From Eutreptiella sp. 'Long Island Sound 2002' (Eukaryota; Euglenozoa; Euglenophyceae; Eutreptiales; Eutreptiaceae), in contig OZ038378.1 of assembly GCA_964036045.1 (NCBI GenBank), forward strand, positions 183,360,944 through 183,424,943: DNA of 64,000 nucleotides. The letters are read 5' to 3'. Positions 1-64,000 of the stretch are shown here, piece by piece. The first letter of the stretch is position 1. Each line of letters opens with the position of its first letter. A program made the position numbers and the translations under genes. The notes beneath the pieces are model-generated. The model did not search any database and was not told the origin of the DNA. It was given only the letters and a program-made list of their open reading frames with translations.

Positions 1-1
1 C

Positions 2-163
2 GGCGGGTCGCCAACAAGGACCGGCAAAGCCGCCCACCCCGCCCCCTACCCTGGGGCCATGTACTCGGAATGCCACATGGAAAATTGCATTGGAGATCCC
101 TCCGCCTACCCTTCCGTGTTGTTTAGAGCCATCGGTGTGCTAGCGGTCTATGTTTGGTTGTAG
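2..163 (+). CDS. Possible 3' end of an open frame entering the window
   Basis: From base 2 an open frame runs 53 codons to a TAG at 161-163. It reads as a Pro/Gly-rich stretch with two Cys (SECHMENC) and ends in a short hydrophobic tail (IGVLAVYVWL). The other two forward frames are also open over much of this GC-rich start, so openness alone proves little. I do not recognise it. It could be the last exon of an upstream gene or simply chance. Confidence 0.18.
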   Translation, partial: GGSPTRTGKAAHPAPYPGAMYSECHMENCIGDPSAYPSVLFRAIGVLAVYVWL

Positions 164-626
164 AACATGGTAAAAGCAGGGTTATGCATGGATCTTGGAT
201 TGATAGGATTCAAGAATGGCCCAGGATATCGAAATCTAGACAACCTTTATGGAATCTAGGAAACCCAAGAAATTTGGACTTAGCATCCGGTTAAGGACTC
301 CTTTTAGAGTGTAACACGCCTTGGTCACGTTTAAATATTGAGCCAAATGTGGACCGAGAGAGAAAATCAGGACAAAAAAATACTGAACAACAACCATACG
401 CTGAAAAATCTAGCCACGAACGAAAATCAGTGTGGGAAGCATTTGTTAAAGAAAAATCATGCACACAGGAGTGGGGGACCCCAGGCACAATGCGGCTGGC
501 AGATTGGCAGTGTAGGGCTATCAAAGCACATTGAGATCTGTAACAGCTAGACACCCAAATGCCGCTTGCAGTGCTATATATAACAGGAGAAAATTCCCCA
601 AGATTCTTCTCTCTATGCCCTACTAA

Positions 627-1135
627 CGCCCCCCCCCCCCCCCCACATTTAGCCCCACCCCCCAAATTTAGCCCCCCCCCCCTATTTAGTCCCCCTTGGC
701 CCTATTTAGCAATCTGCTGAAATCAGCCCCCTCTTGAGCCTCCCAAGCAAACAGGAATTGAAAAAATCGACGGTACACTTTTCAGAGCTGCAAGCGTCAC
801 TTGAAGAAAGGAGTCCATCTCAATTGCTTTTTTGTGTTGGAAACACTAGCAGAGGTATGGGCCACAGCTGCAGAACAGGCTGCATTAGCTCCATCACCCC
901 CTGTTACACAGACATCGTCAAAATGTTCCTCTGGATCAAACTTATAGTCAGGCAGAGAATCTGAATGTTCCATGCAGCCAACAGAATGGAAAACTGCACA
1001 AACGGGAAGATCACAGGTGACACGCACCCGCCTAAAATTAGTCCCCCCCCCAATTAGCCCCCCCCCCCCCCCCTCCCCAACCTCATTGAGCATTCTGCTG
1101 AAATTAGTCCCCTAGAGGACTAATTATGGGGGGGA
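627..1135. repeat. Two clusters of TTTAG(C/T)CCCCC motifs
   Basis: Two similar C-rich clusters lie at 627-730 and 1033-1135. In each, the phrase (A)ATTTAG or AATTAG is followed by C or T and then 5-16 C residues, repeated three or four times, and each ends with a shared TCTGCTGAAAT(C/T)AG phrase before another C run. A short inverted echo (GGACTAATTATGGGGG) closes the second cluster. The stretch between them and up to about 2180 shows no convincing gene. Confidence 0.5.
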
Positions 1136-1590
1136 GGGTATTGTGCCCAGGCAGCAGCAGCAACCTTGCTCCAAGACAAACTGCGCATAGTGCCATCCTA
1201 GAAGGCCCTCTACTTGTCCGGCAAATAGTTGTGCATAGCCTCCGAATGCAAAGGTTGAATGCTGCTGGCACAACCGCGTTCTACAATAGTAGCAACATCA
1301 GTGCTCTGCTTCATGCTGATGCTAGAGTACTGGTGTTCACAGCGTTGCACCCCCCCCCTTTCGGGTAAAAAAAATCCGCTGATTCGGGCTCAACGTTTCG
1401 GGCTGAAGTATGTTGGCATAAATCAGGGCAGGTGCTGCATTTCGGTTTCAAAAACTCGGTCCTAGGCCCCCAACACACGTTCCATTTGGTTGTGTTGTTA
1501 GAGTCATGTGGAATCACAATATTTCCGTCCATTTCTAAAAAAAAATTCTTCATCGGTCAGCTTGCATGCGGTCTTTGCACCATAAACAGC

Positions 1591-1667
1591 GGGGAAAGCA
1601 ATTGCTCCAGTGGTATATGCACTAGACTTCTGTTTAGAAAGTCCCGGATTCAAGCCTTGCTTCCCAC
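1591..1667 (+). other. tRNA-like sequence (tRNA relic or SINE head)
   Basis: A 77-base stretch has the order of a tRNA: a 5' GGGGAAA that pairs partly with TTCCC at the 3' end, an A-box-like TTGCTCCAGTGGTATATGC, a GACTT/AAGTC anticodon-type stem, and a B-box-like GGATTCAAGCC. The anticodon loop would be 9 rather than 7 bases and the T stem is only partly paired, so this is not a functional tRNA. A tRNA pseudogene or the head of a tRNA-derived SINE fits best. Confidence 0.3.
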
Positions 1668-2185
1668 ACACCGGAAATTTTTTCATTTTTGCTACAGATT
1701 TCAACCTGCCGGGACAAACGCACACACAAAATGCAAGGAAACATTGCTAGTCTTCCAACTTGTGATCTCCACGCTCTTCACACCACGTGTCATGAGGGCA
1801 AAGGCATGCAAATGCACACACAAATTCCACACAAACATGGGAACATGGGTGATGATTGTAACTACAGTGCCCAACTTGGAATGCGCATGTTGACATCACC
1901 GTTGACCATAGCAAGGTACCGCACACACAATGTACACAACAGAGACCCTGTTGGCTTTTCCGCATGTTGTTCCTGAAACCGGACCTGTTGAGTTGCGTCA
2001 AGGTCATCGGTTGAAGTCAATGTTGACCCCTTGCTGCCACAAACTGAGCACTGTGTCATGAGACTTGTCTGTTAACGGAAATGGAACACCTTCAGCAAAT
2101 GGTGTTTTTTATCACCACTATCAGGAATCCACTGATTCAGGCTAATGTTTCGGGCTGATTCGGGGAAAGCGGGTCCCCGAAACGG

Positions 2186-2330
2186 GGGGATCAATGGTCG
2201 GTTCCGATAGACTGAATGTCCCCGCCATAGACAATTCCAGCCATTAGTCCAGCAGTACTGCGAAGTCCAATCAATGCACGTGTCCCCTTCTTGGTTGGGG
2301 TGCTCCACTATGTAAAGTACAGTGAGGCGT
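2186..2330 (-). repeat. Dispersed ~130 bp repeat, copy 1
   Basis: On the minus strand this reads ATAGTGGAGCACCCCAA, AGAAGGGGACA, CTGGACTAATGGCTGGAA, GGCGGGGACATTCAGT and ATTGATCCCCC in that order. The same ordered blocks recur on the plus strand at 5463-5585 and 19118-19240. It is a transposon-derived dispersed repeat of unknown family. The minus-strand translation (WTNGWNCLWRGHSVY) is shared with the 19.1 kb copy, so it may once have been coding. Confidence 0.6.
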
Positions 2331-2613
2331 TTTTTGCGGTTAGCTCTGTGGGTCACTTGAGTGCTTGTCCTTTCTGCCGACTCTAAAGAACAACCAGGAT
2401 CAATAAAATAGCAGTCGTCCATAAGGTGTGGACTGCATTCATTGTACTACTTGCAAACTGACTGGGCTGCATAGCATGGCACTCATTCGGCCTGTCCCCT
2501 TCAGTTGCTGTTTAGTTTCAAACAGAGCAGGGAGAAACATACAATAGGAGGAGAGGAGGGTGTGAGGGTGGTAAACTGGCGTGGAAACCACAGCGCCAGC
2601 GGATACAAAGCAG

Positions 2614-3160
2614 TTAGTCACGACTGCCTTCTGTGGAGCACGTGCGAGAGCTGAGCTGGCTTGCACTGTCAGTGTTTTCTGCACTCCATGAATCAGTGTC
2701 ACAGTGACTGATGTCAGATGTTGTCGAGAGAGCGTCAGCCATGAGCGTAAGGTTGAGTGTAGTGAGGACCGCCTGTCCTTCAATGGAGTGAATGAGCGGA
2801 GGTGATGCCTGTGCGCCAAAATTAAGACGTTTCACTGGAAGTGGAGAGCTGTCTAGTGTAAGTAGCTTAGGCTTTTTTGGGGCACGCGGTGTGCCAGCCA
2901 CAGAGAGCAGCAGGGATGGGGTGCGTGGGTGAGGGAACCGCGGGTGCAGTTGCCTGCCCTGGTCAGCCAGACGGTCCGCCTCGTTGTTACCTTCGATGGT
3001 CACGTGTGAAGGTATTTTGACCCAATGAACAGTGCGTGGATTCTCATCTAGTGCAGCCAGGAGCTGTTCCCACAGGGGGACGTGCCAGGTTTAAAGCATT
3101 GGCGTCCATGACATAGCGTGAGCACTTGTGCAACCGCGTCTGTACCATCTCATCTACGCA
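2614..3160 (-). pseudogene. RNase H domain remnant of a retroelement (copy 1)
   Basis: Minus-strand translation from about 3160 gives the end of an RNase HI fold: RYVMDAN (the D-S/Y block), then after a frameshift WEQLLAALDENPRTVHWVKI and NNEADRLADQG, which is the usual last-Asp block (GNExAD.LA) of the domain. About 90 residues of low-complexity tail follow to a stop at 2614. RNase H cleaves RNA in RNA/DNA hybrids and ends the pol protein of many non-LTR elements. The frameshift near 3085 and missing N-terminal half make this a remnant. Two other RNase H pieces lie at 19498-19940 and 28669-28860. Confidence 0.6.
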
Positions 3161-3196
3161 TCGCCCTGCATCACATGCTTGACAGCACATTGACTC

Positions 3197-4345
3197 ATGC
3201 ACGCGGTGTTAAGCCATGTGTTTGGCGAACCCCGGGTTCCTGCGATTGATCCCGTCGATGGGCAAGCGGGATCCAGACCAAGAGGCGCCTCCATGTTACA
3301 ACGCGGGACCATTGCAGATCTGGCCTCTGTTCTAACCTCCGCACCATCACCGAAAGTGCAGCTCGCTCTCACAGTGATCAAGTGCTTTGAAGAGCAGGTC
3401 ATCCTGATAACGGAGGACGAGTCGCGCAAGAACTCGACGCGGAAGCACTACGATAAGGCAGAGTTAGAGGCGCTGGGCTATGCATTTCGCTTCCTGTCGC
3501 AACTGCACAGCGACTTGGGGCACGAAGAGGAGGCGAACTTGTATGTGCAGAGATGCCGGGAGGTCCAGATCGCCTCCACTTTGCAAGGCCTTGCTGCAGC
3601 CCTTGGCCAGGGCCACGACAGTAGCCCGCACACCGCTGCACTGCGGGATCAGCTGCTCGCAGACCCGGAGGCGATGGCCCCGGTGCTGCTCCAGGCCTCC
3701 CAATTCCCGGTGCTGCTGCACGCGCTGGGCAGTGGGGGCCACAAGGTCGCCCACCACGCGCTGCACGTGTTGTTGGTGGTCCTCGCACAGCCCCTGTGCC
3801 GGCCCCCGTACAAGCGGATGAGGGGCGTCCTGGCGGCGGTGAGTGCGCTGGTCACCGCCATCATCAAGGCCGACGTCTACGGGAACCCCGAGGCGAAGGT
3901 CCTCCGGGTGTCGGTGCTTGTGCTGCGCTACCTCGCGCATTGGGTTCCTTCCGCGTTCGATGAGCACGTGCCTCTGCTGCAGTTGGACCACTTCCTGAAG
4001 GCGCGCGCGGCCCCCACCTCCAGCCTGCTGGCGGTCTGGGCCCAGGTGTGGGCGGACATCCGGGCGAGTCTCGACCGGGACGCTGGAGCTGCCGCCGTGG
4101 AATCGCATTGCGCGACGCGCTCCCGGAGCAACACCCCTCCACCCGCTGCCGGTTCAGCACCCGCCACGCCCTCGGCCCTGCGGGTCCGAATGTTGCTCGC
4201 GGGCCTGGGGCGCACGCGGTCGGCGTCCCTGTTAACGGACACCTCCACGCTCGACTCGTCGGAGACGGACACTACGCTCACGTTTGCCTCCATCCCATCA
4301 GACGAGGAAGATGGGCCTGACGCCATGCTTTCCTGTGTGCCTTGA
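3197..4345 (+). CDS. Unrecognised helical-repeat-like protein, best host-gene candidate
   Basis: A 382-codon ORF, the longest here that is not transposon-related, with strongly GC-rich third positions from about 3440. The first ATG is at 3197; the ATG at 3293 (MLQRGTIADLASVL) is an equally good start and lies where coding character begins. Residues 30-300 are alternating amphipathic and hydrophobic helices (for example VLLHALGSGG, HHALHVLLVVLAQPL, LRVSVLVLRYLAHW), reminiscent of ARM/HEAT-type solenoids, but no family-specific motif is visible. Residues 305-382 are Ser/Thr/Pro-rich and then acidic (TDTSTLDSSETDTT), likely disordered and phosphorylatable. Upstream or downstream exons may exist. 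Antisense ORFs over the same stretch are shorter and look like shadows. I cannot name a function. Confidence 0.6.
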   Translation: MHAVLSHVFGEPRVPAIDPVDGQAGSRPRGASMLQRGTIADLASVLTSAPSPKVQLALTVIKCFEEQVILITEDESRKNSTRKHYDKAELEALGYAFRFLSQLHSDLGHEEEANLYVQRCREVQIASTLQGLAAALGQGHDSSPHTAALRDQLLADPEAMAPVLLQASQFPVLLHALGSGGHKVAHHALHVLLVVLAQPLCRPPYKRMRGVLAAVSALVTAIIKADVYGNPEAKVLRVSVLVLRYLAHWVPSAFDEHVPLLQLDHFLKARAAPTSSLLAVWAQVWADIRASLDRDAGAAAVESHCATRSRSNTPPPAAGSAPATPSALRVRMLLAGLGRTRSASLLTDTSTLDSSETDTTLTFASIPSDEEDGPDAMLSCVP

Positions 4346-5462
4346 TGCGATTCACAGCACGCCATTGCTGAGTGGCGATGGAGTGCGGGTCAAAACAAGT
4401 TTGTGTACCTCAACACCGGCCTTCACTTTCGGGCTCTTTTTTAATAATTTCTTTTTTTTTTTGGTCTTGAGGAACACTTTTCTGATGTGGGTCGGTGGGT
4501 CGGCTGGGGTTTGCCAAGGCTCTACATGAGCCCCCTCCCCCAGGGGCCTTAAGCAACGGCCTGACGACCAGTCCCGGCCTCAAGTCAGTGGTGTGACCCC
4601 GTCGCGATGGTTGTGCTCTGTTCGGTCCCTCGCCCGGTAAGAGTCCGCGTCTCCCCCTTTTCCCTTGGCCATGTTGCAGGCCCACTGCCGAGTGACAGAC
4701 TCCCACGTGACCCCCCGGGGGGCGGGGCGGGGGGGTCAAGCCGCCCCTGCAGAGTGGGTTCGCCCAGAAACTCGGCCTCAGATCTTCGGGCTCCTTCATG
4801 CGTTTCGGTGTCTCCCTCCGGAAAGTGATGTCGATGTGCCGATGTGCCGATGATTGGCCCCCGAAGGGACCCCGCTGACCTGCAACATGACCCGTGAGGC
4901 CCCCCGCCCCCGGGGGAACGCGGGCGGCTGCCAGCGCCCCACAGCCCCGACAGGGGACGGTGCACGAGGGACGGGTGAGGGCTGCGAAAGGGACGTTGCC
5001 TCAAGCCACAGCCTGAACACTGGGCCGAGCAGAGGGGGAGCTCGCGGAGCCATGAGGACTGGCACGTGGGGCAGTGAAGACCGCGGTGCTGCAGGCGGGA
5101 CCACTGACCAACCCCCCCCCCCCTCCCAGTTTTACTCCCCCCCTTCAGGGGTGTGTTGGAACGGCTGACAACGAGAGGAGGAGGGGTGTACCCCCCCCTG
5201 GACCCAGATTTCACCGTGGGAAACAACGAAGCCAACAAAAGGAAATATTGGTTTGGGCTATTTTTGGTACACAAGCTCTTCGGTTCCAGACCCCCTCCTC
5301 TATTCTAATACATCCCTGCCCCCCCCCCCCCCCCCACCCACCCCCTCAACCCGGGAGGGCCTGGGTCACCGATTTCTTGGATCCTGAGAGGTACGATCTA
5401 CAGCAGGTTCTCAGGCACACACATTAATTTCGCCGCTGTGCTTATCTGCCAGCAACTTGATG

Positions 5463-5585
5463 TACATACGATAGTGGAGCACCCCAAGCGAGAAGGGGAC
5501 ACATAAATGATGTGCAAGAACCACTGGACTAGTGTCTAAGGCGGGGACATTCAGTCGATCGATACCGACCATTGATCCCCCGGGA
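5463..5585 (+). repeat. Dispersed ~130 bp repeat, copy 2
   Basis: Plus-strand copy of the 2186-2330 repeat: ATAGTGGAGCACCCCAAGC, AGAAGGGGACAC, ACTGGACTAGTGTCT, GGCGGGGACATTCAGTCG and CCATTGATCCCCC in the same order, with a short deletion in the middle. Confidence 0.6.
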
Positions 5586-6120
5586 GGGCCTGCAGGACCC
5601 TATACCCCAATCCCTACCGTATGTAGACTGCCTGGATGGCCGAGTCCCTGTACACGTCAGGCCCGGCGGCTGTCTCGGAGGCTGCGGCACGCCCCGATGC
5701 TGCATACCACACAGCAGTGCAGCACCGGCCAGGCCGCACCGGCACAGCCCCATGCAGACTGGGGCGTGCCGTGACCTGTTCCTCCGGGGCCCCCTCAGCG
5801 CGCATCACCAAACGTGCCTGTGCTCTCCACGCCCTCTTCCCCCACCGCCCACCCTCCGCCGCCATCCCAATGGGATGTCGGTACTGCTGAGGCGTCCTGT
5901 ACTCGCGTCCCGGACCGATCCGGAGAACTGACACGCTGGCCCTCGCAGACACACGCTGCACGCTCCTGTACACGACACAGACAGCCACAGACCATGCGGC
6001 ACCGCCACGTCCTCACCGCCAGCGGGATCTGGTCCGATGAAGGTCCACAGCAGCCGCGCCACAGCCCCTGTCTGGCCACCCGTCCAGCCGGGGAGCTCGT
6101 GGTCCAGGAGTTCGTGACGG

Positions 6121-6372
6121 TTGCCCCCCCCAAAACGGGCGGGGGGGGGGGGCGGTCATGAAGTGACGGTCCCCTCCCCCCCCCGGGGGGGGGGCGGCAG
6201 ATTGCACCACACGATGGTAGCACTAAAACTGCAGCTGTTCCAGTATAACCTCAAGAAGCATTTGCTTCGGCGCCTTTGGAGCCTAGTATTTCCTCTGCTT
6301 TTTGGGCCAAGCGACGGTCTCCCCCCCCCCCCCGGGGGGGGGCGAGATTTCAAAGGGGGGGGGGGGTACAAC
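6121..6372. repeat. Cluster of C-run/G-run palindromes
   Basis: Within about 250 bp there are three long G or C blocks, two of them direct C(n)G(n) junctions (around 6172-6195 and 6321-6350) that are perfect palindromes and would form G/C hairpins. A further G12 run lies at about 6355-6366. Such tracts are prone to slippage and assembly error. Confidence 0.7.
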
Positions 6373-8462
6373 AGAACAGCGTTTGGGTTTATCCAGACGC
6401 GAGGGTCCCCACCCCCGGCCCGCCCCATGACGCTGAGGCACACAGTCATCCTGCTGGCGCTCCTCCGGGGCCTAACCAAGTTCGCTTCGTGCCTGTATGT
6501 GCAGCCTGCCACCCCCCTCCCCTGTGCCAGCGCCCCCCTCCCTGTAACCCGCGGTCCCTCTCCCAGGGGCGCATGATGAGGTTCTACCGTATTGCCGGAG
6601 GTGCCCCCGGCGGGCTTCGCAGCGTCAGCCGGCGGTGTCAGCGTGCACTGCCCTTGCGGAGAGTGCCCCTCTCGTTCCCCTTCCTCCTGTACAGATCTTC
6701 AGCAGTCGGGGGACACACATTCTGACCACACCCTCCACACCCCTGAGTCCGCACTTGATGCGGCTTCTCCCAAACCGTGCCACGGCGTGATACCCGACGG
6801 CGTTGTAGCGCCACGGGCTGTTTGTGCTGCCCCGGCCGCGTGCCGTTGCGCCCAGACAATGCGGCCGCAGACCAGCGTCGCGCGCGCCACGGGGCGGGCT
6901 ACAGCAGGCCGCCGGGCACTCCTGGCACCCTGCGCGCCGGGCCGCGCGACGGCACCGGCGGAGCGGGGGCACGGGGCAGTCCGTCTGCGGGAGAGCAAAC
7001 TCGCTGGCCTCGTGGCTGTGGCCCCCACGGCAGGACAGGGTACCGGACGCTTCAGTGGCCTGGCGCCCATGGCCTGCGGCTGTTCATATTTCCCCGAAAG
7101 CCCAAGCGAGGGCGCAGAGGGACCGCTCGTCGACACCACACAAAAGGGCATCACGGCCCAGCACACGCGGCGGCACCGGGCGGGGGGGGGCGGGCGCGGG
7201 CGACCCCTAATAAGTCAGTGTCATCCGTCCATCGTCCATCGCGAAGGCAGTGGCTCCAGCCCTCAGGCCCTGCGCGCCTGAAGAGGCCACCGAGCGCGTG
7301 GACGGGTATCTGGCCGCAAGGGCCCCAACCCGTGCCCCCACCCTGGGACACAGTCTGGCTGAACGAGTGCCAGCGCAGGCGAGGGGGCCGTAGGGCCCAT
7401 CGGGAAGGCGGTGTGTGTTTCTTGCGGCGCTGCACTGTACACCGGTACGCGCTGCACAGCGCCCGACCAGCCTTCATGGCATGCCTCCCCCGCCCGCCCG
7501 GCCGTCCCTCAGCAACGCCAACAACGCACAGGGGTACGGTCACCGAACTGGGGATCCCAGACTTGACATGCGACCCGTTTGCACTGAGCCCCCGTCCCCC
7601 TTCGGTGCCCTTGCCCTTCCACTTCCTCCTCATGCCCGTTGCCCGTTTTGCGAGGTCGCACTGTACTGCCCCCTGCATCCCTTTCCTCGCTGGCTCGTTG
7701 GCCTCCAATTCCGCCACTTCTGCCGCCCCGCAAAAGAGGGGCCTGACCTTGTACTTTGCACTCCTTCGGTGCCACGCGAGTCGTTGCCATTCCGCCTCAA
7801 GTGCGATGCCTGTGACCCCCATTCCTCTCTGTACGAGAGGCCCCCGGAGGGCCCTTGGCAGCCGCGTGGATCCTGCGCCGTGCAGAGTCGCGCCTGGCGC
7901 GGCCCTGCACACGCCCACGCGCGGGGCGGTGTGCAATGCCCCGCGCGCCACGCAGTCCTGTGGCCCGCCAGCACCCGGTGTGGCCGTCGACAGGGACGAC
8001 CGGCGGGGCACGGCAATGATGTGTGTCGAAGGAACGGGGGAATTGTTGCTGCCATCCCTCCCCCCCTCCCTCCCTTTGACACTCCCGCGATGCGTCGACA
8101 AGGCGGTCGCGTGCACACAGACCTCTACATCAACACCTGGTAAAGCCCTGCCTCTTGTGTGATTTTGGATCCCACGCCATCTGAGGAGCAGTCCCATCGG
8201 CACAGATGCCCTCTCCCCAGAAGCAGCGGAGTGAGGGACCGCCACAAGGTCGATGGCCGAGACAAGGGATTGGGCCAGAGGGGGAGGCGTGTGGATCGAC
8301 TTTGTCGCCCAAAAGTTGCTGGTGTATGGGCAGACTCTTCCCTATGGGTCAGCACTGGCTCGGCCACGTCCTGGCCTTCCCCGTGCCCTTCCCCGTCTTC
8401 TTCGGGTGTCACTTCCATTGAAAAGATGCCACAGAGTTTCATCGCCCGAAAGCGGGTTGTTG

Positions 8463-8520
8463 CGCGCTGACAGTGTAATGAAATAGCGCTGACAGTGTAA
8501 TGAAGTAGCGCTGACAGTGC
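8463..8520 (+). repeat. 22 bp tandem repeat, 2.6 copies
   Basis: Units AGCGCTGACAGTGTAATGAA plus two bases at 8463-8484 and 8485-8506, followed by a partial unit to 8520. Each unit contains the palindrome AGCGCT. No gene is associated. Confidence 0.8.
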
Positions 8521-11500
8521 GCAAAGTGTGCCGCTGAGTATTTTGTGTTTTGTGCTAGTCTTGCCACCCCTCATGTACCCCCGCCCTCGGGGGTGGGGGG
8601 GTTAGTGCTTCCAGCGCTCGTTCTCTGTATATAGCCACGTATGTTATGCGCCGTGATACGCGTTGGGATGTAATATGGCAGCCCTCCACTGCTGTCCTGG
8701 CAGCAGGCTGGGTCTGAGCGTTGCTGAAAGTCTTGACCCCACGTGGAGCAGCACACCTTTACTTTTTCCGCTTTATTACCTGAGGACAGCTGCGCCCCAC
8801 TCCCCCCAAAAATTGCCACACACCAGCCAGCCTTTATCCCCCCCCCCCCTGCCCCACCCTCTGTCCAAAACCAGGTAGGGTAGTAGACCAGTTGTGACCA
8901 GTGAGACAGAGGGGGAGTCGCCAATGCGGTGTGCGTGCGGTGCATACATTGGGGTTGTGCCAAGACAAGAACACAACCAGTTGAGAGTTTCCATGCACGT
9001 GCAGAATATGTGCATTGGATCCGTGATCATTAGGGTGCATGTTCTGAGTGAACCATGTCTGCAACTCCACAATAGGCACCCCCAAATATGGTATTTGAAG
9101 CTTTGAGGTTCCTAATTGGCCTATTGTGCCTATTGCCCGTAACCCCAGCAGTCCACATGATCCACCTTTGATTGCTGTTTTCCCTACATGCCTATTGCAT
9201 TTCATACAGTCACACCATTTTTCACCGTTTTTAGCAATCTCAATGCCATGGATGCCCAAGGGCTTGAGTCTCACATACAGTCGGCCACAGCCAAAGTCAT
9301 TGCCCCTTCTCTTCCCTTGTGTGGGAAGCTTGCAGCAATCGGGTACTCCGTTGAAGGCCACCTGGCGCGGCATCAAAATGTGCCATTGGTCTTTGTTGAT
9401 GACAATTGTTGAGGAATTACCATAAGCCAGGAGGAATTAGCAGCAAGCCTCTCGGAATGAACAACAACCCTTGGGACCCCCTACTCACTCAAAATTGCCC
9501 AGGATAATGTCAGCATACTTTAGAGACCTCCAAGGGACACCATTTTGAGGGCTTCTAAGGGGAGACCATTGGCCCTGGTATTAGTCCAAGAGCGGACGCA
9601 GTGCGCGCGCGGTGCCTGCACGGTGAGGATACTCTCCCAAACATTCGACTCTCACCCACAACCCCCGCCCCCCAAACGCAATGCACATGCAACAAATTGT
9701 GTGAACACCGGGTGCGTGCCAGCTCTGGGCACACCGTGAAATCACCTCCGAGTGGATTCATCCCAATCATCCTGGTCAAGCTCATTGAAATGAGGTTAGT
9801 CTGCCTGCACCTGATTTTCCTCTCTGCTTGGAGAGCACCTCGTCCACTTCCGCTGTGGCGTTTAGGGGAGAGTTGAGGGCTGGTGGCCATCGCGTGCTGT
9901 TTGGACGCGGTAATGTTTGCCCAGGGGCAGGAGCGGAGGGGGGGGGGTGCAGCGACCTGTGAATTGTGTTATTGACAAACTAGTGAAGAAGGTCAAGTCC
10001 GAGAGCTTGCCTCTGCCACTGGTCGTCCTGCCTCCTCCGAGAAGTGCGCCTTGTAGAATCTGTGCTGCAGGCAGGACTGTGACACCAGAGAGTAGCACGA
10101 TCAGAGACCAAGTGCAGTTTTACGAATCGATTTGGAGTACGTCAACCACCGGCCCCAAGTACAAAAGCCGAGGCTACAGGCCCTCTTTGCTTTTCAACCA
10201 AGTGCTGCCTCCGTCGCCGTTTAGGGGGAGCACCTGACGCTGCGCGCGTGCACCACGGCGATTTAGCCACCTGGCCAGACCAAGCACCAGTGGTCTAGCC
10301 GTTACCCAAGCCGGACAAGCTGCAGTTCGCTCCACTAGCAGGGCAAGGTGAACACAAGAAGGAGGACTTGCGGGATCCCTCGCCAACCGTGCAGTTCGGA
10401 GATGTTGAAAGTCCTCTTGTCCACCAAACCAGATCTTGATTAAATTGCCCTCCTGGGGTGGGAAGGAGGGGTGTCCACACAAGTGTTGTGGCCAATGGAT
10501 TTGCTCTCCTCTCGGGCCATTTTGGGTGGGGTCAAAAATCGGGGCATCCCAGGTGTGTTTACCGCAGAAGTAGTTCACGGCGCGCGCGCGGCGCAAGTAC
10601 TCCCCCTTGGCGCACAGCATTGGCGGTCCTCTTTTTGATGTTTTGGCTGTGCAAGATTTTTGGATGGGGCCACAGTTTGCATGTGCTACACCCGCAGGAG
10701 TTGAATTGTTGAAAGGTTGGATCCCAGACTGACGTTATGCCTCTGTGCTGTTTTCTGTGCTCCAGGGATGTGTGTAGACAGCAGCCTGTCCAGACAGCAC
10801 AGGGTTGCACAAGGGGAACAGCCCCCCTATTGTTTCACAACCAGCGGCTCAAGAGCTCGCACCTCCATCGACTGCTGCTTTTCTGAGTGTTTTCTTTCTT
10901 TTTGGGGTCCAGAATCTAAGATGACATGGATGTGAGCGAGGGTATGGGTCCTGTGCTCAAGAGCTGTTGCTGCTCTAACCATGTTCCGCCTCCAAGTGTA
11001 CCCCGTTTCTACGCAAGTTGTGGCGGACTAGGAATGGCGAAAAGTCCATTCTGCTTGGAAGAATTGGCAGATGACCTGCTTGTTGTGTGTAAGCCCCGCC
11101 CTGTCCAACCACGGGCTCACCATCTTGGTGTTGTTTCCCTGACTTGCACAAGGTGGTGGCTGTCAGTTGGCTGCACTTGGTGCGCCATTTTTCGGTGAGG
11201 TGTAACAGACTGGTGTGTTTCTGCTCCAACACTGTGCCTTGACAACAATCTTTTGATCAGGGACAGGACTGTTCTAATACACGGATTGGTCTGAAGATGC
11301 ATAGTCATTATCATAGTCTAATACACATAATACGCAACACGTGCATGACGCCAATACCCCATATTACCTCGTGCGTGTAGCATTTCTAATGTGCATATGA
11401 CCTAATACACGTATTGCATCGTGATGCATTAGATTGTTACACGTGTTGCCCAATACACGTATTCCTTCGCATGGTTGAAGGCGGCATCAATGCAATATAA

Positions 11501-12540
11501 ACACTGAGGGCAGAGTGCTCTGGCGCCGCATGACCCAGCGCGGGGGTAACACCATTATCAGGTTGCCAGCCAACAGCATCGTGTCAGCTGGAGGCCACCT
11601 GACCATCGTACCCAAAGGGGAATGATCTTGCACTCACCGCCCATTTGCTGTACCCATCCAGGGTGGTGGTCTGGGGCAGGCTGCGACCTCAAGGCGCATG
11701 GGTACCCGGCAATTCCTTATTCTACCTCCCTGTGAAGATAGATGTCAGACCTTGGACAACAAGTCACGCGTGCTGGTGCCACGGTCCTCACCTTGTCTCA
11801 CTCTACCGGACAGGTTCGAAAACAAGCTGACAAAGTAAGCCACAGTCGAGGGGTGGTTTTCCCCTCCACATTTTGCATGTTGAATGGGGCCGTTGTATCT
11901 TCTTCATGTGCAGTGCTGATGTCAACAGCTCAACGTGCGCAGTTTGGTTTCTTGCCAACGACATGTTGCGTGATGTGGTCCCCACTGTGTCTCACTCTAC
12001 CGGACACTTCAAAAAACAGGCAATATGAATACTGAGGGCACCACAAATCTGTCGCTGACCACTGCCAATCAAGGCTTGATTGCCAGCATCAGCGGCACAT
12101 TGCCCCTTGTAGCCATGCTAAACTGCATGCACCCCCCCCCCCCGTTGCAAATCCTTGACCCAGTGACCCCTCTGTACATAGCAAATGATCAAGAAGCAAG
12201 AACTACCGAACATTGCTGCACATGCATACAAGGACGTGCATGTATGGAGCGCTGGAATGACCTTTAACCCCCCCCCCCCCCGCGGCCACAACCTAATCTC
12301 CACAGTTTTTGAGGGAATGCGCACCGGGCAAAGTTTTCTCCTATTTCCCCCCAATTCTCCCCCTCTTTTCCCATTTTTGGTCACCGTGTTGGGGTCCTGT
12401 TGTTGTTTGAAAACGGGTATTTTGATTCTTCTTTCACATTGAGGATATGGTACATTTGGATTTTCACCCGGTTTCACCACTTCCACCCCTTTTCACACTT
12501 TTTTTGCTCATTTCCAACGCATCCACTCCTTTCTAGGTTG
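8521..12540. other. Noncoding stretch
   Basis: No ORF here has recognisable domains or clear coding bias. The stretch holds C/G runs (near 8828, 9935, 12131 and 12272) and the short repeat cluster at 11274-11465. The rest looks like unique or long-decayed sequence. Confidence 0.45.
11274..11465. repeat. Cluster of CTAATACACGTATT-like motifs
   Basis: Within 190 bp of AT-rich sequence, four clear copies of a 14-17 base motif occur: CTAATACACGGATT (11274), CTAATACACATAATAC (11318), CCTAATACACGTATTGC (11401) and CAATACACGTATT (11451). Two degraded copies lie at 11351 and 11386. The core AATACACGTATT is nearly palindromic. The spacing is irregular. It could be a protein-binding array, a transposon subterminus or a decayed satellite. 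Confidence 0.5.
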
Positions 12541-12651
12541 ATTTCTCCCCACCATGGGGGCCCCGAGAAGGTAGGGGTGATGTAGCCATATTGGGGAATG
12601 CCGTGCACGCAGTGCGCACGCAGTGCGCACGCAGTGCGAAGTTTTGGATGT
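12540..12651 (+). repeat. Composite dispersed repeat (GATTTCTCCC / GCACGCAGTGC modules)
   Basis: Module one (12540-12590) contains GATTTCTCCCC, CCGAGAAGGTAGGGGTGATG and TAGCCAT. Module two (12595-12651) is GGAATGCCGTGCACGCAGTG with three tandem GTGCGCACGCA units, ending in AAGTTTTGGATGT. Both modules recur at 15873-15955 in the opposite order, and module two alone recurs at 22324-22372, about 22461-22500 and 33076-33120. The position just before a transposase ORF suggests a transposon end. Confidence 0.55.
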
Positions 12652-12745
12652 TGGCAAATACTCGGACCCTACTTTTGGCCCCTTTTGACAAGTTTTTGGT
12701 TCAGCACCAGGGTTTTTTTTACCTTCCTATGCATTTAGGAGGTGT

Positions 12746-13405
12746 TTGTGGCGGAACTGCTGTATTTCGTGCCATGTTCGTAGAATACACATGTCAGTCC
12801 CCACGGACCTTGAGGAGTTTGTGGTGCGGCCTTCGTCCCCACCGCATTGCTGTCCTCGCTCGCCATCGACAAGTGTGTCGCGCCCACGCTCAGAATCCCC
12901 ACCGCCCTCCCGTTCATCCTATTCTCGGTCCTCATCACCCAAGAGACCACGGACAACGCGGTCCCCTTGCTCCGAGTCAAGGGACACCTCATCGCCGCGA
13001 CCAAGAGTGAAGCCACGGGCGCCGAAACATTCGAAGCAAGCGGACGCCGATGACAAGGTACACACATGTGACGCTATGTTCCGTGTCCCGCGCTTCTACA
13101 TGAGAATGGCAATGTTCACGTACAACTTCCCGTGTTCTTGTGGCTCTTTGTTCCCCATTCTCTTTAAGATGCAGCGCAAAAAGGGAAAAGAGATTGACAT
13201 CTCCCTCACGGACGAAGAGTGGGAGGAGGTCTTTCAGTGGTTGGACACCCAGCCGGTGTCAGCCAAGGGCGTTCCGTACGTCAGTGCCGCTAGAAGATTT
13301 TTGCCTCACTTCCATATAGCCGAGTACAAAGCGGGATGTTCACGGTGGCTGATCTTTCAAAGGGCTTTCGGTTCCAAAGCCCAAGTTCGCTATCAGTTTT
13401 GTTAA
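12746..13405 (+). pseudogene. Candidate N-terminal part of DDE transposase copy 1
   Basis: A 219-codon ORF. Residues 20-100 are an SR/SP-rich basic segment (for example SRPRSESPPPSRSSYSRSSS). Residues 110-195 look like a folded helical region (KEIDISLTDEEWEEVFQWL, GVPYVSAARRFLPHFHIAEY). A GT at 13056 after GATGACAAG and an AG at 13168 leave open an intron that would remove a Cys-rich stretch. It sits directly upstream of, and on the same strand as, the catalytic fragments at 13578-13790 and 15177-15734, so I infer it is the N-terminal and DNA-binding part of the same transposase. It could instead be an independent gene. Confidence 0.4.
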
Positions 13406-13577
13406 TGGGGTGGATGGGTTGGATGGCATGTCACGACCCTTGTCTCGTCTTGTGCACTACGTAGCATTCATTTTGTGTGCCGCAGGACAAAGCCCCAGTT
13501 GGGACAACTGTGCTTATCAATCTCATTCCGATTGTTCGGATGACGTGTATATGCGAAATGCTTCTCGTGTTTGAACC

Positions 13578-13790
13578 TTGTTGAATTCCGTGGTAGATGA
13601 GATATGGTGGGAGGAGAGACTTTCACCGTACAACCATATTCCCCACTTCCCCTATTTCGTAACACAATTTACCGACAGCATGTCCATATGCTCGGTGGGT
13701 GGAGATTTGTCGGATGTCCTTTTTAATACCAAGTACGCAGGCCACATTTATAAGATAACCGTGGCTATGGACAATCTCGGGAATATAGTA
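13578..13790 (+). pseudogene. DDE transposase copy 1, segment with first catalytic Asp
   Basis: The open frame reads FVTQFTDSMSICS, LFNTKYAGHIYKITVAMDNL and GNIV, then is interrupted at the TA at 13789-13790. The pattern (Asp in a short strand, then N.KY.GH.YK..VA.D..GNIV) is that of the first RNase-H-fold strands of DDE_Tnp_4-type (PIF/Harbinger-like) transposases, with TDS as the likely first catalytic Asp. The frame resumes as WICDLMPG immediately after the insert that ends at 15176. Confidence 0.55.
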
Positions 13791-14142
13791 CCCCCCCCCC
13801 CCCCCGTGTCCAACGGAGCACTGTAGAGCCTCTGCAACGCTTTTAAGCTTCACTTGTGGGTCTCCAGCCGGGGGAACTCGGAAGGCATGATATTACATTA
13901 TGTCAAGGTGCAATGATATCGAAGTTGAGATCTTCATGTTGAGGATCGCTTGAGGTAGACGATTTTGAGGTGCTATAGTATTGGTGTTTCGTAAGCAGAG
14001 CAGACCTGTGAGCAGGTACACAAAGGAACATTCTAGTCGTGATTAATGCACAATACGAGGAACTGATTGAACTTTGCGTGGCAATGACCGGTCGCCTGTG
14101 ACACGGGGGCGTTCGGTAGCCAAGTATCCGTTGCTTCATGGC

Positions 14143-14225
14143 CGTGTCCAACGAACACTGTGTCCAACGAACACTACCCGTTCGAACCGTATTTTTTGTG
14201 TACCTAATTAATTCGGTACATAATT
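14143..14225 (+). repeat. Internal copy A of the GTGTCCAACGAACACT repeat
   Basis: Two tandem GTGTCCAACGAACACT units are followed by ACC(C/T)GTTCGAACCGTATTTT and an AT-rich hairpin (CCTAATTA...TAATTAGG). The same block recurs at 15093-15156, so the two copies flank the WW ORF as direct repeats inside the TA-flanked element. Confidence 0.7.
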
Positions 14226-14364
14226 AGGCACGAGACATCAGAATTGAGGTTTCAGGCCAAAGGTGCGGGGAAATGAGGGGCTGTTGCAATGTATGTTGCA
14301 GAAAACTCTAAAGCAGGGTGTGGGGAAGTGGTGTCCCTCAACTACAGGACCTCTATTGCCCACT

Positions 14365-14751
14365 ATGACTGACTCCCTACTGGCACCTGGCCGTGAGGTG
14401 CTGTACAAGCGGTACCACACCGGCGAGCTTGTACCAGCCACAATTCTTGGGCCTTCTGATGACGGTGATGACTTTGTCCGGCTGAAGTACAGCCGAAATG
14501 GGCGCGACTATGAAAACCCATCCGCCCCTCTCAGTGCGGTGCAGTTCCATCTGCGCTCCCCTTCACCGATGTCATCAACTTCATCGGAGCAGACCCCGCA
14601 GCCCACGTCTCGCGGTCGCCCCACCTCTCCACCATCACACTCTTCGCTTCCACCTGGTTGGGAGCAACGCCGAACCCCCGATGGACGTGTGTTCTACGTG
14701 AACCACACCAAACGGGAAACCCAATGGGAGGAACCTCCCCCCGCGTACTAG
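14365..14751 (+). CDS. Protein with SH3-like (Tudor/agenet-type) segment and WW domain
   Basis: I choose the ATG at 14365 (128 codons); the frame is open back to 14263. Residues 8-60 (for example [30 protein letters not shown]) resemble a small SH3-fold, Tudor- or agenet-like domain. A Ser/Pro-rich linker follows. Residues 95-126 are a clear WW domain: [20 protein letters not shown] then QWEEPP, with both Trp and the central aromatic-Val-Asn-His. WW domains bind Pro-rich ligands, class I preferring PPxY, and this protein itself ends in PPPAY, a match to that ligand. Lying inside an inverted-repeat element and between direct repeats, it is probably transposon cargo. The same frame continues past the TAG into 14788-15003. 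Confidence 0.65.
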
Positions 14752-14787
14752 GGCGTGGTTTGGGCCAAGTCAGGGCGTGGGGTGTGG

Positions 14788-15003
14788 GGTTTGTGCCATG
14801 TTTTTGAGGACACCCTGTACCTAACCCGTGATTTGATAGAGGACAGTGCTGTCCCATCAAATCTGTCCGTCCCCAAGGTGAGCGACTCGGATGGGGCTGC
14901 CACTTCTGCCCGTGCCAAGAAAAGCCCCAAGCCCGGGGAGCACGTTCAACTTTTCCGCATGAAGCGGGACCGCAACAAGGGCTTCTACTCGGAAAAGTGT
15001 TAA
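14788..15003 (+). pseudogene. Basic SH3-like fragment downstream of the WW ORF
   Basis: In the same frame as the WW ORF and separated from it by one TAG (14749-14751), this segment reads DTLYLTRDLIEDSAVPSNL, then a Lys-rich linker and KPGEHVQLFRMKRDRNKG, ending at a TAA at 15001. The PGEHVQLFR block echoes the PGREVLYKR block of the WW ORF, suggesting a second, partial SH3-like unit. It may be a decayed continuation or a spliced exon. Confidence 0.35.
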
Positions 15004-15092
15004 GTGGAAGTCTCCAGCGCATTGTGCTTTGCATGGGCTGGGTATCTCGTGCACAGGGATGTGTTACCACCGGTTCACAACATTGTCGCGCG

Positions 15093-15166
15093 CAACGAAC
15101 ACTGTGTCCAACGAACACTACCTGTTCGAACCGTATTTTTTGTGTACATAATTATTCGTTGGACAC
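15093..15166 (+). repeat. Internal copy B of the GTGTCCAACGAACACT repeat, with hairpin
   Basis: Direct-repeat partner of 14143-14225. Here GTGTCCAACGAA (15104-15115) and its exact inverse TTCGTTGGACAC (15155-15166) can form a 12 bp stem, the latter being the right terminus of the TA-flanked element. Confidence 0.7.
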
Positions 15167-15176
15167 GGGGGGGGGG

Positions 15177-15734
15177 TATGGATATGTGACCTTATGCCCG
15201 GACCTCCGCAAATGTTATGATTTGGGATCAACGTGGTCCTTCGTGAACACATGGGCATTTTTTCGATTTTGAAATAGGTGTGCATGACAGCGCCTATAAG
15301 GGCCGCTTGCACACCGCTATACCTTATATTGGTCGCAAAACTTTGAGTGACGACCAACAAGAGTATAATGATGTCCATGGGTTCTATCGTGCAAGGGTGG
15401 GGCACCTCTTTGCACGGTTGTGGCCATGGAGGATTGTCTGCAATGTCTGGACACACTCTGCAGAGGAGCTGCATGGCCATGTGCCATTTTGCTCCACCTT
15501 ACTCAGTTTTGCATTCACAGATAGACTAGGTATCAACCCTATGGACCCTGGCCTCATATGCCTGAGTGTGTATGGGCACAGGAGGAGGCAACCATTGAGG
15601 AAGAGGAAAATGATGACGGTGTTTGTTGCCAATTGTGTGGCCACCGTCCTGGTGATATATCCGAGTGTGGCACTTGCCACTTGAACATGTGTGCATCTTG
15701 CATGCCCTTGCATAGTTGTACTTTACAAGGCTGA
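15177..15734 (+). pseudogene. DDE transposase copy 1, C-terminal catalytic segment and zinc tail
   Basis: After the TA the transposase resumes: WICDLMPG, then (one stop) MIWDQRGPS and THGHFFDFEIGVHDSAYKG with the second catalytic Asp (HDSAY). QQEYNDVHGFYRARVGHLFA follows, where the third catalytic Glu is expected after RAR(V/I) but reads Gly. After a frameshift, HMPECVWAQEE leads to a Cys-rich end, CCQLCGHRPGDISECGTC then CASCMPLHSC, which looks like a zinc-binding tail and stops at 15732-15734. Frameshifts, a stop and the Glu-to-Gly change make it inactive. Copy 2 at 16073 keeps the Glu. Confidence 0.6.
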
Positions 15735-15872
15735 GTGGCTTGTTCATAACGACAGTTGATTACCAAGTTGAAGGCAGTTTCGTTGTTCTCATGTGGGCTT
15801 TGCTACTTCGCCGTGCTACTAGACAGGTGACAGGTATTCTTTGGTGAGTATCCCAGCCTCTGTGTGCAGAGT

Positions 15873-15955
15873 ATGCACGCAATGCACACGCAGTGCAAGA
15901 ACTTGGCCTTGATTTCTCCCACTCCGAGAAGGCAGGGGGTGATGTAGCCATTCTG
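15873..15955 (+). repeat. Composite dispersed repeat, second copy
   Basis: Holds GCACGCAATGCACACGCAGT GCAAG followed by GATTTCTCCCAC and CCGAGAAGGCAGGGGGTGATG TAGCCAT, the two modules of 12540-12651 in reversed order. It lies between the two transposase copies. Confidence 0.55.
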
Positions 15956-16072
15956 CCCACATGTGGGCCCCCGAGACAGCAGGGGTTAAGCAGCCACTAC
16001 TGAGTGACAAAGGAAGCCAAAGTATGAATGCCGTGCGCTTCTGGGAACAAGTGTTAAGGAAGTACTTTCGGG

Positions 16073-16779
16073 GTGCTCATATGGGATGGTTATGGTCCGT
16101 CACACACAAGAGGGGAATTCTTTGATTTTCAGGTGGGTGGCCATGATGGGGCCTACAAGGGTAGGGTGCATGTGAGAGACCCATTTGTTGGGCGAAAAAA
16201 AAAAGGGAATTTGAGTTATCGCCAACAATCATACGATCATGTGCACGGCCGGTATAGGGCAAGGATTGAACAGTTATTTTGTCATTTGTGGCATTGGGGA
16301 TTGGTTAGGAATGTTTGGCATGGCAATGCAGATTAGTTGCACCAAAGTGTGCGTGTCTTGTGGTCACACAATTTTGCATTAGGAGGTAAGTACGGTGTCC
16401 GCATTATGGTCCATGGGACCATGTGCCGCCGCATGTTTGGGCCGTTGTTGATGACCCAAGCACCGCCTCACAAGATGATTGTGACAATGATGATGATGGC
16501 GTTTGTGCTTTGTGTTGTCACAAACGCACCACCACCGTTTGTGGGCAGTGCAATAAGAAGTATTGCGCCCAATGTATTGACCCTCACACTTGTGGGGATG
16601 TGGGGATCAAGTTGTACATGTTGAACCATAATTCTGCAACCCTTCTTTACATCCGTGACTTTCCCATGTTACAATACGCCCTATATTATTTCCTTGGAAC
16701 ACAATTCCAGGCCGCGGTTACAGTTGTCGAAGAACAATGCATGAAAGCTTTCTTGTTCGCCCGCAGTTGTGCTTTGTAG
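16073..16779 (+). pseudogene. DDE transposase copy 2, 5'-truncated, with zinc tail
   Basis: The sequence reads LIWDGYGPSHTRGEFFDFQV, GGHDGAYKG with the second catalytic Asp, and SYDHVHGRYRARIEQLF with the third catalytic Glu (RARIE) intact. After a TAG (16334-16336) and a frameshift it continues as HVPPHVWAVVDD, then CALCCHKRTTTVCGQCNKKY CAQCIDPHTC and a hydrophobic tail to 16779. The eight-Cys tail with a final His matches copy 1 and is probably a treble-clef or B-box-like zinc module. The segment with the first catalytic Asp is absent, so this is a truncated copy of the same family. Confidence 0.6.
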
Positions 16780-17610
16780 TCATTCGTGCTTAGGGTTCCT
16801 GGGCTGGAGGAGGGAGTGATGTTTGGTGGTAAAGCATTGGGATAGATGCCAGGAACATTAATTTTGATCGCGCTGGGCAAACGTACCCTCTGTACTGTAC
16901 ATCCAAGATTTGCTTGCTCTGTGCCGCGTTTGCATGTAGGCCTTGCTATTCTGCCAATGACATACTCCTGCCCTCGCCCAAGTACAATCTGTGGCCCATG
17001 GTGCTGCGTGCATCGCGCTGTTCCCACACACGTCAAAAGTACCTTTTGCATGTCACTGTCAGATGCCTATTTCTTCCCAAAGTTGTTATGCTGTTTATTT
17101 GGGTACTAAACACCACTTTTACTCCTCTTTTTCATGCCTCAATATCCCGAAGAAATTTCATCGCGCTTCACTTTTTTGGCTATTTTGGGCACCCCCGAGG
17201 CCTTTGCTGCACGTTAGTCTCAGCGAGTGTGCGCAGACCTCCAGTGCTTTTGGGAGACAGAGCTCCTGCTGGGCATCGGTGCAGTATCACTCAGCTCCCA
17301 GAAGGTGTGTCACAGAAAGGGCAGGACAGAGACGACACATGCAGCCCCGTCTTTGAGTGATCACAAGGGCCTGCGTAGATCTGTTGTGTGTTATATTGCG
17401 GTGAAGCGCAATGCCTTGCCACTCTGCTAGCACAACCTAACCCTAATCCTGTACTAGGGGCCTTGGGTGCAGTCGGTGGATACATGTGCACACAATTTGA
17501 GCGCCAAGTTGTGCATCCTCCAACCCCCCCCAGGATGTCATCACTCACACGTAAGTACACCTGCAGATTCCACAGCTGTTAACCGCCAGGACTAAGCATG
17601 TACATTTCAG

Positions 17611-17921
17611 GTGTGGCCCCACTCTGTTGGCCTCACCATGCATGAGCTGCACAAGAGGTACTGGGAAAGTTCTGTGTTCAGGGCAGTCCAGAGCCGCTGT
17701 CCATTCCCCCATTGCCACTGATGTCACTGTGGATTTGGGTGTGTCAGTTGTGACAACCGTGAGAAGGCCACTCTGCAATGTGCGCTCTCGCAATGCGGAG
17801 TGGTGCGTCGCACGACTCTGCACCGCGAGTGTGCGTGGGGCGATGCGCCTTGCTATATGCATGGCGCACCCCCGAAAAGATCGATGTGTTTACACCGTGA
17901 CCCATCTGCAACGGTTTTGAC
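17611..17921 (+). pseudogene. Cys/His-rich fragment, possible zinc-binding exon
   Basis: Directly after TACATTTCAG, a good 3' splice site, one frame reads MHELHKRYWESSVFRAVQS, then CPFPHCH, a TGA at 17719, CHCGFGCVSCDNREKATLQC and further Cys/His pairs (HRECAWGDAPCYMHG) to a stop at 17921. About ten Cys and five His in 60 residues suggest a zinc-binding domain, possibly another transposon protein tail. The internal stop argues for decay. I do not recognise the family. Confidence 0.3.
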
Positions 17922-18184
17922 CTTTTGACAGGGGTGACTTGTAGGGCACGGCAGGGTGCGTTTCAATTGCTTTTATGGGTTTCAAAAGGCATGGGCGCCT
18001 CCCCGCCCTTCCTCGGCTGCAATCGTAAGCAGGGGAATATAATATTGCACGCTCAGCCACTAAACTACAGCTCCCCTCCCCCAATTTTTCTTCTGACAGG
18101 GGGTTGTTGTGTTGTGCCCTCTTGTTGTTCCTGTGCTGGTGCCCCCTGTCAGAGTTGATTCCTCTTCGAATTCAGACATAAGTG

Positions 18185-18418
18185 TATGCCACAGGCGCTC
18201 ATGTTTGGTACCACTCTCGCAGCAAGGGAGCTCCACTGTTGGCAGCTGTCATCAGTCCGTCACCCTCTGGACCTGAGCCAGCCAAGCCAGCGAAGCCAGC
18301 TCCCAAAAGGGCTGGCAAGCAGGCCGCACAGTCCATTTCCGCCTCATCTTCCAATTCTCAGCCTGTCCCTGAATTGCCGACTGAACATGTCCAAGAGTTC
18401 AAGGTTATTTGGTTTTAG
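18185..18418 (+). CDS. Short SH3-like fragment with Pro/Ala/Lys linker
   Basis: The frame reads YATGAHVWYHSRSKGAPLLA AVISPSPSGPE, followed by a Lys/Pro/Ala linker and a Ser-rich tail, to a stop at 18416-18418. The HVWYHSRSKG..LLA.VI pattern resembles the Tudor/agenet-like segment of the WW ORF at 14365 ([17 protein letters not shown]), so it is probably part of the same kind of mobile-element protein. No WW domain follows within the ORF. Confidence 0.3.
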   Translation, partial: YATGAHVWYHSRSKGAPLLAAVISPSPSGPEPAKPAKPAPKRAGKQAAQSISASSSNSQPVPELPTEHVQEFKVIWF

Positions 18419-19117
18419 AACAAGAAGTTTCGGACAGTGCCTGCGGAAAGGGCACCCGCACAGAAGTAGCATCAGTGCTTCAATGGGACTGACACTACCG
18501 GTGTTGTGCATGCACTGCTGCGGTTATAAAGTGGTACACTTTTGTGGTGCAAGGGGGAGGGGGGGGCGTCACATCACGACCCCCTGTCCGGGTGAACCTT
18601 CATGATATTGGGGGGGAGATTTCAACAGGGGCAAGGGGCACGTACAATACACCCTGAATGCACACCTCCATAGACCACAAACAAGTGCATTAAACGGCAA
18701 GCACCACCCAACGCAAGGGATTTGCTGCAAAATGTGAGGGGCCGCCATATGGTTAATAGACAGGGTTGGGGCTGGATGGGATGCATGTGAATCGACCTCG
18801 TGGCCCAACAGCTACTGGTGGGCCAGCAACCTTTCAACCACCACTGCTCCCCCCGTGTCCCCTCCCCCCTCCCCAAATCTCCCCCCACCCAAAATTCCCC
18901 AAAACGGTGTTCCCCCATAAAGTGTCCCCCCAAGAAATGTTCCCTCACCAAAATGCCTGACTGGTAAGGCCGAATGAGTGCGCCATGTGTGCGATAGTCA
19001 CACAGTGCATGTAACACATTGGTCTTTAAGGATATGATTGTGCAGCTGCTGCACAGCCAATCAAATTGATTACCTGTTCTATATCACTGAACCTTCCGCT
19101 GTAGTTCATAGTGACCA

Positions 19118-19240
19118 GAGAGTGGAGCACCTCAACCAAGAAGGGGGCACATGAACAGATTGATACTGTCTGGACTAATGGCTGGAACTGTCTATGGCGG
19201 GGACATTCAGTCTATCTTTACCGGCAATTGATCCCCCTGC
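19118..19240 (+). repeat. Dispersed ~130 bp repeat, copy 3
   Basis: The blocks GTGGAGCACCTCAACCAAGA, TGGACTAATGGCTGGAACTG, GGCGGGGACATTCAGTCTAT and CAATTGATCCCCC are in the same order as in the copies at 2186-2330 (minus) and 5463-5585. Here the repeat lies upstream of an RNase H remnant; at 2.2 kb it lies downstream of one. Confidence 0.6.
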
Positions 19241-19497
19241 CATGTGTTTTCCAACGGGTGTATGATCAAGTGGGACCATCCAATGAGCAAACACCCCCCC
19301 CCCCACTTGTATAAGCTATAGCCTTGTCCAAGCTGTAGCAGGCTTAGGGACCGGATTGATTTGGGACTTTTGTGTAGCTTCTTCAAGCGGGGGTGTACAA
19401 CCACACGATACACAAGATGTGACATGAGACCAAGCATGTATGCCACGCCCCGCTAGCTGCACGGTAAGTGCTGGCCATCCAAGAGGCCTACCTAGCT

Positions 19498-19940
19498 GAG
19501 GGGTGGGGTATTTTTCACTTTGACGGCTCAGCGAAGACCTACCCAAAAGTCGGCATGGGGGTTTGGGGGGGTTGGCAGTTGCCATTTGGGGCACTTGGAA
19601 TTCTGCCCCCCCCTCGACACGTCAGAACGGCAAACCAACAATAGAGTAGAACTAAAGGCAGCCATCTCAGCCGTGCTCAAAGTGACACAGACCACTGTCA
19701 TCTTTGGGGACTCCCAATATATATAGCATGGAGTTAAAGGCAAGGCCTACCGGTGGTGAAGAAACAGCCGGTGTCTTCCCACAAGGCCAGCACCAAACTC
19801 GGAATTATGGGCGGTGCTACTCCTTGCCATTGATTCAACAGAATTTCTCATTCTGTGGGCCTGATCCCCCTCACACCAAGGCATCCATGGTGATGAACGA
19901 GCAAACATGCTGGCGGAGAAGGGACAGTGCGACCACCTTT
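19498..19940 (+). pseudogene. RNase H domain remnant of a retroelement (copy 2)
   Basis: The domain can be followed through two frames. FHFDGSAKTYPKVGMGVWGG has the first catalytic Asp. After a shift at the C run near 19603, ERQTNNRVELKAAISAVLKV has the Glu and FGDSQYI the second Asp, followed by a TAG. GVKGKAYRW, NSELWAVLLLAIDST and GDERANMLAEKG follow, where the usual last Asp (ERAD) is Asn. All blocks are in RNase HI order. The frameshift falls in a homopolymer, so one of the lesions could be a sequencing error, but the stop and the Asn substitution indicate decay. Confidence 0.6.
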
Positions 19941-21865
19941 TTCTGCTTTGTCCATCTGTGGACAAGCAGGACCCGATCACAAAGCCCAGTCCCACAGTCC
20001 CTATCAAACGGTGCCGTTCGTTAAGTACAATACAAATGACATTTGGAGTTGTTGAATTCACAGCTATTGCCTAATTATGCAACGTGCTTTGTAGAGAAGG
20101 TGCGCAGTCCATCATGGTCTATTGGGGGGGCCTTCTCCATCAGAGGGTATATCTGGGGCTGAAGTCGGGATGGTGAATAGAAAGGTAGCGCGCCGGGCAA
20201 ACATTCCCCCGTAGTGTGCTGGGTACTCCTCGGCAAATCGTAACACCCTCCCCCCACACAGTGTGGAGGCGCAGGACCCTTGAGCCCATGTCAGCGCGAT
20301 ATCAACCTTCAGTGGACAAGGAAGCACCGACCCAGACTCGCGGCCTGTTCATTTAAGATCGTAGGCCCTACCGGACCCTGAGCCCCAGGGACAAAGGGAC
20401 CAGCGGAGCGCTGCCTTTTTGACGACTCTAACGATTACCGTATATATGTCAGCGACTGGGTGAGGGCCGGAAAGGAAAGGGCAAGACTTAGAGTTAGAAC
20501 GAGGTAGGAACATAGAAAACAACCGTCTTGGGGACAATTAGGGCAGGGGGTAAACAGGGACACATGCAGTACACGCAGAGCAGGCCGTGACAGTGCTAGC
20601 ATTATGCACCTCTGAATGTACATATACGAGTCACCAAGAACAGATTGACTGATTGGCTATGAACCCCACTTGAGGGGCTGCAGGGAGCGTTGAAAACCTC
20701 GTGTGTGACCACACCCCCTAACCAGCGCCAACGCCAAAAAAGGGATGAGAGATAGAGAGGAGAGACCCGCAGCGAACAAGAAGGCAATTCTCTAGCCCCA
20801 ACTAGGGAGGAGGGAAGTGCACATTTCGAATATCAATGGAGAGAGTGGCAATGAAGGCTGTGCGAAGGTAGGTAGCGGGTCCACACCTGACCTTTCGAGG
20901 CCCTCCCTGCCCCCCAACAAAATGATCTCAAGTACAACACTTCCTGCAATGTGCATGCGATGTAGCAATTAGAGCACCTAAAGCAGGCATGGGTTCCAAG
21001 GATTTTGGGCAGTGAACCAGATTTTCAAGCCTTTTTCAACACAACATGAAACAATTAAAGCCATTGGGGTTCCAAATTGGTGTTGCATGTTTTTCACCGT
21101 TGAGAATGCTTAATGCAGCCAGGTGAGTCCTCTCTGCTGTGGAGTGTTGTGCTGTTTGTGCCTGTGAGTAGGGCTCTTTTCATGCATGGGGGAAAAGGGG
21201 TTCCAAGGCAAAATAGTCAAAGAGGGGTGCATGGTGCACATGTAGTGCAGTTGCCCCATCTAGGCTGGACCAGGAAAGACTAGCAAGCAGTAGCAAGCTG
21301 CAAGCGGCTAGCAAGCCGTCGCAGCAAGTTAGCACAGGATGGGGGTATTAGTGTCTCTACTCTGCTTGCTCCAAGTCTGCAAGAATTTAGGTGTGATACC
21401 TGACAAATATGTAGTCATACAATGGATCTCAAAAGCCACCAAAAATGGGCCAAAAAGTACTGATTTTTTGTTGGAGGTTTAGGGTACACATTTGGCAATA
21501 CAAGCGGATGTAGATAGAGACGAAGACAGAGACGGAGACGGAGAGACAAGGACAGAGGCACAAATAGAGACAGCCAAGGCACCATTAGAGCCAGAGATAA
21601 AGTCACAAGGGTAAATAGACTGACTTCTTGACTGATGTAGGCTGATGTAGGCAGGCCTGCTGTGATGTGTCTATGGTGGTGGTGGTCCCCATCCAGCAAG
21701 GCTGCCAGGCCAGAGCTGATGCCTGGGCTCGTGTGTGCTGAGTGGGACTGCCCCGTTGCCAGAGCCTGGCAACTTCTTTTATTTTGTCACTCTGGGCCCA
21801 TCTTGAGCATCATCATTCAGTGCAGTCTGTTGCATCTGCTGAGGCTGAGCTGTTGATTGGGTCTT

Positions 21866-21870
21866 GAGAA

Positions 21871-21940
<70 letters not shown>
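21866..21940. repeat. AG microsatellite with AAAG interruptions
   Basis: Begins as GAGAAAGAGAAAGAGAGAGA and becomes pure (AG)n to 21940, about 75 bp. Confidence 0.95.
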
Positions 21941-21943
<3 letters not shown>

Positions 21944-22323
21944 TGAGTATCAAGGCATTCATTGATTGGCCATGAGGAAGGTCAAGGGGAGGGGAGGGAA
22001 TCTTTTTGTGGGGCAGCATGGATGCTGCTGTCCCCCACCCCTTCCTCTTTGGGACAGTCTGAGCAGTTGACAGTGGTACATACTCATGTGTGATGGCCCG
22101 CTGGCGTTTGCTTGTGGAGTTGCGGACAGGGAAGGGGAGGGACAACGCCCATTCGCTGCAGGAACAAGTGTTCTGCGCAAAGGTAGTGAGTGCACACAAG
22201 CGTGGTGTGTGTAGTGGTAGTGGTAGTGGTAGTGTAGTCCCCTGTCTGTCTGGCAGACGTTTTTCAGCTGTGCCACAGGTGTCAGAGCTGCACGAGAACA
22301 CACTCCAATCGAACTTGTCTCCA

Positions 22324-22500
22324 GGGGAATGCCATGCACGCTGTGCACACGCAGTGCAGAGTTTTGTATGTCGTGCCCCTTCATGGAGATGGCACCAAAG
22401 TCAACAATTCTATGACTTTGTAGCTTTCCTCGTTATACAGAGGTGGCATGGGGGGTTTCGCTGCAATGTGCTTGCAGTGCGCACGCAGTGCAAAAGCATG
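22324..22500 (+). repeat. Two copies of the GCACGCAGTGC signature
   Basis: At 22324-22372: GGGGAATGCCATGCACGCTG, TGCACACGCAGTGCAGAG, TTTTGTATGT. At about 22461-22500: a GCAGTGCGCACGCAGTGC copy followed by AAAAGC. The phrase matches 12595-12651 and 33076-33120. Confidence 0.55.
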
Positions 22501-23893
22501 GCCCGGAGATGTGGGTCCTGAGTCCGTTCGGCATGTTCAGCGTGTGCGCACGCCCGGTGGAAGAGAGGAGGCGAGACCTGGGGGCAGGAGATAAGGGGAA
22601 AGTGAAATGGAGGAGGTGTGGGGGGATACGGAACTGTGGTGCCTCTGACCAATACAAGTAGGCGAATGTAACGAAATGCAGCAATTGCATGCCCTGGAGT
22701 CTGGCTACACCGTGCACCTGTCTGCTGACTTTGTGCCCCGCCCACATGTCATATGCCATTTCATTGTCTTTCCCACAAGCAATGGCGCCATACTTTTGGA
22801 TAAATGTAGCTATAGGCACCGGCGGGTTCCTTGTGGCAGACCTCTGCGGCTTCGGTCTGCAGACTCTGTCGTACTCAAGATCGTCGGATCGCCTTCGAAA
22901 AGCAATTGCACAAGGAAAGACCATCGATCAGGCGGTGGATGCTGAAGGTGTATGCCTGTTTGCGTGCGTACCCGCCCCCCTTGCGAGGACGGCGCCCCTG
23001 TGAGAAGGAACCGGGGAATCTGGCGGTTCCTTTGTCCGGTTGTCTGTGAAGATCAAGGTTTTCCTGTGATTGGAGGCTCTGTCCTGCCACTTTTTGCCCC
23101 TCCCTTCAGTACGTGACTTTGATGTGCCTCCATAGACATGGTTGTCTGGGCCTCAATGATGCATTGCTTTGCTGCTGATGTCTTTTTCTCCCTGCTTTTT
23201 TTTATCATCATGTCCTTCCAAACTGAACCTGTGTGTTAATAGCCACAATGCCGTATACACGGCCAAGCTCCCGACACGAAGACTGTTCGCAGGGTGAATG
23301 ATCATTGCGCCCCCTTAACACTGCCGTGTCTGACCACAGCGGACCCGTTGACCATGGTGTTCCTGACGACATTTTTTGTGGTAAGAATGTACGATGACGT
23401 GCATGTGAGCCAGTTGCATTGGCCTGATGCTTGTATGAGACCCCCCTCACACACCTCCCGTCCCCCTGGGTTTTGAAAGCTGGTGGTCGAGGAGTCATGG
23501 CCCCCATGGCGCCGAAAATTTTTCCCATGCCGTTTGCAAGGGGTAAATTTTCAGTTTTGCTCTGCTAATTTATGCTGAAAATGCTCAGGTTTTAATGCAG
23601 AATTCAACTCAAATATGACAGAAAAATACATCTGAACAATGTGTCAGCATGTTCCCATGTATTTTCCTGGCACAAAGCATCTGTGCTGGTCTGCGTGGGC
23701 GGGGTGCCATCAAGGCCAAGTGAGTATGCCGTTGCTATTTCTCGGCTGCAATAGGTCAGGTGTGGACCCGCCAACCTGCCCAGGGCACATGTTGTTGTGT
23801 GTCATCTTGCATGGCATGTCATTTCTCTGGGCCTTTCTTTGCTTCTCGCACATGCCTGCCACGGACCCCTGACTCTAGGACTGGTCTTCTCGC

Positions 23894-23966
23894 GTTAGGG
23901 TTAGGGCTAGGCTTATTGAGAACCTAGGCATCACCCTTAGCTGAACCTGAGCCCTAACCCTAACCC
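23894..23966. repeat. Inverted pair of TTAGGG-type repeats
   Basis: GTTAGGGTTAGGGCTAGG at 23894-23911 faces GCCCTAACCCTAACCC at 23951-23966, with CCTAGG and CCCTTAG between them. The arms are inverse complements, so the segment can fold back. It resembles a very short interstitial telomeric sequence. Confidence 0.65.
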
Positions 23967-23999
23967 AGGATAGTTGCCTGAATTTGGTAGTGTGGAGAG

Positions 24000-26900
24000 T
24001 CTGAGGTGCTTTCCCCAACCTGTCACCCCCCCTCACTCCTCCAAGCAACTCCTCCACTTTACCCACCCATCCCCCTTCTTGTCCAACCCCCCCCCCCCCC
24101 TTAAGTACCAGAACCCAGCAGCCCAGACCTCTAGTCCAAGCCAGGGAGGAAAGGGAACAGTACGTTTGACCTATGGAACACTCAATGGCCAGTTGCACAC
24201 AAATGAGCTGAGAAAGCAGTGAAGGCCGTGCGCAGGCAGGCGCGGCTGGAGAGTGGCCTTGGTCTTTAGGACAACCCCCTCCCCATACCCCCAAATCTCC
24301 ATGGGACGGCCAGCCTCCCCTTGGGCCGGCGGCCACGCCCCCAACCAAGTTCGACTGATATTTAAGGAGCAGGTCGCAGCAGCCCGTTCCAATCCCTTCC
24401 CTCAGGGCAGACTCCCTATGAACCGCTTGCGCATTGGTTGTGCCAAAGCACAGCCTTGTCCATGCAGGAGAACCCTGTCTCGCCGTTGTTGATTTCGGCC
24501 GTGCGTGTGCAATGGGAAAGGGGCGTAGTCTTGTCGGGTCGTTCTGTGTTGGTACGTTGTGGCTGAATATCGGACACAGTGGCGGTGAACTCAATGCATG
24601 CCCTTTCTGCCAGTGCGGCCATCCAAAATTATCTCGTATTTGTTTCTCCCCTTGTCGAGGCCATACCGCCCCCATTCGTTGTTTCGCAGAACCAGACACA
24701 TGGCAGAGTTGGTATGTCTCTGGGGAGACTCTCGCCAAACTTGAAACTTTCAAGGTCCTGCTCCGTCTTCCTTCTGCCTGCTAACCTCTTCGTCATTTCC
24801 CGCTTCTCGCTCAGCCGTGATTTCGAGATAGAACGTGTCTTGGTGGCCTGAGTTGTTCTATCTGCTTTCAGATTGAGTTTCGCATGTGTCGTGGTGAAAC
24901 GTGTTTAGAGGAGGAACACCTCCAGCTACTCATTCCACGTCCTTATTTGCAGAGCCTTGATTGCTGCAGACCTGCACTGTGTGCCACCAGCGGGGCCCTT
25001 CTTGGCATGTGGACATGGCTCGTCCCGAGGCTGTTCAATTTGGTGTTCCCTCAACATGTTTTTGGTCTGCATGCCCCCCTCTGTCGTCCACACCTCTGTT
25101 TCCTTCATGTCCGTGTGATGGTGTGATGGTGTATTTGTTTGTGTTCCTGTGTCCTGGGTGTCGTACACCTTTTCATCAACCACTCACCGGAGTTGCAAAG
25201 AGGTAACCGGGTTGAGGTTAATGAGTTATCTCAGGCCTGTCCTGGCCAGTAACTTCCGAGTCTGTTCCTGAAAGTCCCGCCCGATGGGTTTTGTGACAGA
25301 GCCTTACTTGCACTGAGTCACGTGTGCCTGTGGTTCTGACATCTGCAAAGTTTTGTGCCAGCACTTGCCTTCGTGCCGTGTCTGCATGCTAATGTGTGTA
25401 CAACACAGCCGGCCCAACACTTGCGTGATCCTCGAGACTGGCGCCTCACATCAGTAGTGCCGGTCCCTCCAGCGATATCACCAGAAGCCAGATCCCTTGT
25501 GCTGATTCATTGCAGCATTGCACACGGATGCACCCCCTCACGTGGACCACAACCTTGTGCTGCAGCAGTCATTGCTTGCTTTCTGTGCCGTGCTTGACGC
25601 TTCTTCGTTGGGCCTGTGGTGCCGTGGGCGCCTCACTTACTTTCGATGGGTTTGGTGCACTGCATGCCCTTGAAATGCACGGCAGGGGCTTGCATGCGTG
25701 TGCCTTGCATGCCCCATCCCCTGTGCCTGTAGGGCACCCCCCCGTGTCCCCGCTGCAGCCAACATCCTGGCGTCGACCGTCTGCAGGTGAAGCCGCGCCA
25801 GTCCTGAAGACAGGATTGAATTTCCTGATCGACTGTTGTCTGACGAATTGTACTTATTCACTCATTATGATCATCCCCTGGTACCTCTTCTTCAAGTTCT
25901 TCACTGTTGCTCAGCAGGTCTTTGTTTGTTGGGACCTTTGAGCCATGGTGCCGCATGTCCTCCCGCAGCGCCCTACCTCTGCACATACCCTGTCAGCCCC
26001 CGGTCGCCTGAATATGGAGGCTGGCATACATGAGGCCTGCACTGGTCGGCTGTTTCAGGCCCCTGGGGAGGGGGGGATTAGCGAAGCACCAACACGCCTA
26101 CCACCCGGGGTGGCACCATACGAACGGGGGTTGAGCACCAACACGCGTGTGACATCACACCGTGTCACAACTCTTTGCACAACAGCATGCTGATAAATCA
26201 ACTGGGGCCAGGGGCCACATTGTATCCAACGTGTGTGCGACACCTTACGCCCGCCCCCATTTTTTAACACAGAGGTTGCAACCCCATGGTGCCAAGAAGA
26301 CAGCTGGTGTGACAGCTGTAGGCTGCTGTTTTGCAATCTTGTAAGAAAAAAGTGGGCCATGTGAACCTGAAGACAGCATCAAAACAACATTACAACCGAT
26401 CTTGTGAACAGCACGTGTACCATTTGTTTCAGCACCAGGGAGGGACCTGCCGAATGACGAAAGCAGTGGCAAACGTAGTAGAAGGTGGAGCGCACCAAGA
26501 AGCAATGATGGGAAGGAGCATGTGAAGAGAGTGCAGGACATGAGACCCCGCCACCTCTGCCCCAGACAAGTTTGCCCCCTTTGAACCCCCCCTCCCCCAC
26601 CAACTTGTTGCCCCAAATTGGTGAGTTTGCCCCCTGTGACTTGGGGAGCGGGGGACCATACTGAGATACAGAGTGCGGGGGGGGGGGGGGGTTGGCAAAA
26701 GATACCTGTGACGTTGCAATGCGTTGCGGAGGGGCGGAGCACCAACACACCTGTGACATCGCCACGTGACACCGAAAGGATGGGGGGTGGAGCACACCAC
26801 ACGTCAGGTGTAAAAAAGCACACAAAAACACAATTTTCAGCTCCATGCTGCTGCATGCCCTGCGCAAAATAAAATTTTGAAAGGAAAAATACCAAATGAT

Positions 26901-28660
26901 AAAATTATTTTTCGGAACCCCCGCCCCCCCTTTCGTCTTTGCGTTGATTGGCGCATTGCTTGTGTTGTGTGGTTTGCAGCCGTTGGTACAGGGTACAGGG
27001 TGGCGCGTGTTCTGTGTATCCATCCCATGTTCCTTTGGCAGTCCTCTGCCATTCTGTATTGCTCATCATTGTATGCTCTCCCATTGCTTTCTATGCACTT
27101 GTTTCCGCATTTGATGTGTCATGTCCACAATTGTTGGCGAATTGACAAGCTGTTTTATGAAGAAGGGAATCAACGAATCATGCGGTACTGTTGGTCTGCA
27201 TGAGCTGTTCTACGGATTGCAACCCAGAGTCCAATTGATCCACATTCGTGTGCTTCTGTAGGTATGGATGGCGACCGCAAAGTCCAAGCTACCCAGGGCC
27301 CTTTTCAGGGGCACCAAAATGAATGAATCAAAACCCAAAAACAAAGGCCACACGCAAAACAAACCAAACGCAAATCAAAAGTAAATTGCCTCAGCCAACC
27401 AAAAACAGGCACGCTAAAATGAATTTTCGCAGAAAGAAATGAAAATATTTCTTTTTCCATTTCTATGTGCTTTCGCAAAATTTTTGCAAAAACGAAATCC
27501 AAAACACCCAACGCAAAATTAATTTTTCCGCAAATCGTCAATGTTTGTACGGTATTGCCCCCTTGAATGTGGTGCCTCATCACCCCCTGCTCCTGCGCAG
27601 GTTGCCCCATACCCTCCCCCCCCCCCTCACCAATCACCCACCGCCAACCACCAAGGCCTTGTGCCAACCCTACCCCCCCTCCTTCACGTGTCGTCACCAG
27701 GGGATCCTGATGATCAGCCTGAAAGTCGCGGAGTTCGTTCCAAAGGATTGGATGTACAGTTGGGCGCTGGGGTCTCATCGGGCCATCCTCGACTTCAAGG
27801 CCTGTGAAGAACCGGTAGAACCGCCGCAGCCGATGAGCCACAACTCCACAGAGACTCCCGGCGTCGAGGACATTGACCCTTAAGCTTAGGCCCTCAGGGA
27901 TGTTGCCAACATTTGTGCTTCGGAATATCGAGGCTGATGTTCGGCATTTAGCGAATGCCTGGATGACTGCAGGCACCTGACATGTTGTTCGGCGTTGTTG
28001 GAAACCGTGGAGTGTGTTATTGTGTGTACTCTCAGGAGTGAGGTGCTGCGGTGTGTTGAACGGGGTGGGCGGGGGAAGTGATTTGGTTGAGAGTCTTGTG
28101 TTTCGATTCGACGCTGTAAGTCCCCTGTAACATGAGATGTGGTGGTTTATGGAGGCACATTGCCAAGAGTGGCCCGGCTGCGATCACAATGGCCGTGTCC
28201 GGATACTCTTTGATGCCCTTGTGTCGTGGCCGGACTAGGTCAATTGCCTCTGAGGTGCCTAGGATGCGAGGAACCAGGAAGGAGTAGGATGGGGAGCGTT
28301 AGCGCGCAGGGTGCGCGCAGGGCAACTTTTTGGGCTATTTCCAATCCCTACCCCTGTGGAACCCCTCTGATTTTGTCCCCGCGGGTCCTAGGGCGCCAAC
28401 CCGGCGGCCTATGGGTACCACGTTTGCTTCCTCTACACTTTGGTACATTTGAAGGGGTTAGTACAATCAAAAGCAGCCTGAACGCATGTCCCTGTAATCC
28501 GACGGCGGCCTCCAAACGGTGGAAATCACGGGCTCCGAGTACCAAGCCGCGGGAGTTGCAGTGGCAAAAGGACCCCTGCGCATTCTGACCCGTGTACATC
28601 GACGTCCGCCACAAGGTGTGTGATCACACGCAACACAAGCGAATCATCATGGAGTAATCA
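24000..28660. other. Noncoding stretch
   Basis: ORFs are present on both strands, but none carries a domain I trust. A candidate coding tail lies at about 27706-27882 forward (GILMISLKVAEFVPKDWMYS to a stop), preceded by CACCAG, a possible acceptor, but the reverse strand is equally open there. C/G runs occur at about 24090 and 26677. Confidence 0.4.
27955..28060 (+). repeat. ~100 bp repeat, partner at 29182-29276
   Basis: The blocks TGCCTGGATGACTGCAGGCACC, GACATGT and TTGTGTGTACTCTCAGG here match TGCCTGGCTGACTGCAGCCACC, CGACATGT and TTGTGTGTACTCTCAGG at 29182-29276. Both copies end a decayed coding-like segment and are followed by a TC- or TG-rich stretch. Confidence 0.55.
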
Positions 28661-28668
28661 TGGGGTAG

Positions 28669-28860
28669 ATCCCCAGTCATCGTCAAGAGTTTGAGGGCCG
28701 CAGTGCACAGGAACGTCAGCAAATCCGGCGCAAAGGGGAGGTGGACTTGCTCGCCAAAATGGCCACACGGCTACCGGTCCCAGACTACGATCCCATCCGT
28801 CCAGAGGATTTAGCAGCCTGTGGCAGTTTGTTTAATGTTGTGCACGGATGGTTTGTTGCT
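28669..28860 (+). pseudogene. RNase H C-terminal remnant (copy 3)
   Basis: Frame from the TAG at 28666: IPSHRQEFEGRSAQERQQIR RKGEVDLLAKMATRLPVP and DYDPIRPEDLAACG. The order (PSH, a charged helix, then VD.LAKMA as the last-Asp block) is the C-terminal end of an RNase HI domain of a non-LTR retrotransposon type that carries an insertion between the PSH and VDxLAK blocks. It differs from copies 1 and 2, so it comes from another subfamily. Confidence 0.45.
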
Positions 28861-31069
28861 TCATTTGGTAGGCTTGGGGCAGCTGTTGGTCTACTCGGGG
28901 CTTCATATGGTAATGGTAAACTTGGGGACTCAATTTGGGAAAGTCATCATAAAAGTAGCACGCAGGGCGCGCGCAAGGCACTCCTCCGGGGATTCTGGCA
29001 GCATGGCACGGCGTGTGCCACGGTGCCCTGTTGTTCACCAGTCAGATCACCGAGTGCAACGCTCAAATAAACGAGCAATGGCAGAGGTATTGCCGAAGCA
29101 GCAGACGCAGAAGTCGCACCGAAGACCACTGCCAAATTTTGTGATTGGGAATTTTTAGCAAACGTCTTCGCCCATGAGTAAGTGCCTGGCTGACTGCAGC
29201 CACCCGACATGTCGCAGTGCGATGTCGGGAATCGTGTGTTGTTGTGTGTACTCTCAGGTGGTGTGTTGATTCATTCATTCATTCCATCGCGGCCCCGCTC
29301 CCCTGGGCAAGTCCGCATATTGTTTGTATTGGATGAGTGCTTCAAGTGGGTAGAACCACATGCAGTTGGTTAGCTGTCGGTGCAGGCAGTCGTCTGGGCA
29401 GCTGTGGCTCTCTTAATGAGGGCTGGAGTGCTCAGAGTATTGTGTGCGTCCTCAGTGCGAATCCATGAAGTGCATGTATTGGAGGTGGGGGTTGCGAGCA
29501 CATACTTTTTGCTGCCGTAATTTCGATTTTCCAGCAGCAGCAGATGCTTGGATGTTTCGCAGGAGGCACTTTGCCGTTGCCTCTGCCTTGGTGTTATGTT
29601 TAGTGTTTAGGCTTCTCAAGAGATCACCAGGGCTGTCTTTTAAAGGCCGATTTTTTTTTCACTAAGGACCTCCTGAGGCTTCGGTCGCAGGATTTGGGTA
29701 ATTGACGGCGGTTGACACTCAACCGACGGCGGTTGAGATAGTCAACCAACGCCGGTTCGGCGATGGCTGAGAGCAATGACTGGCCGGCTGGCGCTCTGCA
29801 GAGGTCCGAGCGTACCGGAGGCCGGTAGGTTTTGTTTTGTTTGTTTTTCTGTTTTGTTCTGTTTTGTTTTGCATTAGGGACCTGGGGGATGACCCTGCTC
29901 AGTCCTCGCGTGATTCTGGAGCTGTCGTGCCCTGTTTGCAGCGCCAGTCTACACAGTTTGAGCGCTGCAAGGTCTTGGATGCTCTCTTCACGGCCCACCG
30001 TTTGTAGCGTGTCGCTTTGGACTCATGACGCCATTACGCATGAAAGGCTTACCCTTTGTAACCCTCCAGCTACGTCGTAACCAACATCGTAGCCAGCCGT
30101 GGGCAAATGTGTGTTCCATGTGAGTGTCTGTAGGTTTTAGGCTCCGTCAACAAGTTGACTGGCTTCATTTGCTAATCTCTGGTCCAAATTCTGTTTCTGT
30201 GCCCCCGGGCAACAGGATACGAATGGCCGTTGGAAGTTAGCAACTGAATGGCTGCGGAGCTGATGCTGATGCCACTGGGACACTTCGTTCGAGCTTCGGG
30301 CTTCGGGGCAGAACGCCCAGAGTTGTTGAGTGGGGCTATTTTGGAGTAGGGCCATCAGGAGCTACGACAAGGTGATGGCGCACCTTTTTCGAGGGACCAT
30401 CACCGGCAGTTTGGTGGCTGTGAGCGATGTTGCCCTCTGTGGAACGGCTGTCGACAAGCCTCTTGTCTGGAAATGAGCACCGCAGACCATTTGGGGGCGG
30501 GAGGCCGAAATTGCAGGTCCTGTTCGCACCAAAAAGTGAACACTTGCCAAACAGAAAGGAGGCCGAAAGTGCCAGTGCTGGTACAATGAGGGGAACGCTT
30601 CGACCAGTGGCTGTACATTAAGGGGTGCAAAATGCACTGATGACTCTGCCTTATGCTTCTGCGCAGATGAGGCACTCAGTCAGTCCGTCAGTTATTGCCT
30701 CATGCTTCAGGCATCCATTTACCCTCCCACAATTTGACCGAAATAGGGCTTAGCCTCTTCGCAGGAGAACCCTCCAGAAGCGCTGTGAGGCTGAGAGCGA
30801 CGTGGGTATTTGTGGAATCGACACCAGCCCCCCCCACCCCCCCTGCCCCGCCCCCCCACCCCGGACATTTCTTTGCGCTACACTCAGAATTGCCTCGTTG
30901 TGAAGATTTGAAGTGGCGTAGTTTTGGTTGCAGCCCCTCGGAGCTTTCAGCGTTCGACCCTCCAAGCAAGCGGTCGTGGCCTTCAAGGAAGCGGCCGTGG
31001 GCAGCTCCCCGAGGCAATTCTGGACACCTTGTATGAACCTAAAGGTTCTACCCTCCACAAGAAGAGGTA

Positions 31070-31914
<845 letters not shown>

Positions 31915-32758
31915 GCCGAAAGTGCATATCGCACTGGTCAAGGGGCAACACAGGGACACACCCCTGGCCTGCACCGTGGGCCTCACCAATAGGGAGCGAT
32001 CCGACCCGAGGACGCCAGTGTGGCTATACAGGCTCAACCGGGAGACCTGGAAAAATGGTGAACCCCCTCCCCCACACACACTGCCCTATCTGGTTCATTC
32101 GTTGCGGTGTTTCCGCCATTGACCGGTTCCTGTGTCTTTTGCTGCGCGGGGGTCCTAACCTCCTGCGCCTCAGCAACCGCATCTCTGCACAACGGACACG
32201 CTGCACAGGGCAGCCCCTGCCTGACGAGCAGGGATGGGGTATTGTTATTACAGTTAGGAGACTGTGAAATGGTGTGCCGGGGGTCCTGCAAGCCCGCCTA
32301 TCGAACTACGAACTCATGGTTTTGCAGCCTGTGTAGGAGAGTAGATACACACACACGCACACACATTTACACACACCGCCCCCAACACACACAAGCAACA
32401 GACAGGTTCTCAGAAAGAAAACATAAACAAGCAAATTCACAACTGCCCTTGTCAAGCAGCGCCATATGCCAGCTTGGGGTTGCCGGGGTGCTGCCATTTC
32501 ATGATGAGGACCCTTTCACAAACCCATATTGCACAGTAACGAGGAGAGGGATTTTTCAACATTATACACAGGTTTTGGAGCACCCTATGAACGCCCACAT
32601 GGATCAACAACCGGCGCCCTAGCTCAGACTGCTTTCACACCTTACACCTCACGCCTGAAGCAGCCCAGCTTAGCCCCTCTAAGACCTTTGCGTCCAGTAA
32701 GGAAGAGGGTCCAGATCTTTGGCTCTGCTCCCTTGAAGCTGGTTTTGTTTCATAACAC

Positions 32759-32831
32759 ACATGTACAAGAAGCTGCATTCCTGTCTACTTTCGTAATGCA
32801 TATGTACAAGAAGCTGCATTCCTGTCTACTT
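32759..32831 (+). repeat. 41 bp tandem duplication
   Basis: ATGTACAAGAAGCTGCATTC CTGTCTACTT occurs at 32761 and again at 32802, each preceded by a near-identical CATA or CACA. A second small tandem (19 bp, CCCATTGGTTGTRATGGG type) is at about 32890-32928. Confidence 0.8.
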
Positions 32832-33599
32832 GAGGGCCATATGGCAGATCAGATTGCATCACCACGCTGCCCCTGTGAATTCGTTGAACACCCATTGGTT
32901 GTAATTGGGCCCATTGGTTGTGATGGGTTGCGCCACCCCCCCCCCTCCCCCTGTGAAGGTGACCTGTCTGTGTGTATCAGGAAGCCCTGAGACAGAAATG
33001 CCAGCGCCCCTCCAACTAGATCCCGGCTCCCAACTCTGTCGCAAGCCCACTCTTCAGGTATCCATACCTATAGGTGGAATTGCATGGACCGTGCACGTAC
33101 CATGCAAAGTTTTCGTATGTCCTTTTATATGTGGTTCCAATATCAAGTTGGTGGGAGAGCAGTTGTCCATGAGGCTGCTGCACTCCACCGTATCGAGTTC
33201 ACTTTAACGTTGCCCCCATTATCTCTAGGAAGTGAAAGTAACCATCCAGAGACCGCAAGGAATTAACAGCATCCTCCCAGAGACCTCCAGGATCCATCCA
33301 GAAAGTTCCAAAAGTGAACAACGTCCTTCCAGAGACCTCTAGGCCATTCAGAATTGCGATTTCCAAGCATTTTTGGTTGTGTACAGGTGGCTTGCTGGTA
33401 TGTTTCTGCGGGGGCTGTTCCACAGGGGAAAATCTTATAAACGTCTAAAAACCCTTGAACCGTGCGCACACTGTGCGACGACGCCTTCATACACTGGATC
33501 CCAGGGTTTGTGCCCCCTGGGCTGGTGTGTATACAGGTGATGCAAACATCCTGAATTTCCGAATTTCCTGCACGTTCCCATACAAATGGGAGCAAAGGT

Positions 33600-36500
33600 G
33601 ATCCAACGGGACTTTCCTTCAAGTTGAAGCTTTGGTTTGTTTTTCGCTCGCCTGTGCAAATTTTGATTTCCGAGAGACACTACCAGCTAGCTATTGGCGG
33701 AAGCACATTGACCTATTGGATTACTGTTATGTCAGCTGATACCAATCGTCAATCTGAGAGAGTTTTATTGGTTGCTAAGGTCACAGGATCCTGTTTGGTT
33801 GTCAGGAAAGGAGTCTGTGATACAGCTTGCTTATATTTACCCCTGTTGGAATATGCATTTTGCAAACCAATGAAAGGCGTGAGAGGTGTGCAATGATATT
33901 TCAGTTAGTCGCTATTCTACAATTTTTGATGCAAGATTTTGTTTCTGGGTGGCATTGCTCTCAAAAGGTGAGTTCTTAAATCACGCTGTCTCCGGACTCA
34001 TGAACTTCATGGAGTTTAAATGGTACAGATTTCGACTTGTGCTCCCTGTTCTCGTGCTTGCTGATGAACAAGAAGGCTTCAAAAGACACACTCAAAGCCC
34101 AAAAGAGCTTTTCTTTTTATGCGAGTTTGGCTTTGTGATAAAATGATAATATCCCGCTGTAAAAGCCAGCTGTCGTTGCTATGCCGATACCGTTTATTGG
34201 TATTGTTGGAAAAAGTAAAACCAGTTTTTGTGCCTGAACAGGTGGCAATTATTGATATCGTCAAACCCAAATTTGTAGGTTTGTAACTGAGGCATACCAA
34301 AGTAAAATGTATAATTATACATCCTTTTTTTGTTCTCGATACCTGTCAATATGCAATAATATTACGCTCTTGTGCTAAAGATTGCCTTGGTACTCTTCTT
34401 GCCACTGCATGGGCCAAGAGAGCGTATTTTGCCATAAATTGGACGGATTTACACTGGGACACAATAGACTCGCCCCCAAGGTTTTGTACAAACAGCTCTA
34501 CATCTAGGGCACTGAACACAGCACAGCCTGTGTGGTTGTGGTGTGGTCACCACTTAAGAGGGTGTGTGGAAGCCCTGTCCTCCCTTAAAGTGCGATCCTA
34601 CAGGCTCCTCTAACAACTACGACTCTGTTGAGCTGCACTTTTGGGGTCTCTCACTTCACCAAAGGGGCAGGGGTAGCCCCATCGCCCGTAATTGAAGAAG
34701 TCTTGCTTCCATGAAAATGAGTGCGGAGGATGGGCAGGAGGGAAATGGTGTTGGCTGCGTTGTGTGTTAGTGTGATTCTAATTGGTCACAGAGGTGTTCA
34801 GTGAGCCATGAGTTTTCAAAAACTGTTGCTTCAAATATTAGGTGCATCACTTGGTTAGGGTGCCCTTGGCGGAGGGGATGACAATTTTGATCAAAATGAA
34901 TGAATGAAAGAAAATCCTGGCTCACCGGTCCTTGGCCTCCTGTGGCTCTTGGGTCCCGGGCCGCTGGTGGGTCTTGGGCCTTTGGTGCTCTTGGCTCTTG
35001 GGTCCTTGGTTGCTCTTGGTTCTCGGGTCTTTGGTTGCTCTTGGTTCTTCGGTCCGTGGTTGCTCTTGGTTCTTGGGTCGTTTGTCAAAATGATTTTCTG
35101 TCTCATTGAAAAAATTCAAAGAGAAATGAATCTTTTTGGGAAACATGACAAAATTGCTGCTTTTGTTTCATGACCGTTGCAAAAATTCATAAATATTAAA
35201 CCCCATATTTTCCTCGGTTTGAAATCTTTGCTCCACGATGAAATATATTCCAAGGCACATGTTATAGTGGCTCAACATGTTCTTTGCATTGTGCATCCCA
35301 CAAGCCCTACCCATATGCTTTTGTTCATGGTTTATAGCGTTGTTGATAATACCTGCCTGTAGAATTTAAAAAGTGAATACAAGCGTGTAGAAAATAGAAT
35401 TAAACAATCACAACACGCTGAAAAAGTATCCACACAATGATTTTTATCTTACAGCCAATCACCCAACTATTGCGCGTAAACATATCCGTTCGGTTTTCAC
35501 GAAAACCTTTTTACATCTTGACAAAAAAAGAACAAGCAAATTCGCTACGCATGCAAACATGAGCATACCGAACACTGATGCGCGCCAAGGGAGGTGCGTT
35601 CATTGGACGACGGGGATTGTTGATCGAAGAACGTGGATTATCCTGTGGTTAGAGAGCCAATCCTTTGTGACACCAACCTAAAAGGAACGAGGCGGCACAA
35701 GTTGAATGTGACCGACCGACATCACATAGCAAATGGCGAAAATGGTATTTGACACATCTTCAACTATGGTGGAATTTTGCTTTGGTTCCAAATAGGAAGC
35801 GTGTGTGGGTGTGTAAGCGTGGTAACGACAAATCTGCACACAATAATCACCTGTGCTTGGCGTGACCCAATCACAATGACCAAAGTAGGTAGAGGACACA
35901 CCATCAATATTCTTAAGTCTAAGTGCGGACGTCTTGGGCGCGACAGCATTCGCACCCTATGAACTGATCCCTCTCATCCCTTAGTTTTTTGCGTTGGCAA
36001 CGACCCCCAACCCCATAAACTTGCATGCATTGGAGTATCTTGGAGCCGCCTCAACGCCGACCGGAAGGTTTAATCTTGCCAGCGTGTTAATTTACGCATT
36101 AAAAGGCAAAGTACGTGCATGCACCACGCTCTGTTAAGGTGGTTCAAGTGTTTTGCAAACACCCATACAACCCTTCACGCGCTCAAAGGTGTCTCGGCTG
36201 GAACAGATCGTGCTGACTTACAAACAGGGCCAGCCTCCAGTGCATGGCGAACATGATGGTGGAGAACACATTCATGGTTTGTGTGTGTGTTTTATGTCCC
36301 GTTTGCTTGTCTAGGAACAAACAAATGATGTTGTTGTTGTTTCAAGCCTACTTCGCATGGTTATGTCAATATTGCGATTTAGCACCAATCACAATCCTAA
36401 ACGTTTTCAGGACAAATTTGAAGGTCGAACAAATTGGTAACGCATTCTTAACAATCCCAGGCAAAAAGAGGTGCGATAATTTTCCACTGTTCTATTCGTA

Positions 36501-37200
36501 ACCCGCCATGTCACCACATCCCCACTTTGTTCAATCTTGGTCAGGTCCCGGTGCAGGGTCCGCAGCGTCGGCACCGAATGAGCAAATGCGCAATTTGATT
36601 GGGCTTTTCATTACTATTACTATCACTAACATTAGACTCAAACGTTGTAAGATATTCGAATTGGAATGATAGTTGAATGAAATTACAAAAAAACTATGCT
36701 GCGCACAAGGGCCCGCAACTGCGTGTGTGCACGTTTCAGCATATAGATCACAAATTCACATGTAAAACCCAAACTCAATACTTTTTATGCCGGTTTCCAT
36801 GACTGCTTTGAAGTCTTTTTTTTGTTTTGAGGAATATTGTCGTTCTCTGTGATGAAAAATTTGAAACTAAGAATGAATGTTTTGTTGGGCGATGATCTCG
36901 CTATCATGAGAAAGGTTTTCGTCACAGGAATGCATGAAAAAGGATGACCATCAGGAGCCCTTGGTGTCATGATCCGCAAATCGTTAGAACAAATCAACAC
37001 CCCTTGGTGCAAGCACCACCTCTGCGGCTCTAGCACGAGCTCAAGCTCCAACTCATGCTGAAGCTTTCACGCTACTTGGACTTTGTCAAAGTTTGTGTGC
37101 AATCCATCATGCTATCCACGGGGACCATCTCCAATGCAAGCAGTGAGACGGAAAGCAAAAGCGGAGGAAGCAGACAACAACGGACTAGAGGGCACAAAGC
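33600..37200. other. AT-rich, gene-poor island
   Basis: Base composition drops sharply compared with both sides, and the long C/G runs seen elsewhere disappear. Short ORFs exist (33624-33896, 33886-34146, 36244-36501) without recognisable domains. I see no transposon protein. It may be an old, mutated element, an intron or intergenic DNA of a different isochore. Confidence 0.45.
34930..35080 (+). repeat. 25 bp minisatellite
   Basis: Three clear 25 bp units of the form TTGGTTGCTCTTGGTTCTYG GGTCT at 35006-35030, 35031-35055 and 35056-35080, preceded by several shorter, degenerate CTCTTGGGTC-type units from about 34930. Confidence 0.75.
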
Positions 37201-37205
37201 TTCAC

Positions 37206-37330
37206 AACTGTAGTTTCCATTAAAAGTGAAGTTTAATGCTTTCCCTGAAACTGCCGCTGTTTGTGCATATATGTAGTATGCATTCGATTTCTATTCTCGT
37301 TTAGTCGATTTTTACAATTGAAACGGAGGG
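37206..37330 (+). repeat. ~125 bp repeat, partner at 59393-59515
   Basis: The blocks ACT(G/A)TAGTTTCC, GTGCATATATG, TTCTCGTTTAGTCGATTTT and AATTGAAA(C/T)GGAGGGT are shared with 59393-59515 in the same order and orientation, at roughly 80 percent identity by eye. The two copies bracket the nested 37-59 kb region and may be the terminal repeats of the outer element. Confidence 0.65.
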
Positions 37331-37384
37331 TGCGCCGCATGGATAGGACGGCCTGATCAAACTTTCCACCAATCACCGGGCAAA

Positions 37385-37769
37385 ATGGTCAGTCCATGTA
37401 CGCCAGAAGCAAGTATTGGACTTGGCCAACGCGGAGTGAAACAAGATCAATTGGAGTCACAATTGGATGGCTCGGATTCCGCATGCAGTCCAACAGACGG
37501 TGCCAGCGGTGCATGATGTTTGGGTGCAGTGGAACCTGCTGGTAGCGTATGAGCTCAACGCAGAGACATTGTTGAAGGTGGCTTACCTGGTGTTCATGCC
37601 TCATGAGCTAAACAAGGACAAGCCAGAGATCTTGGTCAAGCGGTTGGACCAGTACAGGGTGGCCTACATGAAGCTTCTTTCAGGCAAGTGCCAGAAGGTG
37701 GAGAACCCGGAAGCGGGCACAAGCAGTCCAGGAGCCTAGGGCGCGACACAAGTGGGAACCGCGGAGATT
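37385..37769 (+). pseudogene. Gag-like ORF of the outer tyrosine-recombinase element, 5' part
   Basis: The ATG at 37385 opens MVSPCTPEASIGLGQRGVKQ; after a frameshift the frame starting at 37467 reads VWVQWNLLVAYELNAETLLK VAYLVFMPHELNKDKPEILV KRLDQYRVAYMKLL, a predicted all-helical domain. A TAG at 37737-37739 is followed in frame by GATQVGTAEI, ending exactly at the left end of the TIR transposon. Joining across that transposon (one TT removed) continues as VDSNSTRLQKQVIAASG at 40699. I infer a structural or DNA-binding ORF of a mobile element; the family is not certain. Confidence 0.45.
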
Positions 37770-37796
37770 CCCTACGTGCTCATTTGGATCAGGTAC
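37770..37796 (+). repeat. Left terminal inverted repeat
   Basis: 27 bases, CCCTACGTGCTCATTTGGAT then CAGGTAC, an exact inverse complement of 40670-40696. It is followed within 50 bp by GGTTCAACC motifs. Confidence 0.95.
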
Positions 37797-38351
37797 CCTT
37801 GAATTACCCAAGTGAAACCGTGGTTCAACCGAGTTCAACCGCGCACTTTCATTACGGCTTCCCCACGGTTGAACCCCTATCGAGGTACAGCAACAAATTG
37901 CTAAGTAGCAACCTGAAAACCGCTATTTTTCAGCCCTGCAAGAGATGCCACACCCCCTAAAAAGAATGTTTTTGAAAACCTTCTTACCTCATTGCTGCAA
38001 AACACTGGACACATATTTCTCTTGGATCATATTTCACGGCGGTGGTGTTGTAGGTGCCAGTGGCGGCGGCTGTATTGGTGAAACCGCACGGCTTCACCAT
38101 CAACTCTTCGTTAGGCGTGGTGACATACACCCCTGCGCCTTGTTTGGAATCCCCTTAGGACTTTGGACCCTTTTTAGTGAACAACAATTACATGCAAGCC
38201 TACACTTGATTGTCAGAAGCTTGTTTCCTCATAGATTGCACTAAAATGTAACCGGCTTTCGAGGTGGTTCAACCGCTGGACAGGCGCGCGGTTGCACCGG
38301 CTTCACCGGTTCAACCGCTGTTGCACGAAGCGCCACACAAAAAACACATCT

Positions 38352-38894
38352 TCACCTTGGGAAGCCAAACGTGACAAGTTCGTTCTGCATCGCCACAGGC
38401 AGACGTCCCCATGCAATGCCTGTGTACGGTACGAGCACAATGCGCTGTCCAGACCACGCCAGAGGCACGTGGGGCCTAAGAGCGTTAAACATGACCCCAT
38501 ATCGAGGATCCACAATGTGTCCCCATAATAAATCACGCCCCCAACGTATGCATGCAGGACGAGAAGGCCCATTTGCACAAAGTAGGGCACTGGTAAACAG
38601 TTCCCCCCCCACAAAATCACCCAGGGCTATTTCCCCCGTAAGGGGACTGTCATCCTTTGGATGCGTATGTACAAGCATGGGATGATCGCCCACCCCATGG
38701 ACCACTGCGAGCGCAGTGTAGGTTAGTTGGGGGAGTACACTTCGGATGTGTGCGTTCACGCGCCGGACCAGGTCCGGATGTCTCCTCGTTTGCACTCCAA
38801 CTTGCACACGGTGATGCCCCTGCACCATTACGGCCCCCCACAACTGCCTACGGTACCGTGCTCCATGTCCTTCCCGCCACTGCCACCCCCTCAT
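38352..38894 (-). pseudogene. TET/JBP-like 2-oxoglutarate/Fe(II) dioxygenase domain
   Basis: The 180-residue minus-strand ORF has the landmarks of the TET/JBP-type double-stranded beta-helix: an IRSVLPQLTYTALAVVHG strand region, VHTHPKDDSPLTGEIALGDF VGGELF (the metal-site loop followed by the diagnostic LGD(F/Y)xGGEL), then FNALRPHVPLAWSGQRIVLV PYT carrying the distal His and the Arg that binds 2-oxoglutarate. Family members oxidise 5-methylcytosine or thymine in DNA. The first metal motif is HTH where HxD is expected; one base change (GAC to CAC) would explain it, so activity is doubtful. It is in the same frame as the acidic segment upstream, separated by a single TGA (38916-38918), so the two were probably one protein. 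Confidence 0.6.
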
Positions 38895-38915
38895 TCCCTT
38901 GAGGCACGTAAAAAG

Positions 38916-39290
38916 TCAGTCGTTTGGGAGTGGCTCTTCCTTCACGTGAGGCACTGGTGCACCAACCTCTGGGGCTGCCTCTTCGTTATCTTCCTGCTTA
39001 CATGCAGGCATTTCCTCGTCCTTCGGCGCTCCACCAACCTCCTCAATCTCCTCTTGCCCAACCGGGGCTGCAGGCGAGTCCTCCCCACTGTGCTGGTGCT
39101 CCACCTTTTCCTCTTTGACCACCTGTTCTTCACTCTCCTTTGGCTCTGGCACCTCCGGCGGACTAGGCACAGGAATGTGCTTCTCAGTGTCCTTTGGCTC
39201 TGGAATCACGGGCGGCGTCGGCACAGGAACTCCTTGTTTCCTATACTTTAGGAATTTTGCTTCAAGTCTTGTACTTCGTCGCCATTCACA
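38916..39290 (-). pseudogene. Pro/Glu-rich linker between transposon gene and dioxygenase
   Basis: The frame is open from about 39315 on the minus strand (WSREKERWVGCEWRRSTRLE AKFLKYRK), then Pro/Glu/Lys-rich sequence (VIPEPKDTEKHIPVPSPPEV, EESEEQVVKEEKVEHQHSGE type) to the TGA at 38916-38918. Low complexity and charge suggest a disordered linker. It is in frame with the dioxygenase domain but one frame off the upstream exon, so either a frameshift near 39300 or a small intron separates them. Confidence 0.45.
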
Positions 39291-39292
39291 CC

Positions 39293-40464
39293 CTACCCAT
39301 CTTTCTTTCTCCCTAGACCATGTCGCAAAAGAATAAATTGAACCAATTTCATAAAATGTTGATAGACCAAGTATATGACGAAGCCAAGGGCTATCGCCTC
39401 AATAATGACAACCGTTCGCACCCAAAACCCTCGGAGCAACATGTAGCCACGGTCAATAATTTGTTGTATTTTTTTTAGTGTCTCTCCAAAGAGGACACGC
39501 ACAAGATCCGTTTCATGCTCACTTACGAGAGCAAGGTCAAGGGTCCAATTGTAGAGCAAAGTTCGTGCTTTTTGCATGTGGTTTGCAAAACCACATGCAA
39601 TTTGGCACCATGACCTTGCTCCACATGGAAACCCATCACCACGCACTATAAGTACATAGGGGTGATCATCCCTAAATCTTGGGAAGTGCATTTCTTCTAG
39701 CACATCCCTTTGATCACCTATATATTGTATCCAATCATCCACATCCCAACGAACCCCAACTCTTCCATCCTTTATGGTCGTTTTTAGTACTTGTCTCTTA
39801 CTTAACGTGGACCAAGCTTTATCCATCGTTGCATACGACGGAAAGCAATGTGTCCATGGGACGGTGCTTGCACGGGGTTTCTTCTCTTTGGCATCGGCCC
39901 ACGAAATAAGCTTCTTGTACCTAGGGACGGTTGAACCGAGAAATTGGGATAAAGTGCGCGGTTGAACCGGCGGTTGAATGGGTTGCCGTGGTGGCACCAA
40001 AAAGCGTCCAATGGTACAAACCACAAAGTATTCACATTTGTGACGCGTGCAACACGTTGCAACTCATATGTTCATGCTTTGGGCAACATTAAGCGATTAT
40101 TTTGCCGTGCAAACGTTGTCATGAAGCACAATCACAATTGTTCATTTGCGATAAGGGTTCAACCGCACCGTTGAACCCCGTTGAACCACTTGTAGGCATG
40201 TGTGCATTATGCCACATACCTTCGCTTCGGCATCCCAAGGTCCAAAATGAGGCGCACAGCGTCGGATCCTGTGAAAGCTTTTTTTGTAGCCCTTTTTGTC
40301 TGTTTGGAAGCCCTCTGTGTGTTACCAATTCGGTCAGCAAGTTGTTTCCATAAGCGTTTTGTCGTGCCGTTTGTGCAAAAAAAGGTGAACAAGTCGTCCA
40401 CCAGCTGTTGGTCCCCCCACCCGCTGTAGTGGTCGTTCACCACTTGCAGCCAGTGGTGGGACAT
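39293..40464 (-). CDS. Spliced gene of the TIR transposon, candidate novel transposase
   Basis: Exon 1 runs from the ATG at 40464 (MSHHWLQVVNDHYSGWGDQQ) to 40237, ending at AAG CGA AG|GTATGT, a near-perfect donor. The acceptor CCCTAG|GTACAAG at 39928 restores the frame (MPKRR then YKKLISWADAKEKK). The 308 bp intron is packed with GGTTGAACC motifs. Exon 2 continues through WTHCFPSYATMDKAW, VGVRWDVDDWIQYIGDQRDV, HPYVLIVRGDGFPCGARSW and LALVSEHETDLVRVLFGETL to a hydrophobic segment (TVVIIEAIALGFVIYLVYQ) and a stop at 39293. The RGDG strand-turn resembles the first-Asp strand of RNase-H-fold transposases, but this is inference. No named family recognised. Confidence 0.5.
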
Positions 40465-40669
40465 TTTTTAATTTTTTTTAAAAAAGCTTTGTCACGTGTC
40501 AGTTTCAGGCGGTTATGCAAATATTTTGTTCAGAAACGCGCGCGCCGCTGGCCCAGCCGCCACCGCCAGCGCTGGCGGTGGTTCAACCGCGGTTCAACCG
40601 CGGTTCAGCGGTTCAACCGCGCCCCTTCCGAGTTCAACCGGGTTAAACCGGGTAAAACCACTGTGTGAA

Positions 40670-40696
40670 GTACCTGATCCAAATGAGCACGTAGGG
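40670..40696 (-). repeat. Right terminal inverted repeat
   Basis: Exact inverse complement of 37770-37796. Immediately inside it are repeated GGTTCAACCG and GGTTAAACCG motifs (40570-40660). Confidence 0.95.
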
Positions 40697-40698
40697 TT

Positions 40699-41274
40699 GT
40701 AGACTCCAATAGCACGAGGCTACAGAAGCAAGTCATCGCAGCTAGCGGAAATGAAGGAGCCGCGGCCAGCCCGCTCTAGGATCCGGCTAGCAGTACGGAT
40801 GTGCCCAAAGATGGGGATGTAAGAAAGGCCGGTATGGAGTTGCTTTCCTTGAAAGAAGTACCTCTGGGTATGAACAGGTACAATTTGTGCCGATTCCGGA
40901 AACACAAAAGTGCTCCGAAGTAGGTACGCTAACGGTCAAAAATGGTTGAAACCATAGCCAAAAACAATGCAAACAGTGCCCATGGGTGTGATCGCTCACA
41001 AGATATGGGAGGTCATCATGGAGCTGCACAAAGACGGCGAATGCCTCCTGAACGGGAAGCAACCAGAGCGGGAAAAGAAAAAGAGGCAAAGGCCAAGGCG
41101 AAGAAGCTAGCCAAGAAAGAGCAAAAGCAAGAGAGTGCAAATAAGGCCAAGCAGCCGGACACGGACTTATTAGACAAATTCAGCTCATCAAGCACGTCCT
41201 CGGACACCACATGCTTAGATTCATCAAGCAACTCCCCCTCTGACACCGACGGTTTGTCCGACCGGAAAAGCTAG
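40699..41274 (+). pseudogene. Gag-like ORF of the outer element, 3' part
   Basis: Continues the 37467 frame after the TIR transposon: VDSNSTRLQKQVIAASGNEG, TAG, DVRKAGMELLSLKEVPLGMN, TAG and TAA, then from 40942 MVETIAKNNANSAHGCDRSQ and a long Lys/Ala/Glu coiled-coil-like stretch (KEKEAKAKAKKLAKKEQKQE) with a Ser/Asp-rich tail to 41274. Four in-frame stops in the combined frame show decay. The composition (basic coil, then acidic Ser-rich tail) is typical of mobile-element structural ORFs. Confidence 0.4.
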
Positions 41275-41386
41275 TCATGGGATGGCAAAAGTCCAGATGG
41301 GAGGTGAAACCTAGCAGAGAACGCCCGGAGGATTTTGAGTTCCAGTTCGTCAAAAGACTCAAGCACTTTCGCACCAGTAAAAGACC

Positions 41387-42106
41387 TTGGCAAGCCTTGA
41401 TACATCGGGGTTGCTGGGTTCATGGCGTCACATGAAGTGCTCAAAAGGCGCAAGCTATAGATGGCAAGAGACGGCTAGTACAACTTACCAGTCAAAGTTT
41501 TGCTCTCCGGACAACGATTGGCGGAAAAAAGGGCCCTCAAACCCGGCGATTGTCGTAGCAACGGACTGGATGTTCGCAGGGTCACTGGAAAGACTCAAGA
41601 TATTGCGAAACCCGAGAAACATCCGATTGGCTGAGGGAGGCATCATCTCCAGGATCGCCAAGAGAAAAGACACGTGAGAGTAGAAGGACCTTGAATGCTT
41701 GGGCTTGGCTGTCCTCTCACTCACGAACCTATTGCGCATCGAAGAAGCGTGGACGGTCATATCTTGGGGAGAAGGCAAACTCTCCTTCCGGGTAGAGAAG
41801 TTGCAGCGTGGTGAACATGACCAACACCTCGGACCATGGCCGTCACGGTGGATGCGATTCATCAAAGAAGAGCGTCATAAACCTGGGGTAACGGAAGACC
41901 GCTTTCATGACTACCATTCACCCGCAGATCCGGAAGAAGCGTGGGTGAGCTAGAACACTACAAGTGGCACTGCCTGCAGAGAGGAGGGGCAACACAGTTG
42001 TGAGTGGTGGGTGCACACACTCAAATGGTCATGCTGGCATGTGGATGGGAATCACCGTCAGTGGCACGGCAGCACACGAAGCTGAGGGCGTGCATGGAAG
42101 TTCATG
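41387..42106 (+). pseudogene. Tyrosine-recombinase-like domain of the outer element
   Basis: Two ORFs in one frame: 41387-41677 (SPDNDWRKKGPSNPAIVVAT, IRLAEGGIISRIAKR) and 41699-41953, whose GLAVLSLTNLLRIEEAWTV, KLSFRVEKLQRG and HLGPWPSRWMRFIKEERHKP look like the core of a tyrosine recombinase, with Arg in LLRIEEA as the first catalytic Arg. Beyond the stop, frame-shifted sequence reads KWHCLQRGGAT, matching the H..R block (usually HSLRRGGAT) with Gln for the second Arg, then HTLKWSCW. The Ty3 element interrupts it before the Tyr. DIRS or Crypton-type elements use such enzymes; no reverse transcriptase is seen in this element. Confidence 0.45.
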
Positions 42107-42111
42107 GAGTG
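42107..42111 (+). repeat. 5 bp target-site duplication (left)
   Basis: GAGTG directly before the left LTR matches GAGTG at 53483-53487 directly after the right LTR, as expected for a Ty3/gypsy integration. Confidence 0.8.
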
Positions 42112-42908
42112 AGTAAGAAAAAGTGCTTTTCCATTGCTTTGAGGCATACTCTAGTTGTGTTAGAGATGCACTGAGCATCCATGCATTTTTATCTTATTAT
42201 TGGTCCCACCAAAACTGGTGATAACACATTTTGACCTATGGAACCAAACACCCAATCAGGATATGGAGTGGACCCCTTAATCCCCTTTCAATGTGAAGTA
42301 AAACATCTTTTCCTGAGTTGACTGAGCACTGACATACCTAAGGTAGAGCCTATGAATTTATCTATGTTTTCCCATGAATTCTTAGCTATCCTAGTGGTAT
42401 GCACCCTAGGGGGCTGGGCACCTCTTTTTGAGAGGTCCTGGGTTCAATTCCTGGTCAGCCTAGCTAAGTAGGAAGATCCCAGGTGACATGGCAGTGACCT
42501 CATCGCCACATACCATGCCACCTCAGCACATATGGGACCCAAAACAAAGAGTGCACATCTCCTGAGATGGCACTATGGAGAGAGAGTGACCTGAGGCAGT
42601 TTTCTAACTCTTTTCCCAAAACATTTCGGCTATCTTTGTGAATATGCATTCATTTGTGACCTGAGTTGCAGTTTCTGTGAATATCCAATCATCTTTCACT
42701 GTGTACACTGCAGCCCTTCATGCTTTGATCCTGAATTACCTTCTCCTTGCACACTTCTGGCTTGGGCTATCCTGGATTGACTTGGACTTACTGTATTTCA
42801 ATAAACAAAAGCTTTTCATCTCCCAAAACAAGCAGCAAGACACCCTACAGCAACAGCAAGCAGCAGGAGAAGCAAAAACACAGTGCTGAAAACACTATAA
42901 ACTTTTCT
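42112..42908 (+). repeat. Left LTR
   Basis: Begins AGTAAGAAAAAG and ends ACTTTTCT, giving AG...CT termini rather than the canonical TG...CA. It differs from the right LTR at six positions. An AATAAA lies at 42800-42805 and a tRNA-like A-box/B-box segment at 42380-42463. Confidence 0.9.
42380..42463 (+). promoter_or_regulatory. tRNA-like A-box/B-box segment inside the LTR
   Basis: TTAGCTATCCTAGTGGTATGC resembles a pol III A box (TRGCNNAGNGG) and GGTTCAATTCC at 42441-42451 a B box (GGTTCRANTCC), 40 bases apart as in tRNA genes. The same segment is in the right LTR at 52956-53037, and a related one at 57228-57310. Whether it drives transcription is unknown. Confidence 0.4.
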
Positions 42909-42925
42909 GGTAGCAAGAGGCAGCC
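42908..42925 (+). other. Primer-binding site candidate
   Basis: TGGTAGCAAGAGGCAGCC begins at the LTR/internal junction with the TGG expected for pairing to a tRNA CCA end. It resembles but does not match the common initiator-Met type TGGTATCAGAGC. The tRNA is not identified. Confidence 0.45.
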
Positions 42926-43008
42926 TGTCTCTGTGCACCGGCAGCGACCCCGCGCCGTACAACCAGTGCTCCGAGTACAGGCAAACATAAGCAGAAGGGC
43001 GGACTAAG

Positions 43009-45510
43009 ATGGATCCAGGAAAGGAGGACGCTGACGTGAAGACAGCGCCAGCGCCTGAGGCACCGGCAAGGCCGGCACCTGGCGCTGTACCTTCGGCGGA
43101 GCCCTTACATGGGCCAGTGGATACGGCTGAGGACTCCCTGGATGGGCTTCAGACGGCCTTCGGGGCCCTGTCTGTCGAAGAAGTGGTCTCTCAGCCTCAG
43201 CCTGTGAAGAGGAAGAGAGAGAATGAGAGCGAGAAGGATGCTGGAGGAGAAGCAGACGAAGGAGAGGAACAAGGGCAAGACCTGACGAGTATCCCTACCT
43301 TCGAAGGCGCACCAAGCGCTTCTGGCCTCCACGCATCACCCTCTCCCATAACCACCACACTCCCAGCCGCCGCAACATCCACTTCCACAACCAACCTGCC
43401 TATGGCAGAGGGCACAGGCTTTACTGGCATGCCTCCCTACCCCGCCTATGGTATGGGCCCACCTACCACTGCGCTCCATGAGGCAACTACTGCCAGTGAG
43501 CCTGTGGCTTCCAGCGCTGCGCCGCGATGGTATGCAGCTGATTATCCCCATCCACTACACGCTACTGGAACCTATGTGGATGTTCCTGGGTATGCTCCTG
43601 GGTATGCACCTGGGTATGCACCCTTGAGTGGGTTGAGGAGAGGACCTGAGTCCCTTGGAGGCAGGAGTAGAGGATCGGGGAGATCCTCCAACAGGTCCCT
43701 GACGCGGTCGGAGATCAACGAGGTGCTCCGAGGAGCCACTTCAAAAATCGTGGGCGACCTCACGCAAGAGATCAGGGAGAAACTGGAGCCCCTGATGATC
43801 CCGTCCCATGCGTCACCTACGACGGTGGAAATGTCACCCCACCGAGTACAGGCTAACCACCTGGCGGCAGGGTTGACGAATACCCTGGGGAGCCTGAGGA
43901 GCCGACCGTTGCCGACTCCTGCAGCAATACCGAGAAGTCCATTCGTCCCGAGAACGGCCCAGCCGCCCTACAGCCACGTGACGAACTCGACGAGGGCCGA
44001 GCTGGACCAGCTGGGGCTGACAGCCTTAAGGGCTATGGTGGACGTAGAGCCTTATGCCTCTAGTGATCTTGGCGGAGACCCCTCCGATGACGAGCCGCCG
44101 TCGATGGATTCTTCTTCGCCCTCAGATGACGATGACCCTGAGGACCCTGAGGACCCCAAGGGTAACAAGAAGAAGAAGAAGAAGAAGAAGACCCGACGCC
44201 CTGAAGGACGCCGAGCTCAGGAGGCGAAGGCTATTGCCACCTCCAAGATAGTGGTCAACCTGCCCGAGTTCACAGGCAAGGACCTCAGCGAGTTCGCTGA
44301 GAACTTTGGCCGGTTCCTACGACTGAACGGCCAAACCCACGCGAGTGGGCGAGTGAAGTGCGATCTGCTCCTGCAGTGCTGCAAGACCAAGTACCTGGAG
44401 AAGCAGGTCAGGCAGATCGTGACTAACTCCGCCACCTTTGCCGATGTGTTGGTTGCCCTGGAGAGGCAGTACCCGACCTACGAGACCGACCTCTCCATCA
44501 GGGCCGAGATCCGGAACCTGCCCGTGCTGCCCAACAACCCCAAACCTGGCAGGGTCTCCGAGCTGTTGGCTGACCTGGATCACTGGGCTGGACGACTGAC
44601 GCCCGGTTCCTACAGCAGCGACGACCTGCTGTTCTGGTTGTGCGCCAAGCTCCCCCGAGAGCTATGGGACGAGTGCCGTTTGACGGCTGAGCGCAAGGCT
44701 AGATCCCTCCGCTACGAGGATCTATGCGTGCTGCTCCTGGAGATGGCGCTGGAGAAGGAGAGCGACCAGCACTTGAACAACTACCGTCCTGGTGGTGGAG
44801 GTTCTGGAGGCAAAGGGTACCAAGGGTCCCGGCCTGGGCAGGGGACTACCCCCAAACACGCCCACGCCCGTCTAATGGAGAACGTGAAGGAGCTATTCTG
44901 GTGTGATGCCAGAGATGAGCAGGGCCACCTGCAGCACGCCTCTGACTGCGAGCAGCGAGACTGCTTCGTCGTCCAGGGGAAGCAGCAGGAGAAGAACACC
45001 GGCGCCAAAGCGAAGCTGCCGGATCATTACCGCTGCACCATCACGTGTGCATTCTGCGGTAAGCGGAAGCACTACGAGGATGAGAACTACCATAAGCAAC
45101 GCCTATCGGCGAAGCTTAAGGGGGAAGATCCTGGCAAAGGCTCAGGCAAAGGTGGAGGCAAGGCCAAAGGCAACGACTCCGGCAAGGGCAAGTCGAAAGG
45201 ACGTGGTCAAGGTGGTCAAGACAAGGGTCAAGGTGGACGAGGAGGAGGCGCTAACCGCCAGACCGACAACAAGAACAAGGACAAGAACGGAGGCAACCCC
45301 AACCCTAATCCAGGGGGGAACTCCGAGCCCTCTGGAGGGCAGTCTGGACCTACCACACGCTCACAAACGCAGGCCCAGCAAGAACAAGGAGCCAAGCGTG
45401 AGCATGAAGGTGGTGATGACGGCAACGCTAAGAAGAGGAGCCGTTTCATGAAGATGGCCCGCAAATTGCGGAACAAGGGGTTCGAGGTAACCTGTCCCGG
45501 GGAGTTCTGA
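43009..45510 (+). CDS. gag: Gag polyprotein of the Ty3/gypsy element
   Basis: 833 codons from the ATG at 43009, 100 bp after the LTR. Residues 1-100 are acidic and Pro/Ala-rich; about 190-206 hold three PGYA units. A poly-Lys patch (386-400) follows. Residues 415-585 are a retrotransposon-gag-type helical capsid domain (VNLPEFTGKDLSEFAENFGR, YETDLSIRAEIRNLP, LCAKLPRELWDECRL). A CCHH knuckle (C680-x2-C683-x4-H688-x6-H695) replaces the usual CCHC. The tail is Gly/Lys/Gln-rich (GKGSGKGGGKAKG), likely RNA-binding. The protein packages element RNA into virus-like particles. It ends at a TGA followed by C, after which the same frame enters protease. Confidence 0.88.
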   Translation: MDPGKEDADVKTAPAPEAPARPAPGAVPSAEPLHGPVDTAEDSLDGLQTAFGALSVEEVVSQPQPVKRKRENESEKDAGGEADEGEEQGQDLTSIPTFEGAPSASGLHASPSPITTTLPAAATSTSTTNLPMAEGTGFTGMPPYPAYGMGPPTTALHEATTASEPVASSAAPRWYAADYPHPLHATGTYVDVPGYAPGYAPGYAPLSGLRRGPESLGGRSRGSGRSSNRSLTRSEINEVLRGATSKIVGDLTQEIREKLEPLMIPSHASPTTVEMSPHRVQANHLAAGLTNTLGSLRSRPLPTPAAIPRSPFVPRTAQPPYSHVTNSTRAELDQLGLTALRAMVDVEPYASSDLGGDPSDDEPPSMDSSSPSDDDDPEDPEDPKGNKKKKKKKKTRRPEGRRAQEAKAIATSKIVVNLPEFTGKDLSEFAENFGRFLRLNGQTHASGRVKCDLLLQCCKTKYLEKQVRQIVTNSATFADVLVALERQYPTYETDLSIRAEIRNLPVLPNNPKPGRVSELLADLDHWAGRLTPGSYSSDDLLFWLCAKLPRELWDECRLTAERKARSLRYEDLCVLLLEMALEKESDQHLNNYRPGGGGSGGKGYQGSRPGQGTTPKHAHARLMENVKELFWCDARDEQGHLQHASDCEQRDCFVVQGKQQEKNTGAKAKLPDHYRCTITCAFCGKRKHYEDENYHKQRLSAKLKGEDPGKGSGKGGGKAKGNDSGKGKSKGRGQGGQDKGQGGRGGGANRQTDNKNKDKNGGNPNPNPGGNSEPSGGQSGPTTRSQTQAQQEQGAKREHEGGDDGNAKKRSRFMKMARKLRNKGFEVTCPGEF

Positions 45511-46044
45511 CGGGGACGCTCTGGTGGCACCCAAGACCTGGTGTTTTGGGTACGTATCCGACTAGGCGGACGTGAATACCTGGGGGTACTGGATACTGGC
45601 GCCACAATATCTATAGTGGCCAAGAAAATTTTACCTTGTGGGAGCCTGAAGAACACCATGACCACCGCTGCTATACGTATGGGGGATGGACATGTGGTGC
45701 ACAGCTGCGGGGACTGTGAAGTGGAGGTACCTATGGGCTCTCGGACTATCGCCCATCGGTTCTATGTGATGGACACTGAGGCCTTCGACTTTGTACTGGG
45801 TACTGACTTCTTCGTGCAGCACTCCCAGATACAATCCCTGACGCTGCAAGCGCCCTACCTCCTGTACGTGGACCACGGCAGTGGCAGAGAGTCTGTGCCA
45901 CTGGAGCAGTCGGAACATACCTCGAGTTACCTGAGACTATCAAAGGAGGAGCCCTCGAACATGATGGCGGCCTCCAAAACTGAGGACTATCAACTATTGG
46001 GGGAAGTCCTAGACCAAGGTCTGAAGGAGTTGGGTTACTCTTGA
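45511..46044 (+). pseudogene. pol: Aspartic protease segment of pol
   Basis: Continues the gag frame. VFWVRIRLGGREYLGVLDTG ATISIV carries the DTG catalytic triad at 45592-45600, and FDFVLGTDFFVQH is the typical second half (LG.DF). The protease matures Gag and Gag-Pol as a dimer. A TGA at 46042-46044 ends the segment although the frame goes on into reverse transcriptase, so it is a lesion or a programmed stop. Confidence 0.8.
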
Positions 46045-48474
46045 GAAGACCTAAGTGTGGAGTTGTTCGCCAGCGACAAGCAACATGTACTGGGCCTTTC
46101 CTGCAGCAAGGGGAAGAACTGCAGCTACAAATTTTACTGGCCCTCTTTCGGGATGGCCTACGGGAACCCCAGGTTCAGTGAACTGGGGAAGGTGCTGACC
46201 AAGGTGGCCTTGGAACGTTCCCGTATGGTCCTGTGTTCCCCCGATTGGGGAGCCCATGGGGGCAACGAGTACTGGCGAACCCTCCTTGACAAGCTGACTA
46301 TTCGCTCTGTGCGGTTACCTGATGAGGCCATCTACGTGCCTCTGGGACGCAAGACGCCCATTGGGAAGCCCGGATGGGGGAGTATGCTAAGCGTGGTGGA
46401 CAGAGGTCTTACCTCCATTCCCTGGGAGGACCTGGACCCGACTCTGGTCCAGGCTATACAACGAGAAAGCGATGGACTCGCCTTGGGTGACTTGAAGGAT
46501 CACCTACGACCTCAAGATGCTGTTGAGACTACACCCGGAGGAGATGAGTACGTCGTGACCGACACCAACGCCCCCAACTCACCCTGCCATGTACCTGTAC
46601 CTGATGGAGTCTCTGAGTGTGGACTATCTGAGCTACCTAGCTCTATCCACTCAGATGACGAAACTGAGCACGACGCCTTCTTCGTGCAGACCTGTGTGGA
46701 GGAAGTGGAGAACGCCGAGTACGTCGCCCCACTGAAACCCCTACTCTCCATGAGGGTGGAAGACCCCGTGGATGAGGAGCTGGACCCTCGATCCAGGCTC
46801 AGGGAGTATGTGGATTCCAAAAGGAAGTTGGTGGCGAAAAAGCTATGCTACGCGAAGCCTACCCGCAGCTCATGGCCATTGAAGCAAGGACGTATGGGAG
46901 ACCTATCCCAATTGAAGGAGGACCTCGAACAGAAGATCACCACCTGGCAAAGGGAGGTAGATCTGAAGCTCATGAAGAGCGTGTGGGGCGCCCATGTGAG
47001 GACCCCAGAGGAGGACGACCTCTCGGAGGAATGTGTATGTGAACCCCCTCGAGCTTGCCTATGTTGCCATCGTCCACCGGAGATGGTTGAACAAGACCTT
47101 CTGTATGCCTACCAAGGGCTGAAGGATACTACCACGGGCGAAGAGTCGGTGGAGGACCACCTCCCGACGTCTATTACTCAGGGGGCCAGCAACTTACACT
47201 CTGACGAGGACATGGAGGACAAGATCAAGGTCTTGGACCCGCGGGTACAGAAGCTTATAAGGACCTATCTGGAGGTGTTCGGAGAACTACCCCCTCCAGC
47301 CTCATGTGACAAGCTGGTACAGATGGACCTCAAGCTGAAACCCGAGTTCGTGGGTCATAAGATTCGGAGGAGACCCTATTCAGCTCCTAAAGAGCAGGCC
47401 GACGAGATTGAGCGACAGATACAAGAATGTATCGACGCTGGCCTAGTCCTGGAGTACAAGGACGGGGACTACCCCCTACACTGCAGCCCCTGTTTCCTGG
47501 TGGCTAAACCTGGGTCTACAGCCAAACGGCTGGTAGTAGACTATGGAGAGCTGAACAAGAAGACGCTGAACCACTCAGGGTCCATTCCCAATATGGAGTC
47601 TACCCTGGAGAAGATAGCCTCCTGTCGCTACAAGACCAAGATGGACAAGCGAAGTGGATTCTGGCAAGTGGACCTGAGGCCCAACGCGCAGGAACTACTG
47701 GCCTTCATCACCCCTCAGGGGAGGGTATTCAAGTGGAAGGTCATGCCATTTGGCGTGGCTAACGCACCCGCTCTGTTCCAAGAGCTGATGAACAAGATCT
47801 TGTCCATCCTACGAAGGAGACCTAAGGTGCAGGAGCTCATATCCCGTGGGGCCCAGATGGAGGCTCACATCGACGATGTATGCCTGGGGACCAATACCCA
47901 GGAGGATCACCTAATCCTCTTGGGTGAGTTCTTTGCGGTCTGCCAGGAGAACCACACACGACTCAAGCTGGAGAAGTGTGAGTTCATGCAGGAGACCATG
48001 CAGTACTTGGGGTTTGACGTTGGCTATGGGTGGTGGACCCCAGCGGCCTCTAAGGCCAAACCCCTGATGGATGCCAAGGTACGACACGAAGACCCCAAGA
48101 AAGGGCTTCATGATGTACGCAGTTTCATTGGGGCGTGCAACTTCTATCGCCGCCACATCAAGAACTTCACCTATACCAGCGCCGTTCTGACGGACTTGAT
48201 CAAGAAGAGTACTACTTGGCGCTGGGGCCCACAGGAGCAACAAGCGTTCGACGAGCTCAAAGACAAGGTAGCCAACGCTAAGTGCTTGGGCGTGCCTAGA
48301 GCACAAGGGGAGATTATCCTGGTGACCGACGCCAGGAATGTGGGCGGTGGTGGAACGTTGTTCCAATGGCAAGCACTAGAGAAAAAGGAGTTCGACTCGG
48401 CCATTTCCCAATGGGGGACGGAAGGTCTCAACCGAGATGGAACCCTCAAGCGCAGCTATCCTGACGACAAGTAG
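46045..48474 (+). pseudogene. pol: Reverse transcriptase and start of RNase H
   Basis: About 400 residues of poorly conserved linker precede the reverse transcriptase from about 47250. LVVDYGELNKKTLN, YKTKMDKRSGFWQVDL (first catalytic Asp) and FKWKVMPFGVANAPALFQEL MNKIL are canonical. The active-site box is AHIDDVCLGT, with His at the usual Tyr of YxDD (47866-47877). The connection (YLGFDVGYGWWTP, FIGACNFYRRHIKNF) and the first RNase H strand (IILVTDARNVGGGGTLFQW) follow. A TAG at 48472-48474 interrupts it. It copies element RNA into DNA. Confidence 0.88.
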
Positions 48475-49470
48475 GTCCTAGTACCTCTGGGCCACTGGAA
48501 CTGGAAGTGGAACCAGGCCAGGGGGAACTACTCCACCTATGAGCAGGAATTGCTCGCGGGTATGCTGGTGCTATCCTCACAAGCACGACTGTTGGGGAGT
48601 AACCCTGTGGTCTGGCTATGCGACCAAGAACCGGTCCGCAGTTTCCAGAAGGGTCCCCCACCTGAGAAGGCCAAGCTACGGCGCTGGTGGACCTACCTCA
48701 GTCAACTACGGCTGACGGTACACCATATTCAGGGAGTGAAGAACGAGTGTGCCGACTACATCAGCCGCAACAACTTCGACGCCCTGATTGGTGCCCGGTC
48801 TGAAGCGCTGGCTAAGGAGGCTTTCAGCCGTATGGACGTACACCTGGACCTGAACATGACCATGATACGCCCCCTGGATGGACTCCAGCAATCGGAGTAC
48901 CTGAAAGAGTTCGGGGATATCTACAAGCGCCTGGAGAAACGCCTTGAACCCCTCCTGGTCAACCAAGACCAGTGGAAGAGGGACAAGAGCTACCTATGGT
49001 ACGAGGACCGTATTGTGGTGCCTAGTGACCGAGTCCAAGCGCTGCTGAAGTGGACCCATGAGTCCAGTGGTCATGTGGGTGCTGACCGTACCCTGAGGCT
49101 GTTCAAGCAGTGGTTCCACACTACGTGGACTGACGACCAACTGCGGAAGACCCTCCAGCCTATCGTGGACAAGTGCCCGTGCAGGTCCTGTAAACCTGGG
49201 GATATCAGGGACAGAGGTCTCTACTCGACCCTGCCCATCCCTCACTGTGCTAACAGTGTTCTATACGTGGACTACACGGAGATGCCGAAGTTCGGGGGCT
49301 ATGACTTCGCCCTCGTGGTAACCTGTGGGTTGACCAGGTTTACCAGGGTGTTCCCATGTACCAAGCACATTGCCGGGGAGGAGACTATCAAGATACTCCT
49401 GGAGGAGTGGTTTTGTGTCTATGGGGCGCCCAAGGAGATCAACTCCGATGAGGACGTACGAGTACGCTAA
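48475..49470 (+). pseudogene. pol: RNase H remainder and integrase N-terminal/core segment
   Basis: RNase H continues with YEQELLAGMLVLSSQAR (Glu), VVWLCDQEPV (Asp) and GVKNECADYISRNNF (last Asp). Integrase has a zinc module (THESSGHVGADRTLRLFKQW, CPCRSCKP) and the core with VLYVDYTEMPKFGGYDFALV (Asp at 49270) and KEINSDEDVRVR (Asp at 49447). A TAA at 49468-49470 stops the frame where related proteins continue with a TGWYKRVL block. Confidence 0.85.
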
Positions 49471-49833
49471 GTTACTGGCTGGTACAAGAGGGTCCTGAGA
49501 TCCCTCAATGTCCAGGTGTCTACGGGGATTCCCTACTCTCACACGAGCAACCCCCTATGTGAGCGACAGATCCGTGTCCTGAAGGAGAACATACGGATAT
49601 GGTGCAAAACTGAACGCACCAGAGACTGGGTAAGACTACTCCCCGTCATATCCTTGATGATGAACTCCCAAGAGAGTTCAGCTACTGGCTACTCGCCACA
49701 TGAGCTATTCATGGGGCGCCCGGCGTGGTTCCTACATGCCCCCTATCCAGAGGACACCCATTCTTCTGTGGGTGAATGGGTCCAAGAGCAGCAAGCGAAG
49801 GTGGACAAGGCTAGGCTATGCTCTAGAGAGTGA
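49471..49833 (+). pseudogene. pol: Integrase core, C-terminal half
   Basis: Still frame 1: VTGWYKRVLRSLNVQVSTGI PYSHTSNPLCERQIRVLKEN carries the third catalytic residue (Glu at 49561). TGYSPHELFMGRPAWF is the standard GxSPxELxxGR block near the end of the core. A TGA at 49831-49833 follows; the rest of pol is in frame 3, so a one-base indel lies near 49825. Confidence 0.85.
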
Positions 49834-50474
49834 GGGAGCGTCAGTGGAACAAAAAGAACAAGCACCGAGTACCGGCCACCTACCAAGAGGGGGACTGGGT
49901 GCTGCTGCACCACAGTCGACTACCCGCCTGGCCACGCTCTACCAGCGATGACCCATACTTCGGGCCGTACAAGATCCTATCAGTGGATGGACACCGTATC
50001 ACCGTGCGGTGTTCTCCCCATCTAGGGGGGACCCTGGTGTGCGCAGCTCAACACCTGAAGCGCTACCATGATCCTGAAGACCTCTGTGGGGAGGAGTGGG
50101 AGCTGAACGACGAGGAAATCGCCGCTCTGGACCTACAAGGGGCAGCCAGCCCTATGGAAGTTGAAGGTGAACTCCCCGACATGAACGCCGAGGAGATGGC
50201 TAAGGAGGGCTTCTACCTGGTGAAGTCTGTCCTACGCCACCGCTATCGCCAGGGTTGGCGCTTCCTCACCCTCTGGGAAGGGTTTGGACTCGAAGAGGCC
50301 ACCCCGGAGCCCTTCTCTGCATTTGTTCTACCTGAGGGACGCCTAAACTCAGTTCTGGTTGACTACTTGTCCCAGAACAACCTTGGTGAGTTGCTGAGGC
50401 TCGCTGAGACGCTTGCCTCCAAGACTAAAGCTAGGGACCGAACCTTACCCTTACCTGCCAAAGCGTATGTGTGA
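49830..50474 (+). pseudogene. pol: Integrase C-terminal domain with chromodomain-like tail
   Basis: Frame 3. EGDWVLLHHSRLPAWPRSTS DDPYFGPYKI is the GPY/F module; the segment down to HLKRYHDPEDL completes the integrase C-terminus. FYLVKSVLRHRYRQGWRFLT LWEGFGLEEATPEPFSAF is a chromodomain-like unit, which marks chromoviruses and can steer integration to modified chromatin. The expected TWEP aromatic is TPEP here, whereas the neighbour at 54.6 kb keeps TWEP, so reader function may be lost. Terminates at 50472-50474. Confidence 0.75.
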
Positions 50475-52685
50475 GTGTGCTATTCCTAAGGTCCTGAGAG
50501 CAAGCCGCAGAAGTGGTGTCCTAATTATACCCAAGTCTGCGCCCTTGCTAAACCTGGAGGGTTGGCTTATTGATGCCACGGGGTACGCCCCGGGTCTCCC
50601 CTCCCCTAAGCGCCCAATTTCTGTGCTGGCGCAAAACCTTTGGGGAATACCCAGCGTACTAATCCAGGTATTGTTTTCCCTACCTATCTGTCTACTACAG
50701 GGAGGGGTGGCCAAAAGCTATGAAGGCATGAAAACGCCGTTTTGCTATGTGGCCAAAACACTGACCTAACCACTGCCACAGCCCGCTAAAATTGCAGGAA
50801 ACGGGTGGGACAGTGACACACGCACTACAGGTCCTACACACCCTACAGTGGCACCATCCTGGTGGGCGAGCACTGGGGCAACTGGCTCAAGCCCCCACTC
50901 AGGACTACCACTCCTACACACACACTCTACTGGGCGTTGCGAAGTCAAAGGTGTCGTGGGTCCTAGCGACCCTCCTGTGAAATGACAAGAGAACACAGCG
51001 CTGCTAAGCAACTGTGGCCTAACAGGGGACGCCACAACGCGTTTCCCCTGCTAGGGCTTGGAGGGAAGGAGTGCTCTCGCGTGCAAGGCGCAGATGTCGA
51101 TGGAGTCGGACTCCCTGCTCTGCCACAGGCAGAGGCGGAGTTACTTGTTTGTGTGATCTGCGCCCTTGTTTAGCAGGGCATAAAACAATGCTGCTGCACC
51201 AATCACCCTACCTGCCCACCTGTAAAACAAAGGCAAATGAAAGGGCGTTTGCGGCGGAGGAACCAAGCCACACTCCAGGTATTATACCCTTCTCAGTGTG
51301 ACCTATAATACACTGTCCGCAAACACGCTGGAAGTCCAGCTACCCTTGTCAAGCAAGCAAGCGTTAAGGGACTCCTCAGGTTCTCTTAAAGAACGTACCG
51401 AGGAGCCCCTGGGTAGCCTAAACAAGGTTTACCGTGCGCACTTCGCGTGGCCTACCCTTTAATGCGTGTGTGCATGCGCGAGTATGCACGAGTCCTTTGG
51501 GCACACCTGCCCATCTCAACACCAATCACGAACTCCACCAGGGGGTGGCCCCGCCTGGGCTTACTCACCTTACCTACCGCTGGAGAGAGAGAGCAAGTGA
51601 GGGGCGCACGCGAAGAACGTTGCAATGCACTTGTGTGTATGTCTAATCACCCTGATCTGACCGCTAATCATCTGCAATCTTCCTAATCAATCCCTCTATC
51701 GCGTCCTATCGTTGTTAGCGCTGCTACAAGGCTCGTTCACGGAGACACGAGACGAGCAATGTGTATGCGGCATGCGAGACGAGCATACCTGTAGTTTATA
51801 CCTGATTCGTTGAAATCTTTTCGATTGATTTTCGAATTCTTGAATTTTTGATTCTTCTAATAGTGTGGGTGGAATCTGTATGTTTATTTATTAATGTGTG
51901 TCTCGTCATTTTCAAGACTACGTGAGACATACGTTTATAATTCCATTATTTCTCCATTTTCCGGCGCTTCGCTAGGAGCCGCTCCTGCGCGCCGCCATTT
52001 TATGCGTATGAATTTCTGGATTTAAAAAATCCAGAGATGACTATAATTTCTATAAAAATGTGCTTCTGATGCACAATTGGATTCTGCTCAGGTGTGTCGT
52101 TTCAGAAAAATTCTACGCCGTCATTTGACGGATTTTGGTGTCGTCGCTTCGTTTTTGCGTGGATTCGTCCATAATTCTCCCATTCCTGCCTCTGCTGATA
52201 CCCACGCGCAGCCTCGCTGAGTAGGCCGTGTTCGGGCCGAAACGCAGGTGCCTGGAGAAACTGAGCAGAACCAAGACCCCACCAAGGGGCAAATTTAATT
52301 CTTTTGAGACTCCCTTCGCCCTAAGACAGGTCACAGGTCGCCAGCAGGTTTACGAGAACCCATGCGAGTGTGTATATTGTGTCTTGAGTTTGGGTTGTGT
52401 CGACGCTGCGTCTTGGAGGGAGGGATGCATATGCACATGTTTGGCATGCTCCCATACTAACCCAACCAAGCCACAGGAGCCCCGGCAGCGCCATGAGCGC
52501 TGAGTCTTCTGTAGGATATGATACAATCAGAGCAGCAAAAGAGCGCCAGCCATGGTGAGCGCCCATTTTTCAGTGTGAGGGAAACTGTAGGTATTTTAAA
52601 GTAGATGTGGAAACCAAGGAAAGGCCAAGAAAAATTCCCTTTTTCCTAAAATGCGACAGTGGTGGCCACCACAGCACAAGGGGGG
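50475..52685 (+). other. Long 3' noncoding region of the Ty3 element
   Basis: 2.2 kb between pol and the right LTR without a convincing ORF. Blocks are shared with 54717-57543 of the truncated relative: GCGCCCAATTTCTGTGCTGG CGC (50611 and 55358), a CACCTGTAAA(A/G)CAAAGGCA block (about 51220 and 55890), TATAATACRCTGTCC, and CCTACCCTTTAATGCG. The last kilobase is AT-rich. The polypurine tract AAGGGGGG at 52678-52685 abuts the right LTR. Confidence 0.7.
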
Positions 52686-53482
52686 AGTAAGAAAAAGTGC
52701 TTTTCCATTGCTTTGAGGCATACTCTAGTTGTATTAGAGATGCACTGAGCATCCATGCATTTTTATCTTAGTATTGGTCCCACCAAAACTGGTGATAACA
52801 CATTTTGACCTATGGAACCAAACACCCAATCAGGATATGGAGTGGACCCCTTAATCCCCTTTCAATGTGAAGTAAAACATCTTTTCCTGAGTTGACTGAG
52901 CACTGACATACCTAAGGTAGAGCCTATGAATTTATCTATGTTTTTCCATGAATTCTTAGCTATCCTAGTGGTATGCACCCTAGGGGGCTGGGCACCTCTT
53001 TTTGAGAGGTCCTGGGTTCAATTCCTGGTCAGCCTAGCTAAGTAGGAAGATCCCATGTGACATGGCAGTGACCTCATCGCCACATACCATGCCACCTCAG
53101 CACATATGGGACCCAAAACAAAGAGTGCACATCTCCTGAGATGGCACTATGGAGAGAGAGTGACCTGAGGCAGTTTTCCAACTCTTTTCCCAAAACATTT
53201 CGGCTATCTTTGTGAATATGCATTCATTTGTGACCTGAGTTGCAGTTTCTGTGAATATCCAATCATCTTTCACTGTGTACACTGCAGCCCTTCATGCTTT
53301 GATCCTGAATTACCTTCTCCTTGCACACTTCTGGCTTGGGCTATCCTGGATTGACTTGGACTTACTGTATTTCAATAAACAAAAGCTTTTCATCTCCCAA
53401 AACAAGCAGCAGGACACCCTACAGCAACAGCAAGCAGCAGGAGAAGCAAAAACACAGTGCTGAAAACACTATAAACTTTTCT
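52686..53482 (+). repeat. Right LTR
   Basis: 797 bp, same termini as the left LTR. The six differences I count are all single-base substitutions (about 0.75 percent). AATAAA at 53374-53379. Confidence 0.9.
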
Positions 53483-53487
53483 GAGTG
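53483..53487 (+). repeat. 5 bp target-site duplication (right)
   Basis: GAGTG, identical to 42107-42111. Confidence 0.8.
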
Positions 53488-53945
53488 GGGAGAACAACCG
53501 GTGCCGGTATGTGAAGACAGTCGGTATCGCCTCGTGTATGGAGACTGGTCCTCCAAGCAGTGGTAGCCAGCATTATTGCAGAAAGAGCTCAGAGAACCGG
53601 CGGCGGGAGCACAACCACATGGCAAGCTTTGGGATTGACTACACGAGCCGTCCGCAAAAGGAGAAGAACCCCATCGGCAAGGCCGCCGGGGGCAAAGTAG
53701 ACGTCAATGGGCGCATAGCTGCCGCATGGAGAAGTTGGCAGAACTGGGAGAGAAGCTGGACATGGACCTGGTCCCGGTGCATGACAAGGTGTGCAACGAG
53801 GTGCACGAGAAGGAAAGAGCCAGGATGTCCGAGTCAATGAGCCAGCCGATACTAAGAACTGCGATGTAGCACGTGATGGAGCCATTGAGGCCATTCCAGT
53901 GGTTGTGGGCTGCCTATCCGAGTTAGCCGAAAAGGGGGACCCTCA
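53488..53945 (+). pseudogene. Downstream part of the interrupted tyrosine-recombinase element
   Basis: With the Ty3 element and one GAGTG removed, the left flank joins to SGENNRCRYVKTVGIA, whose RCRYVK resembles the catalytic-Tyr block of tyrosine recombinases. Further on, 53729-53869 encodes MEKLAELGEKLDMDLVPVHD and a Glu/Lys-rich helix to a TAG. Sequence of the truncated Ty3 relative begins near 53946. Confidence 0.35.
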
Positions 53946-54716
53946 CATCGGAGCTCTTCTACGGGTTTAAACCCCCACGAACTGTTCCATGGAGGACGAC
54001 CTGCTTGGTTCTTCAAAACCCCCTTTCCTGAGGACTTCAAGAGCCCTGTGGGAGATTGGCTGGAACACAAGCAGTCTATAGCTAACCAGGCTGGGACTAA
54101 CCTGAGACACATCCGTGACCGTGAACTGAGCCGGCGGAACCGCCTGCGGCGACCTGCCAGCTTCAAGGTTGGTGACCTTGTTTTGGTTCACCATTCACGC
54201 CTACCCTCCTGGCCACGTAACTGCCTACAGGACCCTTATTTTGGACCCTATCGTATCATCAGGATACATGGATCCAGGATCCATGTCAGGTGCAGTCCAC
54301 GTCTAGGTGGTGAACTGCTGTGTGCACCTAAACAGTTGAGGCACTATCACTCCCCTGACGATTTGTCCCGGGATGAGTGGCGCCTCAGCGACAGTGAGGT
54401 CGAGCGTATTGACCTCGAGAATGCTGCCAGCCCAGAGGAGGCAGACGAACTCGAAGAGATGACTGCCGATGAGATGGCAGTCAATGGTTACTACGTGGTT
54501 ACGGGTATTGCTCGCCACGAGTCTAAACAGGGCTGGAAATTCCCAACGGTGTGGGATGGCTATGGGTTATCTGAGGCGACCTGGGAACCTATGTCAGCCT
54601 TCATACAACCAGATGGGAGTATCAACCCCATCTTCCGCTCCTACCTCGTTGAGAACAACGAGGGGCAGCTACTAACCCGTTCTGAGACTCTGTCCCAGCG
54701 TAAAAAGAAAAACTAA
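53946..54716 (+). pseudogene. pol: 5'-truncated second Ty3/gypsy element: integrase C-terminus and chromodomain
   Basis: Starts abruptly in the integrase core (STGLNPHELFHGGRPAWFF) and continues in one open frame through FKVGDLVLVHHSRLPSWPRN, DPYFGPYRIIRIHG and YYVVTGIARHESKQGWKFPT VWDGYGLSEATWEPMSAF, a chromodomain with the TWEP aromatic intact, to a TAA at 54714-54716. It is colinear with 49690-50474 of the full element but clearly diverged, so it is a related lineage rather than a duplicate. Everything upstream of this point in the element is missing. Confidence 0.75.
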
Positions 54717-57543
54717 TTTCCCTGTGTCAGTCTACTGACTGTGTTCTAACCTTATAGGTGCAGTGAGCACTCTTGTGCAGACGTGCCTGTGTACGGGTGT
54801 AAGAGCAGTTATCACAGTTGCCCCGCATTGCATCGCAGGACAGGACCGTTAACCCCCCGTGACAACCACTCCCTGGCCGAAGGCCATTGGTTTTTCACAG
54901 ACCACTGCTTACTGAGCACTGCACTGACGCTGTCTGTGCCCTGCAGTCCCATGCCTATGGTTTCCAGCGTGGACCAGGTGGCCGCTTATCAGGTTTGCAG
55001 CCACCCAGCGAGTGTATGCCTTGTTGACCATGTGTTGCATGGGGACTGCCCTGATGTATTGACCTTGGGGAGCCAAGGAAGAACGGTGGCTTACTACACC
55101 AGGGGGGAATGACAAGCAAGGTGTTATGAGGCAAGGTGTGTCTTCCCTCCTTGGAGACAAGCGAGCCCACAGTTAGGACCCCCAACTGGTCCAGACCCAT
55201 GGGGTTCTACCCTTCCTTACAGGGTTTACCATACCCCTAAGTGTGCTACGTATGTCTGTGCGTGTCTCACTTCTCTGACCGGCGTGGCTCCCGGAGACCG
55301 GGCTTCGTTGACGTCGGACCGAAGGTCCTAATCAGGTACTATTACCACTCCTATGGCGCCCAATTTCTGTGCTGGCGCCTATCCTTCGGGGAAGACGGCA
55401 AAAGCCCTACCTACTAGAGGGGAGGGGTTGCCAAGTGTGCTAAGGGCATACAAAACGCCCATTTTTGCTAAAGGCCAGAAGCTAACGCACTCCCGTGCCC
55501 ACGTGGAAAAGCACGCGGGACAGGAGACACCACTACACTACACACACTACCGCCAGCACCAGCCTTCGAAGGCAGGGTGAGCACTCATCACTTGCACTCA
55601 ACACCTGCCAGGCTTGCTGACCCTAACACCTACACACTCTACTAGGAGTTGATGTCAATGAAGTCTCGGGCCCTATTGACCCTCCTGTGAGGAAGCAAGA
55701 GAACACAGCGCTACTAAGCGACTGTGGCCTAACAGGGACGCCACTACGCGTTTCCCTGTCAGGGCTTGGAGGGAACAGCGTGGATGGCGGTGAAGTCGGA
55801 CTGCACTCACTACAGTTATTTGTTTGTGTGATCTGCGCAGCATGTTTTAGCGCTGCCAAAGGGGACTGCACCAATCGCCCTTACCCTCCCACCTGTAAAG
55901 CAAAGGCAGATGGCCTGGGTTTGCGGCTGAGGAACCAAGACTACCTCCACGTATTATACGCTTCTCAGGTAGCCCTATAATACGCTGTCCTCAAACCCAG
56001 GTGCAAGCAAGCAAGCTTAAGGAGCTCCACCCGTTCTCTTATAGAATGTGGGGTGGAGCCCTGGGTAGCCTAAACAAGAGTTTTACCGTGCGCAATACGC
56101 GTAGCCTACCCTTTAATGCGCCATATGCATGCACAAGTATGCACAATATTTACATTTCCTCCTACTCTTACGTAATCTTACTCAACATAACCAATCAAAG
56201 CGTGACTCAACCAGGAGGTGAGCTCCTCCCGGGCTTACCTACCTTACTCACCACGCATCGTATGAATGCCGAGGAAAACACGAGCGCAAAACAACCCTAC
56301 GCGCTTAAACAAACCTACGGCGAATTGCAAACCACCCTAAGCGATTAATGCACTGTGTTTCATGCATGCTTTCCTTGTCTTGTTTCCTGCAGAAAGAGGA
56401 GAGAGAGTGGTGCACTGCACAGCGCAAAAAAAGCCTAACCGTTTTAAGCAACCCTACTTTAGCGCTACGGCAACACGAACACGAGCAAGCACTTTCTTTT
56501 CTTACCTGTGAAGAGAGAACATGGGTGAATTGGGGCACAGGGAAAGCGACACAGCGTGTGAATGCCTCAATTAGGCACATGCATCGCGAGCACAGCGCAT
56601 ATTCTAACCCTACGTGCGCGCTGCGCGCTCCATTCGCATCGCATACCTTTCACTCCTATTTTGACCTGTGCAGAGCAAAGGAGAGAAGCACCCGACCCCC
56701 CAACGAACACAGCAGTGACAACCCTAACGTTTTAACGAAATAACCAACACGAACGCAATGCATGCGTGTGAAATGACACTAGCATACCTGGGAGGTGGGT
56801 TGTCCACCTGCTCTGTGGTGTGGGTTGATTTTCGATACTTTTCGCCAAAGTTTATGAAAATTTTGATGCAACTGTGCAAAAATTTCCTTTCGAACTTTAA
56901 AAACTACGGCGCATACCTTCTTTTTCAAGAGCCGTTTACGCTTGCGCAACCCTTTTTCTGGAGTCCGCTTCTGTTGCGCTTGTTTGCGACTTTAAGTTTT
57001 GGCGTAAAAATGACGATTTCTCGCGTTGTATCGTCGATTTTTAGCGATTTGACTTCTTAAATCACTACAACTTTGGATAAACCACAGGATTCACTCCCTT
57101 TTGGTTACATTTTCTATTTTTTTTCAAGTCTTGGAGATTTGTGTCCTCCATTGGGAGTATTGCTCCGCCCTGGCCCTTGGTCAGGACATTTACTGAACTG
57201 CTGCTTATGCAGCGATAGCCGTCCGCATTAGAGTGTTCGACTATACCCTAGTGGGCAAGCATGTGTGCTCTAGGGAGGGAGTCCTGGGTTCAAACCCCAG
57301 TACCCCCAAATTTTTACCAAAAGTTATCGTCGCACACTGGCGACTTTTGAGGAATGCCCCATCGAAGGGACATCATTCACGGTACATTACACTGTTTTTC
57401 AAGGCCACCTACAGTGTGATAGGCTTCTATGAACTGATGAGAATGTTTTTGGTAGGTTGAATGCATTTTCTGAGGTAATTTTGGGAATATTTGAGCCTTT
57501 TTCCTTGGTCCTACTAGCTTGATCAACTAGTACTCCAGGGGGG
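54717..57543 (+). other. 3' noncoding region of the second Ty3 element
   Basis: 2.8 kb without a supported gene, colinear with 50475-52685 through several conserved blocks. It contains the tRNA-like segment at 57228-57310 and ends in a CAGGGGGG polypurine tract directly before AGTAAGAAAAAG. Confidence 0.65.
57228..57310 (+). other. tRNA-like segment in the second element
   Basis: GACTATACCCTAGTGGGCAAGC is A-box-like and GGGTTCAAACCCC a near-perfect B box with a paired T arm (CTGGGTTCAAACCCCAG). It is similar in wording to the LTR segment at 42380-42463 (CCTAGTGG, AGTCCTGGGTTCAA). The acceptor stem does not close, so it is probably not a functional tRNA. Confidence 0.4.
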
Positions 57544-58230
57544 AGTAAGAAAAAGTCACTGCCATGTCTTTCTTGGAGGGCTTGATCCAGGCCAAGCCCC
57601 CCTTAAAACCCTTTTGTTGATGCTAAGACTAACTTAAGTATTTTTATTGCTCTTTTGAAGCTTTTAGTACACTTTCTCAAAGTAACTAGGGTTATAACCC
57701 TAGCCCCCCATGAAGTTCACCCCTACCACTCAACTGAGCGGAGGTATCTTCCTTCATGGAGGATATACCAAAATAAAATAGGCATTTCATGCCTTAGGCC
57801 TTGGAGGTTAAGCCTAGTGGTCTCCCACCCCAAGACCCCTATACTCAATTGTTTCTACCACTTATTGTGGTTCTACTTTTTAATTGTTTCTGAATTCAGT
57901 TGCTTGGCCAAGTCATAATATGTGTCTGGCCTAACTCCTATGCCCCACATTCCTAACCAGCTCCATTTCATCCAAAAGAGTGCACATGAAGTGCTTGATG
58001 CTAACTTGGAGGCTAGAGTCAGGCCAGTTTTCACATAAAATGTTTTGTACTATCCATTTGTGATTGAATCTTTGTATTTAAACTTGCTTTGTCTATCTGC
58101 AGCCCTTCTGTGTTACACTGGATTTCAAATTATTCATTTATTCGATCCACATCCTGTTCTTGCTCTACTTGCTCCTTTGGTTTTGGGATTTCACCATCAA
58201 AAACCTGCAGTGTTCCATCAAAATCTATAG
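57544..58230 (+). repeat. LTR of the second Ty3 element
   Basis: Starts with the same AGTAAGAAAAAGT terminus and keeps patches of the other LTRs in order (AAGAGTGCACAT, CAGCCCTTC, CAGTG then CTATA near the end), but is otherwise strongly diverged. I place the right end near 58230 by comparison with CACTATAAACTTTTCT; it could be off by about 15 bp. It is the only LTR left for this element. Confidence 0.65.
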
Positions 58231-58253
58231 GGCACTAATCAAGGACATCTTTC

Positions 58254-59123
58254 TCAGTGGCACGTGGGAGAATCGCCAAAGGATGCTGAGGGGCCAGGGC
58301 GGCTCTGGTTGCCGTTGTTGTTGGGTTCGCTAAATAAGAAACGGATGCAGAGGTTATTGGGACGTTTGGCGGGACTGGGTCCTTTTTTGGTTGGGGCATA
58401 CTGTTGGAAACAAGCGGAGGGTAACCGCCATTTTTTTTGCTTTTGTACCACACAGTTACGCGGTGAAAGCCAGAGTGCAGGCAGAGCCCCAAACCTGCTG
58501 GGGCGCCTAGGTTTTGTTTGCTGACGCTTATTGTGTTGGGTTGTATCTGCCGTCCGGGGGCGTGCGCGTATTTCAGTGCCCCCGCTAGGGGAGTACCTTG
58601 CAAGCAGCGGAGTTATGGGGCTGCATGCAGGGGGTTCGTCGGGCGACGTACATGAAGTGGCCCCGGGTATGTGTAGGTAGTGATAGTACGGTGGCACGAT
58701 ACCAAATACAGGGACAGAGGTGCTTTTTTTTGCTCTAGCCAGCAACGTATACTGCATACCCTGTGCTGGCTTCGTCGTTGGTTTAAGATTCTCATTGCGG
58801 ATTTTTATAGCCCTTTTGGTTGTCCAGCGGATCCACGCTGCAGGGTCCACAATTTTGACTCGGTGAGATCTTGCTTGGGGTCTGCCCGTGAGAAGTATTG
58901 GCAATGGCACCCGTCCCCCTCTCCCTTTCAGGACCTCTTTGCACTGGCTCCTTTCCCGTGGGTTAGTGCGCCACGTGACAACCGTGATTGCCCCTCTGGC
59001 CTTTTGGCTGTTGACGGGGCATGATGGGTGCGACAAAGGAGGATGCCTCTGTTTTCTCCGAGCCGGGGTGGGGGGTGCCAGGGCCATGTCCCGCAGCGGC
59101 TTGTTTCCTCTGTTTTTTGCCAA
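58254..59123 (-). CDS. Basic, low-complexity ORF of uncertain reality
   Basis: A 289-codon minus-strand ORF with a basic, Pro/Arg/Lys-rich composition (MAKNRGNKPLRDMALAPP, AWIRWTTKRAIKIRNENLKP, VFGIVPPYYHYLHIPG). No family motif is visible and forward-strand ORFs compete over the same stretch. It could be a structural ORF of the outer element read backwards, or chance. Confidence 0.22.
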   Translation of the reverse strand: MAKNRGNKPLRDMALAPPTPARRKQRHPPLSHPSCPVNSQKARGAITVVTWRTNPRERSQCKEVLKGRGGRVPLPILLTGRPQARSHRVKIVDPAAWIRWTTKRAIKIRNENLKPTTKPAQGMQYTLLARAKKSTSVPVFGIVPPYYHYLHIPGATSCTSPDEPPACSPITPLLARYSPSGGTEIRARPRTADTTQHNKRQQTKPRRPSRFGALPALWLSPRNCVVQKQKKWRLPSACFQQYAPTKKGPSPAKRPNNLCIRFLFSEPNNNGNQSRPGPSASFGDSPTCH

Positions 59124-59328
59124 AGGGCGTAGTGATTAGCGCTTTGGTTTGACACGTGTGCCAGTCATGCTTGCCCCTGTCCGCTTATATACAGTGCAGG
59201 CGCCAGGAGACTACCTGGCCGAGTTTTGGCTGGGTGCACGCGCAGCACGTCGGTTTATGCTTCGACAACATGTTCGGTCTATGGTTTCTGCTCTAGGGCT
59301 GTGAAGAAAATCCTTTCCTCTCGTAATA

Positions 59329-59666
59329 GGGCCCGGAGTGGACTGGCATTTGTTTTGTCTTACATACATTGCAGAAAAGAAAAAGGTGTAAACTATAGTT
59401 TCCGTTGAAACTGAAGTTTGATGTGTTCCCTGGAGCTGCCGTTGTCTGTGCATATATGCAGCATGCCTACGATTTCTGTTCTCGTTTAGTCGATTTTCAT
59501 AATTGAAATGGAGGGTCCCACCCGCCCTCCCTTCGGACAGTGTGTATCCCTTGAGATGAAAGACTTTGAACTCGACCAGCGGCACTACGAAAATTGCTGC
59601 GGGGCCCCGAGTGGACTGGCGTCTGTTTCGTCTTGCATGTATTGCACAGAACAAAGGAGTGTAAAC
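59329..59666 (+). repeat. Duplicated ~63 bp block
   Basis: GGAGTGGACTGGCATTTGTT TTGTCTTACA (59329-59393) recurs as GAGTGGACTGGCGTCTGTTT CGTCTTGCA (59604-59666), each ending in AAAG(G/A).GTGTAAAC. The first copy runs straight into the 59393-59515 repeat. Confidence 0.65.
59393..59515 (+). repeat. ~125 bp repeat, partner at 37206-37330
   Basis: Same ordered blocks as 37206-37330, including CTCGTTTAGTCGATTTT and AATTGAAATGGAGGGT. Possible right-end counterpart of the outer nested element. Confidence 0.65.
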
Positions 59667-61180
59667 CTTCGCCTTAGCAGTGGTGCCCCCCCCTCCCCGT
59701 GTATTTCGCGAAGCTTACACGATTTTAGGAGGAATCGCTTTAAGCATGCAGGCTAGGCTTCTCCAAACGGGTACGGCACTAGTTGCCCGACAAACCGCAC
59801 AACAATTTGCTTTGGAATGTGGACAAGGTCCTATCAAGACTACGACTAGGACCGAGCTGGGTCCTAATCTTGTTCATTGCATAGCATATCGCCATGGATG
59901 AAGAACGTGTAGCGTTGGATATTATCATGGACTTTCAGGATGATCGTCCAGACAAACAGCTCAACAACGGCTCATTTTCACCTCAAAACAGACCACCGTG
60001 TGGCACCATGGCATGGAATATGCCGCACTGAACACCCATTTGCAATCATTTGATGGCCCAATTGCTATGGAAGAAGAACAGCCCTCATTGGAGACGCTTA
60101 CTTGACACACCGGCGATCAACCTGAACATTCACAATGATCGTCCCAAAAACAAGCTGAAGACGGCCATTTTTGGACACTAAATCGGTCATAAAACGGGCT
60201 AGATGGCTCGAAACGGCACAAATTTGGTTGCAGGTGATGCGCATTAGCTGGATGGTCATTTTGAGCTACTCAGATGCCGGTTTTGAGCCACGGTCCGCAC
60301 AAAGAATTTCTAACCGTCTGCTTGTTGCTGCTGCTGCTCCTGCTGCTGCTAAAATGTGTTGCTCACCGTGGACCCTAAGAAGGGTTGTAAAACCTCGACA
60401 CGGTAAACCCAACTCAGTAGCCCAAGTCTTCAAGCGGTGCTCAAGAAGGAGCTAGATTTGGATGAGCAAAGCAAAAGGCAAAAGCAAGGCACATGAGATA
60501 CATGAGACACAAAGAGCAAGTGAAGGTAGGCACACGTTGGAAGGCACAATGAAGGAGTTACAAGGCATACAGGCATGCACGCACACAACCAGGTGGAACC
60601 CACCTTGGAGTGTTAAAGTCTCCAGTCAAGTGGCACCAATTCCTAGGAGTGTAGTGTTTTAGTTGAACAGGCTTGTCCTCCCAATGTCTCCTTTCTTTTC
60701 TCCACAAGCGCCCCCCAAGCCTTGCCTCTACGATGTGTTGAGACATGCAAGATGTTTTCAGACCCCCAACTTCATGCCTCGTCAACGTTCCATTGGCCCT
60801 TTGCTTGAACCACCACAACACAAGGTGAGCTCTCCAAAATTCATCAGTGAAACAAATTCCAAGGCACGGAGAGTTGGCGGCATGTGAGTTGCATCGCAAT
60901 GGATAACTCCTTTTTGATGGCCCCGCCATCCCATCGATTTTGGCGCATGGTTTTCCAATGATATTGTTTTGCGTGATTTTGTCTCTGTGAGCCCCCCCCC
61001 CCTTTCCCCCCCTCCTTGGGTGCTTTTTTTTGTGTTGGTTGGTGGTGTCCGCACTCAAACTATCAATTGTATTTTCATACATCAACGTTCCTGAATTTTC
61101 CGCTATTGCGTGCCGCGTTTCCCACCTTCCGCACCGGCTTCCCCACCAACAACCTGCCAGCTTGGTCCCAATATTCAGTC
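59667..61180. other. Noncoding stretch with short internal duplications
   Basis: ATGATCGTCC(C/A)... followed by CAAGCT or CAGCTC and AACGGC or GACGGCC and ATTTT occurs at about 59939 and again at 60135. A CTG/CTC trinucleotide run lies at 60325-60350. A small ORF from the ATG at 59894 (46 codons, MDEERVALDIIMDFQDDR) has a good start context but no recognisable domain. No supported gene. Confidence 0.4.
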
Positions 61181-61300
61181 TTGATAGGGCTAGGGTTGGG
61201 GTTAGGGCTAGGGGTTAGGGGTAGGGGTACAATTACTACTAGGCTTAGAGTTGGGGTGGGCGTTAGAGTCAAGGTTGGGTTTAAGGATAGTGTTGGGGTG
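61181..61300 (+). repeat. Degenerate TTAGGG-like G-rich tract
   Basis: GGGCTAGGGTTGGGGTTAGGG and GGGGTTAGGGGTAGGGG, then looser GTTRGGG units to about 61300. It resembles a decayed interstitial telomeric tract and could form G-quadruplexes on the plus strand. Confidence 0.55.
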
Positions 61301-64000
61301 CAAAGTGGACAAAAATTTCCTTTGGGCGCATTTGGTGCCCATGGAGCATCGGGCACCTTTGGCACCCATGGACTCTTGAGGCCGGCACCTTTGGCAACTA
61401 ACTATTGGCCGGAGGCGGGGGGGGGGGGGGGGCAGGGGTAGCACACACATGGGGGGGGGGGGATTCTAGCCCCGGTTCTCAACACCCCTGCCTTCAGGGG
61501 GAGGGGGTCCGCTGGGCGTCAGGGAATAAAGCAAAACGGGGGCCATCCGGTAGTCTGCCTGCACAAAGAAAAGACGCAGTGGGGCCTTGAATTGGCATGA
61601 CTTGGAGGATAATGAAGGCCATTCTGAGCCAACGGCCAACCCACGGCGGTTTGGAATGGACCTTTGTTTTGAACAAAAAACCACGAGAAACCGCCCGGTC
61701 AACCTGGCAGGCACATGCACCTCTGCAGCCCACTCTGCACAGCCCGCATCCTGGTGTGTGCCATGTGCCCCCCCCCCCCCAGCCCTGGCAGGCCTCCATA
61801 CAACTCCTCTTCTAAAGCGTCCCTTGCGGGGGGGGGGGGGGCTGACCAGCTCCGACGTCTGTTTCACATCACAGGGCATGTTCGGCACGGCGAGGAGAGG
61901 GGTTGCAACGTGCCGGCACCACAGGGCGCGGGACCTGCCAATCCTTGCTGTGGATCCTCCCCTGCTGGTTCAGGGAGAGCGAGTCCCAACCCTCCCACAA
62001 CGGCTCCTTGGACCTGAGCACAAGAGCGCGGGTGCACGGGCACATGGCTTGTGCGCCGATGCCACACACAATGGTTGCTACCGTCCCCGGCGTGGTCTGA
62101 CCGCCCAGGGGGCGGGCCCTGCACCGCCCGCGCTCCGGGGCCCCCGCCACGCCTCCCCCGGGCAACGCCGGGTTTTCGGGCAGGACCATCCGCAGGATCA
62201 TCTGCGGGGTTCATGCGGGGCTCATGGGACAGCCTCGCATCCGACACCGCCCGTCCCTCTGCCGTGCTCCGTGTTACCCGCGGTGCAAGGGGTCGGGATG
62301 CAGAGCCACGCCCTCCCCGACGCCGCAGCTCACACTCTCATGCGCCCGTGACCGGGGCCTTGATGGGCGTGTGCCCTTTCCCCCCAAAAAAAAACATGTG
62401 AAGGGGCATCAACAACGAGAGACGCGTGAATGCCCGCCTTGTTCCCACAGACATGGCCCAGATGGCCGCACCGCGCGCCGCGTCAGGCCCTGCCCTCTGC
62501 ACAAGGCCAACCAGCAGGACTCCAACGGCGATGCACTACTCCTTTGAGAGCCCCCCTTTGTTTGTTGGCCGGTCGATGGTCTCCCCCATCCGCCGACTTT
62601 TGCCGGTCAACTGTCGGGAGCGCTTAAGGTGACCGGGTTGCGACACTGATCGCATCCTCATCCGTATGCAACGTCATGGCTGGATGCCACGGTACCGCAC
62701 GAGGGCGGCTCTCGCGTCCAAATCAGTCGTTGTTGGGTCCTCAGAGCGCGATCGAGACTTTCACCAAAAGTCTCGGACCGCAGTCGACCCGAAAGCACTG
62801 GGGGCAGGTTTTTTCAAGGGGACGAACCGACCTGGACGAGAATACTCTGACTCGAGCACGGAAATCCTGAAACTTCTGAAAATTAGGGGTGGGGCTGATC
62901 CTTGACCAAGGGCCAGTGGCCACTGGGGTGCGGCCCATCGCCATGTACTATGCGACCGCCGCTCACGAGGGAGCTGAGTGCCGTTTGGGGGCAGAAGTGT
63001 GCAAAAAGGGTTCCTGCCGGTCGCACAATGGCCTGCCCCCCAGCCCTTGACCAACAACAATCGACTGCCGAATCCGCATTTGCCGTCCCATTTTGTTGGA
63101 TGTACCCCAACGCAGGCGGTGTGCCCCCGTGCGCAGAACCGCCTTGGGGCCAAGGGCCCTTGGGGCACCGCCGGGGGGTGGGCGGGGCAGGCACACCTGA
63201 CACTTGTGGTGCTGCTGGGGTGCGCTCCGGGAACAGGGCTCTGCCTCTCATCATGGCCACAGGACCTCTCGGGCGAGGCAGAGGTGGTGGGGTGAGGCAT
63301 GGCCGAGGTGTCCAGCAGCAGTCGGCGCCGGGCCGGTTTGTCGTCCTTCTTGTCGTTCTGTGTGGGGGCTGCAGCGCACCAACGGAGAGCGTGCCATCAG
63401 CGGGCCATCCCAAACAGGAGGGTCGGGCACTTGAGGAGGCGGCGTGTGACAGCACGCGCCGCGGGCGGACTCGTTGCTGCTGCCCTTCCCAACGCGCGTG
63501 CGCGCGCGCTGCACCAATGGCAGGCCACCCCACATCCATTGCTCGGCCACGTACCCACGTCCGTTTGCATTCCAAACCGAGCGTGGCCCACACCCCCTCT
63601 GACCCCAGGGGCAGGGGTCTTCGCAGCTGAGAGGCCTTTGCCAATAAAAGCAAAGACTTGAACTTGTCAAGTGCAAACGGCTTGCCAATGGGCGTTGAGC
63701 CCATGGCATGTGTGGGGGAAGACGGGGTCACCCTTTTGGGGACGTTGGGCTTGTGCGGTTGGACCGCAGCCCCATATGCCCTGGCACCTCCTGACTGAAC
63801 AAGATGCCAAAGGACCTCAAACTGCATTTGGGGGCACCAAGTCTCACCGCAGCAGACACAAAAATGTCTCAGATACGTTACAACGGCTCAAAAGTGCATC
63901 AGTGATGGCGGTCGGGCGCAGCAACTGCAAATCCAATCGGGTGTGCCGTGGGCTGCCCCCGCCAAGAAAACTCGACGCCCCAAGAAACTGCGATCTCTCA
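61301..64000. other. GC-rich end without a convincing gene
   Basis: Overlapping long ORFs on both strands (61587-62351 forward; 62883-63827 reverse; 62902-63630 forward) have Arg/Pro/Gly/Ala-rich content and no motifs. G/C runs at 61418, 61452, 61770 and 61828. A frame open from about 63802 to the window end (HQVSPQQTQKCLRYVTTAQK, then a Lys/Arg-rich end) might be the start of a coding segment but is too short to judge. Confidence 0.4.

Follow-up and report, generated by a model that had tools for sequence, protein, structure and literature searches.

Transposons with dioxygenase-like genes and related systems

DNA transposons that carry a TET gene are known from three fungal lineages, with an HxD or, in the PE type, an HxE metal motif; in these elements a transposase, which belongs to several unrelated types, is accompanied by a dioxygenase-like protein that has been proposed to counteract silencing, a function for which the accessible text of the source records no experimental validation (Kojima 2025, PMC12730594). 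The element analysed here equally combines a putative transposase with a dioxygenase-like protein, but resides in a euglenoid genome, possesses HxH at the metal motif, encodes the domain in the final one of several exons that specify a long accessory protein, and has neither a Pfam family match for its transposase nor a TET/JBP profile match for the domain. A literature search for this element, or for any non-fungal DNA transposon carrying a TET gene, with limited coverage of subscription papers, gave only fungal ones among the records listed.

With its two genes and its arrays of subterminal repeats, the element is reminiscent of En/Spm, which encodes TnpD and TnpA. The 2-bp target-site duplication found here lies within the 2-5 bp given for the EnSpm/CACTA and CMCT group in the available part of PMC12730594, whereas the ends read CA..TG in EnSpm and CCCTA..TAGGG in both complete families described below, and the C(2)C that in CMCT accompanies H(3-4)H in the stretch from the second Asp to the final Glu is, as judged by eye, not conserved in our two-family alignment; on these two features the assignment to EnSpm/CMCT was rejected. 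With the Kyakuja-Dileera-Zisupton (KDZ) group the element shares a large transposase and, with the fungal KDZ, a TET/JBP-like cargo, but the duplication of Zisupton is reported as 8 bp in the same available text (PMC12730594) versus 2 bp here, and KDZ was discarded on this difference. A preliminary description of the locus had been unable to name a family for it, and the element indeed fits none of the superfamilies compared here, as it lacks the defining features of KDZ and EnSpm/CMCT. To our knowledge, the VANC proteins of VANDAL transposons contain no known dioxygenase domain. As element-encoded anti-silencing proteins that read short non-coding motifs, according to the accessible parts of the respective reports (PMC10398659, PMC5735166), they resemble the present system, in which the reading of a motif would be a comparable step.

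A terminal inverted repeat transposon and its empty site

The window, by which we mean the whole 64,000-nucleotide stretch of Eutreptiella DNA that was analysed, contains at 37770-40696 an element of 2,927 bp bounded by perfect terminal inverted repeats of 27 nt each. In gene sense the 5' repeat is located at 40670..40696 and the 3' repeat at 37770..37796; the two pair perfectly and occur also in other copies, the 3' end in 13 of them. The dinucleotide TT flanks the element on either side (37768..37769 and 40697..40698). A whole-genome search recovered an empty site (G000:C10:19055872-19056262), to which the joined flanks can be aligned along their entire 391 bp with 97% identity and in which TT occurs once, and the element in the window is therefore an insertion that caused a 2-bp duplication. 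The insertion target itself is repeated in the genome (at least 40 matches, the best 40 of 118 candidates having been scored).

An identical 2 bp flanks both sides in 14/14 copies, that is in the window and in 13 copies fetched from the genome. Besides the TT of the window these duplications read TC, AT, GG, GA, TT, TC, AT, AA, AA, AG, AA, TA and TT, and as the sequence varies between copies the target is not fixed. A chance occurrence of the inverted repeats is ruled out by the empty site and the other copies. The locus had been proposed as a transposon with terminal inverted repeats and a TT duplication, for which copies continuing beyond the repeats would have been the contrary observation; such copies are absent, all 14 ending at the repeats with a flanking duplication, and the proposal is borne out by the perfect repeats, the flanking TT and the empty site. 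The segment 37770-40696 is a genuine copy of a cut-and-paste DNA transposon with terminal inverted repeats.

The window copy as a deletion derivative of a two-gene element

Searching the genome with the element gave at least 44 matches (40 of 1,311 candidates scored), most of which span just one part. Twenty genome stretches were fetched and both ends were required with up to three mismatches in the repeat; 13 of the 20 possess both, while in seven (L010, L013, L019, L021, L024, L025 and L027) they do not both lie inside the stretch. Lengths of 6,078-6,278 bp were found for seven of the 13 other complete copies and of 8,151 bp for one; the remaining five, of 2,906-4,035 bp, have internal deletions of their own, with breakpoints that differ from those of the window copy, as is typical of deletion derivatives. 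Compared with L009 (6,275 bp), the window copy consists of positions 1-1470 joined to 4783-6275, such that about 3.3 kb between the two genes is missing; the junction falls at 39228..39237, where about 10 bp can be aligned to both sides. The parental element thus has a length of about 6.27 kb and two genes on one strand, and the window copy is an internally deleted, non-autonomous derivative whose 2.93 kb is the length of the derivative and not of the family.

Gene 1 in the full-length copies extends, in gene sense, with exon 1 from position 233 through an intron to the end of exon 2 at about 2,199. On the minus strand of the window, exon 1 (MSHHWLQ...MPKR; 40220..40464) is an open frame with a GTATGT donor, the predicted splice site agreeing in layout with the full-length copies, and is followed by a GT..AG intron that holds GTTCAACCG sites (39921..40219) and by a remnant of the N-terminal part of exon 2 (39237..39920), in which comparison with P0048, P0067, L009 and L029 locates the regions of the first two conserved Asp residues. 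The loss of one nucleotide near 39399-39400 shifts the frame and leads to a stop ahead of the junction; the deletion has removed the C-terminal part and, with it, the region of the conserved Glu. In the comparison of two families, D139, D220 and E451 (numbered in the frame of L029) are kept in L009. Gene 1 probably encodes a DDE-type transposase, an assignment drawn only from conserved residues, namely three acidic positions in a DDE-like order; profile searches of Pfam and PDB returned no match for the transposase and its AlphaFold model is poor (pLDDT 45). The preliminary description had predicted a two-exon minus-strand protein with an unrecognised partner domain; the exons and the GT..AG intron are present, while the partner domain represents the N-terminal portion of this putative DDE-type transposase.

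Gene 2 in the full-length copies extends from about 2,300 to 5,690 and comprises five exons, drawn from reading frames and family comparison, with the dioxygenase-like domain in the last. Also on the minus strand, the window retains a remnant of exon 4 encoding a Pro/Glu-rich linker (38946..39237; from frames and full-length copies), a 48-nt intron with an in-frame stop (38898..38945), for which splice sites are predicted and family 2 has an exon start at the corresponding place, and exon 5 (38352..38897, stop included), an open frame that encodes the domain with H76, H78, D81, D82, H142 and R151, residue 1 being the Met at 38894. The open domain of 180 amino acids noticed earlier on the minus strand is thus present. 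Furthermore, family comparison reveals additional conserved blocks in gene 2 outside the dioxygenase-like domain. Defects occur in full-length copies as well: the frame of gene 2 is interrupted in L009 and L011, and in L016 the second conserved Asp of the transposase is replaced by His.

The window sequence taken alone looks like a compact autonomous element of 2.9 kb with a single fused gene ending in a TET/JBP domain, as had initially been suggested. As the transposase frame, once shifted, stops before the junction and the full copies hold two genes, the seeming fusion results from the deletion: the linker and the domain belong to the second gene, and the parental element measures about 6.27 kb. 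The full-length copies, the junction and the frameshift rule out a single fused gene, and we accord the compact element virtually no probability.

Related families and selection on the accessory gene

A protein search detected relatives at about 52% identity, which represent a second family. A genome search with one of these relatives gave at least 100 matches (100 of 7,868 candidates scored), many of them 100% identical, and among these 100 listed matches 21 contain an in-frame stop. The fetched copy L029 has a length of 7,190 bp, terminal inverted repeats beginning with CCCTAGTGACCCC, a duplication of AT, and two genes in the same order as in family 1. All three family-2 copies with both exact ends are flanked by duplications (AT, AT and TC); in the other family-2 stretches just one of the two ends is seen, or an end is imperfect. 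The L029 family is recent. A third family (P0097/P0099; L051) retains pieces of both genes, with a remnant of the N-terminal part of the transposase directly ahead of the domain. At least 118 matches fell at 43-46% identity (150 of 2,984 candidates scored); the window and five of the fetched family-1 copies are among them, and six in-frame stops occur in the set as a whole.

Between families 1 and 2 the transposase is 51-52% identical and the dioxygenase-like domain 45% over 184 columns. Since the protein sequence of the domain has been kept at about 46% despite changes at 33 of the 50 comparable fourfold sites, the domain was under selection when the two families parted. Within family 1, 12 copies display 37 non-synonymous and 12 synonymous changes and one stop, at a ratio of 3.1 seen versus 2.3 expected; purifying selection does not appear among these copies, as is usual for recent copies after insertion.

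These data bear on the idea that gene 2 is passive cargo, captured from the host and irrelevant to transposition. Transposons commonly capture genes, and the frequency of deletion derivatives (five of the 13 other complete copies) indicates that the element tolerates loss. On the other hand, gene 2 persists in both complete families, and a piece of it in the third, through synonymous saturation and at 45% protein identity, and we hold it to be highly improbable that the gene is cargo of this kind.

Identity of the dioxygenase-like domain

The pattern conserved in the domain is H-x-H-[P/L]-x-D-D-S followed by [G/E]-D-F, a later H, an R nine residues on, a hydrophobic strand and a Y. HxH takes the place of the HxD/HxE metal motif in all of the 12 family-1 copies compared, and equally in the family-2 proteins P0091-P0094 and in P0097 and P0099 of family 3; the fetched family-2 copy L029 has LxH. 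Families 1 and 2 as well as L033 retain H142 and R151; exceptions at this distal pair are Asp for His in P0099 and Cys for Arg in P0002. We take H142 to be the distal metal-binding His and R151 the 2-oxoglutarate-binding Arg of a TET/JBP-type pattern, and the conserved blocks presumably follow one another in the order of the TET/JBP dioxygenases. Equally, the C-terminal pattern seems to us to resemble that of domains in dinoflagellate genomes.

Profile and structure comparisons do not place the domain in TET/JBP. PF12851 was absent from the window domain, the L029 domain, L033 and P0091 in hmmscan searches at E up to 10, and no match appeared for 26 aligned members with E as high as 1; the six PF12851 matches of the whole-genome search do not include the domain. 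The profile did match L032, a different protein encoded in this genome and carrying HRD, with 4.6e-6, below the cut-off score. Searches of Pfam, PHROGs and PDB with the domain and the transposase gave nothing significant, the PDB profile search with the domain returning a single unrelated match at E 1.1. The AlphaFold model of the domain (pLDDT 35) is too poor to judge the fold, and the 42 weak Foldseek matches to this model (best E 1.2) are uninformative. In hhalign the three families aligned with TET-like proteins of the same genome at E 0.33, the transposase control giving 0.25; the best segment pairs the distal His and Arg with those of a TET-like protein, not significantly. A search for relatives yielded, in viral contigs, candidates by pattern with none confirmed and, in phages, two records at E 0.6.

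The domain initially described as TET/JBP-like thus agrees with TET/JBP (PF12851) in the residue pattern of the distal His and Arg, and departs from it in HxH for HxD and in the missing profile match. TET/JBP is a plausible interpretation that is so far unproven; we are somewhat inclined to accept a TET/JBP fold, and a little less inclined to accept the predicted enzymatic activity.

The same observations may be read differently: the domain could belong to another kind of double-stranded-beta-helix protein, similar to cupins, or be a relative that has lost catalysis. Gene 2 would then provide an accessory factor, structural or DNA-binding, through which the transposase is loaded on the GTTCAACCG arrays. 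A model for such an accessory is provided by En/Spm, in which TnpA loads the transposase. HxH replaces HxD in three families, the HxHPxxD in the domain bears what we take to be a resemblance to the first cupin metal motif, a TET/JBP match was absent from all of the searches, gene 2 contains conserved blocks beyond the domain, and the repeats are typical of subterminal binding sites. Against this stand the distal His, the Arg nine residues on and the strand ending in Tyr, which in our understanding of the pattern fit the 2-oxoglutarate-binding strand, and the pairing of the distal His and Arg with a TET-like protein by hhalign, although not significant. We regard this alternative as a real possibility, with a probability well short of even.

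Motif arrays and a proposed mechanism

The motif GTTCAACCG occurs at 18 sites in L009 and 28 sites in L029, compared with a mean of 0.07 and maxima of 1 and 2, respectively, in Markov shuffles. None of the 18 L009 sites, and a single one of the 28 in L029, touches the drawn exons; this last site is situated at the edge of the approximate exon 1 and is probably intronic. Throughout the 64-kb window, 12 of 12 exact sites fall inside the element, where 0.58 would be expected: three subterminal (37823..37874), two in the 3' untranslated region (38267..38317), two in the transposase intron (39928..39967) with one more at 40157-40165, and four subterminal at the other end (40581..40640). The places of the arrays are alike in families 1 and 2, namely inside both ends, in the transposase intron, in the intergenic region, in the introns of gene 2 and 3' of gene 2, and in family 2 many sites are spaced by 10 bp. 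The conservation of the motif core, while the proteins of the families have become half different, suggests that GTTCAACCG is a binding site, for which it is at present a candidate. A CpG terminates each GTTCAACCG and CGGTTGAAC motif.

In the mechanism that we propose, the transposase would cut at the terminal inverted repeats, and deletion derivatives such as the window copy would arise through failed gap repair and could be mobilised in trans, because the terminal inverted repeats and the subterminal repeats have been retained. The accessory protein, or the transposase, may recognise the GTTCAACCG/CGGTTGAAC arrays with their terminal CpG, where the C-terminal domain would oxidise a base, most likely 5-methylcytosine. 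By analogy with the fungal TET+ transposons and VANC, this oxidation would sustain expression of the element against the heavy DNA methylation of the host. In the genome that carries the element, the spliced-leader sequence of Euglena gracilis matches 5,415 places (2,655 + 2,760, up to one mismatch allowed) and its reversed control none, which makes Euglena or a near relative the very probable host. As for the euglenoid background, the accessible text of PMC12455990 describes heavy cytosine methylation of Euglena gracilis DNA near giant-virus insertions, and that of PMC12344493 the presence of DNMT1 in Euglena. The chances are about even, in our estimate, that the whole account, a deleted copy of a two-gene transposon combined with element-encoded base modification against silencing, is correct.

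An active domain might equally hydroxylate thymine on the way to base J, so that the element would mark or shield itself with a J-type base. The JBP enzymes belong to the same class. Kojima (2025, PMC12730594), in the accessible text, agrees with this classification, and base J is present in euglenoids according to the available part of PMC12455990. No link of the domain to JBP was found, however, and the CpG at the end of each motif points to cytosine, which leaves thymine hydroxylation quite improbable.

Meaning for euglenoid transposons

At its widest, the reading of these data is that a transposon lineage has carried a TET/JBP-fold DNA-modifying enzyme with a three-histidine (HxH...H) iron centre through at least three diverged families, and that the element directs this enzyme to the helically phased GTTCAACCG arrays of its introns and of its intergenic and subterminal regions, whereby it would edit the modification of its own DNA in a host with 5mC and base J. 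We consider a scenario of this extent unlikely in its entirety. The 5mC of E. gracilis and the base J of euglenoids, both as documented in the accessible text of PMC12455990, make the question of the substrate directly addressable, and the many near-identical copies allow the modification of the element to be compared with that of neighbouring repeats in existing nanopore data. If true, the element would represent a DNA transposon outside the fungi that carries a TET gene and has a new type of active site, and transposons on another branch of the eukaryotes would have met silencing with the same tool, here paired with a different transposase and a modified metal motif.

Dioxygenase-like proteins inside and outside the element families

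In a third element family, a remnant of the transposase N-terminus immediately precedes a dioxygenase-like domain carrying LHIHLGDDS (positions 6865-7625 of the fetched genome stretch L051). Elsewhere in the same assembly, a protein encoded at 664-2268 of stretch L031, on the small contig G000:C2034, matches the Pfam TET/JBP profile PF12851 with an E value of 6.6e-18, possesses the canonical HKD and continues into a glycosyltransferase-like tail; this protein looks giant-virus-like. Three further TET-like proteins of this genome (L032 1279-2358, L034 and L035) are mutually related and fall under the PF12851 cut-off, with a metal motif that reads HRD in two of them and is degenerate in L035; in this analysis they are not linked to the transposon. 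JGI metagenomes contribute further entries for the family-2 domain protein P0091 (44 members, 9 contigs), and the host or a relative is therefore present in environments that have been sequenced.

Genomic surroundings and element introns

The window also holds LTR-retrotransposon-like reading frames at 42991-54716, with matches to reverse transcriptase (PF00078) and RNase H in the interval 46045-48474. A long (TG/CA)n microsatellite lies at approximately 31300-32000 and, on both strands, gives His-Thr and Cys-Val reading frames. An 8.15 kb family-1 copy (L028, 1370-9520) contains a second partial match to the same family, probably a nested insertion.

The short motif GTTCAACCG is present in most of the longer introns of both genes in both complete element families and is absent from the exons; the 9-kb stretch L051 of the third family has only one exact occurrence. 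The introns of both complete families appear as if kept as carriers of putative binding sites.
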